From Spinacia oleracea (Eukaryota; Streptophyta; Magnoliopsida; Caryophyllales; Amaranthaceae), in NCBI RefSeq assembly GCF_020520425.1, contig NC_079491.1:2542001-2606000 (forward strand): a stretch of 64,000 nucleotides of DNA. The letters are read 5' to 3'. The notes under the pieces are model-generated. The model had not been told where the DNA came from and made no database searches. It saw nothing but the letters and a program-made list of their open reading frames with translations. Shown piece after piece: positions 1 through 64,000 of this stretch (its first letter is position 1; each line of letters opens with the position of its first letter). The position numbers and the translations under genes were made by a program.

Positions 1-2751
1 CACTATAAGGATGTGGTGGTGTTGGAATTGGAGAATGGTGGTGGTGGTGGTGGTGGTGGAGTGGAGCAGGGGAGGTGGAGAGAAATTGGGGATATGTGGG
101 GTAATGAGGAGCGAGCTAGGCTTGGAAAGGTGGTTGTAATTGATGATGAAGGGGAGAAGAATTTGCCAAAGGTGTTTATGCTTGATGGAAATGACATTTT
201 CAGGTGAATTATCCATGTTCCTTACACTCCATTTTTTATAATTTGATCAAGTTGGTAGTGTATTGTGATCATCTTATTGCATTGTTAACTAGGATTGTGG
301 AATTGATTGTGAAGAAATTGAGTGTTGAGCTACTGATTAAGGGATATGAATCATGTGGTATTGTGATTAGGGAGTGGCTAGTTATTTGCTATTTTGCATA
401 CTGGATTGGTTAGAAGGAAATATTTTGGGAGAACTAATTGAATTTGTTATGTTTGCATTGTCTCTTACACTAATGTCTAGTGTAATTGTGTTAACTGTGT
501 CTGCAAGTAGTGCAACTGCATTAGTGTAGACGAATTATTAAGCAATTGCTTTTTTCTGTTGTTGGCTGGAGTCTTGGAATGTTTGAAAAGTGTTATGAAT
601 ACCAAATAGTGTTGGGCTTGGCCGCGTGCCTTTGGCTAGAATCTCTTCATATGCAGGTTGGTTAGAAAGAAATCTTTGGTGATGAACTAAAGTTATCAGA
701 ATATTATTGGTATGGTCACAATCTACACCGTTGGTTAAGTAGATTTAATTGCCATCTTTTATGATTCTTGTAGCAAAGTAGAGTAGAGTATTCATTTCGA
801 GTAATTCCACATGAAATCAAATTATGAGATGTCGTTAAGCTTGTGTCATTACTCTGATTAGGACTCACAGAGTCACAGGACATAGATGTCATGAAGTTTG
901 ATTAAGATTACTGGATTATGGAGGAGTCAGAGTTGACTTAGGAGAGGTTTTGCCCATGATTTGCCGAAACTTGCAACTTTATTACACAATTCAAGAAGTC
1001 TGTGTTTTATGGCTTCGTCTCTTATTCTCTTCATTGTTGAAGCCTGGTTGTTCAGATATTTCTCTTCAAACTTTTGAGGTGCTTCTACTGTCAGTAGTCC
1101 CAATTACAAATTGGATGCTTGGTAGTGTAACTATGTTCATCTTATGATGATGTGAATTTTAAGGTTGGAAATGACATTCCTCGTAGCCATGCTAGTAATT
1201 TCTTGGGTATTATTCCAGTCTAGGTTATGCAAGTGCCTACAAAATATCCATAGAAACATCCTTTGTGATTAACTGATTAAAGATGGCTTGGTTTTCCTTG
1301 GTCTTTTAAGATGACAGAATAAGGTTTACTCTAATATGTGGAGTATTTTCCTTGAATAAACTTCTTTAGTTTTGAAAAGAATGTGGGTATTTAAGAACCT
1401 TGGTTTTGCAAAAGTCTTTTTTCGGAGGGCTCCTGTGTTGGATCAATTTATGGAGTCTTTGATGCTGGAAAAACAGAAGCCTAGAAAGTGATTTTATTTT
1501 CATCATGTGTGTGATATGTCTAAAGACAAGATTGAGCCTCTAGTGATACAATATCATTTTTTTAATACTTTGACAATATATACTTCAAAATGATACAATA
1601 TCATTGCTTATATTGAACCTGTGGATTCTTGCTTGTTGACGGGCATGTAAGTCTGTTCACTGTTGGAAATTATACCTGATCATCATGAGCCTGACCCAGC
1701 CTGTAAATAGCGGGTTTGGGCAGAATTCGTAGGCCCGTTTTCATGCCCGATCCGGCCTAGTCTGAAATTTTAATTTGTTGGTGGGTTTTGGGCAACTCAA
1801 AATTGCAATTTTAGTTATAAATTTGGCCCACCCTGAAAGGCCGCTATTTAGGCCCGAAAAATTGGGGTTTGGGCTGAAGTTTGGCTTGGCCCGAACCGCA
1901 CCAACTTTGTGCTAATGAATTTTTAAGTCATGGCCCGGCCCGAACCCGACCCTGCCCGTATTTTGATCAGGTCTATTGGAAATCCGACCTTTGGCTATCT
2001 GGCTCATCAGGAGTCTCATAGGTCAGGTCAATGTTTCTTGTTCTCTAGTCTATTTGGAAGCAGCTCATACATTAGTAAAACAGTGTTAGTTATTAGAAGT
2101 TAACTTTTGCTTACACATAATTAAGCATGCTCATAACTTTGTGTCCTCTCTGGACTTTTGGCTTCAGTATCCTGTTCTCCGTTCAGTTATATTCTGAACG
2201 TTTTCTGATGAGAATTAATACTGCTGTATGTTACTTTTACCTGAAAATGGTAAATAATGGTTGGATACATGATACTACAAACAACCAGCAATTTTTATGT
2301 TACAGAACAAAAGCTATATGTTTTTCCTTTTCAAACATATTGATTCATGATTTACAGGAAGATTATACTGTATACTACTCCTATATTTCTTTGTGGCATG
2401 ATTTCTTATCCAATTTCTTTTATCTTTGATTCCATTCTATACTTCTTAAAACATTACAGGTATAACATGGCATCGAACCGATGGTTTAAGGAGTCAACCG
2501 TCCCAAGAAAAGCACAAGACGGATCACAGTTTGGGTTCGTGGCACTTCAAGGAGAACTTCATGTGATCTCCCTCCTTCAAGGAGTTGAACTATCAGCAAT
2601 TCGAAGATCTAGACATCGAAGAAGGGGTACTGTTCTGTTCATGCAAATTTACGACCCCAGAAACAAGTCTTGGAGATCACTCGTTACCAGGACACCTTTC
2701 CAGTTTCCATTGGATTTCAGAACTGCAGTTATGTGCACAATTCGTGTCTAG
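1..2751 (+). CDS. F-box/kelch-repeat protein, OR23-like, last two exons (5' part outside window)
   Basis: Coding exons 1-203 and 2460-2751 flank a 2256-bp intron. The donor AG|GTGAAT at 203/204 and acceptor ATTACAG|G at 2459/2460 join in frame as ...NDIFR-YNMASNRW.... The visible C-terminus reads like a kelch blade: VFMLDGNDIFRYNMASNRW, then FGFVALQGELHVISLL, MQIYDPRNKSWRSL, ending PLDFRTAVMCTIRV. I recognise this ending from memory as that of plant F-box/kelch proteins of the OR23 type; the F-box itself would lie upstream of base 1. Such proteins are SCF ubiquitin-ligase substrate adaptors; the substrate is unknown. The first exon has a GGT-repeat run (about 37-57) encoding polyglycine, probably length-variable. 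The intron carries a MITE (1671-1975) and otherwise nothing I can identify. The gene is convergent with the CAF1 gene at 3740. Confidence 0.75.
1671..1975. mobile_element. hAT-like GC-rich MITE in the F-box gene intron
   Basis: A 305-bp block rich in GGCCCG-type words inside an AT-rich intron. Its ends are inverted (TATACCTGATCA left, TGATCAGGTCTA right), and it is flanked by the 8-bp direct repeat TTGGAAAT at 1663-1670 and 1976-1983, the target-duplication size of hAT transposons. There is no coding capacity, so it is non-autonomous. Confidence 0.75.
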
Positions 2752-2789
2752 CTTATATACATATATTGATGATTGCAACAGTATAGTAA

Positions 2790-3610
2790 ACAAGTAAATC
2801 CATTGTAATTTGCTAATTAATTAGTTCATTGATTTGTATAACTCTGTTCATACAGCCTTAATTTGTACAACTTTCATGAGATATTGGAAATATTCTAAAC
2901 TTCATCCTCTAAAACAAGTAAATCCATTGCTGTAATGTAGTTCGTTGATTTGTATAACGGGTCGGGCTTTGGCCTGAGCCCGTGGGCCACTCCGGTCCCA
3001 CTCTCCATCATGCCAGGCCGGGCTGAAAAGTTCAAAACATGGCCCAAACCCATGGCTTCTGAGTCGGGTCGGGCCATTGTGTCTAAGCCTATGTTTTACT
3101 AAATTTTAGCGTGGTTTGTTACGCTGAGTCGAGTTGTACCGTGCCTTGTTGTGTTTTTTTCCAAAAAAAATCCAGGCTCGGCCCATGGCCCACAATTTCG
3201 TGCCCATGCCGGGTCGGTCTGGGCTTCGGGCCAGCCGGCCCACAACCATCTTTATTCATACATGCCAATAATGCCTTAATTTGTACAACTTCATGAGATA
3301 TTGGAAATATTCTAAACTTCATCCTCTAAAACAAGTGAATCCATTTATATATTTGCTAATATAGTTCATTGATTTGTGTAACTGTGTGTTTATACATGCC
3401 AATGATTCCTTAATTTGTACAACTTTCATGAGATATTGGAAACATTCTAACTTCATCATCTAAAACAAGTAAATCCATTGCTGATAATATAGTTCATTGA
3501 TTTGTATAACTGTGTTCATACATGCCAATGATTCCTTAATTTGTACAACTTCCATGAAACATTCGAAATATAAACATTCTAAAGTTCACCCTCTAAACCT
3601 CATTTCAGCT
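2790..3610. repeat. Imperfect tandem repeat, about 4 units of about 125 bp
   Basis: Units begin near TAGTTCATTGATTTGTATAAC and contain CTTAATTTGTACAAC, ATGAGATATTGGAAA and CCTCTAAAACAAGTAAATCC. They start near 2821, 2939, 3362 and 3491, with a partial unit before the first. The second unit is split by a MITE (2959-3254). The array lies just after the F-box stop codon and before the end of the convergent CAF1 gene, so it probably forms part of the 3' UTR or intergenic spacer. Confidence 0.75.
2959..3254. mobile_element. GC-rich MITE inserted in a tandem-repeat unit
   Basis: A GGGTCGGGC...GGCCCACAACCATCTTTA block of the same family as 4976-5361 and 11374-11701. Its right end matches those elements; the expected TAAAGATGGTTGTGGG left end is missing. 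The neighbouring repeat units provide the uninterrupted sequence (GTATAACTGTGTTCATACATG). Confidence 0.65.
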
Positions 3611-3739
3611 ACTCTTTCTTACTACTGGCACCTTTTTGTTGGCCCCTTTTGCCTATTACAGTAAATTCTTACAGGAAGAAGAAGAAGAAGAAGATGCCTG
3701 AACTTTTCTTTTCTTGATCTTTCACCATCAATCCATCAT

Positions 3740-4606
3740 CTACACTTTGTTGTCTTGAATGCCCCTTTTCTCCACTGCAAACTTCATTTCATCAACCACC
3801 ATTTTAGGATCATAGCAAACTCTGTAAGAAAGCAAGTACAAAAACCCTTCATCAGAATCAGAATCAGAAACCCAATTATTTTCCCTGAATCTTCTCAGTA
3901 TTTCTGCAGTCAACAAACTATCAGAAGCAGCATCATGTTCTTTCCCAAGGCGTTTAACACCAATCATTTCCGCAAGTTTCTCCAACCCTAAAAACTTATT
4001 GTTACCCAGAAACACCTCTTGATGTTTTCCCATAACTTTAAGATCATACACTCTTCCAAACCACCTCTGCACAAGCTCAACAAACCCATCTTCTTCTTCG
4101 TCTGATTCTTGTTTCTTTAACCTCGTAATCAAATTAGGCAATGGTTGTTTCTCCAGTAATGCAACAAGGTACGCAATATCAACATAACTCGAAAAGGTAA
4201 ACCACTTCACTTTTCCATGGAAATCAACCCAAACCTTCCTGAATTTCTCCATGAACTCATCACTCAAAGGAATACAGTCACACTCAACTATTCGAGCTTT
4301 TTTAGAAGGTATGAAATCAAACCGCCAAATCCCGCCTATAACGCCGCCGTTGTCGGACACCGTGATTCCGATTTCGCGCAAATTAGTGTAGGAAACGTTG
4401 TTCTTAAGACCTTCGTAAATCTCAAGATCTGGAAGATCACGAGTTATGACTCGCTTTAAACCTTTGAACTCAGTATCAATGGAGATGTTTGGAAACGAGT
4501 GTAGCTTGTGACGAAGAAGGTCGATTTCTTGGTTGAAGTTGGAGGGTAGTACTTGAGTTGCGAAGATGGGATCATTCTTCAACTTCTTGTTCTTCTTCTT
4601 CTTCAT
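3740..4606 (-). CDS. CCR4-associated factor 1 (CAF1)-type deadenylase
   Basis: An intronless 288-residue protein of the CAF1/POP2 family, the catalytic poly(A) exoribonuclease of the CCR4-NOT complex that shortens mRNA tails in the cytoplasm. The DEDDh nuclease residues are visible: D44 and E46 in SIDTEFKG, D143 in FSSYVDIAYLV, H224 and D229 in KEHDAASDSLL. CAF1-typical blocks are also present: NLREIGITVSDNGG (about 75-88), WRFDF (94-98) and VYDLKVMGKH (186-195). The length is that of the catalytic domain alone, as in most plant CAF1 genes. The N-terminus is Lys-rich. The start is the first ATG in frame; no clear TATA is seen close upstream. A paralogue follows at 6763-7890 in the same orientation, so the two arose by tandem duplication. 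Both are divergent members and I cannot say which numbered homologue they match. Confidence 0.88.
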   Translation of the reverse strand: MKKKKNKKLKNDPIFATQVLPSNFNQEIDLLRHKLHSFPNISIDTEFKGLKRVITRDLPDLEIYEGLKNNVSYTNLREIGITVSDNGGVIGGIWRFDFIPSKKARIVECDCIPLSDEFMEKFRKVWVDFHGKVKWFTFSSYVDIAYLVALLEKQPLPNLITRLKKQESDEEEDGFVELVQRWFGRVYDLKVMGKHQEVFLGNNKFLGLEKLAEMIGVKRLGKEHDAASDSLLTAEILRRFRENNWVSDSDSDEGFLYLLSYRVCYDPKMVVDEMKFAVEKRGIQDNKV

Positions 4607-4975
4607 TTTTTTTGGATCTGGGTTTTTTTTTGTTGATTGCAGGGAAGAAAGATGAGCTGATTGACCTCACCAGGAAAAAGGAATCTTCTTCTGAACTTGT
4701 ATTATTATTATTTTCTTTTACTTTTAAAAATGGATATGATTACGTGGATTTATATGGATGCTTGATTGTTGATTCAGATAGACCGTTGTGATTAAAACAT
4801 ACCTAATTAAGTTGGAAGTACACGTGGCATTTATATGGATAGTTATCTGTTATAGTGTTATTACCGGATATATTACGGATTATGGAGGAGTATTTATCTG
4901 TTATTACCGGTTGTATTACGGATTACGGAAGAGTATTTATGTAAGGATTCAAGTCGTTTTCTTCGTGGTCATAAC

Positions 4976-5361
4976 TAAAGATGGCCGTGGGCCAGGCCGG
5001 GCTTCAGGCCGAGCCCTCGGGCCGTGGGACTAACCAGGCTGGGCTCACACCAGGATCACATTGTTTCGTGCCGTGCCAAAAAGTTAAAAATAGGGCCTAA
5101 GTCCACGGGTTTTCGTGTTGGGCCGGATCGGTCCGTCGTGCTTAACGCTAATTTTACTAAATTTAGCGTGCTTTGTCTTGCCTAGTCGAGTCGTGCAGTG
5201 TCTTATCGTGCTTTCTCCAATAGATTAAGGCCCAGGCCCGACCCACGTCCCACGACTTCGTGCCTGTGTCGGGCCGTGCTGTTTTTAGTGCTCGTGTTGG
5301 GTCGGGCTTTTCGGACTGGGTCGGGTTTCGGGCCGGCCCGGCCCACAACCGTCTTTAGTAC
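4976..5361. mobile_element. GC-rich MITE with terminal inverted repeats
   Basis: A 386-bp element. The left end TAAAGATGGCCGTGGGCC mirrors the right end GGCCCACAACCGTCTTTA. The 7-bp direct repeat TCATAAC occurs at 4969-4975 and 5362-5368. The inside is dense in GGCCCG words and has no ORF of its own. It belongs to one family with 2959-3254 and 11374-11701; a hAT-like origin is inferred from the repeat length. Confidence 0.75.
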
Positions 5362-5368
5362 TCATAAC

Positions 5369-5920
5369 CACTTAAACAGGGTGAGTTTTCTATTATACAT
5401 GTAAATTGTCCGAAAAGGCTTATTTCGCCGAAATGATCTTATATTAATTTATATGGAATAACACATGATTTTTCTTTTTGGCTAAAATATATCAATAAGT
5501 TGAAACAAACAGACCCTAACTAATCGTTGCATTTCTTGTCATTACATCTTGTACGGAATATGTTGAGAACGTAAAGAAATCTCCATAAACTAGCATTTTA
5601 TTACACATACTACGAGGGCGGCGTGCCCCATATCAGATATGTTTTTACAAAAACATATCACCCCACTAAACGGCAAAATTTATCCAGTTTCAGATTTCTA
5701 ACTGATGTACTACCAAATAATCAAATGTATCTTGATTGATATGCAAATAAAGCTACACGTTCAACTGATCAGTGATAAAAAAAAAACCAGGCAGTCATTT
5801 TGCTGAGTGATACTTCTGAATTCTGATCCAAAAAGTTGTAATTTCTATCAGTCAGCCTCAAATCAAGAGCTTGGTAAATTCAAACTGCAAAACAGGCCAG
5901 ACTACTCTTCAAGGTCAAAA
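5369..5920. other. Intergenic, nothing recognised
   Basis: AT-rich single-copy-looking sequence upstream of the CAF1 gene at 3740-4606. No ORF, RNA gene or repeat was recognised. Confidence 0.5.
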
Positions 5921-5936
5921 TTGCACACAGTTAGTT

Positions 5937-6101
5937 TTTTTTGGTTTTAGCACCCGGTTCACCTTTAGGGTTAATCCGGATTCGGGGCGAGTTCTGGGTG
6001 GTTAGGTTCCAGTCCCCTCCCAATTGTTGTTGTGGGGGATCGAACACGGGTTCTCTCTACCAAGTTCAGCCCCAATCACCACTGAACCAACAAGCAATTG
6101 G
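5937..6101 (-). mobile_element. tRNA-derived SINE
   Basis: Read on the minus strand it begins with a tRNA-like head: an A-box-like TGGTTCAGTGGTG and a B box GTTCGATCCCCC (plus-strand 6034-6045). It ends in an A-run (the T-run at its plus-strand left edge). A perfect 16-bp target duplication, TTGCACACAGTTAGTT, flanks it at 5921-5936 and 6102-6117. This is diagnostic of LINE-mediated SINE insertion and indicates a recent event. Confidence 0.88.
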
Positions 6102-6117
6102 TTGCACACAGTTAGTT

Positions 6118-6762
6118 AATAGTTATTGATATGGGGCAGGATTTTGAACCTTTCATCCAAGGTAATGAACCCAAACTGAGGATTTACAAATTACAATGTC
6201 AGTAGTCACCCATTTTAAAACAACCCTAGGATTAACAACCAGTATAACTTCCATATATACAGAGATATAGAGGCTGGAATTGCACCATAAATATAAAATA
6301 AAAAGAAGCTGAAATCATAGAGATTAGAGTCTAAGCAGTAGATAAACACGATTACTTGAAACTGGTTATTACTAAAAGGTCAATCACTAAAGATTGCACA
6401 AAATAACTACATTTCCTACAGTCCACAAAAACATGCATAACAAACACATAATTAAGTAGACTCTTAATTACGTTTTATATTGACCACTAGCTTGTGTCAA
6501 TTTTTTATAAGTTTTTAACCATTATTTTCGTTTTTGTTGGCTCCTGATCTAGTCTACATATAGTGGTAAAATGCAGGAATTGCAATAACCAAATTGTGAA
6601 GTAGGGAGTAATAATCAATTGCACGTTTATGTTGAACAAATAAACTTGATATATTATTGCACAAACAAAACAAATATACATTCATCTCCATATTTATGTA
6701 TTTCAAGGAGAGAACGAACTAAGTTAATGTATTACAATTTACAAAATGAATTCTTGAAAAAT
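6118..6762. other. Intergenic, downstream of the second CAF1 gene
   Basis: AT-rich sequence holding the presumed 3' UTR of the minus-strand CAF1 gene. No other feature is visible. Confidence 0.5.
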
Positions 6763-7890
6763 CTAATAACCGGGAACTAATGATATCATATGTGGAGGTT
6801 GGTGATGGAATACCCTCACTGCCGGGTAGAACAAAGTTCCATATGGAGTTGTACGTAATATCCCTGGACCCGGGCTCATAACCGGTCCAAATCGAACGGG
6901 CCCAATCATTGGTCTTGGCCCATACCCGTACACCGGCCCATGCTGAAATCTTGGATCATATTGTGGTACCGGATAATGACCCATAGGGTACCCGGTTACC
7001 GGTCCATTAACGGGCCGAGGATAGGGTTGATGGGCGGGTTCCATGTTGGTTGAAGTCGTTATTGACGTATCTTCTTCATTCTTCGTCTGTATCATCATCT
7101 TAGTAGAATCATAGCAAACTTGGTGAGGAAGTAAAGAAAGAAACCCTTGATCCGAATCCGAAATCCACCCGAATTCGATAAATTTTGCAAAAATACCAGC
7201 AGTTAACAAACTATCAGAAGCACCATCATGTTCTCTTCCAACCCGTTTAACACCAATCTGATTAGCTAATCTTTGTAACCCTAAATACTTATTTTTCCCA
7301 AATAAATTTTCATAATGTTTAGCAATTACTTTAAGATCATACACTTTTCCGAAGTACCTCTGTACTACTTCCACAAACCCTTCTTCACCGTCTATGTTGT
7401 ATGTCGTCGCCGTTGTCGTCGCCGTCGCCGGTGATGATTTTATCAACTCCGGTAATGGTTTTCTTTCAAGTAAAGAAACAAGGTGTGCAACATCAAAATA
7501 ACCAGCAAAAGTAAACCATTTCACCTTTCCATGAAAATCTTGCATCAATTTCTTGAATCTTGTGATGAACTTCTTCGTAGGAATACAATCACGTAGCGTA
7601 ATACCAGCCTTCTTAGATGGAAAAAAATCAAACCGCCAAGTTCCGCCTACTTCACCGCCGTTATCGGACACCGTCATTCCGATTTCACGTAGATTGGAAT
7701 GAGTGAGATTGTACTTGAGATCTTCGTATATCTCAAGATCAGTACCGTTAATGTTCATGTCTCGTTTGAACCATCCGAATTCGGTATCGATGGATATATT
7801 TGGGTAATGATCTAATTTGTGACTAAGATTATCGATTTGCTCATCGAGATTGGACGTTGATACTTGAACAACTTCAAGCTGGTTCTTCAT
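6763..7890 (-). CDS. CAF1-type deadenylase with Pro/Gly/Tyr-rich C-terminal extension
   Basis: An intronless 375-residue protein. Residues 1-265 are a CAF1 nuclease domain with D35 and E37 (SIDTEF), D133 (FAGYFDVAHLV), and H221 and D226 (REHDGASDSLL), the DEDDh set expected for a CCR4-NOT deadenylase. A Thr/Ala-rich insert lies at about 153-163. Residues about 284-375 form a low-complexity tail rich in Pro, Gly, Tyr and His, for example HGPVYGYGPRPMIGP, which is absent from the neighbour at 3740 and unusual for the family. I chose the ATG at 7890 because a TATA box (7964-7970) sits about 75 bp upstream; the longer reading from 7995 would start upstream of that TATA box and adds a non-conserved leader. 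It is a tandem paralogue of 3740-4606. Confidence 0.87.
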   Translation of the reverse strand: MKNQLEVVQVSTSNLDEQIDNLSHKLDHYPNISIDTEFGWFKRDMNINGTDLEIYEDLKYNLTHSNLREIGMTVSDNGGEVGGTWRFDFFPSKKAGITLRDCIPTKKFITRFKKLMQDFHGKVKWFTFAGYFDVAHLVSLLERKPLPELIKSSPATATTTATTYNIDGEEGFVEVVQRYFGKVYDLKVIAKHYENLFGKNKYLGLQRLANQIGVKRVGREHDGASDSLLTAGIFAKFIEFGWISDSDQGFLSLLPHQVCYDSTKMMIQTKNEEDTSITTSTNMEPAHQPYPRPVNGPVTGYPMGHYPVPQYDPRFQHGPVYGYGPRPMIGPVRFGPVMSPGPGILRTTPYGTLFYPAVRVFHHQPPHMISLVPGY

Positions 7891-7963
7891 GGTTAATTTA
7901 GTTCGTGGTAAGTGGAAAGAAAAGTTTTTGATTGGAATGAAAAAATGTGTATTGTAAATGTTA

Positions 7964-7970
7964 TTATATA
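7964..7970 (-). promoter_or_regulatory. TATA box of the second CAF1 gene
   Basis: TATATAA on the minus strand, about 75 bp before the chosen start codon. It decides between the ATGs at 7995 and 7890. Confidence 0.6.
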
Positions 7971-7995
7971 GGGAGTTACGTAAAATAGATGTCAC

Positions 7996-8702
7996 TAATT
8001 CTATAGGGTTTAGGAAATTGGGAAAATAGATATTGATATTCCGATTCTTATAAGGAATAGGAAATAGGAAGGTTAGATGTTACTAATCCTACACGGACTA
8101 AGAAGTATTTTAGAGTTTACAGAATTTATTGATTATCCAAATCTAGTAAATTACTTTATCCGTCTCTTTTTGTTTGTTCCTTTTGTCGTTTTCTTCCATT
8201 CCGGTCTAAAAAATTGTCTGATCTATTACTAAAAACGAACGAAAAATTTGGTAATATTAATCCAACTTTTGGCGACACATATTTTTATAATATTCTCACA
8301 TTTACTATCCAACGACTTTTATTAGACTTAAGTGACTGGTAATTTTTTAATATGACAATTTGTGCCACGTACTCCTTTTCAGTGTTCCGTGTGATCCCTT
8401 TTAACTTGTTTTTATCTTTTAATTATCACTTAATTAACTAATTAAGTGATTTAGAGTTTACAAAATTTATTTGTTAGCCCCTCAAATTCTCTTTACTCTT
8501 TTCTACTACTTAGGCTAAACAATGAACCAAATATAATCGACAACCTCCATATAATCTCACAACTTCAATCCTCATTCTAATTTCATTCATGAATTGAGTA
8601 ATGTATCCCTCCCAGTAGGTACAGGCCCATTTAGAGACAAGTTTGTGGGACAGAAAATTTCGACCCCCTTGACATGAGAATCAAATAATTTGTTAGAATT
8701 AT
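7996..8702. other. Upstream region of the second CAF1 gene
   Basis: AT-rich. A stretch starting near 8155 (TTTATCCGTCTCTTTTTGTT) resembles one end of a Stowaway-type MITE, but I do not find the matching right end. Nothing else was recognised. Confidence 0.4.
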
Positions 8703-8709
8703 ACTTGGT

Positions 8710-8920
8710 ATATTTTTTATTTTTATTTTTGTAAGGTAAGATGAATAGCCCTACCGGGTCGGAACCCTGCACGGGTCAACCCGCCCGGTTAGTAGGCTAG
8801 ACACTTTGAGAGTGGGGGGAGTGAAAAGGGAACCCTCTCTCAAAGTGCCCCTAGTCGGGATTGAACCCCCAACCTTTTGGTTGGAAGGTGAAATCATTTC
8901 CACTAGGCCGGCCAAGACAC
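8710..8920 (-). mobile_element. tRNA-derived SINE, second family
   Basis: On the minus strand it starts with TGGCCGGCCTAGTGG (A-box region, plus 8900-8914) and GGTTCAATCCC (B box, plus 8857-8867). It ends in an A-rich tail (AAAAATAAAAATAAAAAA). The direct repeat ACTTGGT at 8703-8709 and 8921-8927 is the target duplication. It differs from the SINE at 5937. Confidence 0.8.
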
Positions 8921-8969
8921 ACTTGGTTAACTTCGTATACTTATAATGGCTGAATTTATTGCTTTGTCA

Positions 8970-9596
8970 GGGTTGTTTATTCGACGTCCTAAATCGCTAA
9001 AAACGCTCTAGTATTTAAGGTGAAATGACAATTTTACCCTTTTAAAAAAATTACCCCCATCTCCCTTCGCCCTTCCTTTTCACATTTTTTAAACTTAAAC
9101 GAAATTAATATATAAACTAATAAAAAATTAAAACTACAATTTTTAAACAAAAATTTCTAACAATTTTATTTGTTTAATTATGAAATTCAGTAATTATTCA
9201 ATTTTTTTTTGAAACACTTTTTAAATTATTCGAAATTAAAAACGAAATAATAAACTAAAATTTTATTATTATTATTATTGTATTCATTTTTACATGACGG
9301 AAAAAAAATCATTTTGTTAATACACAAGGTGGCGCCCTGAACCGAATAATTACTGAATTTCATAATTAAAATAATTACGGAGTAATATAATTGAAAAAAA
9401 TAAATTGTAAGAATTTTTTGTTTAAAAAAATTATTTGTTTATATATTATTTTCGATTCAAAAAAAAGTTTAAATATGTGAAGGGGAAGGGTGAAGGGTGA
9501 AGGGGGAGGGGTAATTTTCTTTAAAAGGGTAAAATCGTCCTTTCACTATAAATACGATAGTGTTTTTAGCGATTGTGGACGTCGAATAGCGATACA
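8970..9596. mobile_element. Near-palindromic MITE with very long inverted arms
   Basis: The left arm (from TATTCGACGTCCTAAATCGCTAAAAACGC) reappears inverted at the right edge (GTTTTTAGCGATTGTGGACGTCGAATA). The homology continues through the GGGTAAAAT/CCCTTCACCC stretch and on to the central ATGAAATTCAGTAATTATT / its inverse near 9340-9360, so most of the 627 bp can fold into one hairpin. An 8-bp direct repeat CTTTGTCA lies at 8962-8969 and 9597-9604. Mutator-like or foldback origin is an inference. No ORF. Confidence 0.8.
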
Positions 9597-9644
9597 CTTT
9601 GTCAAAGCCTATTTATACAAAAGTACAACTTTAAACCATAGGTT

Positions 9645-9825
9645 AATGACGGATCTTGAACCGTTTTACGAGGGGGCTCAGTAAAAGAATTAAGCAATAT
9701 ACGTAGTATTATGTAATGTATACAATTATATTAATGGTCGGAACTCGAAACTACAAATACATTACGACATATTTTTACCTGGAGGGGCCGGGCCCATTGG
9801 GTCATCAAGAAGATCCGCACCTGCC
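9645..9825. mobile_element. Relic of a hAT-type MITE (GGCGGATCTT family)
   Basis: GACGGATCTTGAACCGTTTTACGAGGGGG at the left and GGCCGGGCCC...AAGATCCGC at the right match the better-preserved element at 15848-16015. The ends are decayed and I could not define a target duplication. Confidence 0.55.
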
Positions 9826-10126
9826 TTACGTTATACATACCCTAGACCATGTAAATACATGCATTTTCATAATACTTAGACATAATAATATTGGTAATCA
9901 AATCATGTAAGACAATTAGGGTACTTCGTACGCACAATCGAGTTCAACATATATAGAGCAAAAACATAAATGTTATTACTCTTTTTATTTTAAATTAAAC
10001 ATTACATAATCGCACTAGCTAGTCACTACATTATGCGAATAGCTAGGCTTAACACATACTGGTACACATATTTATCCATTACTCCGTACTTCAATTTTAT
10101 GTGTACGCATTTATTACTTGGCTTGC

Positions 10127-10830
10127 TTAACCGGCCATTGGAGGACGAATGACGATTCCATCAGAATCAACAATGACAAAGACACGGTAGCAGTCGTAGT
10201 TGAGTGGGATCCAAGGTTTATCCCAAACAATGGGATTAACACGAGGGTTTTCTTCCTTAATGATTTTTGCTGCTTCTTCTCCCTTCATCCCGTTCAGCTC
10301 TGGCCAGCTAAGTTTTCCTGTAAAATTCATTATACGGAGGGGGAGTATAAGTCATCATTGCGTATAACATACTTATAAAAATACTCCGATATTTTAACAA
10401 TTTAAAAGTACATTTTTACAGTTTAAAAGAACATGTATTTTTCAGACCACAATACCCAAGAGGAAAGCAACCAACTACAATTTCCTTCGCGCTCAAAGTT
10501 GGGAACTAGAGGTTATTCAAGTAATTATAAGCTTAAAATTCCATAATTACACCCCTTTTGATAATAATTATGTAGCGCATGTACTTTTAAATCGTACGTA
10601 AAAATGTGTTTTAAAACTATAAAAATGTGCTTTTAAGATTGTTAAAAATATAAAATGGTGTTGTTTTGACCCAGTTGCATGTAATTATATATGCAATATA
10701 GACAACCGGATGTAGAATCTAATTTTCGTCATATTGACAGAAACAATGTGAAAAACTTGAATAAAATTAATGAAAGTGAAGCACTTAAGCCTAGTAAAAA
10801 CTCACCAGATGGGCATAAATCTGATTCCAT
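10127..10830 (-). CDS. Potato inhibitor I family serine-protease inhibitor, copy A (71 aa, P1 Leu)
   Basis: Exon 1 is 10806-10830 (MESDLCPS plus one base), with donor G|GTGAGT. Exon 2 is 10127-10317, with acceptor TTTTACAG. Joined, they give a 71-residue protein. Family hallmarks are KLSWPELNG, EEAAKIIKEENP, the binding loop around WIPLNYDCYRV, and the end VIVDSDGIVIRPPMAG. Aligned on the Tyr-Arg-Val after the loop, P1 is Leu and P1' Asn, which would suit chymotrypsin- or subtilisin-like proteases (inference). Cys6 and the loop Cys could form the single disulfide seen in several relatives. No signal peptide, so probably cytosolic. A TATA box (TATAAAA, 10928-10934 minus) lies about 98 bp upstream of the ATG. 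Confidence 0.9.
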
Positions 10831-11373
10831 CTCTTGGTTTCTCTTTGAATTTAGTGTAACTCAAAGTTGCAAGATTATTTGTAAGTTTTGGTGGTTGGTT
10901 ATGTTGATGCAACAAAAATTGTGTTCATTTTATAGACGAATGACTCACTAATACGTACGATGAAATAGCTACCAATCACTGCTTTCGATGACAAAATTGT
11001 TTTGGCCCAAAAACGTGGGATAAGAATTGTATGGCTTGAATGAGATTGGGATAAAACTCAGTTGGAGTGTTTTGATGATTCTTTTTTTTAAAAAAAAATT
11101 TTAGGGACCAATATTCAATTCCTATGTACGATAGTAGCTCCAATCCTCCAACCTTACGGACCATGGAATTAATATTTACTCTGTTTTCTGATCGTTGTAA
11201 CGTTTTGACTTTTACGTTTGTTAACATACAATTTTTACTTTTAATATCTTAAATTGCAGATATTTAAAAATTATAATGTTTGATATGGTAAAAACATACA
11301 TAAAGTAGTCTTTATTATATGGTGAGTTTTGTTGTTGTCATAAGTTTGATAGATTAGCGATAGAAGGAACACC

Positions 11374-11701
11374 TAAAGATGGTTGTGGGTCGGGTCGGGC
11401 TTTGGAGTTTGGACCAAGCCCATGGGCCATGGCCCTAACCGGGTTGTGCCCACACCAGGCCCACATTGTATCGTGTCGGGCTGGGTCGGACCGTCGTGTC
11501 TAAGGCTAATTTTACTAAATTTAGCGTGTTTTGTCGTGCCGGGTCGAGTAGTGCCGGGCCTTGTTGTGCTTATTCCAAAAAATTAAGGCTCACGACTCTG
11601 TGCCCATGTCGGGGCGGGCTTTTTTGTGCTCGTGCAGGGCCGAGTTTTTTCGTGTCGGGTCGGGATTCGGGTCGGGACGGCCCATAACCATCTTTAATTA
11701 T
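11374..11701. mobile_element. GC-rich MITE with terminal inverted repeats
   Basis: Left end TAAAGATGGTTGTGGG and right end CCCATAACCATCTTTA are inverted. The 7-bp direct repeat GAACACC lies at 11367-11373 and 11702-11708. It is the third copy of the family at 2959 and 4976. Confidence 0.75.
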
Positions 11702-11708
11702 GAACACC

Positions 11709-13979
11709 GTCCAACCGCGTCTGTTCCTTCTTGGCACACTTCAACTTGCCTTTCATCGTTGACAACATCCTCCAAACTCATCACATGATGACGAGTAGCC
11801 TAAGCCGATTGCAAAGGCTAGAAAACAATACAAAGCACCAATATCAAACACATAACCAAGTAGAAAACTCACCACAAACAAAATACAAAGCCCAAAAAGA
11901 ATTACCTTCCACAGCTTACTTACATTCTCAACAGTGGCGGCGACTGGGGACATGCATGACCTCTTGACGCTCCCGACTCGCCGGAACCCACAAACGGTCC
12001 ACCTCCAGCCACAGCTCATGAGACTTGGCGTCAGCACTCCCGTAACCGCCAGGGAACTCCACGGTCAACTTCCTCTCCCGGGAAGGTGGAGGAAGCTTGA
12101 ACTCAGCCAGTGGCAACGACTTCGTCACGTCGACGACCGCCACGGCGCCACATCATGACTCGCCCTAGAACCACGTACTCTTGGGAGACTGAACAGGAAC
12201 AACGTTGGGACGATTCACACCTCCCAACAAATCAAGCCACATCTTCAGCAAGGCGGCATATGTAGCCTTTTCTTTACGCGACGACTTACCAGTTCAAACA
12301 TCAACCCAACAAACGACACAATCTCGTCACAATATGTCGTAAAATGTTTAAGTGTTTACAACCACATGCTAATACTAACTATTTACATGTTAATATTGCC
12401 ATTTTTTCCAGATCCGGACAATTCTGCCACTTCGGCCTGTTGTGGCACCTCCCCTCGCTCGAAGAATGCTCTGGTGTATGTCATGTCGACCAAAACAGAT
12501 CTCACAATTAGTGCGGTCTTCTCGACAGCTTGAGCACCCACTCCCACAGAATCCAAAGTTGCACCTACAAAACAAACAACGTGAGAATAGTCAATCATAA
12601 CACATGCCCAAATCACAAATTAATCCAATGAAAAATACCTCCAGCCTTCCACTCCCCAACCAAAAATTCAGCCTCGAGACCCAAATCCGTCAACGTCACA
12701 AAGAAAGATCTCTCCATCCAGTCCCTGTCATTCGATTGATCTGGCCCCAACAAAAACTCTCTACCATCCTTCACTTACAATAAATACCTCCTAGCACCGT
12801 AATTACGGACCTTGTAAGTGTGCACCAAATCTTCCACCAAAAACATAACCCCAATTTGTTGTTGATGTGATATATGGTCCGCAACACTCGCCAAGCCTGT
12901 GGCATAAATTGAGAAGGCGAACCACCCATGGATTGCAGCACGCCCCTGACCAACGGCGTAAACGGATACACATACCCGATCTTGAAGGGGTATTAGAAGA
13001 AGCAAGCCCACCCAGAAGCTTGTCAATCAGCTCGCTCATTAGAGGAAGATGAACCTCCGTCTCCTCGAGAAAACCGTACTCAGCCCTTAGCGTCTCCGCG
13101 TTCTTCTTCCCCCAATTTGTCAGTCAAGCATTTTTTGAGTCCAAACTCTTATTCCGTCTTAGCGGCGGCCCGTCCTCCGAAACACTATCAACAACGATGC
13201 TCTTGTTCTTGGCACGGGAAGATTTGGTTCCCATCTTCTTTGACATGAAAGTGGAGAATTCGAAAAGAAAGCGAGGACATTGAAAAGAAGGAAGGAGCAA
13301 TTGCCTGAGCTCTAGAGAGATGAAGTACCGAAATTGAAAGAGAAAGAAAAGAGAACTTGGCGTGCTGAAGTGAAGAAACCTGAAACGTCCCCTTGTATTT
13401 ATTGGAAAAGAGGACGGTTAACTCTTCCAAAGATCATCATTACAACTTACCGGCTAATAGGAAGTTGAGTAGTTAATTTTCCAAATTTGAATTTTCAAAC
13501 CCATTTCTTAATTTAAACTTTCCGGAATAAATCAAAATTGGGTTTGGTCTCAATTGTTAGGGGGGAAATATCCTCCACGTGACATGGCAACAAAAGCTTA
13601 AGTGGCAGGCTACGTGGCAGCCAACAGGCAGGTGGCGTGGATTGACGTATAAGTTCAATAACGGCTAGGAAACGTGCCCTTGACCAAGTCTTTGATCAGT
13701 GAGATAGAGGGGGACGTGGCCCCAAATTCAAGGAGCCAAGCCGTCACGGCTACCATACATATTGTACATAACCTAGCAAACATGTATAAATAGGTTACTC
13801 AACTTCATTTTAAATATACGCTATCGTTTGCTCAAACTCTCATCTAATATAATATTATCCTTATTGCTCTTATAATTGTTTTTATATCGCATTCTTATTG
13901 TTCTTGTGTTATCTTGCTTGTTCAAATTGTTAGCACCATCTCTCGACGAATTCAACCCTAGGTAAAATTTGCCAAAACA
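11709..13979 (+). mobile_element. Old, broken Ty3/gypsy-like retrotransposon remnant with right LTR
   Basis: The fossil keeps the right part of an element. About 11.75-13.43 kb is decayed minus-strand coding sequence, which in patches (around 12.8-13.1 kb, for example a VYPFTPLVRGVL-like stretch) resembles the antisense extra proteins of Tat-lineage elements. A probable LTR follows at 13555-13979 (starts TGTTAG, ends AAACA), with an internal TATAAATA at 13785-13792. It is broken in several places and has no usable polyprotein. Parts of the same LTR recur at 18709-19320, 34050-34661 and 52976-53754, each next to a short inhibitor gene, so the insertion predates the block duplications. Family assignment is inference. 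Confidence 0.55.
13555..13979 (+). repeat. LTR of the old gypsy-like remnant
   Basis: 425 bp, TG...CA ends, TATA box near the middle, followed directly by sequence aligned with the inhibitor-A block (GGTACTTCGTA...). It serves as a marker of the ancestral inhibitor block. Confidence 0.55.
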
Positions 13980-14158
13980 TGGTACTTCATAGAAGTTAGA
14001 ACACATAAGTACAATCCGGTTCAACATATATAGAGCAAAAACATAAATGTTATTACTCTTTTTATTTTATTTCAACATTACATAATCGCACTAGCTGTTA
14101 CACATATTTATTCATTACTCCGTACTTCAATTTTATGTGTACGCATTACTTGGCTTGC

Positions 14159-14879
14159 TCAACCGGCCATTGGAGGACGAATGACGATTCCATCAGAATC
14201 AACAATGACAAAGACACGGTAGCAGTTGTAGTTGAGTGGGATCCAAGCTTTATCCCAAACAATGGGATCAACACGAGGGTTTTCTTCCTTAATGATTTTT
14301 GCTGCCTCTTCTCCCTTCATTCCTTCAAGCTCTGGCCAGGTAAATTTCCCTGCAAATTCGTTAATTATTCGGAGGAGAGTTTAAGTCATCATTGCATATA
14401 ACATACTTGTAAAAAATACTCCGATATTTTAACAATTTAAAAGTACATGCAATTTTCCGACTATAATACTTAAAAGGAGAGCAACCAACAACGATTTACA
14501 TATCCTCCCAAATCCTTCGCACTCAATGAAGGGAACTCGAGGTTACTCAAGTAAGTATAAGTTTGAAATTCTATAAATGATTATTTACAACCCGTTTGAT
14601 GATCTTATGTATATATGTAACGCATGTGCTTTAAATCGTAAAAATATGTTTTTAAACTATACAAATGTGCTTTTGAGAGGGTTAAAATACAAAACGGTGT
14701 CGTTTTGACCCAGTTGTATGTAGCTCTATATGCAATATACATAACCGGATTTAGAATCTTATTTGTGTTATATTGACAGAAAACAATAAGAAAAAGTTAA
14801 AATTAATTGAATTAATGGAAGTTAAGCACTTAATTAAACCTAGTAAAAACTCACCAGATGGGCATAAATCTAATTCCAT
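14159..14879 (-). CDS. Potato inhibitor I family inhibitor, copy B (71 aa, P1 Leu)
   Basis: Exon 1 is 14855-14879 (MELDLCPS plus one base). Exon 2 is 14159-14349, preceded by TTTGCAG. Exon 2 is fully open: KFTWPELEGMKGEEAAK, then NPRVDPIVWDKAWIPLNYNCYRV and VIVDSDGIVIRPPMAG, then TGA. It is easily missed because exon 2 lacks the in-frame upstream ATG found in its sister copies. The loop predicts P1 Leu and P1' Asn. At the position of the sisters' TATAAAA this copy reads TATGAAA (about 14978-14985), so expression may be weaker. It belongs to the same ancestral block as the 88-aa inhibitor at 17034. Confidence 0.86.
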
Positions 14880-15226
14880 CTCTTGTTTTTCTCTTTGAAT
14901 TGTTTAGTATCACTCAAAGTTGCAAGATTATTTGTAAGGTTTGGTGGTTGGTTATGTTAATGCACTAAAAATTGTGTTCATTTCATAGACGAATGGGTCA
15001 CTAATAATACGTACATCGCTGCTTTCAATTACAAAATTGTTTTGGCATCTAAAACTAATCTTGCAGCCCAAAAACGTGGGATAAGAATTGTATGGCTTGA
15101 ATGAGATTGGGATAAACTCCATTGGAGTGTTTTGATGATTTCTTTTTTACTAGGGACCAATATTCAATTCCTCTGTACTATAGTAGCTCCAACCCTCCAA
15201 CCTTACCGACCATAAAATTAATACTA

Positions 15227-15793
15227 CTTCTGTTCTTATATGTTCTTTACAGTTACTGTTTTCACGTAAATTAAGGTAAATGAAAATGAGTAAATGGGGT
15301 AGTTATTTGCAAGTGAGTGAAATTGACATCTTATTTATGTGTGAAAGTAGATGAATAAAAAAATCAGGATATAGGGCATAATGGGCTAATAAATGTTGCA
15401 AGTGAATGAATAAAAAATCAGAATAGATGGTATAATTGTAAATACTTCCTCCGTTCCGGCAATATCGCACCATTTGTTTTTTACACTATTCACACTACGA
15501 CTTTGGCCATTTTTTGTGATTCGAACGTAATGAAGTTTTAGCCATGTGAGGTCATGTTAGATTCGTATCGATATATATTTTCTAAATATTAATTTTTTAT
15601 AATTTTTACTTGCACACACTTTGATATATTAAGAGTCAAACTAATAGCTAAATGAGTAAAAGTCAACCATGGTGCGATATCTCGGGAACGGAGGAAGTAT
15701 TATATTCCAAAAATAGAATAAAACATAATTGTAAAGAATTTTAAGAAACAGACTTAAACGGAAAGCGTAAAGAACTTTCAGGAACGGAGGTAG
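15227..15793. mobile_element. Stowaway-type MITE interrupted by a second Stowaway
   Basis: Outer element with ends CTTCTGTTC... and ...GAACGGAGGTAG, flanked by TA (15225-15226, 15794-15795). The same element is present without the internal insertion at 55012-55304, so it predates the block duplication. Confidence 0.75.
15445..15697. mobile_element. Nested Stowaway MITE
   Basis: Perfect-looking inverted ends CTTCCTCCGTTCCGGCAATATCGCACC / GGTGCGATATCTCGGGAACGGAGGAAG (only ends compared) with TA target duplication at 15443-15444 and 15698-15699. The empty site is seen at about 55210 (GTAAATATTGTATTCC). Confidence 0.85.
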
Positions 15794-15847
15794 TATTTCC
15801 TTTGTTCTCTAATAGCTGCAACATTTTTACTTTTATGTTTGTCAATG

Positions 15848-16015
15848 CAGTGGCGGATCTTGAACGGTTTTACGAGGGGGGCCGGTAGAAAAAAGTTGTG
15901 CAATAACACTACAAAATTATACACAAATTTTAGGGGGCCGTAACTAAAAATACACTACAAAATTTTTCGGCCGGGGGGCCGGGCCCACCCCAGCCACAAC
16001 AAAGATCCGCCACTA
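15848..16015. mobile_element. hAT MITE, 168 bp
   Basis: Ends CAGTGGCGGATCT and AGATCCGCCACTA are inverted. The 8-bp target duplication TGTCAATG lies at 15840-15847 and 16016-16023. The paralogous block near 55350 (TTGTCAACGTACAATG) is an empty site. Confidence 0.88.
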
Positions 16016-16023
16016 TGTCAATG

Positions 16024-17033
16024 TACGTACATTGTTACTATTAATGTCTTAAATTGCAGATATGTAAAAATTATAATGTTTGATATTATGAAAATATACA
16101 TCGAGATGAATCTAGCATGATCCTGGACTCCTGGTAGAGTATTCTTTATTATACGGTGAGTTTTTGTTGTTGGAAAATATTCAAGATTGATAGAATGGAG
16201 ATAAAATGTGTGGTTTAAATGTTTCACCTTTTTATGTTTGAATTGGAGTGGGTATGTGGGCGTAGTTGGGCTAAATTGTGCTATGGGCTTGAGAGTGCTT
16301 GTAGTTGGGTTATAAATATGTAACTATATTAATATAATCAAATATTACGTTTTTGGTTAATCACGAAATTAGAGGTTTATTAACTTTCTCCTAATCCTAT
16401 CTTTTCATGTTGAGCAGTTACGTTGTTTGAAGTCATGAATCATGATCATTTAATTTTCTCCGGCTGTTTATATTCATGACTCGATCTTCTCATCAAACAC
16501 ATCTTCTTTCTCTCAGAAACTACTTTACATTTACAAGGAGATTATTGCTTTGCCACAATTAATCCCGGTTTAGGAAAATCTTGAAAATAACTTACTAGGT
16601 AACCTATAGACTGATATTATATTACTTTAACGATACAGATAATCATGACCCTAATTTTTCTTCTCACAACGTTGCAACTATTAGAAAATGGATGAAGTAC
16701 CAAATTACCAACAATGACCATAATATATTAAAAAAAAAAGAGTAGCTACTAGCTAGCTAGTGTTAAATTACACCACTAAAAGATAACCGATAATATATAA
16801 CATCGAGTGATCAATATATATTATTCAATTCAAACTCTTTTGATAGCATATTAACAAGTACTAAAATTATTAACGTGTCAATTAAATACAGAAACGAGTA
16901 AAAAAACCATTAATTCCAAATAAACTTAATTAATACCGGGTACTCCACCCCTTCGATTAATTTATGAAAGGACGTGTTTGCCCTTTATTGTAAAATGACG
17001 TATTTTCCCTTTAAAAGAAATTTGTTAATACTT
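16024..17033. other. Spacer between inhibitor copies B and E
   Basis: AT-rich sequence shared, with small changes, by the blocks at 20,700-22,143 plus 51,495-52,314 and at 55,350-56,750. It contains the upstream region of copy B and the 3' flank of copy E. No ORF or RNA gene was seen. Confidence 0.55.
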
Positions 17034-17786
17034 TTATCCAATGTGAGGAGGGCAAAATACAACACCATCTGAATCAACCTGAACAAAAACCCGATAACTA
17101 CATAAGTTTTGTTGCATTCCCATTCCAGGGCGTATGATGATGGCTTCTAATACTTTGTCATTCTCTCTTTTTATTGTTGCTACTGCTACTTCCCCATCCT
17201 CTCCAACTAATTCCGGCCACACGTTCTTTCCTACGCCGAAACCCTTAACAGGTCCTGTACAGTGTACACGTGAAAATAAAAGTAGAAATATTATTCAGCG
17301 TTACAAAAATATATTACGTATGCATAATGTTATATTACATCCGTTTTAAAATTATCTTTACAGTTACTCTGTACTATTTGCACAAATATTAAGAAAAAAT
17401 AGGAAAAATGTATAAAAAGTTGGGTGAATAAAATTAAATATGGATACATAAAGAGAAATATGTACTCCGTAATAAATTGGGTGAATGAAAAAAAAATTGA
17501 ATAAAGTAAGAGAAGTTGACTGAAAGAGCTGTAAATGTTGTGAGGTAAGAAGAATAAAATAGTTGTAATTTTTTATGTCAAAAATAAATAAAACACAATT
17601 TGCAATGTAAATAACTGTATGAAATGGATTAAAACGGAAAATATAAAACTTATTTTGAAACGGAGGTGGTACCGTGGTACTTACCAAATTGATTGACACG
17701 GGTATGAATAACGAATTCAAATTGTTAAAGCATATTTTACCTGAACATGAAATCGGGGGGGATTTGCATTCGCCTTCTTGTTCCAT
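17034..17786 (-). CDS. Potato inhibitor I family inhibitor, long form, copy E (88 aa, P1 Gln)
   Basis: Exon 1 is 17741-17786 (MEQEGECKSPPISCS plus one base; donor G|GTAAAA). Exon 2 is 17034-17254 after CTGTACAG. The protein is 88 residues with a longer N-terminus (PVKGFGVGKNVWPELVG), then EVAVATIKREN, a loop MGMQQNLCSYRV, and the end VQVDSDGVVFCPPHIG. Aligned on Tyr-Arg-Val, P1 is Gln and P1' Asn, an unusual choice. A TATA box (TATAAAG, 17837-17843 minus) lies about 50 bp upstream. The left edge of the 15.3-kb duplication (17173) falls inside exon 2, but this copy keeps its own left part and is complete. The intron carries a Stowaway-like MITE with CATCCGTTTTAAAATT / TTTTGAAACGGAGG ends (about 17340-17665). 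Confidence 0.87.
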
Positions 17787-17970
17787 TTTAAGAAAAAATA
17801 CCTATAATATTTGTCTCTAAAATCTTCATTTCCTAGCTTTATAAGTAGACATGTTAATCAACCTATGATTTTTAAAAAATAAATAAATTTGTGGCTTTTC
17901 GTTAGTTTTATGAGGCCAAATTCGTAGAAGTTTAATTAGTTGGGTTCTTTCAATTATTAGATAGACGAAT

Positions 17971-18641
17971 CAGTGGCGGATCTAGAAAATAAAAAATGAG
18001 GGTCCAAAAAATTTTAAGTGGGGTAAATAGGATTTTTAATTTGTGGGTTTATTAACTATAGAAAGTTAGAAACTCAAAGCTTGGTTCAAATTACAACTAC
18101 AATTTAGATCGATTACCTTTTAAAAGAAAAAAAGAAACGAGTGTATACAACGAGTTTTATGCTTGTAAAGAATTTTGTTTTGTTACAATTGTTCTTGAAC
18201 ACTAATGAAAAATAGTTCAAATCTTCTTCTAACGAACTAATTGGGTATTACGGAGTATAAAATTAGGACTCTAGAAGAATTCAAAAAATAAAAATACAGT
18301 ACTACAAACCATGAAAAGATCAATGATGGGTAAAAGACAAAGATATAAAGACATAAAAGAAAAAGGGTAAGAAACCATTAAAGATGAAGACAACTTCAAG
18401 GGCAAGTAAAAAGTAAAATAATAGAAACTTTTAAAAAAATACCCTGTGTAGATTGGAACACAAGATCTCCCATGCAAATTAAATGTTTTGGGCGGACTCC
18501 AATAACCACTGGGCTACTTCAGTTTTTCGTATTGTTAGGCGTACATTAAGAAATAAGTATATATGTGCAGTTTATCAGTTTTTATCGAAAAATAACGGGG
18601 GTCCCTTTGATCTCCACAAGGACTATGTAGGTCCGTCACTG
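17971..18641. mobile_element. hAT-type non-autonomous element, 671 bp
   Basis: Ends CAGTGGCGGATCT and AGGTCCGTCACTG. Direct repeat AGACGAAT/AGACGAAC at 17963-17970 and 18642-18649. The paralogous empty site at about 57670-57690 reads TAGACGAACATTCATGTGG, confirming insertion after the blocks diverged. It is related by its ends to 15848-16015. The AT-rich interior has no convincing transposase ORF. Confidence 0.82.
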
Positions 18642-18708
18642 AGACGAACATTCATATGGACAGCTTGGTGGTGTACACCAGTTTAATATGTTAGTTGACA
18701 TATTGCGA

Positions 18709-19320
18709 ATAAATAGGTTACTCTATCATTTGCTCAAACTCTCATCTATTAATAACTAGATTAGATCCCGTGCACGCACGGATTTTTATAAAATTTTTTC
18801 ACAAAATATTTAACTGAATATCTCCCAAACTAATGCATAGTCCTAACATTTTTAACATACTCGTTTAAATTTATTCACCTAATATGCATATTTAAAATGC
18901 TAATATAGTAATTTGACCAAATTTTTGAGTGATATATATTCCATTACTAATACAATGATTTGACTAAAATGTTACCAATTTAGAATAATAATTATTACGT
19001 CGTATCAATTATTGCTATAATTTATAAACTAAATTTTGTTTCCATACCTAAATAATTTATAAAAAAAGGGTGAGAATAAAAATAAAATAAAACAGATACA
19101 CTTTTTGGGAAAGTGGTTTTTGGTGGGAAAAAATCGCACCAGGAATTGACACGTGTCATTCCTGGTGTCTCTTTTAGTATATAGTAATAATAGATATCAT
19201 CCTTATTGCTCTTATTGTTCTTATCGCATTTTTATTGTTCTTGTGTTATCTTGATTGTTCGGATATATACTTAGCACCATCTCTTGACGAATTCGAGCCT
19301 AGGCAAAATTTGTCCAAAAC
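18709..19320 (+). repeat. Right part of the old LTR, split by a Helitron
   Basis: AAATAGGTTACTC...TTGTTCGGATA...CTAGGCAAAATTTGTCC corresponds to the right half of the LTR at 13555-13979. The left half is missing. It marks the start of the third inhibitor block. Confidence 0.6.
18756..19194 (-). mobile_element. Non-autonomous Helitron, 439 bp
   Basis: On the minus strand it begins TCTATTATTAC and ends with a GC hairpin CCGTGCGTGCACGG followed by GATCTAATCTAG. It is inserted between A and T without target duplication. The paralogue at about 53625 (TATTAATAATATCATCC) is the empty site. A sister copy lies at 60909-61374. Confidence 0.82.
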
Positions 19321-19502
19321 TGGGTACATAGAAGTTTAAAACGCTTACGTACAATCGAGTTCAACATATACAGAGCAAAAACATAAATGTTATTACTCTT
19401 TTTATTTTATTTCAACATAACATAATCGCACTAGCTAGTCATTACACATATTTATTCATTACTCCGTACTTCAATTTTATGTGTACGCATTACTTTGCTT
19501 GC

Positions 19503-20254
19503 TTAACCGGCCATTGGAGGACGAATGACAATTCCATCAGAATCAACAATGACAAAGACACGGTAGCAGTTGTAGTTGAGTGGGATCCAAGATTTATCCC
19601 AAACAATGGGATCAACACGAGGGTTTTCTTCCTTAATGATTTTTGCTGCTTCTTCTCCCTTCATCCCTTCAAGCTCTGGCCAGCTAAGTTTCCCTGCAAA
19701 ATTCATTAATTATTTGGAGGAGAGTTTAAATAATCGTTGCATATAACAAAATGCATACGGAGTATTTGCATTTAACAATTTAAAATCACTTTTTTACAGT
19801 TTAAAAACACGTACATTTTTCAGACTATAATGACCACCTAAGAGGAGAGCAACCAACAACAATTTACATATCCCCAAATCTTTTGTGCTAAAAATTGAGA
19901 ACCCTAATTTATTCAAGTATAGGTATAAATTCAATTTTATCCCTTTTGATAATTTCATGTAGCGTAGTACTTGCTTTTAAATAGGAAAAATGTGTTTTTA
20001 AACCATAAAAACAAGCTTTTAAAGTTTAAACTACACAAATAATGTGTTTTTAAGGGGTTAAAAATACAGAACGGTGTCGTTTTGACCCATTTGCATCTAG
20101 GTCTATATACATACATCCGGTTGTAGATTCTAATTTGCGTTATATTGCCAGAACAACAATATAATGGGAAAAAAGAAGAAGTTGAATTTACAAAAGTTAA
20201 GCACTTAATTAAGCGTAGTAAACACTAACCAGATGGGCATAAATCTGATTCCAT
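19503..20254 (-). CDS. Potato inhibitor I family inhibitor, copy C (71 aa, P1 Leu)
   Basis: Exon 1 is 20230-20254 (MESDLCPS plus one base; donor G|GTTAGT). Exon 2 is 19503-19693 after TTTTGCAG. The protein has KLSWPELEGMKGEEAAK, the loop WDKSWIPLNYNCYRV (P1 Leu, P1' Asn) and the end VIRPPMAG. A TATA box (TATAAAA, 20355-20361 minus) lies about 100 bp upstream. A duplicate is at 34844-35595. The gene lies in the left 15.3-kb unit with all its 5' flank, so both copies should be expressed if either is. Confidence 0.9.
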
Positions 20255-20998
20255 CTCTTGATTTCTCTTTGAATTGTTTAGTGTAACTCAAAGTTTCAAG
20301 ATTATTTGTAACGTTTGGTGGTTGGTTATGTTGATGCAATAAAAATTGTGTTCATTTTATAGACGAGTGACTCACTAATACGTACGATGAAATAGCTACC
20401 AATCACTGCTTTCAATGACAAAATTGTTTTGGCATCTAAAATTAATATTGCAACCCAAAAACGTGGGATAAAAATTGTATGGCCTGAATGAGATTGGGAT
20501 AAAACTCAGTTGGAGTTTTTTGATTTTTTTTTTGTTTATTTATATTATTTTTATTTTTTAAACTAGGGACCAGTATTCTATTCAATTCTCCAACCTTACC
20601 GGCCATGAAATTAATATTTTATCTCTTCGAGTAACACCAGCATAAAAAGTCAAGTAATTAACACCAGTCAACGATATTTTGACTTTTACGTTTGTCAATA
20701 TACATTTTTTAACATATATTAATATCTTGAATTGCATGTAGTTCAAATTATGAAGTTTGATATTGTTAAAATATACATCGAGATGAATCTAATAAGTTCT
20801 TGGTAGAGCGGTAGAGTAGTCATTATTATATAGTGAGTTTTTGTTGTTGGGAAATATCCAAGATTGATAGAATAGAGATAAAATTAGTGGTTTAAATATT
20901 TAGATTACCTTTTATGTTTGAGTTGGAGTGGGCCTACTAATTGGGCTAAATTGTGCTATGGGCTTGGGGGTGCTTGTGGTTAGTTTATTAATATAGTT

Positions 20999-21214
20999 AC
21001 TTCTTTTGCCCCTTAATACTCGGTCCGCTTTGACTTTTTGCACTATTCATATAATTCACTTTGACCCTATTTTATTTCTAGTATATGAAAACAAATGTTC
21101 TTATATAATATATTGTTGGATTCATCTTAATATATATTTTCAAAATATTAATAATTTTATAAGTTTTAATAATATGTAGTTAAAAATAGGTCGAGTATTA
21201 AGGGACGAAGGGAA
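20999..21214. mobile_element. Stowaway-like MITE
   Basis: Inverted ends TTGCCCCTTAATACTCGGTC and GGTCGAGTATTAAGGGACGAA. It directly abuts the Helitron at 21215. The exact target duplication is unclear. Confidence 0.6.
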
Positions 21215-21859
21215 TCTAATATACATATTATAAAGGAGGCATATTTGCTGAACTATTAGAGCGCCCCACCTAGGATTACTAATGGTTTCGACCAATGAAA
21301 AATAAGATTTCTAATTTATTTTTGAATTAAAAAAATCGAGTGCCACGTAGATAATTAATTAGGTGCCACGTAGATATTTAAATTAATTAATTAATTACAA
21401 ATATATACAATTCCATCCAAAATCAAACGCTCTAATAATTAAAAAATAAATCTAAAATAAAATTCATCCAAAATCAAACACTAATTTAAAATAAAATTCA
21501 ATCCAAAATCAAACATTAATCCAATATTAGAGCGCCACATAGGAAATCTAATGGTTTCAGCCAATGAAAAATAAGACTTCAAAATTATTTTGAATTAAAA
21601 AGTCGAATTCCACGTAGATAAATAATTAGGTGCCATGTAAATATTTTTATTAAATAATTATTAATATTTCTTATATACAATTTCATCCAAAATCAAACAC
21701 TATAATAAATAAAAAATAAATCTAAAATGAAATTCAATCCAAAATTTTTAAAAAATCAATTTAATCTAATATATAAAATATAGCAGTTGATATATGTAGG
21801 ATTTTTATTTTAACGTAACAATTTAATAGAAACCGTGCATCGCACGGGCTAAAGTCTAG
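21215..21859 (+). mobile_element. Non-autonomous Helitron, 645 bp
   Basis: Begins TCTAATATACA after an A and ends with hairpin CCGTGCATCGCACGG, spacer GCTAAAGT, terminal CTAG before T. Its interior holds two diverged copies of a stretch (TTAGAGCGCC...AATGGTTT...CCAATGAAAAATAAGA, at about 21257 and 21525), so it has an internal duplication. Confidence 0.82.
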
Positions 21860-22143
21860 TACATATTAGTAATCAAATATTACATTTTTTTGTTAATCAC
21901 GTAATTAGACGCTTTTTTTTTGTAGGGGAACATAATTAGAGGTTTATTAACGTTCTTCTAATCCTACTTTTCTTTCGTTTCAAGTCATTTAATTTTTTCT
22001 GGGTGTTAATATTTCTGACTCTTCTCATCAAACATATCTTTTTTTCTCTGAAAAACTGATTTACATTTATAAGGAGATTATTGTTTTGCAACAATTAATT
22101 CAGATTTAGGGAAATCTTAGAAGTAAGCTATCCGGTAACCCAC

Positions 22144-22678
22144 TGTAGGCATTAAAAATATGAAGAATGCCACATCATCATTTTTTGTCCCGAAAAAGTC
22201 AAATGTTGACTTCTATTATTAAATGTCAGATAAATTGTTTAATTTGGGTTATAAACCAAATAGGCCCATTTTTAATAAATGACGTTCATTTAATAGGAGT
22301 GGGTTATTTAAATGAGCTTAAGTAAAGAGGCCCATTTATCCACAAAAGGAAAACCCTAAACCTAAGAAGAGGATATAAAAAGTTCTCTCCAAGTCATTTG
22401 GCAGACAGACTGAACGTAGTATACAAAAACCTACTACTCTCCAGAAAAAACCCGAAGACGGCTTCCAAGCACACAAGTCTGACATCAAATCTCGGTGGAA
22501 GAAGAACAACAAGCACAAACGCCGTTCTACCTTCAAACCACAAATTCTTGCTGTTGTAGAGATCGAATCAGTGGATAAACATTAGAGATTGTACCCAAAT
22601 ACAAAATCAATAAAAATATATTTTGTTCACATTATTTTGATTCTGTTATTTTTGCAGACTCGTAAATTTGTGTTTACA
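22144..22678 (+). repeat. Left LTR of the truncated retrotransposon copy
   Basis: 535 bp, TGTAGG...TTTACA, preceded by CCCAC. It contains a telo-box-like AAACCCTAAA (22351-22360), TATAAAA (22374-22380) and AATAAA (22609-22614). It is identical by eye to 37486-38020. Confidence 0.92.
22374..22380 (+). promoter_or_regulatory. LTR TATA box
   Basis: TATAAAA, 14 bp after a telo-box-like AAACCCTAAA; the expected promoter of the genomic transcript. Equivalent positions exist in the other two LTRs. Confidence 0.65.
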
Positions 22679-22680
22679 AA

Positions 22681-22700
22681 TTGGCACGCTCGGTGGGACC
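22681..22700 (+). other. Probable primer-binding site
   Basis: TTGGCACGCTCGG... starts two bases after the LTR, the expected location and TGG-type start for a tRNA primer site. I could not name the tRNA. Confidence 0.5.
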
Positions 22701-22754
22701 ACTCTACCACTCATCTCCTTCTCTACAAAAAAAAAAATCAATCTACCAACGAAG

Positions 22755-25700
22755 ATGGCTGCTCAACAAACCGTTTCCATGTCCGATGCTGAGAAGGCCG
22801 CTATGGTGAAACAAAGGGCGGCAGAATTGGCTGAGATGATGAAAGGGCGTGACGAGGGTATACGCACCAGAGGAATGAAGAACGCTGATCTGAATGAGGC
22901 TGCTTCGAGTCTGCGTTCGGCTCCTATCACCACCAAAACAAGGAGAAAGAGCCATGTCCGTGCTTCCTCCGACGTGTCCCCGAATCCGTATTACCGCAAA
23001 TCCCGCAACATCCCTGTTTTCGGGTCCTTTCCTGCTGAAGGTGCACGATTCCTTATGCCCGGTGAAGAAGATATGCGTCCTCACCAAAAGCCTGACAGGC
23101 TGGTCATCCACACTAGTCCTTTGTTCGATCCTTTCTATGTAGAAAGCGATGCAAAGAGTAGTACCGGGTCTTCTCCAACGTCACCCCTCAAAGTATCAGA
23201 TTGTGAAGAATCGGTCCAGTCCCTACAGACCGACATTGCGGAGGTGATGGCGATCGAATCAAAGACCGTTGAGGAGCAGCTTGCCGAAATGAAGGGCATG
23301 ATCGTGAAGCTCATGAAGGATGGCGAGGAGAAAGACGAGGAAATCAAGAAGCAGAATGAGAGGATTTCCTCCTTAACCAAAAAGCTCAAGAAACAGGAAG
23401 AGAGCGCAGACGAAGAGAACGACGACTCTGAAGGGAGTACGACTTCAAAATCTACCACAAAGGGTGAAAAACCCGACGACACATTCACCATGAAAAAGAT
23501 CCAGGACATGATAACAAATGCGGTGAAGAATCATATCGTCGGAAGCTCCGGCCCTAGTCATCTTTATGAGAAGCCGTACACGAAGAGAATCGATCACTTA
23601 AGGATGCCCGTCGGTTATCAACCTCCGAAGTTCCAGCAGTTTGACGGAAAGGGGAACCCCAAGCAGCATGTAGCCCACTTCATCGAAACGTGCAACAACG
23701 CTGGCACATCGGGGGATTTACTCGTCAAACAGTTCGTCCGTTCTCTAAAGGACACGGCATTCGACTGGTACACGGACCTTCCTGCAGAAGCCATCGACAG
23801 TTGGGCAGAAATGGAGGAAGAATTCAAGGCCAGGTTCTACAGTACACGACGTGTCGTCAGCATGATTGAATTGACAAAGACGACACAGTGGGAGAATGAG
23901 CCTGTTGTAGATTACATCAACCGGTGGCGCACTCTAAGCCTGGAATGCAAGGACCGTCTGACGGAGACCTCTGCTATTGCAATGTGCATCCAAGGTATGA
24001 ACTGGGATTTGCTGTACATTTTGCAGGGCATAAAACCAAGATCCTTTCAAGATTTGGCTACCCGTGCTCATGACATGGAGATCAGTATCACCAATAATCG
24101 TGGAGGAAGTTCTTCAAGTTTCAAGAAGGAAAAGAAGGACTTCAAGAAGCCTGAGAAATACGTGAAAGATTCAACCAAGGAGTCATTTGCCGTTGCCACT
24201 AGCTCTGCCCCTGTAAAAATTTCGGCGAAGCCTAAAACTGAACAGAAGAAAGGGCCATTTACAAAAGATGCTCGGAGAGATAAGCCAACGCTTAAAGAAC
24301 TCCAAGCAAAGAAGTATCCATTTCCAGATTCAGACTTGGCCGGCATGTTGGACGATTTGTTGGAGAAGAAGGTCATAAGCTTGCCTGAGTCCAAGCGCCC
24401 TGATCAAATGGGAAGGACATCTGACCCAAACTTTTGCCCTTACCATCGAATAGTGAGCCATCCTATCGAAAAGTGCATCACTCTCAAGGAGAGAATCATG
24501 CAACTTGCAACAGAAGGGAGGATTGTGCTAGATCTGGATGAAGCGGCGGAGTCCCATCATGCTTCAGTCATCCAGTTTGGAAGTTTGGATCCCATTTTGA
24601 TAATAGATCCCGTCAAGAATTCTGCGTCCACCCCTCTACCTCGCAAGGAAGATGAGGAAGGATGGACATTAGTGACGAGAAGGAAGAAGAGAAAGCAAAC
24701 GAAGCTAGAAGAGCAACCTCCTCTTCGTCAAAAGCAACACCAGAAAAGAAACAAATCCAAAAGTTCGCATGTCACGAGAAACAAAGGTCTCGTGAAAAAG
24801 AAGAGCACCTCGCGCGACAGTTTTCCCACAAAGGAGGTACGAAAGCATGTCACATTAAATGATTTCCTTCCGCAGGAATACCTCGGCGAAATTTCTGTCA
24901 ACACAGTGACCTGTAGCGTGGCGGAAGAAGAAGAGAAAGAAGAGAAAAGTCTAGTCTCTGAAGGGCTAAACCATGAAAGAGACCCTGAAAGAGATGCAAA
25001 GATTCTGGCGTTGTTAGGTACAGTCCCTTCTCGAATGGGTTGGCGCCAAGCTTTATCCCTACCCGAAGAAATGAGGTTCGCCCTTGCACGTGCCATAGAA
25101 AATCCGACGCAATATACATCGAAGGAAAATATTGAGCAAGGGATCTACGAAAATCACCCTGAGCGTTGTGCTGCATGCAGTGCGGCCTTGGCATTCACAG
25201 ACGAAGACCTTATGTTGGGTTCAAAGCCTCACAACAGACCTCTCTTTGTATGTGGATACATCCGCAAGAAAAAGATCAACCGCATCTTGGTAGACGGAGG
25301 TTCCGCAGTGAACATAATGCCGAAGTCCACCATGACGAAGTTGGGAATCACCGAAAGTGAGTTGACCGAAAGTCGATTGATGATCCAAGGATTCAATCTA
25401 GGCGGGCAACGAGCCATCGGTATGATAAGAGTTGATCTGACTATCGGAGAAATGACTGCAACAACGATTTTTCATGTCATTGATTCGAATACTTCATATC
25501 GCCTATTGCTAGGCCGACCTTGGATGCACGAAAATGGAGTAGTAGCCTCAACCTTGCATCAATGCTTCAAATATTACAGAAACGGTGAAAGAAAGGTGAA
25601 TGCGGACGTGAAGCCATTCTCTGAAGTAGAGTCTCATTTTGCCGATGCGAAATTCTATGCCAGCCAAGGAGAGCCTGTTGAAGTAATGCCCACGGAAATT

Positions 25701-28700
25701 GCATCGACTGGAAAAGTCATGCCGAAGAAGTTGCAATCAAGGGTTACAGAAGAGAAGCCTTCAAGGAATGTTCTGGAGCCGTCACATGAAACAGTTGATG
25801 AGAAGAAAAGCAAGGAGATTCTTTCGCAAAGAGTTGAAGAAAATCCTAGAGAAGCAGTGCCAGTGCTACGTTACATCCCCATGTCGCGTCGCAAAGAAGG
25901 TCAGTCTCCGTTTATGAATTGTGGAGCAGAAACAACTTCAAAAAAGGTCAAGGACATGCCGCAAGAATTTGATAAAAGCATGACATTGCCGGTCCATAAG
26001 ATCAGTGACCCGAAGATATTGACTTCTCCTACTCCAAACTCCACGAAGTCGCCAGAAACACCTAGCTCAAGGAAAGATGGCTTCGATCCAGTTGCATACA
26101 AGTTAATGGAAAATTCTGGTTATGATTTCTCTAACCCAAAACCCATGGGAAAGCTCGTTGAAGATAAGTCATACGGCCTCAATAAAACTCAGCAAAAACT
26201 TCAGCAACAAGGTGAACGTGTTTGGGTGAAAAAGGTTGGTTTGGGATTCAAGGAGTCTAAGCCAATTATCATCTCAGGACGACGGAGGTCAATGCAAGCA
26301 TCACAGTACATTGGAGTTCAGGAAATGGAAGAAAGTGTGGATGAGAATTTTGAGCCAGTCCAGAAAGAATCGGTTTTTGATAGGATACATCCGTCTTCAG
26401 CTAAAGCACGGTCCTCCGTCTTTGATAGGCTCGACGGTCCGGTAAACTCTCCAACACCAAGTCGAGTCTTTGATAGATTGGGAGATCATTCCGGGAAAGC
26501 ACATAAGAGCCCGAATGCAAAAGATGTCTTCGCAAGATTGGGAAAAGTCACTGGCAAACCCACCAATTGTCTGTCACAGAAGCCTAAGAAGGAAGTCTTC
26601 AGTCGTCTTGGGAAGAAGGACGTTTCGCTCAAGCCGCAGTGGAGGCCGAAAAACACTGCATCAAAAACAAGAGACAAGTTCGAGCTGGAAAACGATGTCA
26701 GAAGCAACGTACCTTCTCGAATGAAACGCTTGGCGGTACTGGAAGTGAAGACAGGTGATTCTCTCCGTGTAAAAGGCCACACCATGGTTCTAACCTGCCA
26801 AAAGAGCCCCACAAGCCAGAAACGTGATGCCGTAGAAGATATGACGGTCACCTCCTATCATATCACCGCTTATGAGGATGTAGACTTGGAGGAGGAGATG
26901 GAAACAACAGAAGCACCAAAAAATCTTGATGATGGAGTTGAGACCACAATTGATGAACTAAAGGAGTTGAATCTCGGCACCCAAGATGATCCGCGTCCAA
27001 TCTATGTTAGTGCTCTGCTCACTCAGGAAGAAGAGAAGGGATACTTCGAAATACTCACCGAGTACAAAGATGTTTTCGCCTGGAGTTACAGGGAAATGCC
27101 GGGTCTTGACCCCAAAGTGGCGGTCCACCGTTTAGCAGTAAGGAAAGGAGTCTCAGCAAAGAAGCAACCTCAGAGACGCTTCCGACCTGAATTAATTCCA
27201 GAAATTGAAGCTGAAGTCAACAAACTCATCGACGCTGGCTTCATTCGTGAAGTAAAGTATCCTACTTGGATTGCAAACATTGTACCTGTGAGGAAGAAAA
27301 ATGGCAAGTTGCGTGTTTGTGTAGATTTCAGAAATCTGAATGAAGCGTGTCCTAAGGATGATTTTCCTTTGCCTGTCACCGAGATAATGATTGATGCAAC
27401 GACCGGACATGAAGCATTATCCTTCATGGATTGTACGGCGGGATATAATCAGATCCTCATGGCGCCCGAAGATCAAGAAGCAACGGCGTTCCGTACACCA
27501 AAGGGTATCTTTTGCTACAAGGTGATGCCGTTTGGTTTGAAAAATGCAGGCGCAACTTATCAAAGAGCAATGCAGAAAATCTTCGAGGACATGATGCATA
27601 AGACCGTTGAATGTTATGTCGATGATCTTGTCGTCAAATCAAAGAAGAGGAACGATCATTTGCTTCATCTCCGCGAGGTATTCAAGAAATTGCGTAGGTA
27701 TCAATTGAAGATGAATCCCTTGAAGTGTGCATTCGGCGTAACCTCTGGAAAGTTCCTAGGATTTGTTGTGAGACATAGAGGAATTGAAATTGACCAGTCA
27801 AAAATTACAGCAATCCAGAATATGCCCGAGCCGAAGAACCTCAAAGAATTGCGCGGATTACAAGGGAGACTTGCATATATCCGACGCTTCATTTCGAATC
27901 TTGCAGGACGATGTCATCCTTTCAGCCATCTTATGAAGAAGGGCGCTCCATTTGAATGGGACGATTCATGTCGCAAAGCTTTTGAAAGCATCAAGCAGTA
28001 CCTCTCAACCCCACCTGTCTTGGGGGCACCGGTTCAAGGGAAGCCACTTATCCTCTACATCTCTGCTCATGAAAGGTCGTTGGGGGCATTGTGTGCTCAA
28101 GAGAATGGTGACGGAAAGGAAGCTGCTCTTTACTACCTCAGTCGTACGTTGGTTGGCGCGGAATTGAATTATTCGCCTATTGAGAAAGTGTGTCTAGCTT
28201 TGATCTTTGCAATCCAAAAGTTGAAGCATTACATGCAGGCACATACGGTGAAGGTGATCTCCAAAGCTGACCCCATAAAGTACATCCTATCAAGACCAGT
28301 ACTATCCGGAAGACTTGCTAAATGGGCTATGCTCATAAGTCAACATGATGTTGTGTACGTACCTCAAAAGGCGATCAAGGGACAAGCTTTGGCCGATTTC
28401 CTAGCTGCACATCCGATTCCATCACATTGGGAGCTTCCTGATGATCTACCTGGAGAAGAAGTATTCTACATTGATGTCTTACCTCCATGGGAAATGTACT
28501 TCGACGGAGCAGCTCGCCAAGATGGTGCGGGAGCAGGGGTCATCCTTGTATCACCTGAGAAACATGTCTTCACGTATTCATTTACGCTCACCAACTTATG
28601 CTCGAACAATGTTGCTGAATATCAAGCTCTCGTTCTGGGGCTTCAAATGGCAAAAGAGATGAAAATACAGGACCTTGATGTATACGGTGACTCCAAGCTG

Positions 28701-30248
28701 GTGATCCATCAACTCCTCGATGATTATGATGTCAAGAAAGATGACTTGATTCCTTATTATAAGCATGCTTCACAATTGCTGGCAGAATTTGAGAGCGTCC
28801 GATTGCAACATGTTCCAAGGAGTGCCAACAAGACAGCGGATGCACTTGCAAATCTCGCAGCCACATTGGCACTGGGGGCAGAAGAAAACATGTCGGTCCC
28901 GGTCTGTAATCGGTGGGTGATAAACCCTCAAGATGAAGTTGAAATTGAAGCTGAAGAACTCTCAGGTGCAGTTACTGTCTATGAGATAGACATAGAAGAT
29001 TGGCGTCGACCACTCATTGATTTCTTGGTACACGAAAAGTTGCCAAGCGATTTGAAACACAAGATGGAAATTCGACGACGTGCTCCACGCTTCATTTACT
29101 ACAAAGAAACACTTTACAGGCGTTCGTTCCTTGGAACCTGGTTGAGATGTTTGGGAGATGAAGAAGCAGCAAAAACAATGCAAGAAGCTCATTCTGGAGT
29201 TTGCGGAGCTCACCAATCTGGTCCTAAGCTTCACGACCGTGTCAAGAGGATGGGGTACTACTGGCCAACCATGGTTCAAGATTGCATGGAACTTGCGAAA
29301 AAATGTGAAGCTTGTCAATTCCATGCGAACTTTATTCATCAACCTCCGGAACCGCTACATCCGACAGTGACATCTTGGCCGTTTGAAGCATGGGGTCTCG
29401 ATGTTGTTGGTCCAATCACACCGAAATCATCAGGTGGTCATGCATACATCCTTGCCGCTACGGATTACTTCTCAAAATGGGCGGAAGCAATACCTCTTCG
29501 TGAAGTCAAGAAAGAGAACGTGGTCGATTTCATTCGGAATCACATCATACATCGATATGGCGTGCCACGTTACATAATCACAGACAACGGAACACCATTT
29601 GTCAACAAGTTGATGACGAGCCTTTGTGAGAAATTCAAGTTTGCACAAAACAAGTCTTCAATGTATAATGCACCTGCAAACGGACTAGCTGAATCTTTCA
29701 ACAAAACACTTTGCAAGTTGCTTAGTAAGATTGTTGGGAAACACCAGCGAGATTGGCACGAAAGAATGGGCGAAGCTCTATGGGCGTATCGTACCACGTA
29801 CAGGACACCAACTCAAGCGACACCTTATGCACTTGTGTATGGTGTGGAGGCCATATTGCCATTGGAGATTCAAATTCCGTCACTTCGCATGGCAATCCAG
29901 GAAAATCTCACTGAAGAAGAAAATGCTAAGATTCGTCTGGCAGAGTTGGAAGCACTTGACGAAAAGAGGCTTGAGGCGCAACAAAAGTTGGAATGCTACC
30001 ATGCTCGTTTGACAAGGGCGTTCAACAAGAAGGTGCGAGTACGGTCTTTCAAAGTTGGAGACACGGTCCTTGCTATCAAGAGACCGATCATTGTTTCTCG
30101 CAAAACGGGAAATAAATTTGCATCGAAATGGGATGGTCCTTACGTTGTCCAGGAAGTCTACACAAATGGAGCTTACAAGATCGTTGATGCAGAAGGACTG
30201 CGCATAGGCCCTATCAACGGCAAATTTTTGAAGCGTTACTACCCTTGA
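22755..30248 (+). CDS. Gag-Pol polyprotein of the Tat-clade Ty3/gypsy element
   Basis: One ORF of 2497 residues from the ATG at 22755; upstream in-frame codons reach back into the LTR end and are not a plausible start. Visible in order: Gag core (about 305-445, FDWYTDLPAEAIDSW), a Cys/His knuckle-like CPYH...HPIEKC (about 560-575), protease with VDGGS (Asp about 847), a spacer with five VF(D/A/S)RLG-like repeats (about 1205-1283), reverse transcriptase with YVDD (1621-1624), the ordinary RNase H (about 1765-1850), a second RNase H (from YFDGAAR, Asp 1917), and integrase with an HHCC finger (about 2145-2185) and D2216, D2277, E2313 (35 residues between the last two). The double RNase H places it in the Tat clade. 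Confidence 0.95.
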   Translation: MAAQQTVSMSDAEKAAMVKQRAAELAEMMKGRDEGIRTRGMKNADLNEAASSLRSAPITTKTRRKSHVRASSDVSPNPYYRKSRNIPVFGSFPAEGARFLMPGEEDMRPHQKPDRLVIHTSPLFDPFYVESDAKSSTGSSPTSPLKVSDCEESVQSLQTDIAEVMAIESKTVEEQLAEMKGMIVKLMKDGEEKDEEIKKQNERISSLTKKLKKQEESADEENDDSEGSTTSKSTTKGEKPDDTFTMKKIQDMITNAVKNHIVGSSGPSHLYEKPYTKRIDHLRMPVGYQPPKFQQFDGKGNPKQHVAHFIETCNNAGTSGDLLVKQFVRSLKDTAFDWYTDLPAEAIDSWAEMEEEFKARFYSTRRVVSMIELTKTTQWENEPVVDYINRWRTLSLECKDRLTETSAIAMCIQGMNWDLLYILQGIKPRSFQDLATRAHDMEISITNNRGGSSSSFKKEKKDFKKPEKYVKDSTKESFAVATSSAPVKISAKPKTEQKKGPFTKDARRDKPTLKELQAKKYPFPDSDLAGMLDDLLEKKVISLPESKRPDQMGRTSDPNFCPYHRIVSHPIEKCITLKERIMQLATEGRIVLDLDEAAESHHASVIQFGSLDPILIIDPVKNSASTPLPRKEDEEGWTLVTRRKKRKQTKLEEQPPLRQKQHQKRNKSKSSHVTRNKGLVKKKSTSRDSFPTKEVRKHVTLNDFLPQEYLGEISVNTVTCSVAEEEEKEEKSLVSEGLNHERDPERDAKILALLGTVPSRMGWRQALSLPEEMRFALARAIENPTQYTSKENIEQGIYENHPERCAACSAALAFTDEDLMLGSKPHNRPLFVCGYIRKKKINRILVDGGSAVNIMPKSTMTKLGITESELTESRLMIQGFNLGGQRAIGMIRVDLTIGEMTATTIFHVIDSNTSYRLLLGRPWMHENGVVASTLHQCFKYYRNGERKVNADVKPFSEVESHFADAKFYASQGEPVEVMPTEIASTGKVMPKKLQSRVTEEKPSRNVLEPSHETVDEKKSKEILSQRVEENPREAVPVLRYIPMSRRKEGQSPFMNCGAETTSKKVKDMPQEFDKSMTLPVHKISDPKILTSPTPNSTKSPETPSSRKDGFDPVAYKLMENSGYDFSNPKPMGKLVEDKSYGLNKTQQKLQQQGERVWVKKVGLGFKESKPIIISGRRRSMQASQYIGVQEMEESVDENFEPVQKESVFDRIHPSSAKARSSVFDRLDGPVNSPTPSRVFDRLGDHSGKAHKSPNAKDVFARLGKVTGKPTNCLSQKPKKEVFSRLGKKDVSLKPQWRPKNTASKTRDKFELENDVRSNVPSRMKRLAVLEVKTGDSLRVKGHTMVLTCQKSPTSQKRDAVEDMTVTSYHITAYEDVDLEEEMETTEAPKNLDDGVETTIDELKELNLGTQDDPRPIYVSALLTQEEEKGYFEILTEYKDVFAWSYREMPGLDPKVAVHRLAVRKGVSAKKQPQRRFRPELIPEIEAEVNKLIDAGFIREVKYPTWIANIVPVRKKNGKLRVCVDFRNLNEACPKDDFPLPVTEIMIDATTGHEALSFMDCTAGYNQILMAPEDQEATAFRTPKGIFCYKVMPFGLKNAGATYQRAMQKIFEDMMHKTVECYVDDLVVKSKKRNDHLLHLREVFKKLRRYQLKMNPLKCAFGVTSGKFLGFVVRHRGIEIDQSKITAIQNMPEPKNLKELRGLQGRLAYIRRFISNLAGRCHPFSHLMKKGAPFEWDDSCRKAFESIKQYLSTPPVLGAPVQGKPLILYISAHERSLGALCAQENGDGKEAALYYLSRTLVGAELNYSPIEKVCLALIFAIQKLKHYMQAHTVKVISKADPIKYILSRPVLSGRLAKWAMLISQHDVVYVPQKAIKGQALADFLAAHPIPSHWELPDDLPGEEVFYIDVLPPWEMYFDGAARQDGAGAGVILVSPEKHVFTYSFTLTNLCSNNVAEYQALVLGLQMAKEMKIQDLDVYGDSKLVIHQLLDDYDVKKDDLIPYYKHASQLLAEFESVRLQHVPRSANKTADALANLAATLALGAEENMSVPVCNRWVINPQDEVEIEAEELSGAVTVYEIDIEDWRRPLIDFLVHEKLPSDLKHKMEIRRRAPRFIYYKETLYRRSFLGTWLRCLGDEEAAKTMQEAHSGVCGAHQSGPKLHDRVKRMGYYWPTMVQDCMELAKKCEACQFHANFIHQPPEPLHPTVTSWPFEAWGLDVVGPITPKSSGGHAYILAATDYFSKWAEAIPLREVKKENVVDFIRNHIIHRYGVPRYIITDNGTPFVNKLMTSLCEKFKFAQNKSSMYNAPANGLAESFNKTLCKLLSKIVGKHQRDWHERMGEALWAYRTTYRTPTQATPYALVYGVEAILPLEIQIPSLRMAIQENLTEEENAKIRLAELEALDEKRLEAQQKLECYHARLTRAFNKKVRVRSFKVGDTVLAIKRPIIVSRKTGNKFASKWDGPYVVQEVYTNGAYKIVDAEGLRIGPINGKFLKRYYP

Positions 30249-30297
30249 AGTTGTGCAACATTGTAACCTCCTAAGCACGAGGCTAAACTGCAACTGA

Positions 30298-30300
<3 letters not shown>

Positions 30301-30341
<41 letters not shown>

Positions 30342-30368
30342 GGAAATGACGTCAGCAAACGACGTCAG

Positions 30369-30420
<52 letters not shown>
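30301..30420 (+). other. Paired long A-tracts around TGACGTCA motifs
   Basis: About 39 A, then a short spacer containing TGACGTCA and CGACGTCA, then about 52 A. It lies between the ends of the convergent Gag-Pol and antisense ORFs. A third A-run of 23 lies near 30738-30760. The right copy has about 41 and 52 A at 45642-45764. Confidence 0.85.
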
Positions 30421-30423
<3 letters not shown>

Positions 30424-30805
30424 AGAAATTATTTTTGCTTTTAAGGAACTACGTTGGCTTGATCTTATGGAGTGAATTTATTCATTTCATAAGTACGTAG
30501 GCAGCTTGAAGGAATCACTAACTTTAAGTCCAGCCACACCAAAAATCTCTCCCATTTTTGTACTGCTCCTGGCCCGCAAGAGTATAAACTGTGAACGGCT
30601 AAATAAATAAATGAAAATTTCATGTTGGTTTCCTATGAGTTGAATGAATATGGAATCAATGACAAAAATCTTTGACAGGAAGAATGACGAGTCTTATTCA
30701 TTTCATTTTTGGAATTCTTAAAACAAATTGGTCTCTAAAAAAAAAAAAAAAAAAAAAAAGAATTAAAAGAAAACAAGTGCAACGATGGTAACAAGAAAGG
30801 CGGAA

Positions 30806-33127
30806 CTACGGTTCAAATTTGAAGGCTTGCAAAGCATCACGAGCAACACCAAATTGTTTCTCAGCTTCCGCTAGCTTTGCCTCCACCTCTTTCGCAGCAA
30901 CAATATTCTCCTTCATGATGAGGAGTGAGTTTTCTTGCTCTTTCTTCTGTATGACGTACCCTTGGAACTTCTCTTCTGATTCTGAAATAAGAGGCAAAAG
31001 TCTATCCGCTCGTTCTGCTAAATCATTGAGCTTCCTTTTATGTTCGGCTTGTTCTTGCTGAATCTGATCTATCTCCTTATGAAGAGCTTGCATTCGCTCC
31101 TCTTCTGCTTTCCCTGCAATTGTAGTTGTCTGCACGCTCGTCTCTATCTCCAAAGATCGTTGCTCCAAGTCATTGAGAGTGGGATCTCCCTGTTTCCCTA
31201 GCCGAACGTGGTGGAGTTGAGAACCGCACCCAATATACCCCTTGATAAAAGATTCGATTGCAGAGATGTCGATCTTCTTATCACGAACATAGGAGAAAAC
31301 CTGTTCAAACTCCTGCGCTAGTTCATGAACCTTGGCTAAAGGAGTCTTCATCAACTTGTCCTTTATTTCATTAATCATCAAGCTTGCAGCATATCGGTCC
31401 GCCCTGTTGGTCGCCTTAGTGATCATGTCTTGAGCATTAAAAGAAGGAGACTCGGTCGAAGCAGTAGAAACACTTGTGGTTGGCGCAGTATCAATGACAA
31501 CATCATCAATGAACTGTTGTTCAGGAAGGGAGACAAATGTATTCTCGCAAGCAGTAAGCTCTACTGCTATGTTCGCATCGCTTTGAAGATTCTGAAAAGT
31601 GAAAAATAAAGGGGATTAAAATAGTAATTAAAAAGAAAACGAGAATGTCAAAGTAAAGAAATGAACCTCTATCTCTTCAGGCGATAGCTCAGGGCCATAA
31701 TCTTCAGCGAAAATATCATCCAGAATTGTAGGTTCACCTGCGTGTTCGTCATCGGAAGGTTCATTTTCGTCATTGGAAGGTTCATTACTTACAACTCTGC
31801 TTGCTAGTCTTCTACTCTCGTCCCTGCATTTCGAAGATGTTTCCTTGGGCGGACAGGATATCGTGGAACTTTTAGGCAATCTGACTCTAACTTTGCGAGG
31901 TGCAGCCGAAGTCTTGGCAGCTTTGTCTTTTGGTGAAGTGTTAAGATCATCGCCCTTTCTCTCCTTTCTCTTCTTAGACCTGACATTTGTTAGACTAGGA
32001 GTTCTTGAAGCATAAGCCGCATTTAAAGAAACGACCGAATTCCACCATGTTGTGAAGCTTGGAGTGACTCGAGATTGGGCATTAAACGTGCGGCAAGGGA
32101 CCAAAAAAGTAGCCCTAGTATGCAGACGAATGCTGGACTGAAAAAGATAGTACATATGCTCTCGGGTGATGTTTTGTGTCTGGACTACTAATTCGCCTGG
32201 CACATCTTGGTGAAATCCGAATTGCCGACCGAATCGATGAGGACTGTATGGCTCAACCACGTAGTTGTTGTCGAACCTCAAGGTCAGAAAACAGGACCGC
32301 ATGCTAATGAAGAAGTTTGCGAATTGCTTTGGTTGATGGTTGTCATCTTCACGCTTCTCATCTGAATTACCACAAATTGAGTTAGCAAGCCAATTGAAAT
32401 CCTTACCCGAAGAAACTAGCGATTTAGCATCTGGAGACTTTATGACAGAGTCAAGGCCTTGAATTCCAACCAGGGGAGCACCAACAAAATCGTAGGTGAC
32501 GACGTGATGACTTATTGTTGCTACTGCTACTTCCCCATCCTCTCCAACTAATTCCGGCCACACGTTCTTTCCTACGCCGAAACCCTTAACAGGTCCTGTA
32601 CAGTGTACACGTGAAAATAAAAGTAGAAATATTATTCAGCGTTACAAAAATATATTACGTATGCATAATGTTATATTACATCCGTTTTAAAATTATCTTT
32701 ACAGTTACTCTGTACTATTTGCACAAATATTAAGAAAAAATAGGAAAAATGTATAAAAAGTTGGGTGAATAAAATTAAATATGGATACATAAAGAGAAAT
32801 ATGTACTCCGTAATAAATTGGGTGAATGAAAAAAAAATTGAATAAAGTAAGAGAAGTTGACTGAAAGAGCTGTAAATGTTGTGAGGTAAGAAGAATAAAA
32901 TAGTTGTAATTTTTTATGTCAAAAATAAATAAAACACAATTTGCAATGTAAATAACTGTATGAAATGGATTAAAACGGAAAATATAAAACTTATTTTGAA
33001 ACGGAGGTGGTACCGTGGTACTTACCAAATTGATTGACACGGGTATGAATAACGAATTCAAATTGTTAAAGCATATTTTACCTGAACATGAAATCGGGGG
33101 GGATTTGCATTCGCCTTCTTGTTCCAT
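30806..33127 (-). CDS. Chimeric gene: inhibitor head fused in frame to the C-terminal half of a retrotransposon-borne PMD protein
   Basis: Minus-strand order: promoter TATAAAG (33178-33184); exon 1 at 33082-33127 (MEQEGECKSPPISCS, identical to inhibitor E); exon 2 starts at 32595 and encodes the inhibitor as far as ...EVAVATI, then crosses the duplication junction at 32513/32514 and continues as SHHVVTYDFVG..., the PMD protein. A likely GT-AG intron (31592-31666) follows, then a coiled-coil exon to the stop at 30806. The frame is kept across the junction and across both introns, giving about 586 residues. The inhibitor part keeps the WPELVG segment and first helix but not the reactive loop, so inhibition is not expected. 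The PMD part lacks its N-terminal half. It keeps a basic SKKRKERKG patch and the coiled coil. Transcription is untested; function unknown. Confidence 0.8.
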
Positions 33128-33177
33128 TTTAAGAAAAAATACCTATAATATTTGTCTCTAAAATCTTCATTTCCTAG

Positions 33178-33184
33178 CTTTATA
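33178..33184 (-). promoter_or_regulatory. TATA box of the chimeric gene
   Basis: TATAAAG on the minus strand, about 50 bp before the ATG at 33127. It is an exact copy of the inhibitor E promoter region (17837-17843). Confidence 0.55.
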
Positions 33185-33311
33185 AGTAGACATGTTAATC
33201 AACCTATGATTTTTAAAAAATAAATAAATTTGTGGCTTTTCGTTAGTTTTATGAGGCCAAATTCGTAGAAGTTTAATTAGTTGGGTTCTTTCAATTATTA
33301 GATAGACGAAT

Positions 33312-33982
33312 CAGTGGCGGATCTAGAAAATAAAAAATGAGGGTCCAAAAAATTTTAAGTGGGGTAAATAGGATTTTTAATTTGTGGGTTTATTAACTAT
33401 AGAAAGTTAGAAACTCAAAGCTTGGTTCAAATTACAACTACAATTTAGATCGATTACCTTTTAAAAGAAAAAAAGAAACGAGTGTATACAACGAGTTTTA
33501 TGCTTGTAAAGAATTTTGTTTTGTTACAATTGTTCTTGAACACTAATGAAAAATAGTTCAAATCTTCTTCTAACGAACTAATTGGGTATTACGGAGTATA
33601 AAATTAGGACTCTAGAAGAATTCAAAAAATAAAAATACAGTACTACAAACCATGAAAAGATCAATGATGGGTAAAAGACAAAGATATAAAGACATAAAAG
33701 AAAAAGGGTAAGAAACCATTAAAGATGAAGACAACTTCAAGGGCAAGTAAAAAGTAAAATAATAGAAACTTTTTAAAAAATACCCTGTGTAGATTGGAAC
33801 ACAAGATCTCCCATGCAAATTAAATGTTTTGGGCGGACTCCAATAACCACTGGGCTACTTCAGTTTTTCGTATTGTTAGGCGTACATTAAGAAATAAGTA
33901 TATATGTGCAGTTTATCAGTTTTTATCGAAAAATAACGGGGGTCCCTTTGATCTCCACAAGGACTATGTAGGTCCGTCACTG
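33312..33982. mobile_element. hAT-type element, duplicated copy
   Basis: Copy of 17971-18641 carried by the tandem duplication, not a separate insertion. One base differs near 33773. Confidence 0.82.
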
Positions 33983-34049
33983 AGACGAACATTCATATGG
34001 ACAGCTTGGTGGTGTACACCAGTTTAATATGTTAGTTGACATATTGCGA

Positions 34050-34661
34050 ATAAATAGGTTACTCTATCATTTGCTCAAACTCTCATCTATTAATAACTAG
34101 ATTAGATCCCGTGCACGCACGGATTTTTATAAATTTTTTTCACAAAATATTTAACTGAATATCTCCCAAACTAATGCATAGTCCTAACATTTTTAACATA
34201 CTCGTTTAAATTTATTCACCTAATATGCATATTTAAAATGCTAATATAGTAATTTGACCAAATTTTTGAGTGATATATATTCCATTACTAATACAATGAT
34301 TTGACTAAAATGTTACCAATTTAGAATAATAATTATTACGTCGTATCAATTATTGCTATAATTTATAAACTAAATTTTGTTTCCATACCTAAATAATTTA
34401 TAAAAAAAGGGTGAGAATAAAAATAAAATAAAACAGATACACTTTTTGGGAAAGTGGTTTTTGGTGGGAAAAAATCGCACCAGGAATTGACACGTGTCAT
34501 TCCTGGTGTCTCTTTTAGTATATAGTAATAATAGATATCATCCTTATTGCTCTTATTGTTCTTATCGCATTTTTATTGTTCTTGTGTTATCTTGATTGTT
34601 CGGATATATACTTAGCACCATCTCTTGACGAATTCGAGCCTAGGCAAAATTTGTCCAAAAC
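34050..34661 (+). repeat. Old LTR fragment, duplicated copy
   Basis: Copy of 18709-19320, again split by the Helitron at 34097. Confidence 0.6.
34097..34535 (-). mobile_element. Non-autonomous Helitron, duplicated copy
   Basis: Copy of 18756-19194 with the same A/T flanks and terminal hairpin. Confidence 0.8.
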
Positions 34662-34843
34662 TGGGTACATAGAAGTTTAAAACGCTTACGTACAATCGAG
34701 TTCAACATATACAGAGCAAAAACATAAATGTTATTACTCTTTTTATTTTATTTCAACATAACATAATCGCACTAGCTAGTCATTACACATATTTATTCAT
34801 TACTCCGTACTTCAATTTTATGTGTACGCATTACTTTGCTTGC

Positions 34844-35595
34844 TTAACCGGCCATTGGAGGACGAATGACAATTCCATCAGAATCAACAATGACAAAGAC
34901 ACGGTAGCAGTTGTAGTTGAGTGGGATCCAAGATTTATCCCAAACAATGGGATCAACACGAGGGTTTTCTTCCTTAATGATTTTTGCTGCTTCTTCTCCC
35001 TTCATCCCTTCAAGCTCTGGCCAGCTAAGTTTCCCTGCAAAATTCATTAATTATTTGGAGGAGAGTTTAAATAATCGTTGCATATAACAAAATGCATACG
35101 GAGTATTTGCATTTAACAATTTAAAATCACTTTTTTACAGTTTAAAAACACGTACATTTTTCAGACTATAATGACCACCTAAGAGGAGAGCAACCAACAA
35201 CAATTTACATATCCCCAAATCTTTTGTGCTAAAAATTGAGAACCCTAATTTATTCAAGTATAGGTATAAATTCAATTTTATCCCTTTTGATAATTTCATG
35301 TAGCGTAGTACTTGCTTTTAAATAGGAAAAATGTGTTTTTAAACCATAAAAACAAGCTTTTAAAGTTTAAACTACACAAATAATGTGTTTTTAAGGGGTT
35401 AAAAATACAGAACGGTGTCGTTTTGACCCATTTGCATCTAGGTCTATATACATACATCCGGTTGTAGATTCTAATTTGCGTTATATTGCCAGAACAACAA
35501 TATAATGGGAAAAAAGAAGAAGTTGAATTTACAAAAGTTAAGCACTTAATTAAGCGTAGTAAACACTAACCAGATGGGCATAAATCTGATTCCAT
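34844..35595 (-). CDS. Potato inhibitor I family inhibitor, copy C' (71 aa, P1 Leu)
   Basis: Exon 1 is 35571-35595 and exon 2 is 34844-35034. The protein is identical to copy C (19503-20254), with the same TATA box (35696-35702) and introns. It was created by the 15.3-kb duplication, so the dose of this inhibitor is doubled. Confidence 0.9.
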
Positions 35596-36339
35596 CTCTT
35601 GATTTCTCTTTGAATTGTTTAGTGTAACTCAAAGTTTCAAGATTATTTGTAACGTTTGGTGGTTGGTTATGTTGATGCAATAAAAATTGTGTTCATTTTA
35701 TAGACGAGTGACTCACTAATACGTACGATGAAATAGCTACCAATCACTGCTTTCAATGACAAAATTGTTTTGGCATCTAAAATTAATATTGCAACCCAAA
35801 AACGTGGGATAAAAATTGTATGGCCTGAATGAGATTGGGATAAAACTCAGTTGGAGTTTTTTGATTTTTTTTTTGTTTATTTATATTATTTTTATTTTTT
35901 AAACTAGGGACCAGTATTCTATTCAATTCTCCAACCTTACCGGCCATGAAATTAATATTTTATCTCTTCGAGTAACACCAGCATAAAAAGTCAAGTAATT
36001 AACACCAGTCAACGATATTTTGACTTTTACGTTTGTCAATATACATTTTTTAACATATATTAATATCTTGAATTGCATGTAGTTCAAATTATGAAGTTTG
36101 ATATTGTTAAAATATACATCGAGATGAATCTAATAAGTTCTTGGTAGAGCGGTAGAGTAGTCATTATTATATAGTGAGTTTTTGTTGTTGGGAAATATCC
36201 AAGATTGATAGAATAGAGATAAAATTAGTGGTTTAAATATTTAGATTACCTTTTATGTTTGAGTTGGAGTGGGCCTACTAATTGGGCTAAATTGTGCTAT
36301 GGGCTTGGGGGTGCTTGTGGTTAGTTTATTAATATAGTT

Positions 36340-36555
36340 ACTTCTTTTGCCCCTTAATACTCGGTCCGCTTTGACTTTTTGCACTATTCATATAATTCAC
36401 TTTGACCCTATTTTATTTCTAGTATATGAAAACAAATGTTCTTATATAATATATTGTTGGATTCATCTTAATATATATTTTCAAAATATTAATAATTTTA
36501 TAAGTTTTAATAATATGTAGTTAAAAATAGGTCGAGTATTAAGGGACGAAGGGAA
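36340..36555. mobile_element. Stowaway-like MITE, duplicated copy
   Basis: Copy of 20999-21214 within the right duplication unit. Confidence 0.6.
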
Positions 36556-37200
36556 TCTAATATACATATTATAAAGGAGGCATATTTGCTGAACTATTAG
36601 AGCGCCCCACCTAGGATTACTAATGGTTTCGACCAATGAAAAATAAGATTTCTAATTTATTTTTGAATTAAAAAAATCGAGTGCCACATAGATAATTAAT
36701 TAGGTGCCACGTAGATATTTAAATTAATTAATTAATTACAAATATATACAATTCCATCCAAAATCAAACGCTCTAATAATTAAAAAATAAATCTAAAATA
36801 AAATTCATCCAAAATCAAACACTAATTTAAAATAAAATTCAATCCAAAATCAAACATTAATCCAATATTAGAGCGCCACATAGGAAATCTAATGGTTTCA
36901 GCCAATGAAAAATAAGACTTCAAAATTATTTTGAATTAAAAAGTCGAATTCCACGTAGATAAATAATTAGGTGCCATGTAAATATTTTTATTAAATAATT
37001 ATTAATATTTCTTATATACAATTTCATCCAAAATCAAACACTATAATAAATAAAAAATAAATCTAAAATGAAATTCAATCCAAAATTTTTAAAAAATCAA
37101 TTTAATCTAATATATAAAATATAGCAGTTGATATATGTAGGATTTTTATTTTAACGTAACAATTTAATAGAAACCGTGCATCGCACGGGCTAAAGTCTAG
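36556..37200 (+). mobile_element. Non-autonomous Helitron, duplicated copy
   Basis: Copy of 21215-21859, ending in the same hairpin and CTAG before T. One G/A difference from the left copy near 36689. Confidence 0.8.
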
Positions 37201-37485
37201 TACATATTAGTAATCAAATATTACATTTTTTTGTTAATCACGTAATTAGACGCTTTTTTTTTTGTAGGGGAACATAATTAGAGGTTTATTAACGTTCTTC
37301 TAATCCTACTTTTCTTTCGTTTCAAGTCATTTAATTTTTTCTGGGTGTTAATATTTCTGACTCTTCTCATCAAACATATCTTTTTTTCTCTGAAAAACTG
37401 ATTTACATTTATAAGGAGATTATTGTTTTGCAACAATTAATTCAGATTTAGGGAAATCTTAGAAGTAAGCTATCCGGTAACCCAC

Positions 37486-38020
37486 TGTAGGCATTAAAAA
37501 TATGAAGAATGCCACATCATCATTTTTTGTCCCGAAAAAGTCAAATGTTGACTTCTATTATTAAATGTCAGATAAATTGTTTAATTTGGGTTATAAACCA
37601 AATAGGCCCATTTTTAATAAATGACGTTCATTTAATAGGAGTGGGTTATTTAAATGAGCTTAAGTAAAGAGGCCCATTTATCCACAAAAGGAAAACCCTA
37701 AACCTAAGAAGAGGATATAAAAAGTTCTCTCCAAGTCATTTGGCAGACAGACTGAACGTAGTATACAAAAACCTACTACTCTCCAGAAAAAACCCGAAGA
37801 CGGCTTCCAAGCACACAAGTCTGACATCAAATCTCGGTGGAAGAAGAACAACAAGCACAAACGCCGTTCTACCTTCAAACCACAAATTCTTGCTGTTGTA
37901 GAGATCGAATCAGTGGATAAACATTAGAGATTGTACCCAAATACAAAATCAATAAAAATATATTTTGTTCACATTATTTTGATTCTGTTATTTTTGCAGA
38001 CTCGTAAATTTGTGTTTACA
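37486..38020 (+). repeat. Left LTR of the whole element
   Basis: 535 bp; same as 22144-22678, with telo-box-like site, TATAAAA and AATAAA at equivalent positions. Confidence 0.93.
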
Positions 38021-38096
38021 AATTGGCACGCTCGGTGGGACCACTCTACCACTCATCTCCTTCTCTACAAAAAAAAAAATCAATCTACCAACGAAG

Positions 38097-41000
38097 ATGG
38101 CTGCTCAACAAACCGTTTCCATGTCCGATGCTGAGAAGGCCGCTATGGTGAAACAAAGGGCGGCAGAATTGGCTGAGATGATGAAAGGGCGTGACGAGGG
38201 TATACGCACCAGAGGAATGAAGAACGCTGATCTGAATGAGGCTGCTTCGAGTCTGCGTTCGGCTCCTATCACCACCAAAACAAGGAGAAAGAGCCATGTC
38301 CGTGCTTCCTCCGACGTGTCCCCGAATCCGTATTACCGCAAATCCCGCAACATCCCTGTTTTCGGGTCCTTTCCTGCTGAAGGTGCACGATTCCTTATGC
38401 CCGGTGAAGAAGATATGCGTCCTCACCAAAAGCCTGACAGGCTGGTCATCCACACTAGTCCTTTGTTCGATCCTTTCTATGTAGAAAGCGATGCAAAGAG
38501 TAGTACCGGGTCTTCTCCAACGTCACCCCTCAAAGTATCAGATTGTGAAGAATCGGTCCAGTCCCTACAGACCGACATTGCGGAGGTGATGGCGATCGAA
38601 TCAAAGACCGTTGAGGAGCAGCTTGCCGAAATGAAGGGCATGATCGTGAAGCTCATGAAGGATGGCGAGGAGAAAGACGAGGAAATCAAGAAGCAGAATG
38701 AGAGGATTTCCTCCTTAACCAAAAAGCTCAAGAAACAGGAAGAGAGCGCAGACGAAGAGAACGACGACTCTGAAGGGAGTACGACTTCAAAATCTACCAC
38801 AAAGGGTGAAAAACCCGACGACACATTCACCATGAAAAAGATCCAGGACATGATAACAAATGCGGTGAAGAATCATATCGTCGGAAGCTCCGGCCCTAGT
38901 CATCTTTATGAGAAGCCGTACACGAAGAGAATCGATCACTTAAGGATGCCCGTCGGTTATCAACCTCCGAAGTTCCAGCAGTTTGACGGAAAGGGGAACC
39001 CCAAGCAGCATGTAGCCCACTTCATCGAAACGTGCAACAACGCTGGCACATCGGGGGATTTACTCGTCAAACAGTTCGTCCGTTCTCTAAAGGACACGGC
39101 ATTCGACTGGTACACGGACCTTCCTGCAGAAGCCATCGACAGTTGGGCAGAAATGGAGGAAGAATTCAAGGCCAGGTTCTACAGTACACGACGTGTCGTC
39201 AGCATGATTGAATTGACAAAGACGACACAGTGGGAGAATGAGCCTGTTGTAGATTACATCAACCGGTGGCGCACTCTAAGCCTGGAATGCAAGGACCGTC
39301 TGACGGAGACCTCTGCTATTGCAATGTGCATCCAAGGTATGAACTGGGATTTGCTGTACATTTTGCAGGGCATAAAACCAAGATCCTTTCAAGATTTGGC
39401 TACCCGTGCTCATGACATGGAGATCAGTATCACCAATAATCGTGGAGGAAGTTCTTCAAGTTTCAAGAAGGAAAAGAAGGACTTCAAGAAGCCTGAGAAA
39501 TACGTGAAAGATTCAACCAAGGAGTCATTTGCCGTTGCCACTAGCTCTGCCCCTGTAAAAATTTCGGCGAAGCCTAAAACTGAACAGAAGAAAGGGCCAT
39601 TTACAAAAGATGCTCGGAGAGATAAGCCAACGCTTAAAGAACTCCAAGCAAAGAAGTATCCATTTCCAGATTCAGACTTGGCCGGCATGTTGGACGATTT
39701 GTTGGAGAAGAAGGTCATAAGCTTGCCTGAGTCCAAGCGCCCTGATCAAATGGGAAGGACATCTGACCCAAACTTTTGCCCTTACCATCGAATAGTGAGC
39801 CATCCTATCGAAAAGTGCATCACTCTCAAGGAGAGAATCATGCAACTTGCAACAGAAGGGAGGATTGTGCTAGATCTGGATGAAGCGGCGGAGTCCCATC
39901 ATGCTTCAGTCATCCAGTTTGGAAGTTTGGATCCCATTTTGATAATAGATCCCGTCAAGAATTCTGCGTCCACCCCTCTACCTCGCAAGGAAGATGAGGA
40001 AGGATGGACATTAGTGACGAGAAGGAAGAAGAGAAAGCAAACGAAGCTAGAAGAGCAACCTCCTCTTCGTCAAAAGCAACACCAGAAAAGAAACAAATCC
40101 AAAAGTTCGCATGTCACGAGAAACAAAGGTCTCGTGAAAAAGAAGAGCACCTCGCGCGACAGTTTTCCCACAAAGGAGGTACGAAAGCATGTCACATTAA
40201 ATGATTTCCTTCCGCAGGAATACCTCGGCGAAATTTCTGTCAACACAGTGACCTGTAGCGTGGCGGAAGAAGAAGAGAAAGAAGAGAAAAGTCTAGTCTC
40301 TGAAGGGCTAAACCATGAAAGAGACCCTGAAAGAGATGCAAAGATTCTGGCGTTGTTAGGTACAGTCCCTTCTCGAATGGGTTGGCGCCAAGCTTTATCC
40401 CTACCCGAAGAAATGAGGTTCGCCCTTGCACGTGCCATAGAAAATCCGACGCAATATACATCGAAGGAAAATATTGAGCAAGGGATCTACGAAAATCACC
40501 CTGAGCGTTGTGCTGCATGCAGTGCGGCCTTGGCATTCACAGACGAAGACCTTATGTTGGGTTCAAAGCCTCACAACAGACCTCTCTTTGTATGTGGATA
40601 CATCCGCAAGAAAAAGATCAACCGCATCTTGGTAGACGGAGGTTCCGCAGTGAACATAATGCCGAAGTCCACCATGACGAAGTTGGGAATCACCGAAAGT
40701 GAGTTGACCGAAAGTCGATTGATGATCCAAGGATTCAATCTAGGCGGGCAACGAGCCATCGGTATGATAAGAGTTGATCTGACTATCGGAGAAATGACTG
40801 CAACAACGATTTTTCATGTCATTGATTCGAATACTTCATATCGCCTATTGCTAGGCCGACCTTGGATGCACGAAAATGGAGTAGTAGCCTCAACCTTGCA
40901 TCAATGCTTCAAATATTACAGAAACGGTGAAAGAAAGGTGAATGCGGACGTGAAGCCATTCTCTGAAGTAGAGTCTCATTTTGCCGATGCGAAATTCTAT

Positions 41001-44000
41001 GCCAGCCAAGGAGAGCCTGTTGAAGTAATGCCCACGGAAATTGCATCGACTGGAAAAGTCATGCCGAAGAAGTTGCAATCAAGGGTTACAGAAGAGAAGC
41101 CTTCAAGGAATGTTCTGGAGCCGTCACATGAAACAGTTGATGAGAAGAAAAGCAAGGAGATTCTTTCGCAAAGAGTTGAAGAAAATCCTAGAGAAGCAGT
41201 GCCAGTGCTACGTTACATCCCCATGTCGCGTCGCAAAGAAGGTCAGTCTCCGTTTATGAATTGTGGAGCAGAAACAACTTCAAAAAAGGTCAAGGACATG
41301 CCGCAAGAATTTGATAAAAGCATGACATTGCCGGTCCATAAGATCAGTGACCCGAAGATATTGACTTCTCCTACTCCAAACTCCACGAAGTCGCCAGAAA
41401 CACCTAGCTCAAGGAAAGATGGCTTCGATCCAGTTGCATACAAGTTAATGGAAAATTCTGGTTATGATTTCTCTAACCCAAAACCCATGGGAAAGCTCGT
41501 TGAAGATAAGTCATACGGCCTCAATAAAACTCAGCAAAAACTTCAGCAACAAGGTGAACGTGTTTGGGTGAAAAAGGTTGGTTTGGGATTCAAGGAGTCT
41601 AAGCCAATTATCATCTCAGGACGACGGAGGTCAATGCAAGCATCACAGTACATTGGAGTTCAGGAAATGGAAGAAAGTGTGGATGAGAATTTTGAGCCAG
41701 TCCAGAAAGAATCGGTTTTTGATAGGATACATCCGTCTTCAGCTAAAGCACGGTCCTCCGTCTTTGATAGGCTCGACGGTCCGGTAAACTCTCCAACACC
41801 AAGTCGAGTCTTTGATAGATTGGGAGATCATTCCGGGAAAGCACATAAGAGCCCGAATGCAAAAGATGTCTTCGCAAGATTGGGAAAAGTCACTGGCAAA
41901 CCCACCAATTGTCTGTCACAGAAGCCTAAGAAGGAAGTCTTCAGTCGTCTTGGGAAGAAGGACGTTTCGCTCAAGCCGCAGTGGAGGCCGAAAAACACTG
42001 CATCAAAAACAAGAGACAAGTTCGAGCTGGAAAACGATGTCAGAAGCAACGTACCTTCTCGAATGAAACGCTTGGCGGTACTGGAAGTGAAGACAGGTGA
42101 TTCTCTCCGTGTAAAAGGCCACACCATGGTTCTAACCTGCCAAAAGAGCCCCACAAGCCAGAAACGTGATGCCGTAGAAGATATGACGGTCACCTCCTAT
42201 CATATCACCGCTTATGAGGATGTAGACTTGGAGGAGGAGATGGAAACAACAGAAGCACCAAAAAATCTTGATGATGGAGTTGAGACCACAATTGATGAAC
42301 TAAAGGAGTTGAATCTCGGCACCCAAGATGATCCGCGTCCAATCTATGTTAGTGCTCTGCTCACTCAGGAAGAAGAGAAGGGATACTTCGAAATACTCAC
42401 CGAGTACAAAGATGTTTTCGCCTGGAGTTACAGGGAAATGCCGGGTCTTGACCCCAAAGTGGCGGTCCACCGTTTAGCAGTAAGGAAAGGAGTCTCAGCA
42501 AAGAAGCAACCTCAGAGACGCTTCCGACCTGAATTAATTCCAGAAATTGAAGCTGAAGTCAACAAACTCATCGACGCTGGCTTCATTCGTGAAGTAAAGT
42601 ATCCTACTTGGATTGCAAACATTGTACCTGTGAGGAAGAAAAATGGCAAGTTGCGTGTTTGTGTAGATTTCAGAAATCTGAATGAAGCGTGTCCTAAGGA
42701 TGATTTTCCTTTGCCTGTCACCGAGATAATGATTGATGCAACGACCGGACATGAAGCATTATCCTTCATGGATTGTACGGCGGGATATAATCAGATCCTC
42801 ATGGCGCCCGAAGATCAAGAAGCAACGGCGTTCCGTACACCAAAGGGTATCTTTTGCTACAAGGTGATGCCGTTTGGTTTGAAAAATGCAGGCGCAACTT
42901 ATCAAAGAGCAATGCAGAAAATCTTCGAGGACATGATGCATAAGACCGTTGAATGTTATGTCGATGATCTTGTCGTCAAATCAAAGAAGAGGAACGATCA
43001 TTTGCTTCATCTCCGCGAGGTATTCAAGAAATTGCGTAGGTATCAATTGAAGATGAATCCCTTGAAGTGTGCATTCGGCGTAACCTCTGGAAAGTTCCTA
43101 GGATTTGTTGTGAGACATAGAGGAATTGAAATTGACCAGTCAAAAATTACAGCAATCCAGAATATGCCCGAGCCGAAGAACCTCAAAGAATTGCGCGGAT
43201 TACAAGGGAGACTTGCATATATCCGACGCTTCATTTCGAATCTTGCAGGACGATGTCATCCTTTCAGCCATCTTATGAAGAAGGGCGCTCCATTTGAATG
43301 GGACGATTCATGTCGCAAAGCTTTTGAAAGCATCAAGCAGTACCTCTCAACCCCACCTGTCTTGGGGGCACCGGTTCAAGGGAAGCCACTTATCCTCTAC
43401 ATCTCTGCTCATGAAAGGTCGTTGGGGGCATTGTGTGCTCAAGAGAATGGTGACGGAAAGGAAGCTGCTCTTTACTACCTCAGTCGTACGTTGGTTGGCG
43501 CGGAATTGAATTATTCGCCTATTGAGAAAGTGTGTCTAGCTTTGATCTTTGCAATCCAAAAGTTGAAGCATTACATGCAGGCACATACGGTGAAGGTGAT
43601 CTCCAAAGCTGACCCCATAAAGTACATCCTATCAAGACCAGTACTATCCGGAAGACTTGCTAAATGGGCTATGCTCATAAGTCAACATGATGTTGTGTAC
43701 GTACCTCAAAAGGCGATCAAGGGACAAGCTTTGGCCGATTTCCTAGCTGCACATCCGATTCCATCACATTGGGAGCTTCCTGATGATCTACCTGGAGAAG
43801 AAGTATTCTACATTGATGTCTTACCTCCATGGGAAATGTACTTCGACGGAGCAGCTCGCCAAGATGGTGCGGGAGCAGGGGTCATCCTTGTATCACCTGA
43901 GAAACATGTCTTCACGTATTCATTTACGCTCACCAACTTATGCTCGAACAATGTTGCTGAATATCAAGCTCTCGTTCTGGGGCTTCAAATGGCAAAAGAG

Positions 44001-45590
44001 ATGAAAATACAGGACCTTGATGTATACGGTGACTCCAAGCTGGTGATCCATCAACTCCTCGATGATTATGATGTCAAGAAAGATGACTTGATTCCTTATT
44101 ATAAGCATGCTTCACAATTGCTGGCAGAATTTGAGAGCGTCCGATTGCAACATGTTCCAAGGAGTGCCAACAAGACAGCGGATGCACTTGCAAATCTCGC
44201 AGCCACATTGGCACTGGGGGCAGAAGAAAACATGTCGGTCCCGGTCTGTAATCGGTGGGTGATAAACCCTCAAGATGAAGTTGAAATTGAAGCTGAAGAA
44301 CTCTCAGGTGCAGTTACTGTCTATGAGATAGACATAGAAGATTGGCGTCGACCACTCATTGATTTCTTGGTACACGAAAAGTTGCCAAGCGATTTGAAAC
44401 ACAAGATGGAAATTCGACGACGTGCTCCACGCTTCATTTACTACAAAGAAACACTTTACAGGCGTTCGTTCCTTGGAACCTGGTTGAGATGTTTGGGAGA
44501 TGAAGAAGCAGCAAAAACAATGCAAGAAGCTCATTCTGGAGTTTGCGGAGCTCACCAATCTGGTCCTAAGCTTCACGACCGTGTCAAGAGGATGGGGTAC
44601 TACTGGCCAACCATGGTTCAAGATTGCATGGAACTTGCGAAAAAATGTGAAGCTTGTCAATTCCATGCGAACTTTATTCATCAACCTCCGGAACCGCTAC
44701 ATCCGACAGTGACATCTTGGCCGTTTGAAGCATGGGGTCTCGATGTTGTTGGTCCAATCACACCGAAATCATCAGGTGGTCATGCATACATCCTTGCCGC
44801 TACGGATTACTTCTCAAAATGGGCGGAAGCAATACCTCTTCGTGAAGTCAAGAAAGAGAACGTGGTCGATTTCATTCGGAATCACATCATACATCGATAT
44901 GGCGTGCCACGTTACATAATCACAGACAACGGAACACCATTTGTCAACAAGTTGATGACGAGCCTTTGTGAGAAATTCAAGTTTGCACAAAACAAGTCTT
45001 CAATGTATAATGCACCTGCAAACGGACTAGCTGAATCTTTCAACAAAACACTTTGCAAGTTGCTTAGTAAGATTGTTGGGAAACACCAGCGAGATTGGCA
45101 CGAAAGAATGGGCGAAGCTCTATGGGCGTATCGTACCACGTACAGGACACCAACTCAAGCGACACCTTATGCACTTGTGTATGGTGTGGAGGCCATATTG
45201 CCATTGGAGATTCAAATTCCGTCACTTCGCATGGCAATCCAGGAAAATCTCACTGAAGAAGAAAATGCTAAGATTCGTCTGGCAGAGTTGGAAGCACTTG
45301 ACGAAAAGAGGCTTGAGGCGCAACAAAAGTTGGAATGCTACCATGCTCGTTTGACAAGGGCGTTCAACAAGAAGGTGCGAGTACGGTCTTTCAAAGTTGG
45401 AGACACGGTCCTTGCTATCAAGAGACCGATCATTGTTTCTCGCAAAACGGGAAATAAATTTGCATCGAAATGGGATGGTCCTTACGTTGTCCAGGAAGTC
45501 TACACAAATGGAGCTTACAAGATCGTTGATGCAGAAGGACTGCGCATAGGCCCTATCAACGGCAAATTTTTGAAGCGTTACTACCCTTGA
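38097..45590 (+). CDS. Gag-Pol polyprotein of the whole Tat-clade element
   Basis: 2497 residues, identical in protein sequence to 22755-30248, with Gag, protease, reverse transcriptase, two RNase H domains and integrase in one frame. Tat-lineage elements commonly keep Gag and Pol in one or two long ORFs; here no frameshift or stop separates them. It presumably makes the proteins that replicate this element and non-autonomous relatives. Confidence 0.95.
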   Translation: MAAQQTVSMSDAEKAAMVKQRAAELAEMMKGRDEGIRTRGMKNADLNEAASSLRSAPITTKTRRKSHVRASSDVSPNPYYRKSRNIPVFGSFPAEGARFLMPGEEDMRPHQKPDRLVIHTSPLFDPFYVESDAKSSTGSSPTSPLKVSDCEESVQSLQTDIAEVMAIESKTVEEQLAEMKGMIVKLMKDGEEKDEEIKKQNERISSLTKKLKKQEESADEENDDSEGSTTSKSTTKGEKPDDTFTMKKIQDMITNAVKNHIVGSSGPSHLYEKPYTKRIDHLRMPVGYQPPKFQQFDGKGNPKQHVAHFIETCNNAGTSGDLLVKQFVRSLKDTAFDWYTDLPAEAIDSWAEMEEEFKARFYSTRRVVSMIELTKTTQWENEPVVDYINRWRTLSLECKDRLTETSAIAMCIQGMNWDLLYILQGIKPRSFQDLATRAHDMEISITNNRGGSSSSFKKEKKDFKKPEKYVKDSTKESFAVATSSAPVKISAKPKTEQKKGPFTKDARRDKPTLKELQAKKYPFPDSDLAGMLDDLLEKKVISLPESKRPDQMGRTSDPNFCPYHRIVSHPIEKCITLKERIMQLATEGRIVLDLDEAAESHHASVIQFGSLDPILIIDPVKNSASTPLPRKEDEEGWTLVTRRKKRKQTKLEEQPPLRQKQHQKRNKSKSSHVTRNKGLVKKKSTSRDSFPTKEVRKHVTLNDFLPQEYLGEISVNTVTCSVAEEEEKEEKSLVSEGLNHERDPERDAKILALLGTVPSRMGWRQALSLPEEMRFALARAIENPTQYTSKENIEQGIYENHPERCAACSAALAFTDEDLMLGSKPHNRPLFVCGYIRKKKINRILVDGGSAVNIMPKSTMTKLGITESELTESRLMIQGFNLGGQRAIGMIRVDLTIGEMTATTIFHVIDSNTSYRLLLGRPWMHENGVVASTLHQCFKYYRNGERKVNADVKPFSEVESHFADAKFYASQGEPVEVMPTEIASTGKVMPKKLQSRVTEEKPSRNVLEPSHETVDEKKSKEILSQRVEENPREAVPVLRYIPMSRRKEGQSPFMNCGAETTSKKVKDMPQEFDKSMTLPVHKISDPKILTSPTPNSTKSPETPSSRKDGFDPVAYKLMENSGYDFSNPKPMGKLVEDKSYGLNKTQQKLQQQGERVWVKKVGLGFKESKPIIISGRRRSMQASQYIGVQEMEESVDENFEPVQKESVFDRIHPSSAKARSSVFDRLDGPVNSPTPSRVFDRLGDHSGKAHKSPNAKDVFARLGKVTGKPTNCLSQKPKKEVFSRLGKKDVSLKPQWRPKNTASKTRDKFELENDVRSNVPSRMKRLAVLEVKTGDSLRVKGHTMVLTCQKSPTSQKRDAVEDMTVTSYHITAYEDVDLEEEMETTEAPKNLDDGVETTIDELKELNLGTQDDPRPIYVSALLTQEEEKGYFEILTEYKDVFAWSYREMPGLDPKVAVHRLAVRKGVSAKKQPQRRFRPELIPEIEAEVNKLIDAGFIREVKYPTWIANIVPVRKKNGKLRVCVDFRNLNEACPKDDFPLPVTEIMIDATTGHEALSFMDCTAGYNQILMAPEDQEATAFRTPKGIFCYKVMPFGLKNAGATYQRAMQKIFEDMMHKTVECYVDDLVVKSKKRNDHLLHLREVFKKLRRYQLKMNPLKCAFGVTSGKFLGFVVRHRGIEIDQSKITAIQNMPEPKNLKELRGLQGRLAYIRRFISNLAGRCHPFSHLMKKGAPFEWDDSCRKAFESIKQYLSTPPVLGAPVQGKPLILYISAHERSLGALCAQENGDGKEAALYYLSRTLVGAELNYSPIEKVCLALIFAIQKLKHYMQAHTVKVISKADPIKYILSRPVLSGRLAKWAMLISQHDVVYVPQKAIKGQALADFLAAHPIPSHWELPDDLPGEEVFYIDVLPPWEMYFDGAARQDGAGAGVILVSPEKHVFTYSFTLTNLCSNNVAEYQALVLGLQMAKEMKIQDLDVYGDSKLVIHQLLDDYDVKKDDLIPYYKHASQLLAEFESVRLQHVPRSANKTADALANLAATLALGAEENMSVPVCNRWVINPQDEVEIEAEELSGAVTVYEIDIEDWRRPLIDFLVHEKLPSDLKHKMEIRRRAPRFIYYKETLYRRSFLGTWLRCLGDEEAAKTMQEAHSGVCGAHQSGPKLHDRVKRMGYYWPTMVQDCMELAKKCEACQFHANFIHQPPEPLHPTVTSWPFEAWGLDVVGPITPKSSGGHAYILAATDYFSKWAEAIPLREVKKENVVDFIRNHIIHRYGVPRYIITDNGTPFVNKLMTSLCEKFKFAQNKSSMYNAPANGLAESFNKTLCKLLSKIVGKHQRDWHERMGEALWAYRTTYRTPTQATPYALVYGVEAILPLEIQIPSLRMAIQENLTEEENAKIRLAELEALDEKRLEAQQKLECYHARLTRAFNKKVRVRSFKVGDTVLAIKRPIIVSRKTGNKFASKWDGPYVVQEVYTNGAYKIVDAEGLRIGPINGKFLKRYYP

Positions 45591-45639
45591 AGTTGTGCAA
45601 CATTGTAACCTCCTAAGCACGAGGCTAAACTGCAACTGA

Positions 45640-45641
<2 letters not shown>

Positions 45642-45685
<44 letters not shown>

Positions 45686-45712
45686 GGAAATGACGTCAGC
45701 AAACGACGTCAG

Positions 45713-45764
<52 letters not shown>
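45642..45764 (+). other. Paired long A-tracts around TGACGTCA motifs, whole element
   Basis: About 41 A, spacer with TGACGTCA and CGACGTCA, about 52 A; another 23-A run lies at 46081-46103. It sits in the 560-bp gap between the convergent sense and antisense coding regions. Confidence 0.85.
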
Positions 45765-45767
<3 letters not shown>

Positions 45768-46149
45768 AGAAATTATTTTTGCTTTTAAGGAACTACGTTG
45801 GCTTGATCTTATGGAGTGAATTTATTCATTTCATAAGTACGTAGGCAGCTTGAAGGAATCACTAACTTTAAGTCCAGCCACACCAAAAATCTCTCCCATT
45901 TTTGTACTGCTCCTGGCCCGCAAGAGTATAAACTGTGAACGGCTAAATAAATAAATGAAAATTTCATGTTGGTTTCCTATGAGTTGAATGAATATGGAAT
46001 CAATGACAAAAATCTTTGACAGGAAGAATGACGAGTCTTATTCATTTCATTTTTGGAATTCTTAAAACAAATTGGTCTCTAAAAAAAAAAAAAAAAAAAA
46101 AAAGAATTAAAAGAAAACAAGTGCAACGATGGTAACAAGAAAGGCGGAA

Positions 46150-46935
46150 CTACGGTTCAAATTTGAAGGCTTGCAAAGCATCACGAGCAACACCAAATTG
46201 TTTCTCAGCTTCCGCTAGCTTTGCCTCCACCTCTTTCGCAGCAACAATATTCTCCTTCATGATGAGGAGTGAGTTTTCTTGCTCTTTCTTCTGTATGACG
46301 TACCCTTGGAACTTCTCTTCTGATTCTGAAATAAGAGGCAAAAGTCTATCCGCTCGTTCTGCTAAATCATTGAGCTTCCTTTTATGTTCGGCTTGTTCTT
46401 GCTGAATCTGATCTATCTCCTTATGAAGAGCTTGCATTCGCTCCTCTTCTGCTTTCCCTGCAATTGTAGTTGTCTGCACGCTCGTCTCTATCTCCAAAGA
46501 TCGTTGCTCCAAGTCATTGAGAGTGGGATCTCCCTGTTTCCCTAGCCGAACGTGGTGGAGTTGAGAACCGCACCCAATATACCCCTTGATAAAAGATTCG
46601 ATTGCAGAGATGTCGATCTTCTTATCACGAACATAGGAGAAAACCTGTTCAAACTCCTGCGCTAGTTCATGAACCTTGGCTAAAGGAGTCTTCATCAACT
46701 TGTCCTTTATTTCATTAATCATCAAGCTTGCAGCATATCGGTCCGCCCTGTTGGTCGCCTTAGTGATCATGTCTTGAGCATTAAAAGAAGGAGACTCGGT
46801 CGAAGCAGTAGAAACACTTGTGGTTGGCGCAGTATCAATGACAACATCATCAATGAACTGTTGTTCAGGAAGGGAGACAAATGTATTCTCGCAAGCAGTA
46901 AGCTCTACTGCTATGTTCGCATCGCTTTGAAGATT
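46150..46935 (-). CDS. Antisense coiled-coil exon of the retrotransposon's extra gene
   Basis: Open from a likely acceptor (TTTTCAG, just above 46935) to the stop at 46150, about 261 residues. The region includes EEERMQALHKEIDQIQQEQAEHKRK and further heptads, which predict a coiled coil. It follows the PMD ORF at 47011-49020 in the same orientation across a possible 75-bp GT-AG intron, so the two are probably one transcription unit. I know no enzymatic domain here. Confidence 0.65.
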   Translation of the reverse strand, partial: NLQSDANIAVELTACENTFVSLPEQQFIDDVVIDTAPTTSVSTASTESPSFNAQDMITKATNRADRYAASLMINEIKDKLMKTPLAKVHELAQEFEQVFSYVRDKKIDISAIESFIKGYIGCGSQLHHVRLGKQGDPTLNDLEQRSLEIETSVQTTTIAGKAEEERMQALHKEIDQIQQEQAEHKRKLNDLAERADRLLPLISESEEKFQGYVIQKKEQENSLLIMKENIVAAKEVEAKLAEAEKQFGVARDALQAFKFEP

Positions 46936-47010
46936 CTGAAAAGTGAAAAATAAAGGGGATTAAAATAGTAATTAAAAAGAAAACGAGAATGTCAAAGTAA
47001 AGAAATGAAC

Positions 47011-49020
47011 CTCTATCTCTTCAGGCGATAGCTCAGGGCCATAATCTTCAGCGAAAATATCATCCAGAATTGTAGGTTCACCTGCGTGTTCGTCACCGGA
47101 AGGTTCATTTTCGTCATTGGAAGGTTCATTACTTACAACTCTGCTTGCTAGTCTTCTACTCTCGTCCCTGCATTTCGAAGATGTTTCCTTGGGCGGACAG
47201 GATATCGTGGAACTTTTAGGCAATCTGACTCTAACTTTGCGAGGTGCAGCCGAAGTCTTGGCAGCTTTGTCTTTTGGTGAAGTGTTAAGATCATCGCCCT
47301 TTCTCTCCTTTCTCTTCTTAGACCTGACATTTGTTAGACTAGGAGTTCTTGAAGCATAAGCCGCATTTAAAGAAACGACCGAATTCCACCATGTTGTGAA
47401 GCTTGGAGTGACTCGAGATTGGGCATTAAACGTGCGGCAAGGGACCAAAAAAGTAGCCCTAGTATGCAGACGAATGCTGGACTGAAAAAGATAGTACATA
47501 TGCTCTCGGGTGATGTTTTGTGTCTGGACTACTAATTCGCCTGGCACATCTTGGTGAAATCCGAATTGCCGACCGAATCGATGAGGACTGTATGGCTCAA
47601 CCACGTAGTTGTTGTCGAACCTCAAGGTCAGAAAACAGGACCGCATGCTAATGAAGAAGTTTGCGAATTGCTTTGGTTGATGGTTGCCATCTTCACGCTT
47701 CTCATCTGAATTACCACAAATTGAGTTAGCAAGCCAATTGAAATCCTTACCCGAAGAAACTAGCGATTTAGCATCTGGAGACTTTATGACAGAGTCAAGG
47801 CCTTGAATTCCAACCAGGGGAGCACCAACAAAATCGTAGGTGACGACGTGATGACTTCGAAAATACTTAGCGGTCCAGGCATACACATATTGTGCAGGGA
47901 AGGACTCGCGATGTTTGCCGGGGGTAGGAGAATTCGAAATTTTGCTCAATCCGTGGTAGATGCTCGCCAAAACAGGGATCGCCAAAGAAGTCTCTTTTCC
48001 ACTTGCAAGAAATGACGCAGGTTTGAAAGATCCAGGACGGATGCAACCCAAATCTGACACCGGCAAAACAAAGGCACAAAGCCAACATGAGAGAAAGGCA
48101 GCCAAATATGTTTGTCGATGATGCGCTTCAGGAATCCGTAGGATGCGAAAGGCTTCGTACATCTTATGACTCCACGATCGAGGACCATTAAAGGAGCTGA
48201 AGTCTTTCATAAGTGTTGGAAGGACAGACTTTTTGTTGCCAGATGCCAAGAAATACTTTGATGCACCGCGAAACCAAAAATCACACCAAGTCTCGAACGT
48301 TATTGTTGTCACCTTGTGTTTCTCAGAAAGATAATGCAAAGCCATGAACAAATATTTGCAACTGTAAGGGAGGTATAGACTGTGCTCATCGTCGGAGCCT
48401 TCCAATTCAACGGCAGAAGGGACGACCTCGTCATAAAAAAGGCCAGTTACGGGAAGCCCACCAAGGTCGTATATATCCCAAAGACTGATTGACATTTCTC
48501 CAACTGAAGTGTGCAAGGTATTTGTCGTAGGACACCAGGATTCACAAAAAGCCTGCATGACAGGAGAATTACATTTGTAGATGTACATAGAAGCATAGAC
48601 GGCATCAAGAATATGGGTGCTAGCGAGTGTGCGTCTGGAATGGTGCAGGACATCTTCTAACCATTCCCAGTAAAGAGGGATGTATGTTGGCTCGACTCCA
48701 AATTTCGGACTAGAACTCCATTTGGTCTCCTTGCGGGACAAACGCGTAGATAATGTCTGGAAAGAACACGCATCATCGCAGGGACGGTGATGTGAAGCGA
48801 CAAGGACAGGATTAGGTGTTTTTCCACCAAATGCATTAACATCACGACTCTCCTTGTACCAGCTTTTCGGGCCCGAGAACTCCGTAGAAGAATGGATGTT
48901 TGCAAAAGGACCAATCACAGGAGGAAATGAACGAAAGTGCGCTCCATCGACCGAATTAGCATCTTCCATGAGTGACAAAGTCTCTTCTCCAGGAGTATTG
49001 TGATACTTGAAGTAAACCAT
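47011..49020 (-). CDS. Antisense plant mobile domain (PMD) protein carried by the retrotransposon
   Basis: An ORF of about 670 residues up to a likely donor GAG|GTTCAT (the frame itself stays open to 46972). A PMD-like core (about 135-430) contains FCESWCPTTNTLHTSVGEMSISLWDIYDLGGLPVTG, a signature of the plant mobile domain (also labelled aminotransferase-like). The C-terminus has a basic SKKRKERKG patch (about 568) that could be a nuclear signal, followed by an acidic Ser-rich stretch. Antisense extra ORFs between pol and the right LTR are known in Tat-lineage elements, and PMD genes are known to have been picked up by transposons. The start ATG at 49020 is preceded by a T-rich acceptor-like TTTGTAG (minus strand), so a leader intron is possible. 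Confidence 0.8.
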
Positions 49021-50959
49021 GGTGACTCTTTGTTCCTACAAAGTCAACACAAAAAAAAAAAGTGCAAGTTGATGCATGTATGACGATGCAGTTAATTAAC
49101 AAAGTAATATTTAACGGAGGCATCATATTTGAAATATTGATCGTACAAACTAGTACAGATTATTGTCAACAATGTATCAACTTTGCCAATGATTACTACT
49201 GTGAACTACACCCGGTATTAAAAGAAAGTACACAGATTATATTACAGGAAGCAGTTGTATTATGTTCGACCGCACAAAAAAAAGGGGGAGCAAGTTCAAG
49301 TTTGGGGTTGCTGTTATCGATCATCATTCATCATGTTCGTAAAAAAAAAAAAAAGAGAAAAGAAAAAAAGGGGTTGCATGTATTCATGTGAATTGGAAAG
49401 AGACAAAAGAAAGAGACAAAAGAAAAAGACAAAAAAGAATCATCACAATCATGCATCACCATTTAAAAAAAAAAAAAAAAAAAAAAAATTGGAAATAAAA
49501 ATTAGGGAGTACAATATCACGTGAATAGGATGGGAAAGAAAGAAAAAGACAAAAGAATTTTGTAGCCCAGCATCATCAATTACTATCATCATCTATTATT
49601 CTTTTATGATATGAATAAAGAATAAATAAAAATAAAAAAAGAAAAGAAAGAAGGATGGCATCACGTGAAGGGTGAAAGAAGACAAAACAAGAAAATGACT
49701 CAACTTTTTTTTTTTTTTTTTTTTTTGTGGTCTATATTTTACTCTTCGGTATCATCATCATCAACAACAATATAAATTAATCATACGAACAAAAAAAAAA
49801 AAAAAAGGAAGGGGGGCAAGCAAACAGGTCGCCATGGAAATTACAATGCTTCAAAGGTTAAAATTGCTGAAAGAAAATACAGCAGAGTATACATACTGGG
49901 TCTGAAAGTCGGATCGCGCCTCAACAACGGTGGCGCAGTGCTGTGACGGTGGTGATGGACGGACAGCAGGTCAACAGGAACAACCACCTCTCAGATTCGA
50001 TGACGGTGGTGCTAGGCGGCTTGGGACTCCACGAGCAGGACCAGTCGCGGATGAACAACTCCTCCACAGGCTGCTTGTCGGACTCACGAACTATTCGATG
50101 ACGACCGTTGGGTTGGTGTTCGGACCGATTCGATGACGACCGTTGGTTTGGTGATGACGTCTACTGGTTCGTTCCTCTTTCACGGGCTATTCGATGACGA
50201 AGATTCGGTATTGTACTCCTCGGAGTCTCTGATCAAAGGTCGTTGAGTTGTTGTTGATGGTGAGGTGAATTGATAGCATAAGAGGTGTATTTATAGTCTT
50301 GTAGCTCATAGTCCTACTTCAAAGCAAATTTAGAAGAAGATATGTTTTGGGTAAATTTTATCCAATATATTAAGCATTTATTTTGAGTCCTACTCCATGT
50401 TGGATTCTAATCAGTTGAGAAAAGCTTGAGACCTATGGAAAATCAACTACTACTGTGAAGATGTGAAGATGGAATTTGCTCGAAGTCTATCCCATTTGGG
50501 TCTTGTCTTGGGTAATTGATGTCCATTATAATTCTTTCCTATCATCAAAGAAGTGACATAACCGAAGTATTGTGTTGACAGTAGGATACTAAAAAGCTGT
50601 TAGAACTTGGCCAAGATAGATGCACTAATTGTATCCTAATTGGTTTAGTTGGGAATCAGTGGAGTCCTAGTATTATTCTATTTCGTAAAGTGTGATGTTG
50701 TCTTGGAAGAGTTTCACACCAAAGAAAATGCATAGCGTGAGTGCATGCATCAAAATGGATCAGTGATCCGAAGATTCGGTCCAGCCCATCCATCAAAAGG
50801 GTGGGTCAACAAGTTGGGCCAAAAGACCAAATATTACTCCTATTTCAGAAAAAAAAGGAAAGTTCGGAGTACGTGAAGAAGTGCAAACTGGATTTCGAGA
50901 TCGGACCACGAGCAAACACTCAAAGATTCGTGTACGTAACCGATCTCGAGGGGGCAATT
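49021..50959. other. Right non-coding region of the retrotransposon
   Basis: A-rich and T-rich runs (49345-49490, 49690-49730, 49790-49806), then more complex sequence with repeated CGATGACGACCGTTGG words (50090-50145). It is presumed leader and promoter of the antisense PMD gene. The purine-rich GAGGGGGCAATT at about 50949-50959 before the right LTR is the probable polypurine tract. Confidence 0.6.
50289..50296 (-). promoter_or_regulatory. Possible TATA box of the antisense PMD gene
   Basis: TATAAATA on the minus strand inside the element, upstream of the antisense ORF by about 1.27 kb. It would imply a long or spliced leader. Only sequence similarity supports it. Confidence 0.4.
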
Positions 50960-51494
50960 TGTAGGCATTAAAAATATGAAGAATGCCACATCATCATTTT
51001 TTGTCCCGAAAAAGTCAAATGTTGACTTCTATTATTAAATGTCAGATAAATTGTTTAATTTGGGTTATAAACCAAATAGGCCCATTTTTAATAAATGACG
51101 TTCATTTAATAGGAGTGGGTTATTTAAATGAGCTTAAGTAAATAGGCCCATTTATCCACAAAAGGAAAACCCTAAACCTAAGAAGAGGATATAAAAAGTT
51201 CTCTCCAAGTCATTTGGCAGACAGACTGAACGTAGTATACAAACACCTACTACTCTCCAGAAAAAACCCGAAGACGGCTTCCAAGCACACAAGTCTGACA
51301 TCAAATCTCGGTGGAAGAAGAACAACAAGCACAAACGCCGTTCTACCTTCAAACCACAAATTCTTGCTGTTGTAGAGATCGAATCAGTGGATAAACATTA
51401 GAGATTGTACCCAAATACAAAATCAATAAAAATATATTTTGTTCACATTATTTTGATTCTGTTATTTTTGCAGACTCGTAAATTTGTGTTTACA
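50960..51494 (+). repeat. Right LTR of the whole element
   Basis: 535 bp; differs from the left LTR at two positions. Followed by the target duplication CCCAC. Confidence 0.93.
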
Positions 51495-51499
51495 CCCAC

Positions 51500-52314
51500 A
51501 TATAGCAAAAAGTAGTGGGGACTAATATTACTTTAAGGATAGTGATAATCACGATCCTAATTTTTCATCTCAATAAATTAATTCTAACAGATCCCATGTG
51601 ACTTAAATCATGCATTAAAGATTACAAGAGAATATTTGAATAGTTTAAAAGTCAAAACGTTGCAACTATTAGAAAACGGATGAAGTACCAAATTACCAAT
51701 GATGGCCATAATAATAAAAAAAAAAATAAAAAAAAAAGAGAGGAAACTAGCTAGTGTTAAATCACACCACTAGCTAAAAGATAACGAGAATATAGAAGAG
51801 CGATTAATAAATATCTATACCTAGTATTTTAAAAGAATAACCATAGATAATTGCATGACACGTGTCACCTCCATATTTCATCTATACAATTTTTTTCTTT
51901 AGTCGTTTGTTATACGAAGGTTTTTACAACTTCAACATCTCTTCCACGGTTTCACTCCATTTTCCTCTTTAACACTCAATATTAATTCATCATTTAATTT
52001 TTTTTCCAACTTTCACATTTACAATCAATCAAATATTTCCACTAAAATAAAAAAAACCTCAATAAAATTAGCACTCTAAAAGACGACTAAATAACCACTA
52101 TATAATTGCCCGTTCTTCAAATGAGATTATATAAAAGCGATCAATATATATTATTCAATTCAAACCATGCTGATAGCGCAATTAAAACTAGTAACGTGAC
52201 AATTAAATTCAGAAATTAGTAAATAAAACCATTCATTTCAAATAAACTTAATCAATACCGAGTACTCCATCCGTATAGTACGATTAATTTATGAAAGGAC
52301 GTGTTTGCCATTTA
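51500..52314. other. Continuation of the interrupted third inhibitor block
   Basis: Host sequence resumes after the retrotransposon and matches 16,600-17,030 and 55,930-56,750. An extra stretch of about 320 bp (51812-52135), absent from the copy at 16,790, is bordered by AGCGATTAATA / AGCGATCAATA and includes GACACGTGTCAC. It may be a decayed transposon, but I could not define its ends. Confidence 0.5.
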
Positions 52315-52656
52315 GGCTCCGTTTGGTAAGGCGTAAAACGTTTTCATTGTAAACCGATTTTCCATGGAAAACAGTTTTCAAGGGAACACACAATTCCAAA
52401 CTAGTTTTCCTTTGTTTGGTAACTTAAAGGAAAATGGAAGAAGATGGTGAAGATTGAGGGGATGAAAAGGAGAGGGAGGTAAGAAGGAAAGAAGGAAAAG
52501 TGGTTCCCCTCCCTTTCAATTGGAAAAGGATTTTCTATCTTTGAGAGAGTAATGGAAAATTATTTTTCATCCCTTACCCAACCAAACAACGTAAAATGAT
52601 TAAAAAGGGGAAAATCGTTTTCCATGAAAACGTTTTACGCCCTATCAAACGGAGCC
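52315..52656. mobile_element. Tourist-like (PIF/Harbinger) MITE, 342 bp
   Basis: Inverted ends GGCTCCGTTTGGTAAGGCGT and GCCCTATCAAACGGAGCC with 3-bp target duplication TTA (52312-52314, 52657-52659). The site is empty in the block near 56720. Confidence 0.88.
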
Positions 52657-52679
52657 TTAAAAGAAATTTGGTAATACTT

Positions 52680-52883
52680 TTATCCAATTTGAGGAGGACA
52701 AAATACATCATCTGAATCAACCTCAACAAAAACCCGATAACTGCACAAGTCTTGCTGCATTCCCATTCCAGGGCGTATGATGATGGCTTCTAATACTTTG
52801 TCATTCTCTCTTTTTATTGTTGATATCCTCTCCGACTAACTCCGGCCACACGTTCTTTCCTACGCCGAAATCCTTGACAGGTC
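52680..52883 (-). pseudogene. Pseudogene of the 88-aa inhibitor (exon 2 only)
   Basis: Corresponds to exon 2 of copies E (17034-17254) and F (56751-56971), down to the TAA stop. It lacks about 14 bp in the middle (after TATTGTTG), which shifts the frame, and 3 bp near the 3' end. The intron and exon 1 are gone: sequence of the old retrotransposon remnant begins just beyond the exon-2 acceptor. It is the third-block counterpart of copy E. Confidence 0.82.
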
Positions 52884-52889
52884 CTGTAC

Positions 52890-53754
52890 ACGCGTAATTT
52901 TTCGAATACGAATTTTCAAACCCATTTCTTCCTTTAAACTTCTCGGAAGATTTCAAAAATGGGTTTTAGAACAATTGTTAAGGGGGGGAATATCTTCCAC
53001 GTGACATGGCAACAAAAGATTAAGTGGCAGCCTACGCAACAGCCAACATGCATGTGACGTGGATTGAAGTATAAGTCCAATAACGACTAGGAAACGTGCC
53101 CTTGACCAACTCGCTGATCAGTGAGATAGAGGGAGACGTGTCCCTGAAATCAAGGAGCCAAGCCGTCGTGTTCAACGACTCTAAGAGCATCTTCAATGGT
53201 AAGCTAATTTCTAAATTAGCTTGTCATGCCACATAATATATCAAGCTATTTCCCTTTTAAGCTAGTTGGTACCCCAATGGTTAGCTACTAGCTTAATATT
53301 AATGTGATCAAATTTGTCAATTAATATGTTAAATATAATTTTATTTAATATTATTTCATTGGCTAATTTTTTTCAAGAAAATTAGCTTGTTCAAGCTAAT
53401 TTGCTTGGCCAAGCTAATTCATCATTTGAACTCCAATGGTCAAGCTAGTAGCTTGGAATTTCTAAAAATTGCAAGCTAGTCCCTAGCTAGATACAACCAT
53501 TGGAGATGCTCTAATACAGCTACCCTACATATATCTAGCTTGTACATAACCTAGAAAACATGTATAAATAGGTTACTCAACTTCATTGTAAATATACGCT
53601 ATCATTTGCTCAAGCTCTCGTCTATTAATAATATCATCCTTATTCCTCTTATTGTTCTTATCGCATTCTTATTGTTCTTGTGTTATCTTGCTTGTTCGTA
53701 TTGTTAGCACCGTCTCTCGACGAATTTGACCCTAGGTAGAATTTGTTCAAAACA
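52890..53754 (+). mobile_element. Fragment of the old gypsy-like element with LTR
   Basis: Matches 13,476-13,979: internal end, then LTR from 52976 (TGTTAAGG) to 53754 (AAACA), broken up by a Tourist MITE. An old fossil with no coding capacity. Confidence 0.6.
53185..53511. mobile_element. Tourist-like MITE, 327 bp
   Basis: Ends GAGCATCTTCAATGGT / ACCATTGGAGATGCTC, target duplication TAA (53182-53184, 53512-53514), with repeated AAGCTA words inside. Inserted in the old LTR; the copy at 13,745 lacks it. Confidence 0.85.
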
Positions 53755-53933
53755 GAGTATTTCGTAGAAGTGTATACGTACAATTGAGTTCAATATATAT
53801 AGAGCAAAAACATAAATGTTATTACTTTTTTATTTTATTTCAACATTACATAATCGCGCTAGCTAGTCATTACACATATTTATTCATACTCCGTACTTTA
53901 ATTTTATGTGTACGCATTTATTACTTGGCTTGC

Positions 53934-54658
53934 TTAACCGGCCATTGGAGGACGAGTGACGATTCCATCAGAATCAACAATGACAAAGACACGGTAGCAG
54001 TTGTAGTCGGCTGGGACCCAAGGTTTATCCCAAACAATGGGATTAACATGAGGGTTTTCTTCCTTAATGATTTTTGCTGCTTCTTCTCCCTTTATTCCTT
54101 CAAGCTCTGGCCAGCTAAGTTTCCCTGCAAAATTCATTAATTATTCAAAGGAGAGTTTAACATGAATAATTGTATTTAACAATTTAAAGTCATTTTTTTA
54201 CAGTTTAAAAACATATACTTAGTATATTTTTCAACTATAATTAGCACTTAAGAGGAAAGCAACCAACAACAATTTACATATCCTCCCAGATCCTTCTCGC
54301 TCAAAGTTGAGAACCCTATGTTATTCAAGTAAGTATATAGGTTTAGATTTTCTTAATGGTTAATTTCATCATCACTTTTGATAATATTATGTATCTATGT
54401 GCTTTTAAATCGTAAAAATGTATTTTTAAACTATATAAATGTGCTTTTGAGAGGGTTAAAATACAAAACGGTGTCGTTTTAACCCAGTTGTATGTAGCTC
54501 TATATGCAATATATACACAACCACCGGATTTAGAATCTAATTTGCGTTATATTGACAGAAAACAATAAGAAAAAGCTAAATTGAATTGAATTAATGAAAG
54601 TTAAGCACTTAATTAAGCCTAGTAAAAACTCACCAGATGGGCATAAATCTAATTCCAT
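53934..54658 (-). CDS. Potato inhibitor I family inhibitor, copy D (71 aa, P1 Ala)
   Basis: Exon 1 is 54634-54658 (MELDLCPS plus one base). Exon 2 is 53934-54124 after TTTTGCAG. The protein reads KLSWPELEGIKGEEAAK, then NPHVNPIVWDKPWVPADYNCYRV, then GIVTRPPMAG. The loop differs from its sisters: P1 Ala and P1' Asp instead of Leu-Asn, which would favour elastase- or subtilisin-like targets (inference from family rules). TATA box TATAAAA at 54763-54769 (minus), about 105 bp upstream. Confidence 0.9.
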
Positions 54659-55011
54659 CTCTTGGTTTCTCTTTGAATTGTTTAGTATCACTCAAAGTTG
54701 CAAGATTATTTGTAATTAAGGTTTGGTGGTTGGTTATGTTGATGCAATAAAAATTGTGTTCATTTTATAGACGAGTGGTTCACTAATATGTACATCGTTG
54801 CTTTCAATGACAAAATTGTTTTGGTATCTAAAACTAATCTTATTGCAGCCCAAAAACGTGGGATAAAAATTGTATGGCCTGAATGAGATTGGGATAAAAC
54901 TCATTTGGAGTGTTTTGATGATTTTTATTTTTTACTAGGGACCATTATTCAATTCCTTTGTACGATAGTAGCTCCAATCCTCCAACCTTACCGACCATAA
55001 AATTAATACTA

Positions 55012-55304
55012 CTTCCGTTCTTATATGTTTTTAACGGTTACTGTTTTCACGCGAATTAAGGCAAATGAGAGTATGAGCAAGTGAGCGAAATTGACATCTT
55101 ATTTATGTGTGAAAGTAGATGAATAAAAAAATCAGAATAGAGGGTATAATGAGCCAATAAATGTTACAAGTGGATGAATAGAAAATCAGAATAGATGGTA
55201 TAATTGTAAATATTGTATTCCAAAAATAGAATATAACATAATTGCAAAGAACTTCAGGAACAGACTTAAACGGGAAGCGTAAATAACTTCAGGAACGGAG
55301 GTAG
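55012..55304. mobile_element. Stowaway MITE (un-nested copy)
   Basis: Ends CTTCCGTTCTTATATG / CAGGAACGGAGGTAG, flanked by TA (55010-55011, 55305-55306). It is the same insertion as 15227-15793 without the inner element. Confidence 0.75.
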
Positions 55305-55306
55305 TA

Positions 55307-56148
55307 TTTCCTTTGTTTTCTAATAGCTGCAACGTTTTGACTTTTATTGTCAACGTACAATGTTACTATTAATATCTTAAATTGCATATATGTAAAAATT
55401 ATAATGTTTGATATTATGAAATTATACATCAAGATGAATCTAGCATGATCCTGGACTCCTGGTAGTGTAGTCTTTATTATACAGTGAGTTTTTGTTGGGA
55501 AATATCCAAGATTGATAGAATGGAGATAAAATGAGTGTTTTAAATGTTTAGATCACCTTTTTATGTTTGAATTTGAGTGGGCCTACTAGTTGGGCTAAAT
55601 TGTTCTATGGGCTTGAGAGTGCTTGTGGTTGGGTTATTAATATGTAACTACATTAATAATAATAAAATATTACGTTTTTGGTTAGTCACAAAATTAGAGG
55701 TTTATTAACTTTCTCCTAATCCTATCTTTTCATTTTGAGCAGTTACGCTGTTTCAAGTCATGATCATTTAATTTTCTCTGGCTGTTTATATTCCTGACTC
55801 TTCTCATCAAACATATCTTCTTTCTCTCAGAAACTACTTTACATTTATAAGGAGATTATTGCTTTGCCACAATTAATCCTGGTTTAGGGAAATCTTGGAA
55901 ATAACTTAGCCGGTAACCCATAGCAAGAAAGAGTATGGACTAATATTACTTTAAGAATATAGATAATCATGATCCTAATTCTTCATCTCAAAACGTTACA
56001 ACTATTAGAAAATGGACGAAGTACCAAATTACCAACGATGACAATAATATATTAAAAAAAAAAAGAGTAGCTACTAGCTAGCTAGTCTTAAATTACACCA
56101 CTAAAAGATAACGATAATACATAACATGGAGCGATCAATAATATATAA
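55307..56148. other. Spacer between inhibitor copies D and F
   Basis: Block sequence homologous to 15,800-16,790. It includes the uninterrupted target sites of the hAT MITE (about 55350) and of the retrotransposon (about 55910). No gene seen. Confidence 0.6.
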
Positions 56149-56504
56149 TTCTCCGTTTCTTTTTGTTCTTTACGTTTTGTCTTTTGCACGTTTATTAACG
56201 ATCAATAATGAGCATTGAGATTTTTCTATTTTTTTTATTTAAACAAGGAAAATTATGTTTATTTATAATGTTTTCATTCTTATCAAAATTCTGATATTGG
56301 AAAAATGAAAAAAAATTTAATGTCCCAATAGAAAAGTGTGAGATATTAGATGATTCAATGAATTTAATTGGTTAAAATAATCATTTGACACAAATTTTAA
56401 TAGAATATTAAAGCATTTATGTGATTGTATAAAAGAAAATGTAAAGAACATTTTGAAACACCCAAAAAGAAAAACATAAGGAACAAAAAGAAACAGAGTA
56501 AGTA
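56149..56504. mobile_element. Stowaway-like MITE
   Basis: Ends CTCCGTTTCTTTTTGTTC / GAACAAAAAGAAACAGAG. It is absent from the block at 16,830 (ATATATTATTCAATTC), so it inserted only in this block. Confidence 0.65.
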
Positions 56505-56750
56505 CTATTCAATTCAAACCATTTTCATAGCAGATTAACAACAACTAAAACTTTCACCAAAAAAAAAAAAAAACAACTAAAACTAATAACGTGACAATTA
56601 AATTAAAAAATGAGTAAATAAAACCATTAATTCCAAATAAACTTAACCAATACCGAGTATTACATCCCTTCGATTAATTCATGAAAGGACGTGTTTGCCC
56701 TTTATTGTGAAAAGACGTGTTTACCCTTTAAAAGAAATTTGGTAATATTT

Positions 56751-57488
56751 TTATCCAATATGAGGAGGACAAAATACAACACCATCTGAATTAACCTGAA
56801 CAAAAACCCGATAACTGCATAAGTTTTGCTGCATTCCCATTCCAGGGCGTATGATGGTGGCTTCTAATACTTTGTCATTCTCTCTTTTTATTGTTGTTAC
56901 TGCTACTTCCCCATTCTCTCCGACTAACTCCGGCCACACGTTCTTTCCTACGCCGAAACCCTTAACAGGTCCTGTACACGTGAAAATAAAAGTACGTAGA
57001 AATATTATTCAGCGTTACAAAATATATTACGTATGCATAATGTTATACTATCCCGTTGTAAAATTATTTTTACACTAATATTTGCATAAATATTAAGAGA
57101 AAATAGAAAAGGATGTGTAAAAATGTGGATGGATATAATTAAATATGAATAAAGTAAGAGAAATGGTTAACATGGTGGTTGAGACTTGAGTGTAAGAAAA
57201 AAAATTGAATAAAGTGAGAGAATTTGAGTGAGAAGTTATAAATGTTGTGAGGTAAGAAGGAAAAGATAGTAACTTTTGATGTCAAAAAATAGAATAAAGC
57301 AAACTGAAAATAACATTATGAAACAGACTAAAATAAAAACTATAAAGATTATTTTGAAAAGAAGGTAGTATTTACCAAATTAATCAATACTAAATATGAA
57401 TATATATATATAACGAATTCGAATTGTTAAAGCATATTTTACCTGAGCATGAAATAGGGGGGCATTTGCATTCACCTTCTTGTTCCAT
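56751..57488 (-). CDS. Potato inhibitor I family inhibitor, long form, copy F (88 aa, P1 Gln)
   Basis: Exon 1 is 57443-57488 (MEQEGECKCPPISCS plus one base). Exon 2 is 56751-56971 after GTGTACAG. Close paralogue of copy E, differing at a few positions (ENGEVAVTT, EATIIRP, VQVNSDG; Cys for Ser in exon 1). The same unusual loop MGMQQNLCSYRV predicts P1 Gln. The extra Cys residues in exon 1 might allow disulfides not present in the short forms. TATA-like TATAAAG lies just upstream (about 57540 minus). A decayed MITE lies in its intron (about 57050-57370). Confidence 0.87.
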
Positions 57489-58243
57489 CTTTAATTTTTT
57501 TTTTTCCTATAATGTTTGTCTCTAAAATTTCCATTCCCTGGCTTTATAAGTAGACATATTAGTCAACCTTTGATTTTTTGATTTTTTTTTTTTTAATAAT
57601 AAATTTGTGGCTTTTCTTTATTTTTATGAGGCCATTTCGCAGAAGTTAAGTTGGGTTCTTTCAATTATTAGATAGACGAACATTCATGTGGACAGCTAGC
57701 TTGGTGTGCACCAATTTAATATGTTCGTAAAACAGTTCAAGTTGACATACTGTGAATAATACATAAAGTCTATATTCGACGTATGTATTACAAACAAAAT
57801 TAAAATAAAATTGAATGTAAGTAAATGGGGTAGGATTATTTGTGACACATCATACACATACTCTCCATTGATCAGTTTTAATCGATCAGTTTTAATCACA
57901 ACGTTAAGATATCATTGATACGTTGACCAAAAGACCGTTTTATTTTATTTTTTTGACATAAGTTTATACAATTAAACAATATTTTTAACGATAAGGGTAA
58001 GAACACCAAAACCATGCACTACTACGTATCTTTCGACCATGTAGCTCAAGTATAAATACGTACTTCGTAATGAATTATGCATAAATACATGCAAAACCAT
58101 TGATAAATGATTTATTTAATGATTGAAAGCCTTGAAACGGCATTATTATTTATACGAAATAAACGAAGTACATAAGTAGTACGGAGTACGTACTTTATAT
58201 ATTCTTTGAATCAATAGAAAAAAAAATTGCACTTATTTCTTAA
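57489..58243. other. Intergenic, end of the fourth block
   Basis: Contains the upstream region of copy F and the empty target site of the hAT element (57670-57690). Homology to the repeated blocks fades after about 57,780. No gene seen. Confidence 0.5.
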
Positions 58244-58636
58244 TTAACCAATGGTAGGAGGACGAACTACCAACCGATTACAATCAACCCAAACCCAAAC
58301 CCGATCACACCTAAAATCATCTGTAACCGCGGTACCATCCGGTAAGACGATGGCTTCCACATTAGGATTCTCTCTTTCTATGATTATTGCGGCTTCCTTC
58401 CCGTTTTCTCCTACTAGCTCGGGCCACACGTTCTTCCCTGTAACATAATATTGCTCAATATAATTAAGTTGTGAAAGATGATAAAATATATGTCATCGGA
58501 TAAAAGGTTGACATAAGTGAAATCAAGTACAGGTGACCATAATTGGAGAAAAAAATGTCGGATGTAAAAAGTGAATAGAACTTAGAAAAACAAAGATATA
58601 CATAACACTACCTTTGCAAAAATCTCCAGTCGACAT
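58244..58636 (-). CDS. Potato inhibitor I family inhibitor, copy G (72 aa, P1 Asp)
   Basis: Exon 1 is 58612-58636 (MSTGDFCK plus one base; donor G|GTAGTG). Exon 2 is 58244-58437 after GTTACAG, separated by a short 174-bp intron. The protein is a more canonical family member: KNVWPELVGENGKEAA, then ENPNVEAIVLPDGTAVTDDFRCDRVWVWVD, then VVRPPTIG. P1 is Asp and P1' Asp by alignment, a rare acidic reactive site. Cys7 and the RCDRV Cys are placed for the family disulfide. A TATA box (TATAAAG, 58688-58694 minus) lies about 52 bp upstream. Confidence 0.9.
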
Positions 58637-58699
58637 TTTATTTTCTTGTTCTTTCTCCTTCTTTTGAAACTAGATTTATGCTCAGATCTTTATAATAAG

Positions 58700-59539
58700 A
58701 TAAGTAATTAAGCTAGTTAATATCTATATTTCTAGGGCAATGTATATATATATATATATAGTCGAGGGAGCATATTATATTAATGCAAAAGGTGCGTGGA
58801 GTAATTGAAGTGATATTCTTGGCCGCCATGCATGTACACACTAACATACGTGTTACAGTATATCGTAAATTTAACAAATTGACCACTTTTTTTTAAAAAT
58901 AAAATAAAAAATAGGGTGATGAAAGCTTGTGATTTTGGATCGATCTGTACGCGTATGCATGGTTGGCACATATTTATATTTTATAATAATGCAATTACAT
59001 GGATAAATTAATTAAGTTGGTTGTTTTAATAAGTTGATCATATTTGAAATTGGAAATAATTGTAGATGTTCAATGAATTGAAGATTTGAAGGTGGTCAGT
59101 AGATTAGAGGATAAGAATCACATTTAAGTATGTGGCCACGTGGGTTAAAATTTTGTAGGAAATTAAAAATTACCAATACGAGTAGTATTACAAAGTTATC
59201 ACGAGATGATAGATCCATTGAGACTAATTATCCAATATCAAAAAAAATACTCGAAGAAAAAGATTTGGCTATATAATACTTCGTAGTATTGAATCTTTTA
59301 GTTTCAAGTTTAGACAGTGATTACTTATGAGAAATCGAACGGATCTAATGTACTATTTTTCTTATCTTTCGAAAAAAGAAGTACTAATTAACATACTACT
59401 ACGAGTATGTATATAAGTTTGGTTGGCTACCTAACCTATTATGGTGTGCCAACTAGTTTTAGAACTCCATTAAGCGTTTGGTTAGTATGCGGTCATGATT
59501 CTCATGTCTTGGCTTAAGAGTGAAGATTGATGACCTGTG
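58700..59539. other. Intergenic with a TA microsatellite
   Basis: A (TA)n run at about 58743-58760. The rest is AT-rich and not recognised. Confidence 0.5.
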
Positions 59540-59849
59540 TACGACTGATAAAATGGCGGGCCGGGGCAAGTTCGCGTCACGGCCTTAAAAATTAGTCCAT
59601 TATGTCGGGTTGGGCAGGGCCTAGCCAAGATGCGGGCTGATTTTGTGTGTCCAGAACCCGCTAGCTATTTCATACAAAAATAATGGGCTTTCGGGCCATT
59701 CTCGGGCCGGTCCAAATGTATAACTAAAAGTGTAGTTTCACGTTGCCCAAAACCCGTAACAATTTTTAAATTTGGGCTGGGCCGGACTAGGCCTAAAGTT
59801 TGTCCAAACCCCGCTAATTCACGGGCTTAACTCAGATTGATCAGCTCTA
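59540..59849. mobile_element. GC-rich hAT-like MITE, decayed
   Basis: TACGACTGATAAAAT at the left and ATTGATCAGCTCTA at the right are imperfectly inverted and resemble the ends of the element at 1671-1975 (ACCTGATCA). Interior is rich in GGCCCG/CGGGCC words. No target duplication recognised. Confidence 0.55.
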
Positions 59850-60028
59850 GCTAGTACCATATGACATGTCTCATTTCAAATCTCCTACCCCCTTTACTTT
59901 ATAACTTATGTTGTCTTTATGGCTTATTCGCATAAAAAGAAATTGATTCTCATCGGATGCAATAAAACATAACTAAGCATGTTTGCTCTTGTAAATGAAT
60001 CTTGTATATTATTTGATGAATAGCGTAA

Positions 60029-60090
60029 TTAACCACTCGTTAGAGGACCAATCACGTCTTTGTTATCATCAACTCAAACCCAAATTCATA
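60029..60090 (-). pseudogene. 3' fragment of a potato inhibitor I gene
   Basis: Read on the minus strand it aligns to the last 18 codons of the family (W-V-x-VDDNKDVIGPLTSG then TAA), with an in-frame stop after the first Val. No other part of the gene is found nearby, so it is a relic of another tandem copy. Confidence 0.6.
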
Positions 60091-60177
60091 CGAGGAGAAT
60101 TCTATTCTCTATTAACCAGCTAGCTAGGTGGATTCGTACTAGTTGTATCAACTTAAAAACAAAATAATGTAACAATT

Positions 60178-60410
60178 ACTACCTCAATTTCTGAAAGTTC
60201 TTTACGCTTTGGAATATGTGTCCAAAGTATGAAAACGTTGACCATAAATTATCATTAATATATACATCAAAACGTTACATGTAAGATCTTGTTAGATTGG
60301 TCTCGGTATGTATTTTCATAATATCAATATTTTATACTTTTTTCACATACGAAATTGGATATATTAATAGTTAAATATTACATTGGAGTCCGTGTAAATA
60401 GTAATTAACA
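60178..60410. mobile_element. Stowaway-like MITE fragment
   Basis: CCTCAATTTCTGAAAGTTCTTTACGCTTTG...GTCCGTGTAAATAGTAA closely matches 62420-62660, including ACATCAAAACGTTACATGTAAGATC. A left end is clear in both; the right end lacks the expected inverted copy. Confidence 0.55.
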
Positions 60411-60696
60411 AACTATGTGGAAGGCCCTAAATTAAAAAACACGTAGTACTACGTAGAAAACAAACTTTATTATCATCAATAAGTTTTTTTTTTTTGTACA
60501 TATCCGTATATGATTGAAGTAGCTAGAAACCCGAAAGGCCATATTATTTACTATGTACTCCGTAGTACAATATTTATTGGTCAGTACATGATTGAAAACA
60601 TAAATATAATTAAGGTTGGATCACTACATAGACCCAAATACATTTTTGGTAGTACGTTTATCATACGAAGAATACATAGTAACCTTGAAAGCGCGC

Positions 60697-61555
60697 TTAA
60701 CCCGCTGTAGGAGCACGAACCACGTACAACTCCGTCAGTATCGACCCAAACCCAAACCCGATCGCAATCAAAGTCTCTAGTAGTCGGAGATCCATCTTCT
60801 AAAACGATGGCATGCACGTTGGGATTCTCACTTTCTATTATCTGTGCAGCCACTTCTCCATTTAGTCCCACGAGTTCTGGCCACTCATTCTTCCCTATAA
60901 TAACATCACTAGATTAGATTCTGTGCACGCACGGATATTTAACCATCTTTTTTATGAAATATTTATCCCTTTAATGTATTGCGTAATTAATAAATCTCGA
61001 AAGTACTCATTTTATCATATATATACAATGCCCGTCCTATTAAATATTATATATTTTACATGCTTAATATGATGATTTGACCAAAATATTTGATATGGTT
61101 AATAGGTTAATTTGACCAAAATATTGAGTAAATTTTTTTTCTATTATTGATATGAAGATTTGACTAAAATATTACAAAAATTCTCTAATAATATCATATT
61201 CTATAATCTTATAAATTTTTCCATATATAAAAATTTATATAAAAGGAAAGAAAATAAAAAAGAATGAAGTAGATTTGTTTTTTAAGGAAAGAGATTTTTG
61301 GCGGGAGAACTTTGCACTAGGAAGTGACATGTGTCATTTCTGATGTCTGTTTTAGTATAATGTAATGTAATAGATTACATTTAATTATTTCATCAACAAT
61401 ATACTCGTGTACATGGTAATATATACGTACATAGTACGTAATACATAGGAAATATAGTAAAATGATACGAGTTATATTATTAGTTATAGTAAACACAAAA
61501 TGAAGCATATATATAAAAACTCTATTGATTAATTACCTGGGCAATCGGACGACAT
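60697..61555 (-). pseudogene. Potato inhibitor I family inhibitor, copy H, frame disturbed near the 3' end (P1 Arg)
   Basis: Exon 1 is 61537-61555 (MSSDCP plus one base). Exon 2 starts at 60894 after TTATAG. The intron is 642 bp because it contains a Helitron. Exon 2 encodes KNEWPELVGLNGEVAAQIIESENP, HAIVLEDGSPTTRDFDCDRVWVWVD; P1 Arg and P1' Asp predict a trypsin inhibitor. The two exons up to the expected stop (60697) total 217 nt, one more than a whole number of codons; the extra base lies in CGTGGTTCG after VDTDGVV, so the frame misses the stop and runs on to 60581. The reactive loop is upstream of this and could still fold. It could also be a sequencing error. A TATA box TATAAATA lies at 61680-61687 (minus). 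Confidence 0.75.
60909..61374 (-). mobile_element. Non-autonomous Helitron in the intron of inhibitor H, 466 bp
   Basis: Minus strand: begins TCTATTACATTAC, ends with CCGTGCGTGCACAG hairpin and AATCTAATCTAG; A/T flanks without duplication. Sister of 18756-19194. Confidence 0.8.
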
Positions 61556-61847
61556 CTTTCTCTTTATTTTACCCTTTTGTTTCTTCTTCGAAATATTTCT
61601 TTTTCTTAATTAGATGAATTAATGAATATGCTTAATTCTAAGCTTAATTAAGTTATGGGTTTAAAGTGGCATGGTGGTGTATTTATACTTGAGCTGAGGA
61701 AGCGTTAGCAGCCATTATTGTCAAACTTTGAATTAAAAATGTTAATTGTGAGCAACTTAAATTCACACAAGCTACGCACAAAATATGGACTCAACAAGGA
61801 GGGAAAAAGGCTGGCCGCGGGCCGCCGCTGGTGGTATATTTATACAA

Positions 61848-62150
61848 CCTCCGCTTCGAAATGATCTTTACATTTTTTGTTTTAGTCTGTTTTATAATGT
61901 TATTTACATCGTGTTTCATATTTTTTTTGACATGAAAATTTACTATTTTAGCCTTCATCCCCCAAATCATTTACAAATTTTTACTCAATTTCTCTTACTT
62001 TATTCATTCTTCTTTTCTTACATCCACCAACCTTTTTACAAATATCTCCTTTTTATCCATATTTTAATATTCACCCACCTTTTTACACATTTCTATTTTA
62101 TCTTAATATTTGTGCAAATAGTAATGGTAATGATCATTTTGAAATGGAGG
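61848..62150. mobile_element. Stowaway-like MITE
   Basis: Inverted ends ACCTCCGCTTCGAAATGATC and GATCATTTTGAAATGGAGGT; AT-rich interior. Related to the MITE in the introns of inhibitors E and F. Confidence 0.7.
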
Positions 62151-62419
62151 TATTAAACCCTTATAAATTACGGTACCGTTTTATTTTATTTTAACTCGTC
62201 TAAAAATAATAGATCGGTATTTTTATACGAGAGAATATTAAATATATTGATTTCAAATAAAAGGTGGCGTAATATCACTCTAATAATTTGTGCAAATAGT
62301 AACCGTAATGATACGACGGAGAAATTGTTAGAAAATTGTTTTCGTTTCTATATTTACGAATGCCAAAAGTGGATATATATTGACCTCTTCAATGAAGTAC
62401 AAAGTACATACTGCATATT

Positions 62420-62660
62420 ACCTCCGTTTCAGAAAGTTCTTTACGCTTTGAAAAATGTGTCTAAAGTATAAAAACTTTGACCGTAAATTCTCACCATTAT
62501 ATACATCAAAACGTTACATGTAAGATCTTGTTAGATTGGTCCCCAAATGTATTTTCAGAATATCAAATTTTTATTATTTTTTCATATACGAAATTGAATA
62601 TATTAGTATTTAAATATTTCATTAGAGTCCGTGCAAATAGTAACTGTAAAGATCTATTAT
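62420..62660. mobile_element. Stowaway-like MITE fragment
   Basis: CCTCCGTTTCAGAAAGTTCTTTACGC at the left; closely similar over about 230 bp to 60178-60410. Confidence 0.55.
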
Positions 62661-63509
62661 CCGAAAAGACGAGTTAAGTTAGTCTTAGGCTAATGTTGTT
62701 TTTATTTCCATTATGAAAAAATAAAACAAAATAAAGTACGTACTACGTTATATCAATAGAGCCGCCGATGTCTTTTTTTTTTGTCAGCTTGGTGTCTAAT
62801 TTTTTTTAATTACATTTAAGTACGTATTTAGGCCACGTTTTAGAGGATGAACGAAAATGTGTACAATGAATCTAACAACTTGCATTTGAAATTGCATGTG
62901 CAATTGTACATGCATGTTATGTATAAATTCAAACGATATAGGGGTGGTTCTACCGTTCTATTCATAGAGGAATGAAGTTTAAATTAATGGGAGTTTAATT
63001 CCACAATCAAAGTCTTCAAACTTTCTTAAATTGTTTAAATGGGAGAAGTAACTTTTTAACAGATCGATTATTGGACGTAGGGAGTATTTGTCTATTTGAT
63101 TTGGGTCAAATCTTATGTAGGTTCCACCTCCTACATAATGGTTAGGTTATGATTTAGATTTTTTATATAATTAAGATAGTACATCCGTTTTAAAATGATT
63201 TTTACAGTTATTATTAGCACTAAAACGGTTATCCCAAATTACAATTTTTTTGAATGTGACCCCCAATTAGCTAGATTTCATTCATGCAATGATACAATAA
63301 CTAGCTAGGTAAAAAAACAGATGAGATTACAAAACATAAATTTCACACACATGAATGTAGCAAATTAAAAGGGAAATGATCAAATGAACATAGAATCCTT
63401 AAATCATTAGCATATATGATACGAGTAATAATATAATTGTACATTTATTGGAGGGTATGATACATTTATATTAAGTACTCCACAACTGTAACATAATATT
63501 ATTTCATAA
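62661..63509. other. Intergenic, nothing recognised
   Basis: AT-rich. A single MITE-like end (CATCCGTTTTAAAATGATTTTTACAG, about 63183-63208) is visible without a partner. Confidence 0.45.
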
Positions 63510-63706
63510 TTAACCGGTCATAGGAGGACGGACGACGAGGCCATGACAATCAACCCAAACCCAAACCCGATCACACCTAAAGTTTTCAATTACTCCAGTT
63601 CCATTGAATACAACCGTGGCTTCAATTACATTCGTGTTCTCTTTCTTTATAATTTTAGCTGCCTCCTTCCCTTTTTCTCCGACTAGTTCAGGCCACGTAT
63701 TCTTCC
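63510..63706 (-). CDS. Potato inhibitor I family inhibitor, copy I, exon 2 (exon 1 outside window; P1 Glu)
   Basis: Exon 2 begins after a T-rich acceptor TTTTTTTGTAG at 63707-63709 and encodes KNTWPELVGEKGKEAAKIIKKENTNV, then a loop NGTGVIENFRCDRVWVWVD, then GLVVRPPMTG and the stop. P1 is Glu and P1' Asn by alignment, again acidic like copy G. No exon 1 of the MxxxCP type is found up to base 64000, where a MITE begins, so it should lie beyond the window. Confidence 0.85.
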
Positions 63707-63763
63707 CTACAAAAAAATAACACAATTACTATTATCACCCTAATTGGTTCATCTAACAACATA

Positions 63764-64000
63764 CTTCCTCTGTTCCGCAATATATGCATCGATCGTTTCT
63801 CATTTGTGCACTATTCATCAATCAACTTTGACAATAATTTTTTCACTGTTGTGTAAGAAAAAACATAGTCAAGTGAGATCTTGTTAAATTCGTATTAATG
63901 CAAGGATTCCAAATATTAACTTTTTATAATTTTTACTTATACGCATTTAGAGATATTAATGTTCAAAGAAGCGTATTGGCATATGTGCAAATAGAAATGA
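63764..64000. mobile_element. Stowaway MITE, left part, cut by window end
   Basis: CTTCCTCTGTTCCGCAATATATGCA after TA (63762-63763), similar to the Stowaway at 15445. The right end lies beyond the window. Confidence 0.6.

Follow-up and report, generated by a model that had tools for sequence, protein, structure and literature searches.

Chimeric genes formed at the breakpoints of tandem duplications have been described in Drosophila yakuba, where excerpts of the study report chimeric structures together with regulatory sequence moved to a new place (Rogers et al., 2017; PMC5460883). In plant gypsy retrotransposons, additional open reading frames (ORFs) running antisense between pol and the 3' LTR are covered in passages on the Grande (gene23), RIRE2 and Retand elements (PMC7264820; PMC11963269), while the plant mobile domain (PMD) is given as present in 57% of Ogre elements in an extract of a further source (PMC6317226). 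A protein in which a PMD is joined to another domain is MAIL3, a PMD-PP7 phosphatase (PMC7156037, in the portion that treats it). Here we describe a spinach locus in which a tandem duplication has joined the head of a potato-inhibitor-I gene to a PMD gene that runs antisense within a gypsy element. It lies in a stretch of 64,000 nucleotides, hereafter the window (C5:2542001-2606000), of a genome of 894,210,420 bases in 242 contigs.

As in the excerpted D. yakuba cases, the spinach locus displays both a chimeric structure and relocated regulatory sequence; however, expression changes were measured there by RNA-seq, whereas the spinach fusion is known from sequence and has a retrotransposon accessory gene as one of its partners (PMC5460883). 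The likeness to Grande, RIRE2 and Retand extends to the position of the PMD gene, antisense between pol and the 3' LTR, and to the presence of more than one RNase H match in the element, but according to the same passages Retand elements mostly carry TRP28 at this place where the spinach element carries a PMD (PMC7264820; PMC11963269). The fusion resembles MAIL3, as portrayed in the extract, in coupling a PMD to another domain, yet MAIL3 has a phosphatase domain as the partner, while the spinach fusion keeps 97 of 347 PMD profile positions and a third of the inhibitor domain (PMC7156037). Tandem-duplication chimeras, antisense accessory ORFs and PMDs in gypsy elements have thus all been described, and the event is of a known kind. 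Among 15 of 267 papers listed in a literature search, none is on this particular fusion by its title or the opening of its abstract, which is no proof of its absence from print.

A tandem duplication joins an inhibitor gene to a PMD gene

Self-alignment of the window paired 17171-32513 with 32512-47857 at 99.95% identity (5 mismatches, 2 gaps), bearing out the 15-kb duplication that an earlier note on this DNA had claimed. The unit measures 15.34 kb (Table 1), and its copies are separated by five substitutions (18433, 18793, 21347, 31752 and 32343) and three indel bases, one in a T run at 21912 and two in an A run at 30299. The duplication itself certainly exceeds chance.

Table 1. Features of the duplicated locus, in positions of the window
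Feature	Position	Strand	Details
Tandem duplication, copy 1	17171..32511		15,341 bp; self-alignment
Tandem duplication, copy 2	32512..47855		15,344 bp; end ambiguous by 2-bp TT; self-alignment
Fusion junction	32511..32514	-	two T at 32512-32513 (AA on coding strand) common to both parents
Parent 1, intact potato-inhibitor-I gene	17037..17786	-	exons 17741-17786 and 17037-17254; 88 aa
Parent 2, full PMD gene	46150..49020	-	exons 47011-49020 and 46150-46935; 931 aa; antisense to gag-pol
TATA box, copied with inhibitor 5' flank	33179..33184	-	conserved in paralogue at 57 kb
Predicted fusion exon 1 (inhibitor exon 1)	33082..33127	-	46 nt; ATG at 33127; structure as in P0036
Predicted fusion exon 2	31667..32595	-	929 nt; inhibitor codons 32513-32595, PMD codons 31667-32512
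Predicted fusion exon 3 (from 3' exon of PMD gene; encodes helical tail)	30806..31591	-	786 nt; stop at 30806
Complete second inhibitor gene, copied whole	34847..35595	-	71 aa; twin at 19506-20254
Complete Ty3/gypsy element	37486..51494	+	LTRs 37486-38020 and 50960-51494; gag-pol frame 37983-45590
Copy-1 element, cut at junction	22144..32511	+	retains 5' LTR (22144-22678) and gag-pol frame; lacks 3' LTR and 5' part of PMD gene

Across the break, the sequence is ...CTTT|TTATTG in the left parent, ...GATGAC|TTCGAA in the right parent and ...GATGAC|TTATTG at the junction; hence, the microhomology amounts to 2 bp, and its T pair can be assigned to either parent. The break at 32513/32514 proposed in the earlier note is one of the placements allowed within this ambiguous TT, but the boundary between the ATA and AGT codons lies at 32512/32513. 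When a genome search with 501 bases around the junction was evaluated for 40 of its 1016 candidates, a single one was seen to span the junction, and the junction 27-mer was present in one of 28 loci examined, namely the window itself (L001). The duplication is demonstrable and its break falls inside two genes of the same strand, as in chimeric genes formed by tandem duplication.

The right break is inside the element, away from its LTRs. We considered and rejected a break at the end of the element or recombination between repeats, as the break on the left falls in inhibitor exon 2 and that on the right in a PMD exon, with 2 bp in common. Random pairs of breaks drawn from inhibitor exon 2 and the span of the PMD gene share at least 2 bp in 16% of cases, so the observed microhomology is unremarkable. 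Similarly, random pairs from inhibitor exon 2 and the first PMD exon are joined in frame in 33% of cases; thus the in-frame state is not beyond chance, and selection for the frame, which was also weighed as a candidate, is not supported when a third of random joins keep it.

The inhibitor parent and its array

In a domain scan the intact parent is a full member of the potato-inhibitor-I family (PF00280; 60.7 bits against a cut-off of 24.5). It is without an entry of its own among the public proteins searched, where the one match is its 94% paralogue, the proteinase inhibitor P0036; the 88-aa parent may be unannotated or differently modelled. P0036 itself is encoded in the window at 56754-57488 with a letter-for-letter match. 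Genome-wide, the family returned 33 matches, 29 of them on C5 between 2.507 and 2.811 Mb, and these include a tandem array of 27 minus-strand matches from 2,552,130 to 2,664,204, which starts about 10 kb into the window.

Inhibitor-type exon 2 occurs twelve times between 10130 and 63716, each time on the minus strand, and two of these copies are damaged: that of the fusion and that at 52657-52905. The latter belongs to a paralogous pseudogene in which a deletion, by eye about 14 nt long, breaks the frame; it lies at most about 25 nt from the position equivalent to the duplication breakpoint. The stretch around the inhibitor breakpoint is possibly fragile, or this is possibly a coincidence.

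On the 5' side of the junction the copies are identical up to 33773, over about 1.26 kb, and the TATA box and the inhibitor 5' flank were copied, as the earlier note had claimed. Three potato-inhibitor-I genes of chromosome 5, SOV5g002160-2180, are expressed according to the relevant passage of PMC10815260, with a bolting-stage change in line 12S4 and none that was significant in line 12S3; SOV5g002170 was named in one paper. A further gene, SOV5g002600, is placed at 3.098 Mb of chromosome 5 in an extract of PMC11155116. Since the C5 matches of the family all fall between 2.507 and 2.811 Mb, SOV5g002160-2180 should belong to the array, on the assumption that C5 is chromosome 5.

The PMD parent and its Ty3/gypsy element

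The protein of the second parent scores 109 bits against the PMD profile (PF10536) and is letter-for-letter identical to the public spinach protein P0001. Its gene is located between pol and the 3' LTR of a complete gypsy element, in agreement with the earlier proposal that the PMD is retrotransposon cargo, and the element is thus a Ty3/gypsy element with an antisense accessory ORF at this position. The LTRs measure 535 bp with 2 mismatches, and are flanked by the target-site duplication (TSD) CCCAC at 37481-37485 and 51495-51499. Domain matches to gag, reverse transcriptase (RT), RNase H and integrase follow in order in one plus-strand frame, and none among them is to a protease at E 0.001. 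RNase H-type matches occur in two separate stretches after the RT, though a placement in the Tat clade (Ogre/Retand) needs an RT phylogeny too. Rfam and tRNA scans of the 64-kb window found nothing.

PMD sequence is abundant in the genome, as indicated by at least 126 matches to PF10536 from 117 of 4487 candidates scored. We compared the copy-2 gene with 20 regions (L009-L028) from 22 other PMD-side places, leaving out C3:1933543, which lies inside L014, and C4:178527289. Where identity over the retained part is below 0.9, as in eight of the regions, that part has an omega of 0.15-0.36; the remaining twelve (identity of at least 0.97) are too similar to judge, with values of 0.33-0.85 and an undefined one for L010. 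Six of the 20 (L019, L020, L021, L023, L024 and L025) have stop codons at aligned columns, a count that covers stops and not frameshifts. Because the diverged copies have omega values far under 1, we ruled out that the PMD frame is a chance frame; the lineage of the accessory PMD gene has thus evolved under constraint on the protein. The low omega is a property of that lineage and not of the fusion copy, which is too young.

The interval 22144-38020 forms a composite of LTR, gag-pol, truncated PMD gene, fusion head, complete minus-strand inhibitor gene and the next 5' LTR. It is probably not mobile, because the LTR at 37486 is not preceded by the short G-rich stretch found ahead of the 3' LTR at 50960.

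The predicted fusion gene and its product

The fusion is a predicted minus-strand gene of three exons that add up to 1761 nt, i.e. 586 codons and a stop. Hence, the earlier arithmetic of a whole number of codons is correct, and the join between inhibitor and PMD is in frame as had been claimed, with no internal stop. Both predicted introns, 32596-33081 and 31592-31666, have GT...AG borders, and the second matches an intron implied by P0001. Residues 1-43 of the 586-aa product would come from the inhibitor (exon 1 and 28 exon-2 residues, the first from the codon split by the intron) and residues 44-586 from the PMD protein, equivalent to its residues 389-931 of 931. This PMD part of 543 residues differs from copy 2 at fusion residues 100 and 297.

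In the domain scan the fusion matches PF00280 over profile positions 1-21 of 64 with 18.5 bits, below the cut-off of 24.5, and PF10536 over positions 251-347 of 347 with 35.5 bits, 0.6 bits above the cut-off of 34.9. It therefore lacks a complete inhibitor domain, and on the PMD side it barely reaches the score cut-off while about 72% of the profile, and with it most of the domain, is gone. With 21 of 64 and 97 of 347 positions remaining, neither domain is complete in the fusion. The label of a plant-mobile-domain protein given to it earlier is consequently right as far as the score goes but overstated for what remains of the domain.

We also modelled the structure of the parent protein P0001 using 10 relatives. 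The model has a mean pLDDT of 39.6, which makes its PMD part unusable; invariant columns in the retained part are biased, the relatives having been gathered with the fusion as query. Parent residues 723-926 are modelled as long helices (block-mean pLDDT of 67-92 over 731-930), and this stretch, the only confidently modelled one, is kept in full in the fusion. The long helical tail is consistent with the coiled coil of the earlier description, and it is plausible that the C-terminus of the fusion would be a coiled coil.

A search of public proteins with the fusion gave 35 matches, none of which lists PF00280; this is a weak test, given that the fusion itself is below the PF00280 cut-off. The best match is the parent PMD protein P0001, which represents a 15-member cluster at 90%, and a fused member could be hidden under it because of this clustering.

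Order and age of the events

Substitutions both shared by the copies and private to one of them allow the order of events to be reconstructed. The base at 31992 is common to both copies and differs in all six other places aligned there, and the 25-mer that contains it is found in none of the 20 other PMD-gene regions. Copy 2 alone has changed at 47096 and 47687, and its 25-mers are likewise found in 0 of the 20 regions; the copy-1 25-mers at these two sites are present in 6 and 10 of them, with the rest carrying neither. This combination shows that both copies derive from one insertion and diverged afterwards. Between the two 5' LTRs there is no difference, while both depart from the 3' LTR at 2 of 535 sites, and the empty insertion site is visible in a paralogous unit of the array near 55.9 kb. 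Together with the TSD CCCAC, these observations place the insertion before the duplication.

The 2 differences in 535 LTR sites translate into an age of about 270,000 years for the insertion (Poisson range 32,000-965,000), and the 5 in 15,340 sites into about 23,000 years for the duplication (7,600-54,000). Both ages rest on a dating rate of 7e-9 per site per year and are rough. The earlier note was right about the youth of the event. The 1.7-kb PMD part of the fusion copy has no private changes, and the event is too young for selection on the fusion to be visible.

Alternative explanations

We regard it as probable that an illegitimate tandem duplication produced, by chance, an in-frame chimeric candidate gene, in all likelihood a recent by-product that is neutral or close to neutral. 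The gypsy element would already have been inserted in the same inhibitor array when the duplication arose with its ends in inhibitor exon 2 and in the PMD gene antisense to gag-pol, presumably through end joining or template switching at the 2-bp microhomology. The join, falling in frame by chance, would have put the last 543 PMD residues, with the intron and 3' end of the PMD gene, behind an inhibitor-derived head made up of promoter region, exon 1, intron and 28 residues of exon 2. Were it transcribed, the chimera would encode neither a complete inhibitor nor a complete PMD, and would have a long helical, probably coiled-coil, C-terminus; it may be weakly expressed or silenced together with the element. 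The truncation of both domains and a frame at the 1-in-3 chance rate are consistent with this reading.

That a single 15-kb unit was assembled twice by way of a chimeric read or circular DNA appears unlikely. Many reads are shorter than the unit, whose copies are nearly identical, and the section of PMC8668906 on what appears to be this assembly gives PacBio CLR reads from DNA sheared to about 20 kb, with Illumina correction. Against this, the copies differ by five substitutions, and the line is described there as inbred and homozygous (PMC8668906); copy 2 has private changes unseen in the 20 other regions while another change is common to both copies; one insertion followed by duplication and then separate mutation speaks against such an error. 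Both private changes are also present in P0001, though this protein may stem from another version of the same assembly and is silent on copy 1. A duplication that matters by dosage is a possible, if less favoured, explanation: its effect would lie in the extra complete 71-aa inhibitor gene, copied from 19506-20254 to 34847-35595 with its product unchanged and together with about 12 kb of upstream sequence, in a family that is itself a tandem array of 27 minus-strand matches, and the fusion would be incidental. As C5 carries about 29 copies, a single addition may make little difference; nevertheless, this complete gene is a likelier source of any effect than the fusion, and such an effect can coexist with a neutral chimera.

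It is improbable that the fusion is a functional new gene, in which the inhibitor promoter would drive a helical PMD C-terminal fragment, acting for instance as a dominant negative towards the PMD proteins of the element or the host. The open frame, canonical splice sites and copied TATA box are compatible with such a gene, as are the predicted retention of the helical tail (parent 723-926) and the expression of SOV5g002160-2180, stage-dependent in one of two lines in the passage cited above (PMC10815260), which should lie in the array. However, about 72% of the PMD profile has been lost, silencing is likely given near-identical copies elsewhere, and no selection is required for a join to fall in frame. 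Expression of the fusion together with selection on it would make the view of a neutral by-product wrong, and the untouched frame is compatible with that too. We give very little credence to an antisense effect, in which sense transcripts of the copy-1 element would extend over the fusion and the complete 71-aa inhibitor gene to the LTR at 37486 and yield RNA antisense to inhibitor genes. Such read-through is possible because the copy-1 element has its 5' LTR (22144-22678, plus strand) and has lost its 3' LTR, with the fusion and the inhibitor gene on the minus strand before the next LTR at 37486-38020; moreover, antisense transcription in elements of this type, with dsRNA silencing as a possible outcome, is discussed in part of PMC7264820. 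On the other hand, transcription could end before 32.5 kb.

Implications

The chance-made by-product that we favour is a well-resolved and very young join between the head of a host gene and a transposon accessory gene, in which both parents and the scar of the insertion are still legible, as is the succession of events. It is conceivable, though we consider it highly doubtful, that a fragment of a transposon accessory gene under a stage- or stress-dependent inhibitor promoter represents domestication at its first step, tens of thousands of years old. Were this true, a dominant-negative PMD/coiled-coil protein would interfere either with the element it came from or with PMD silencing proteins of the host. 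If transcripts exist, the locus would offer a usable case for how often such chimeras are expressed and kept.
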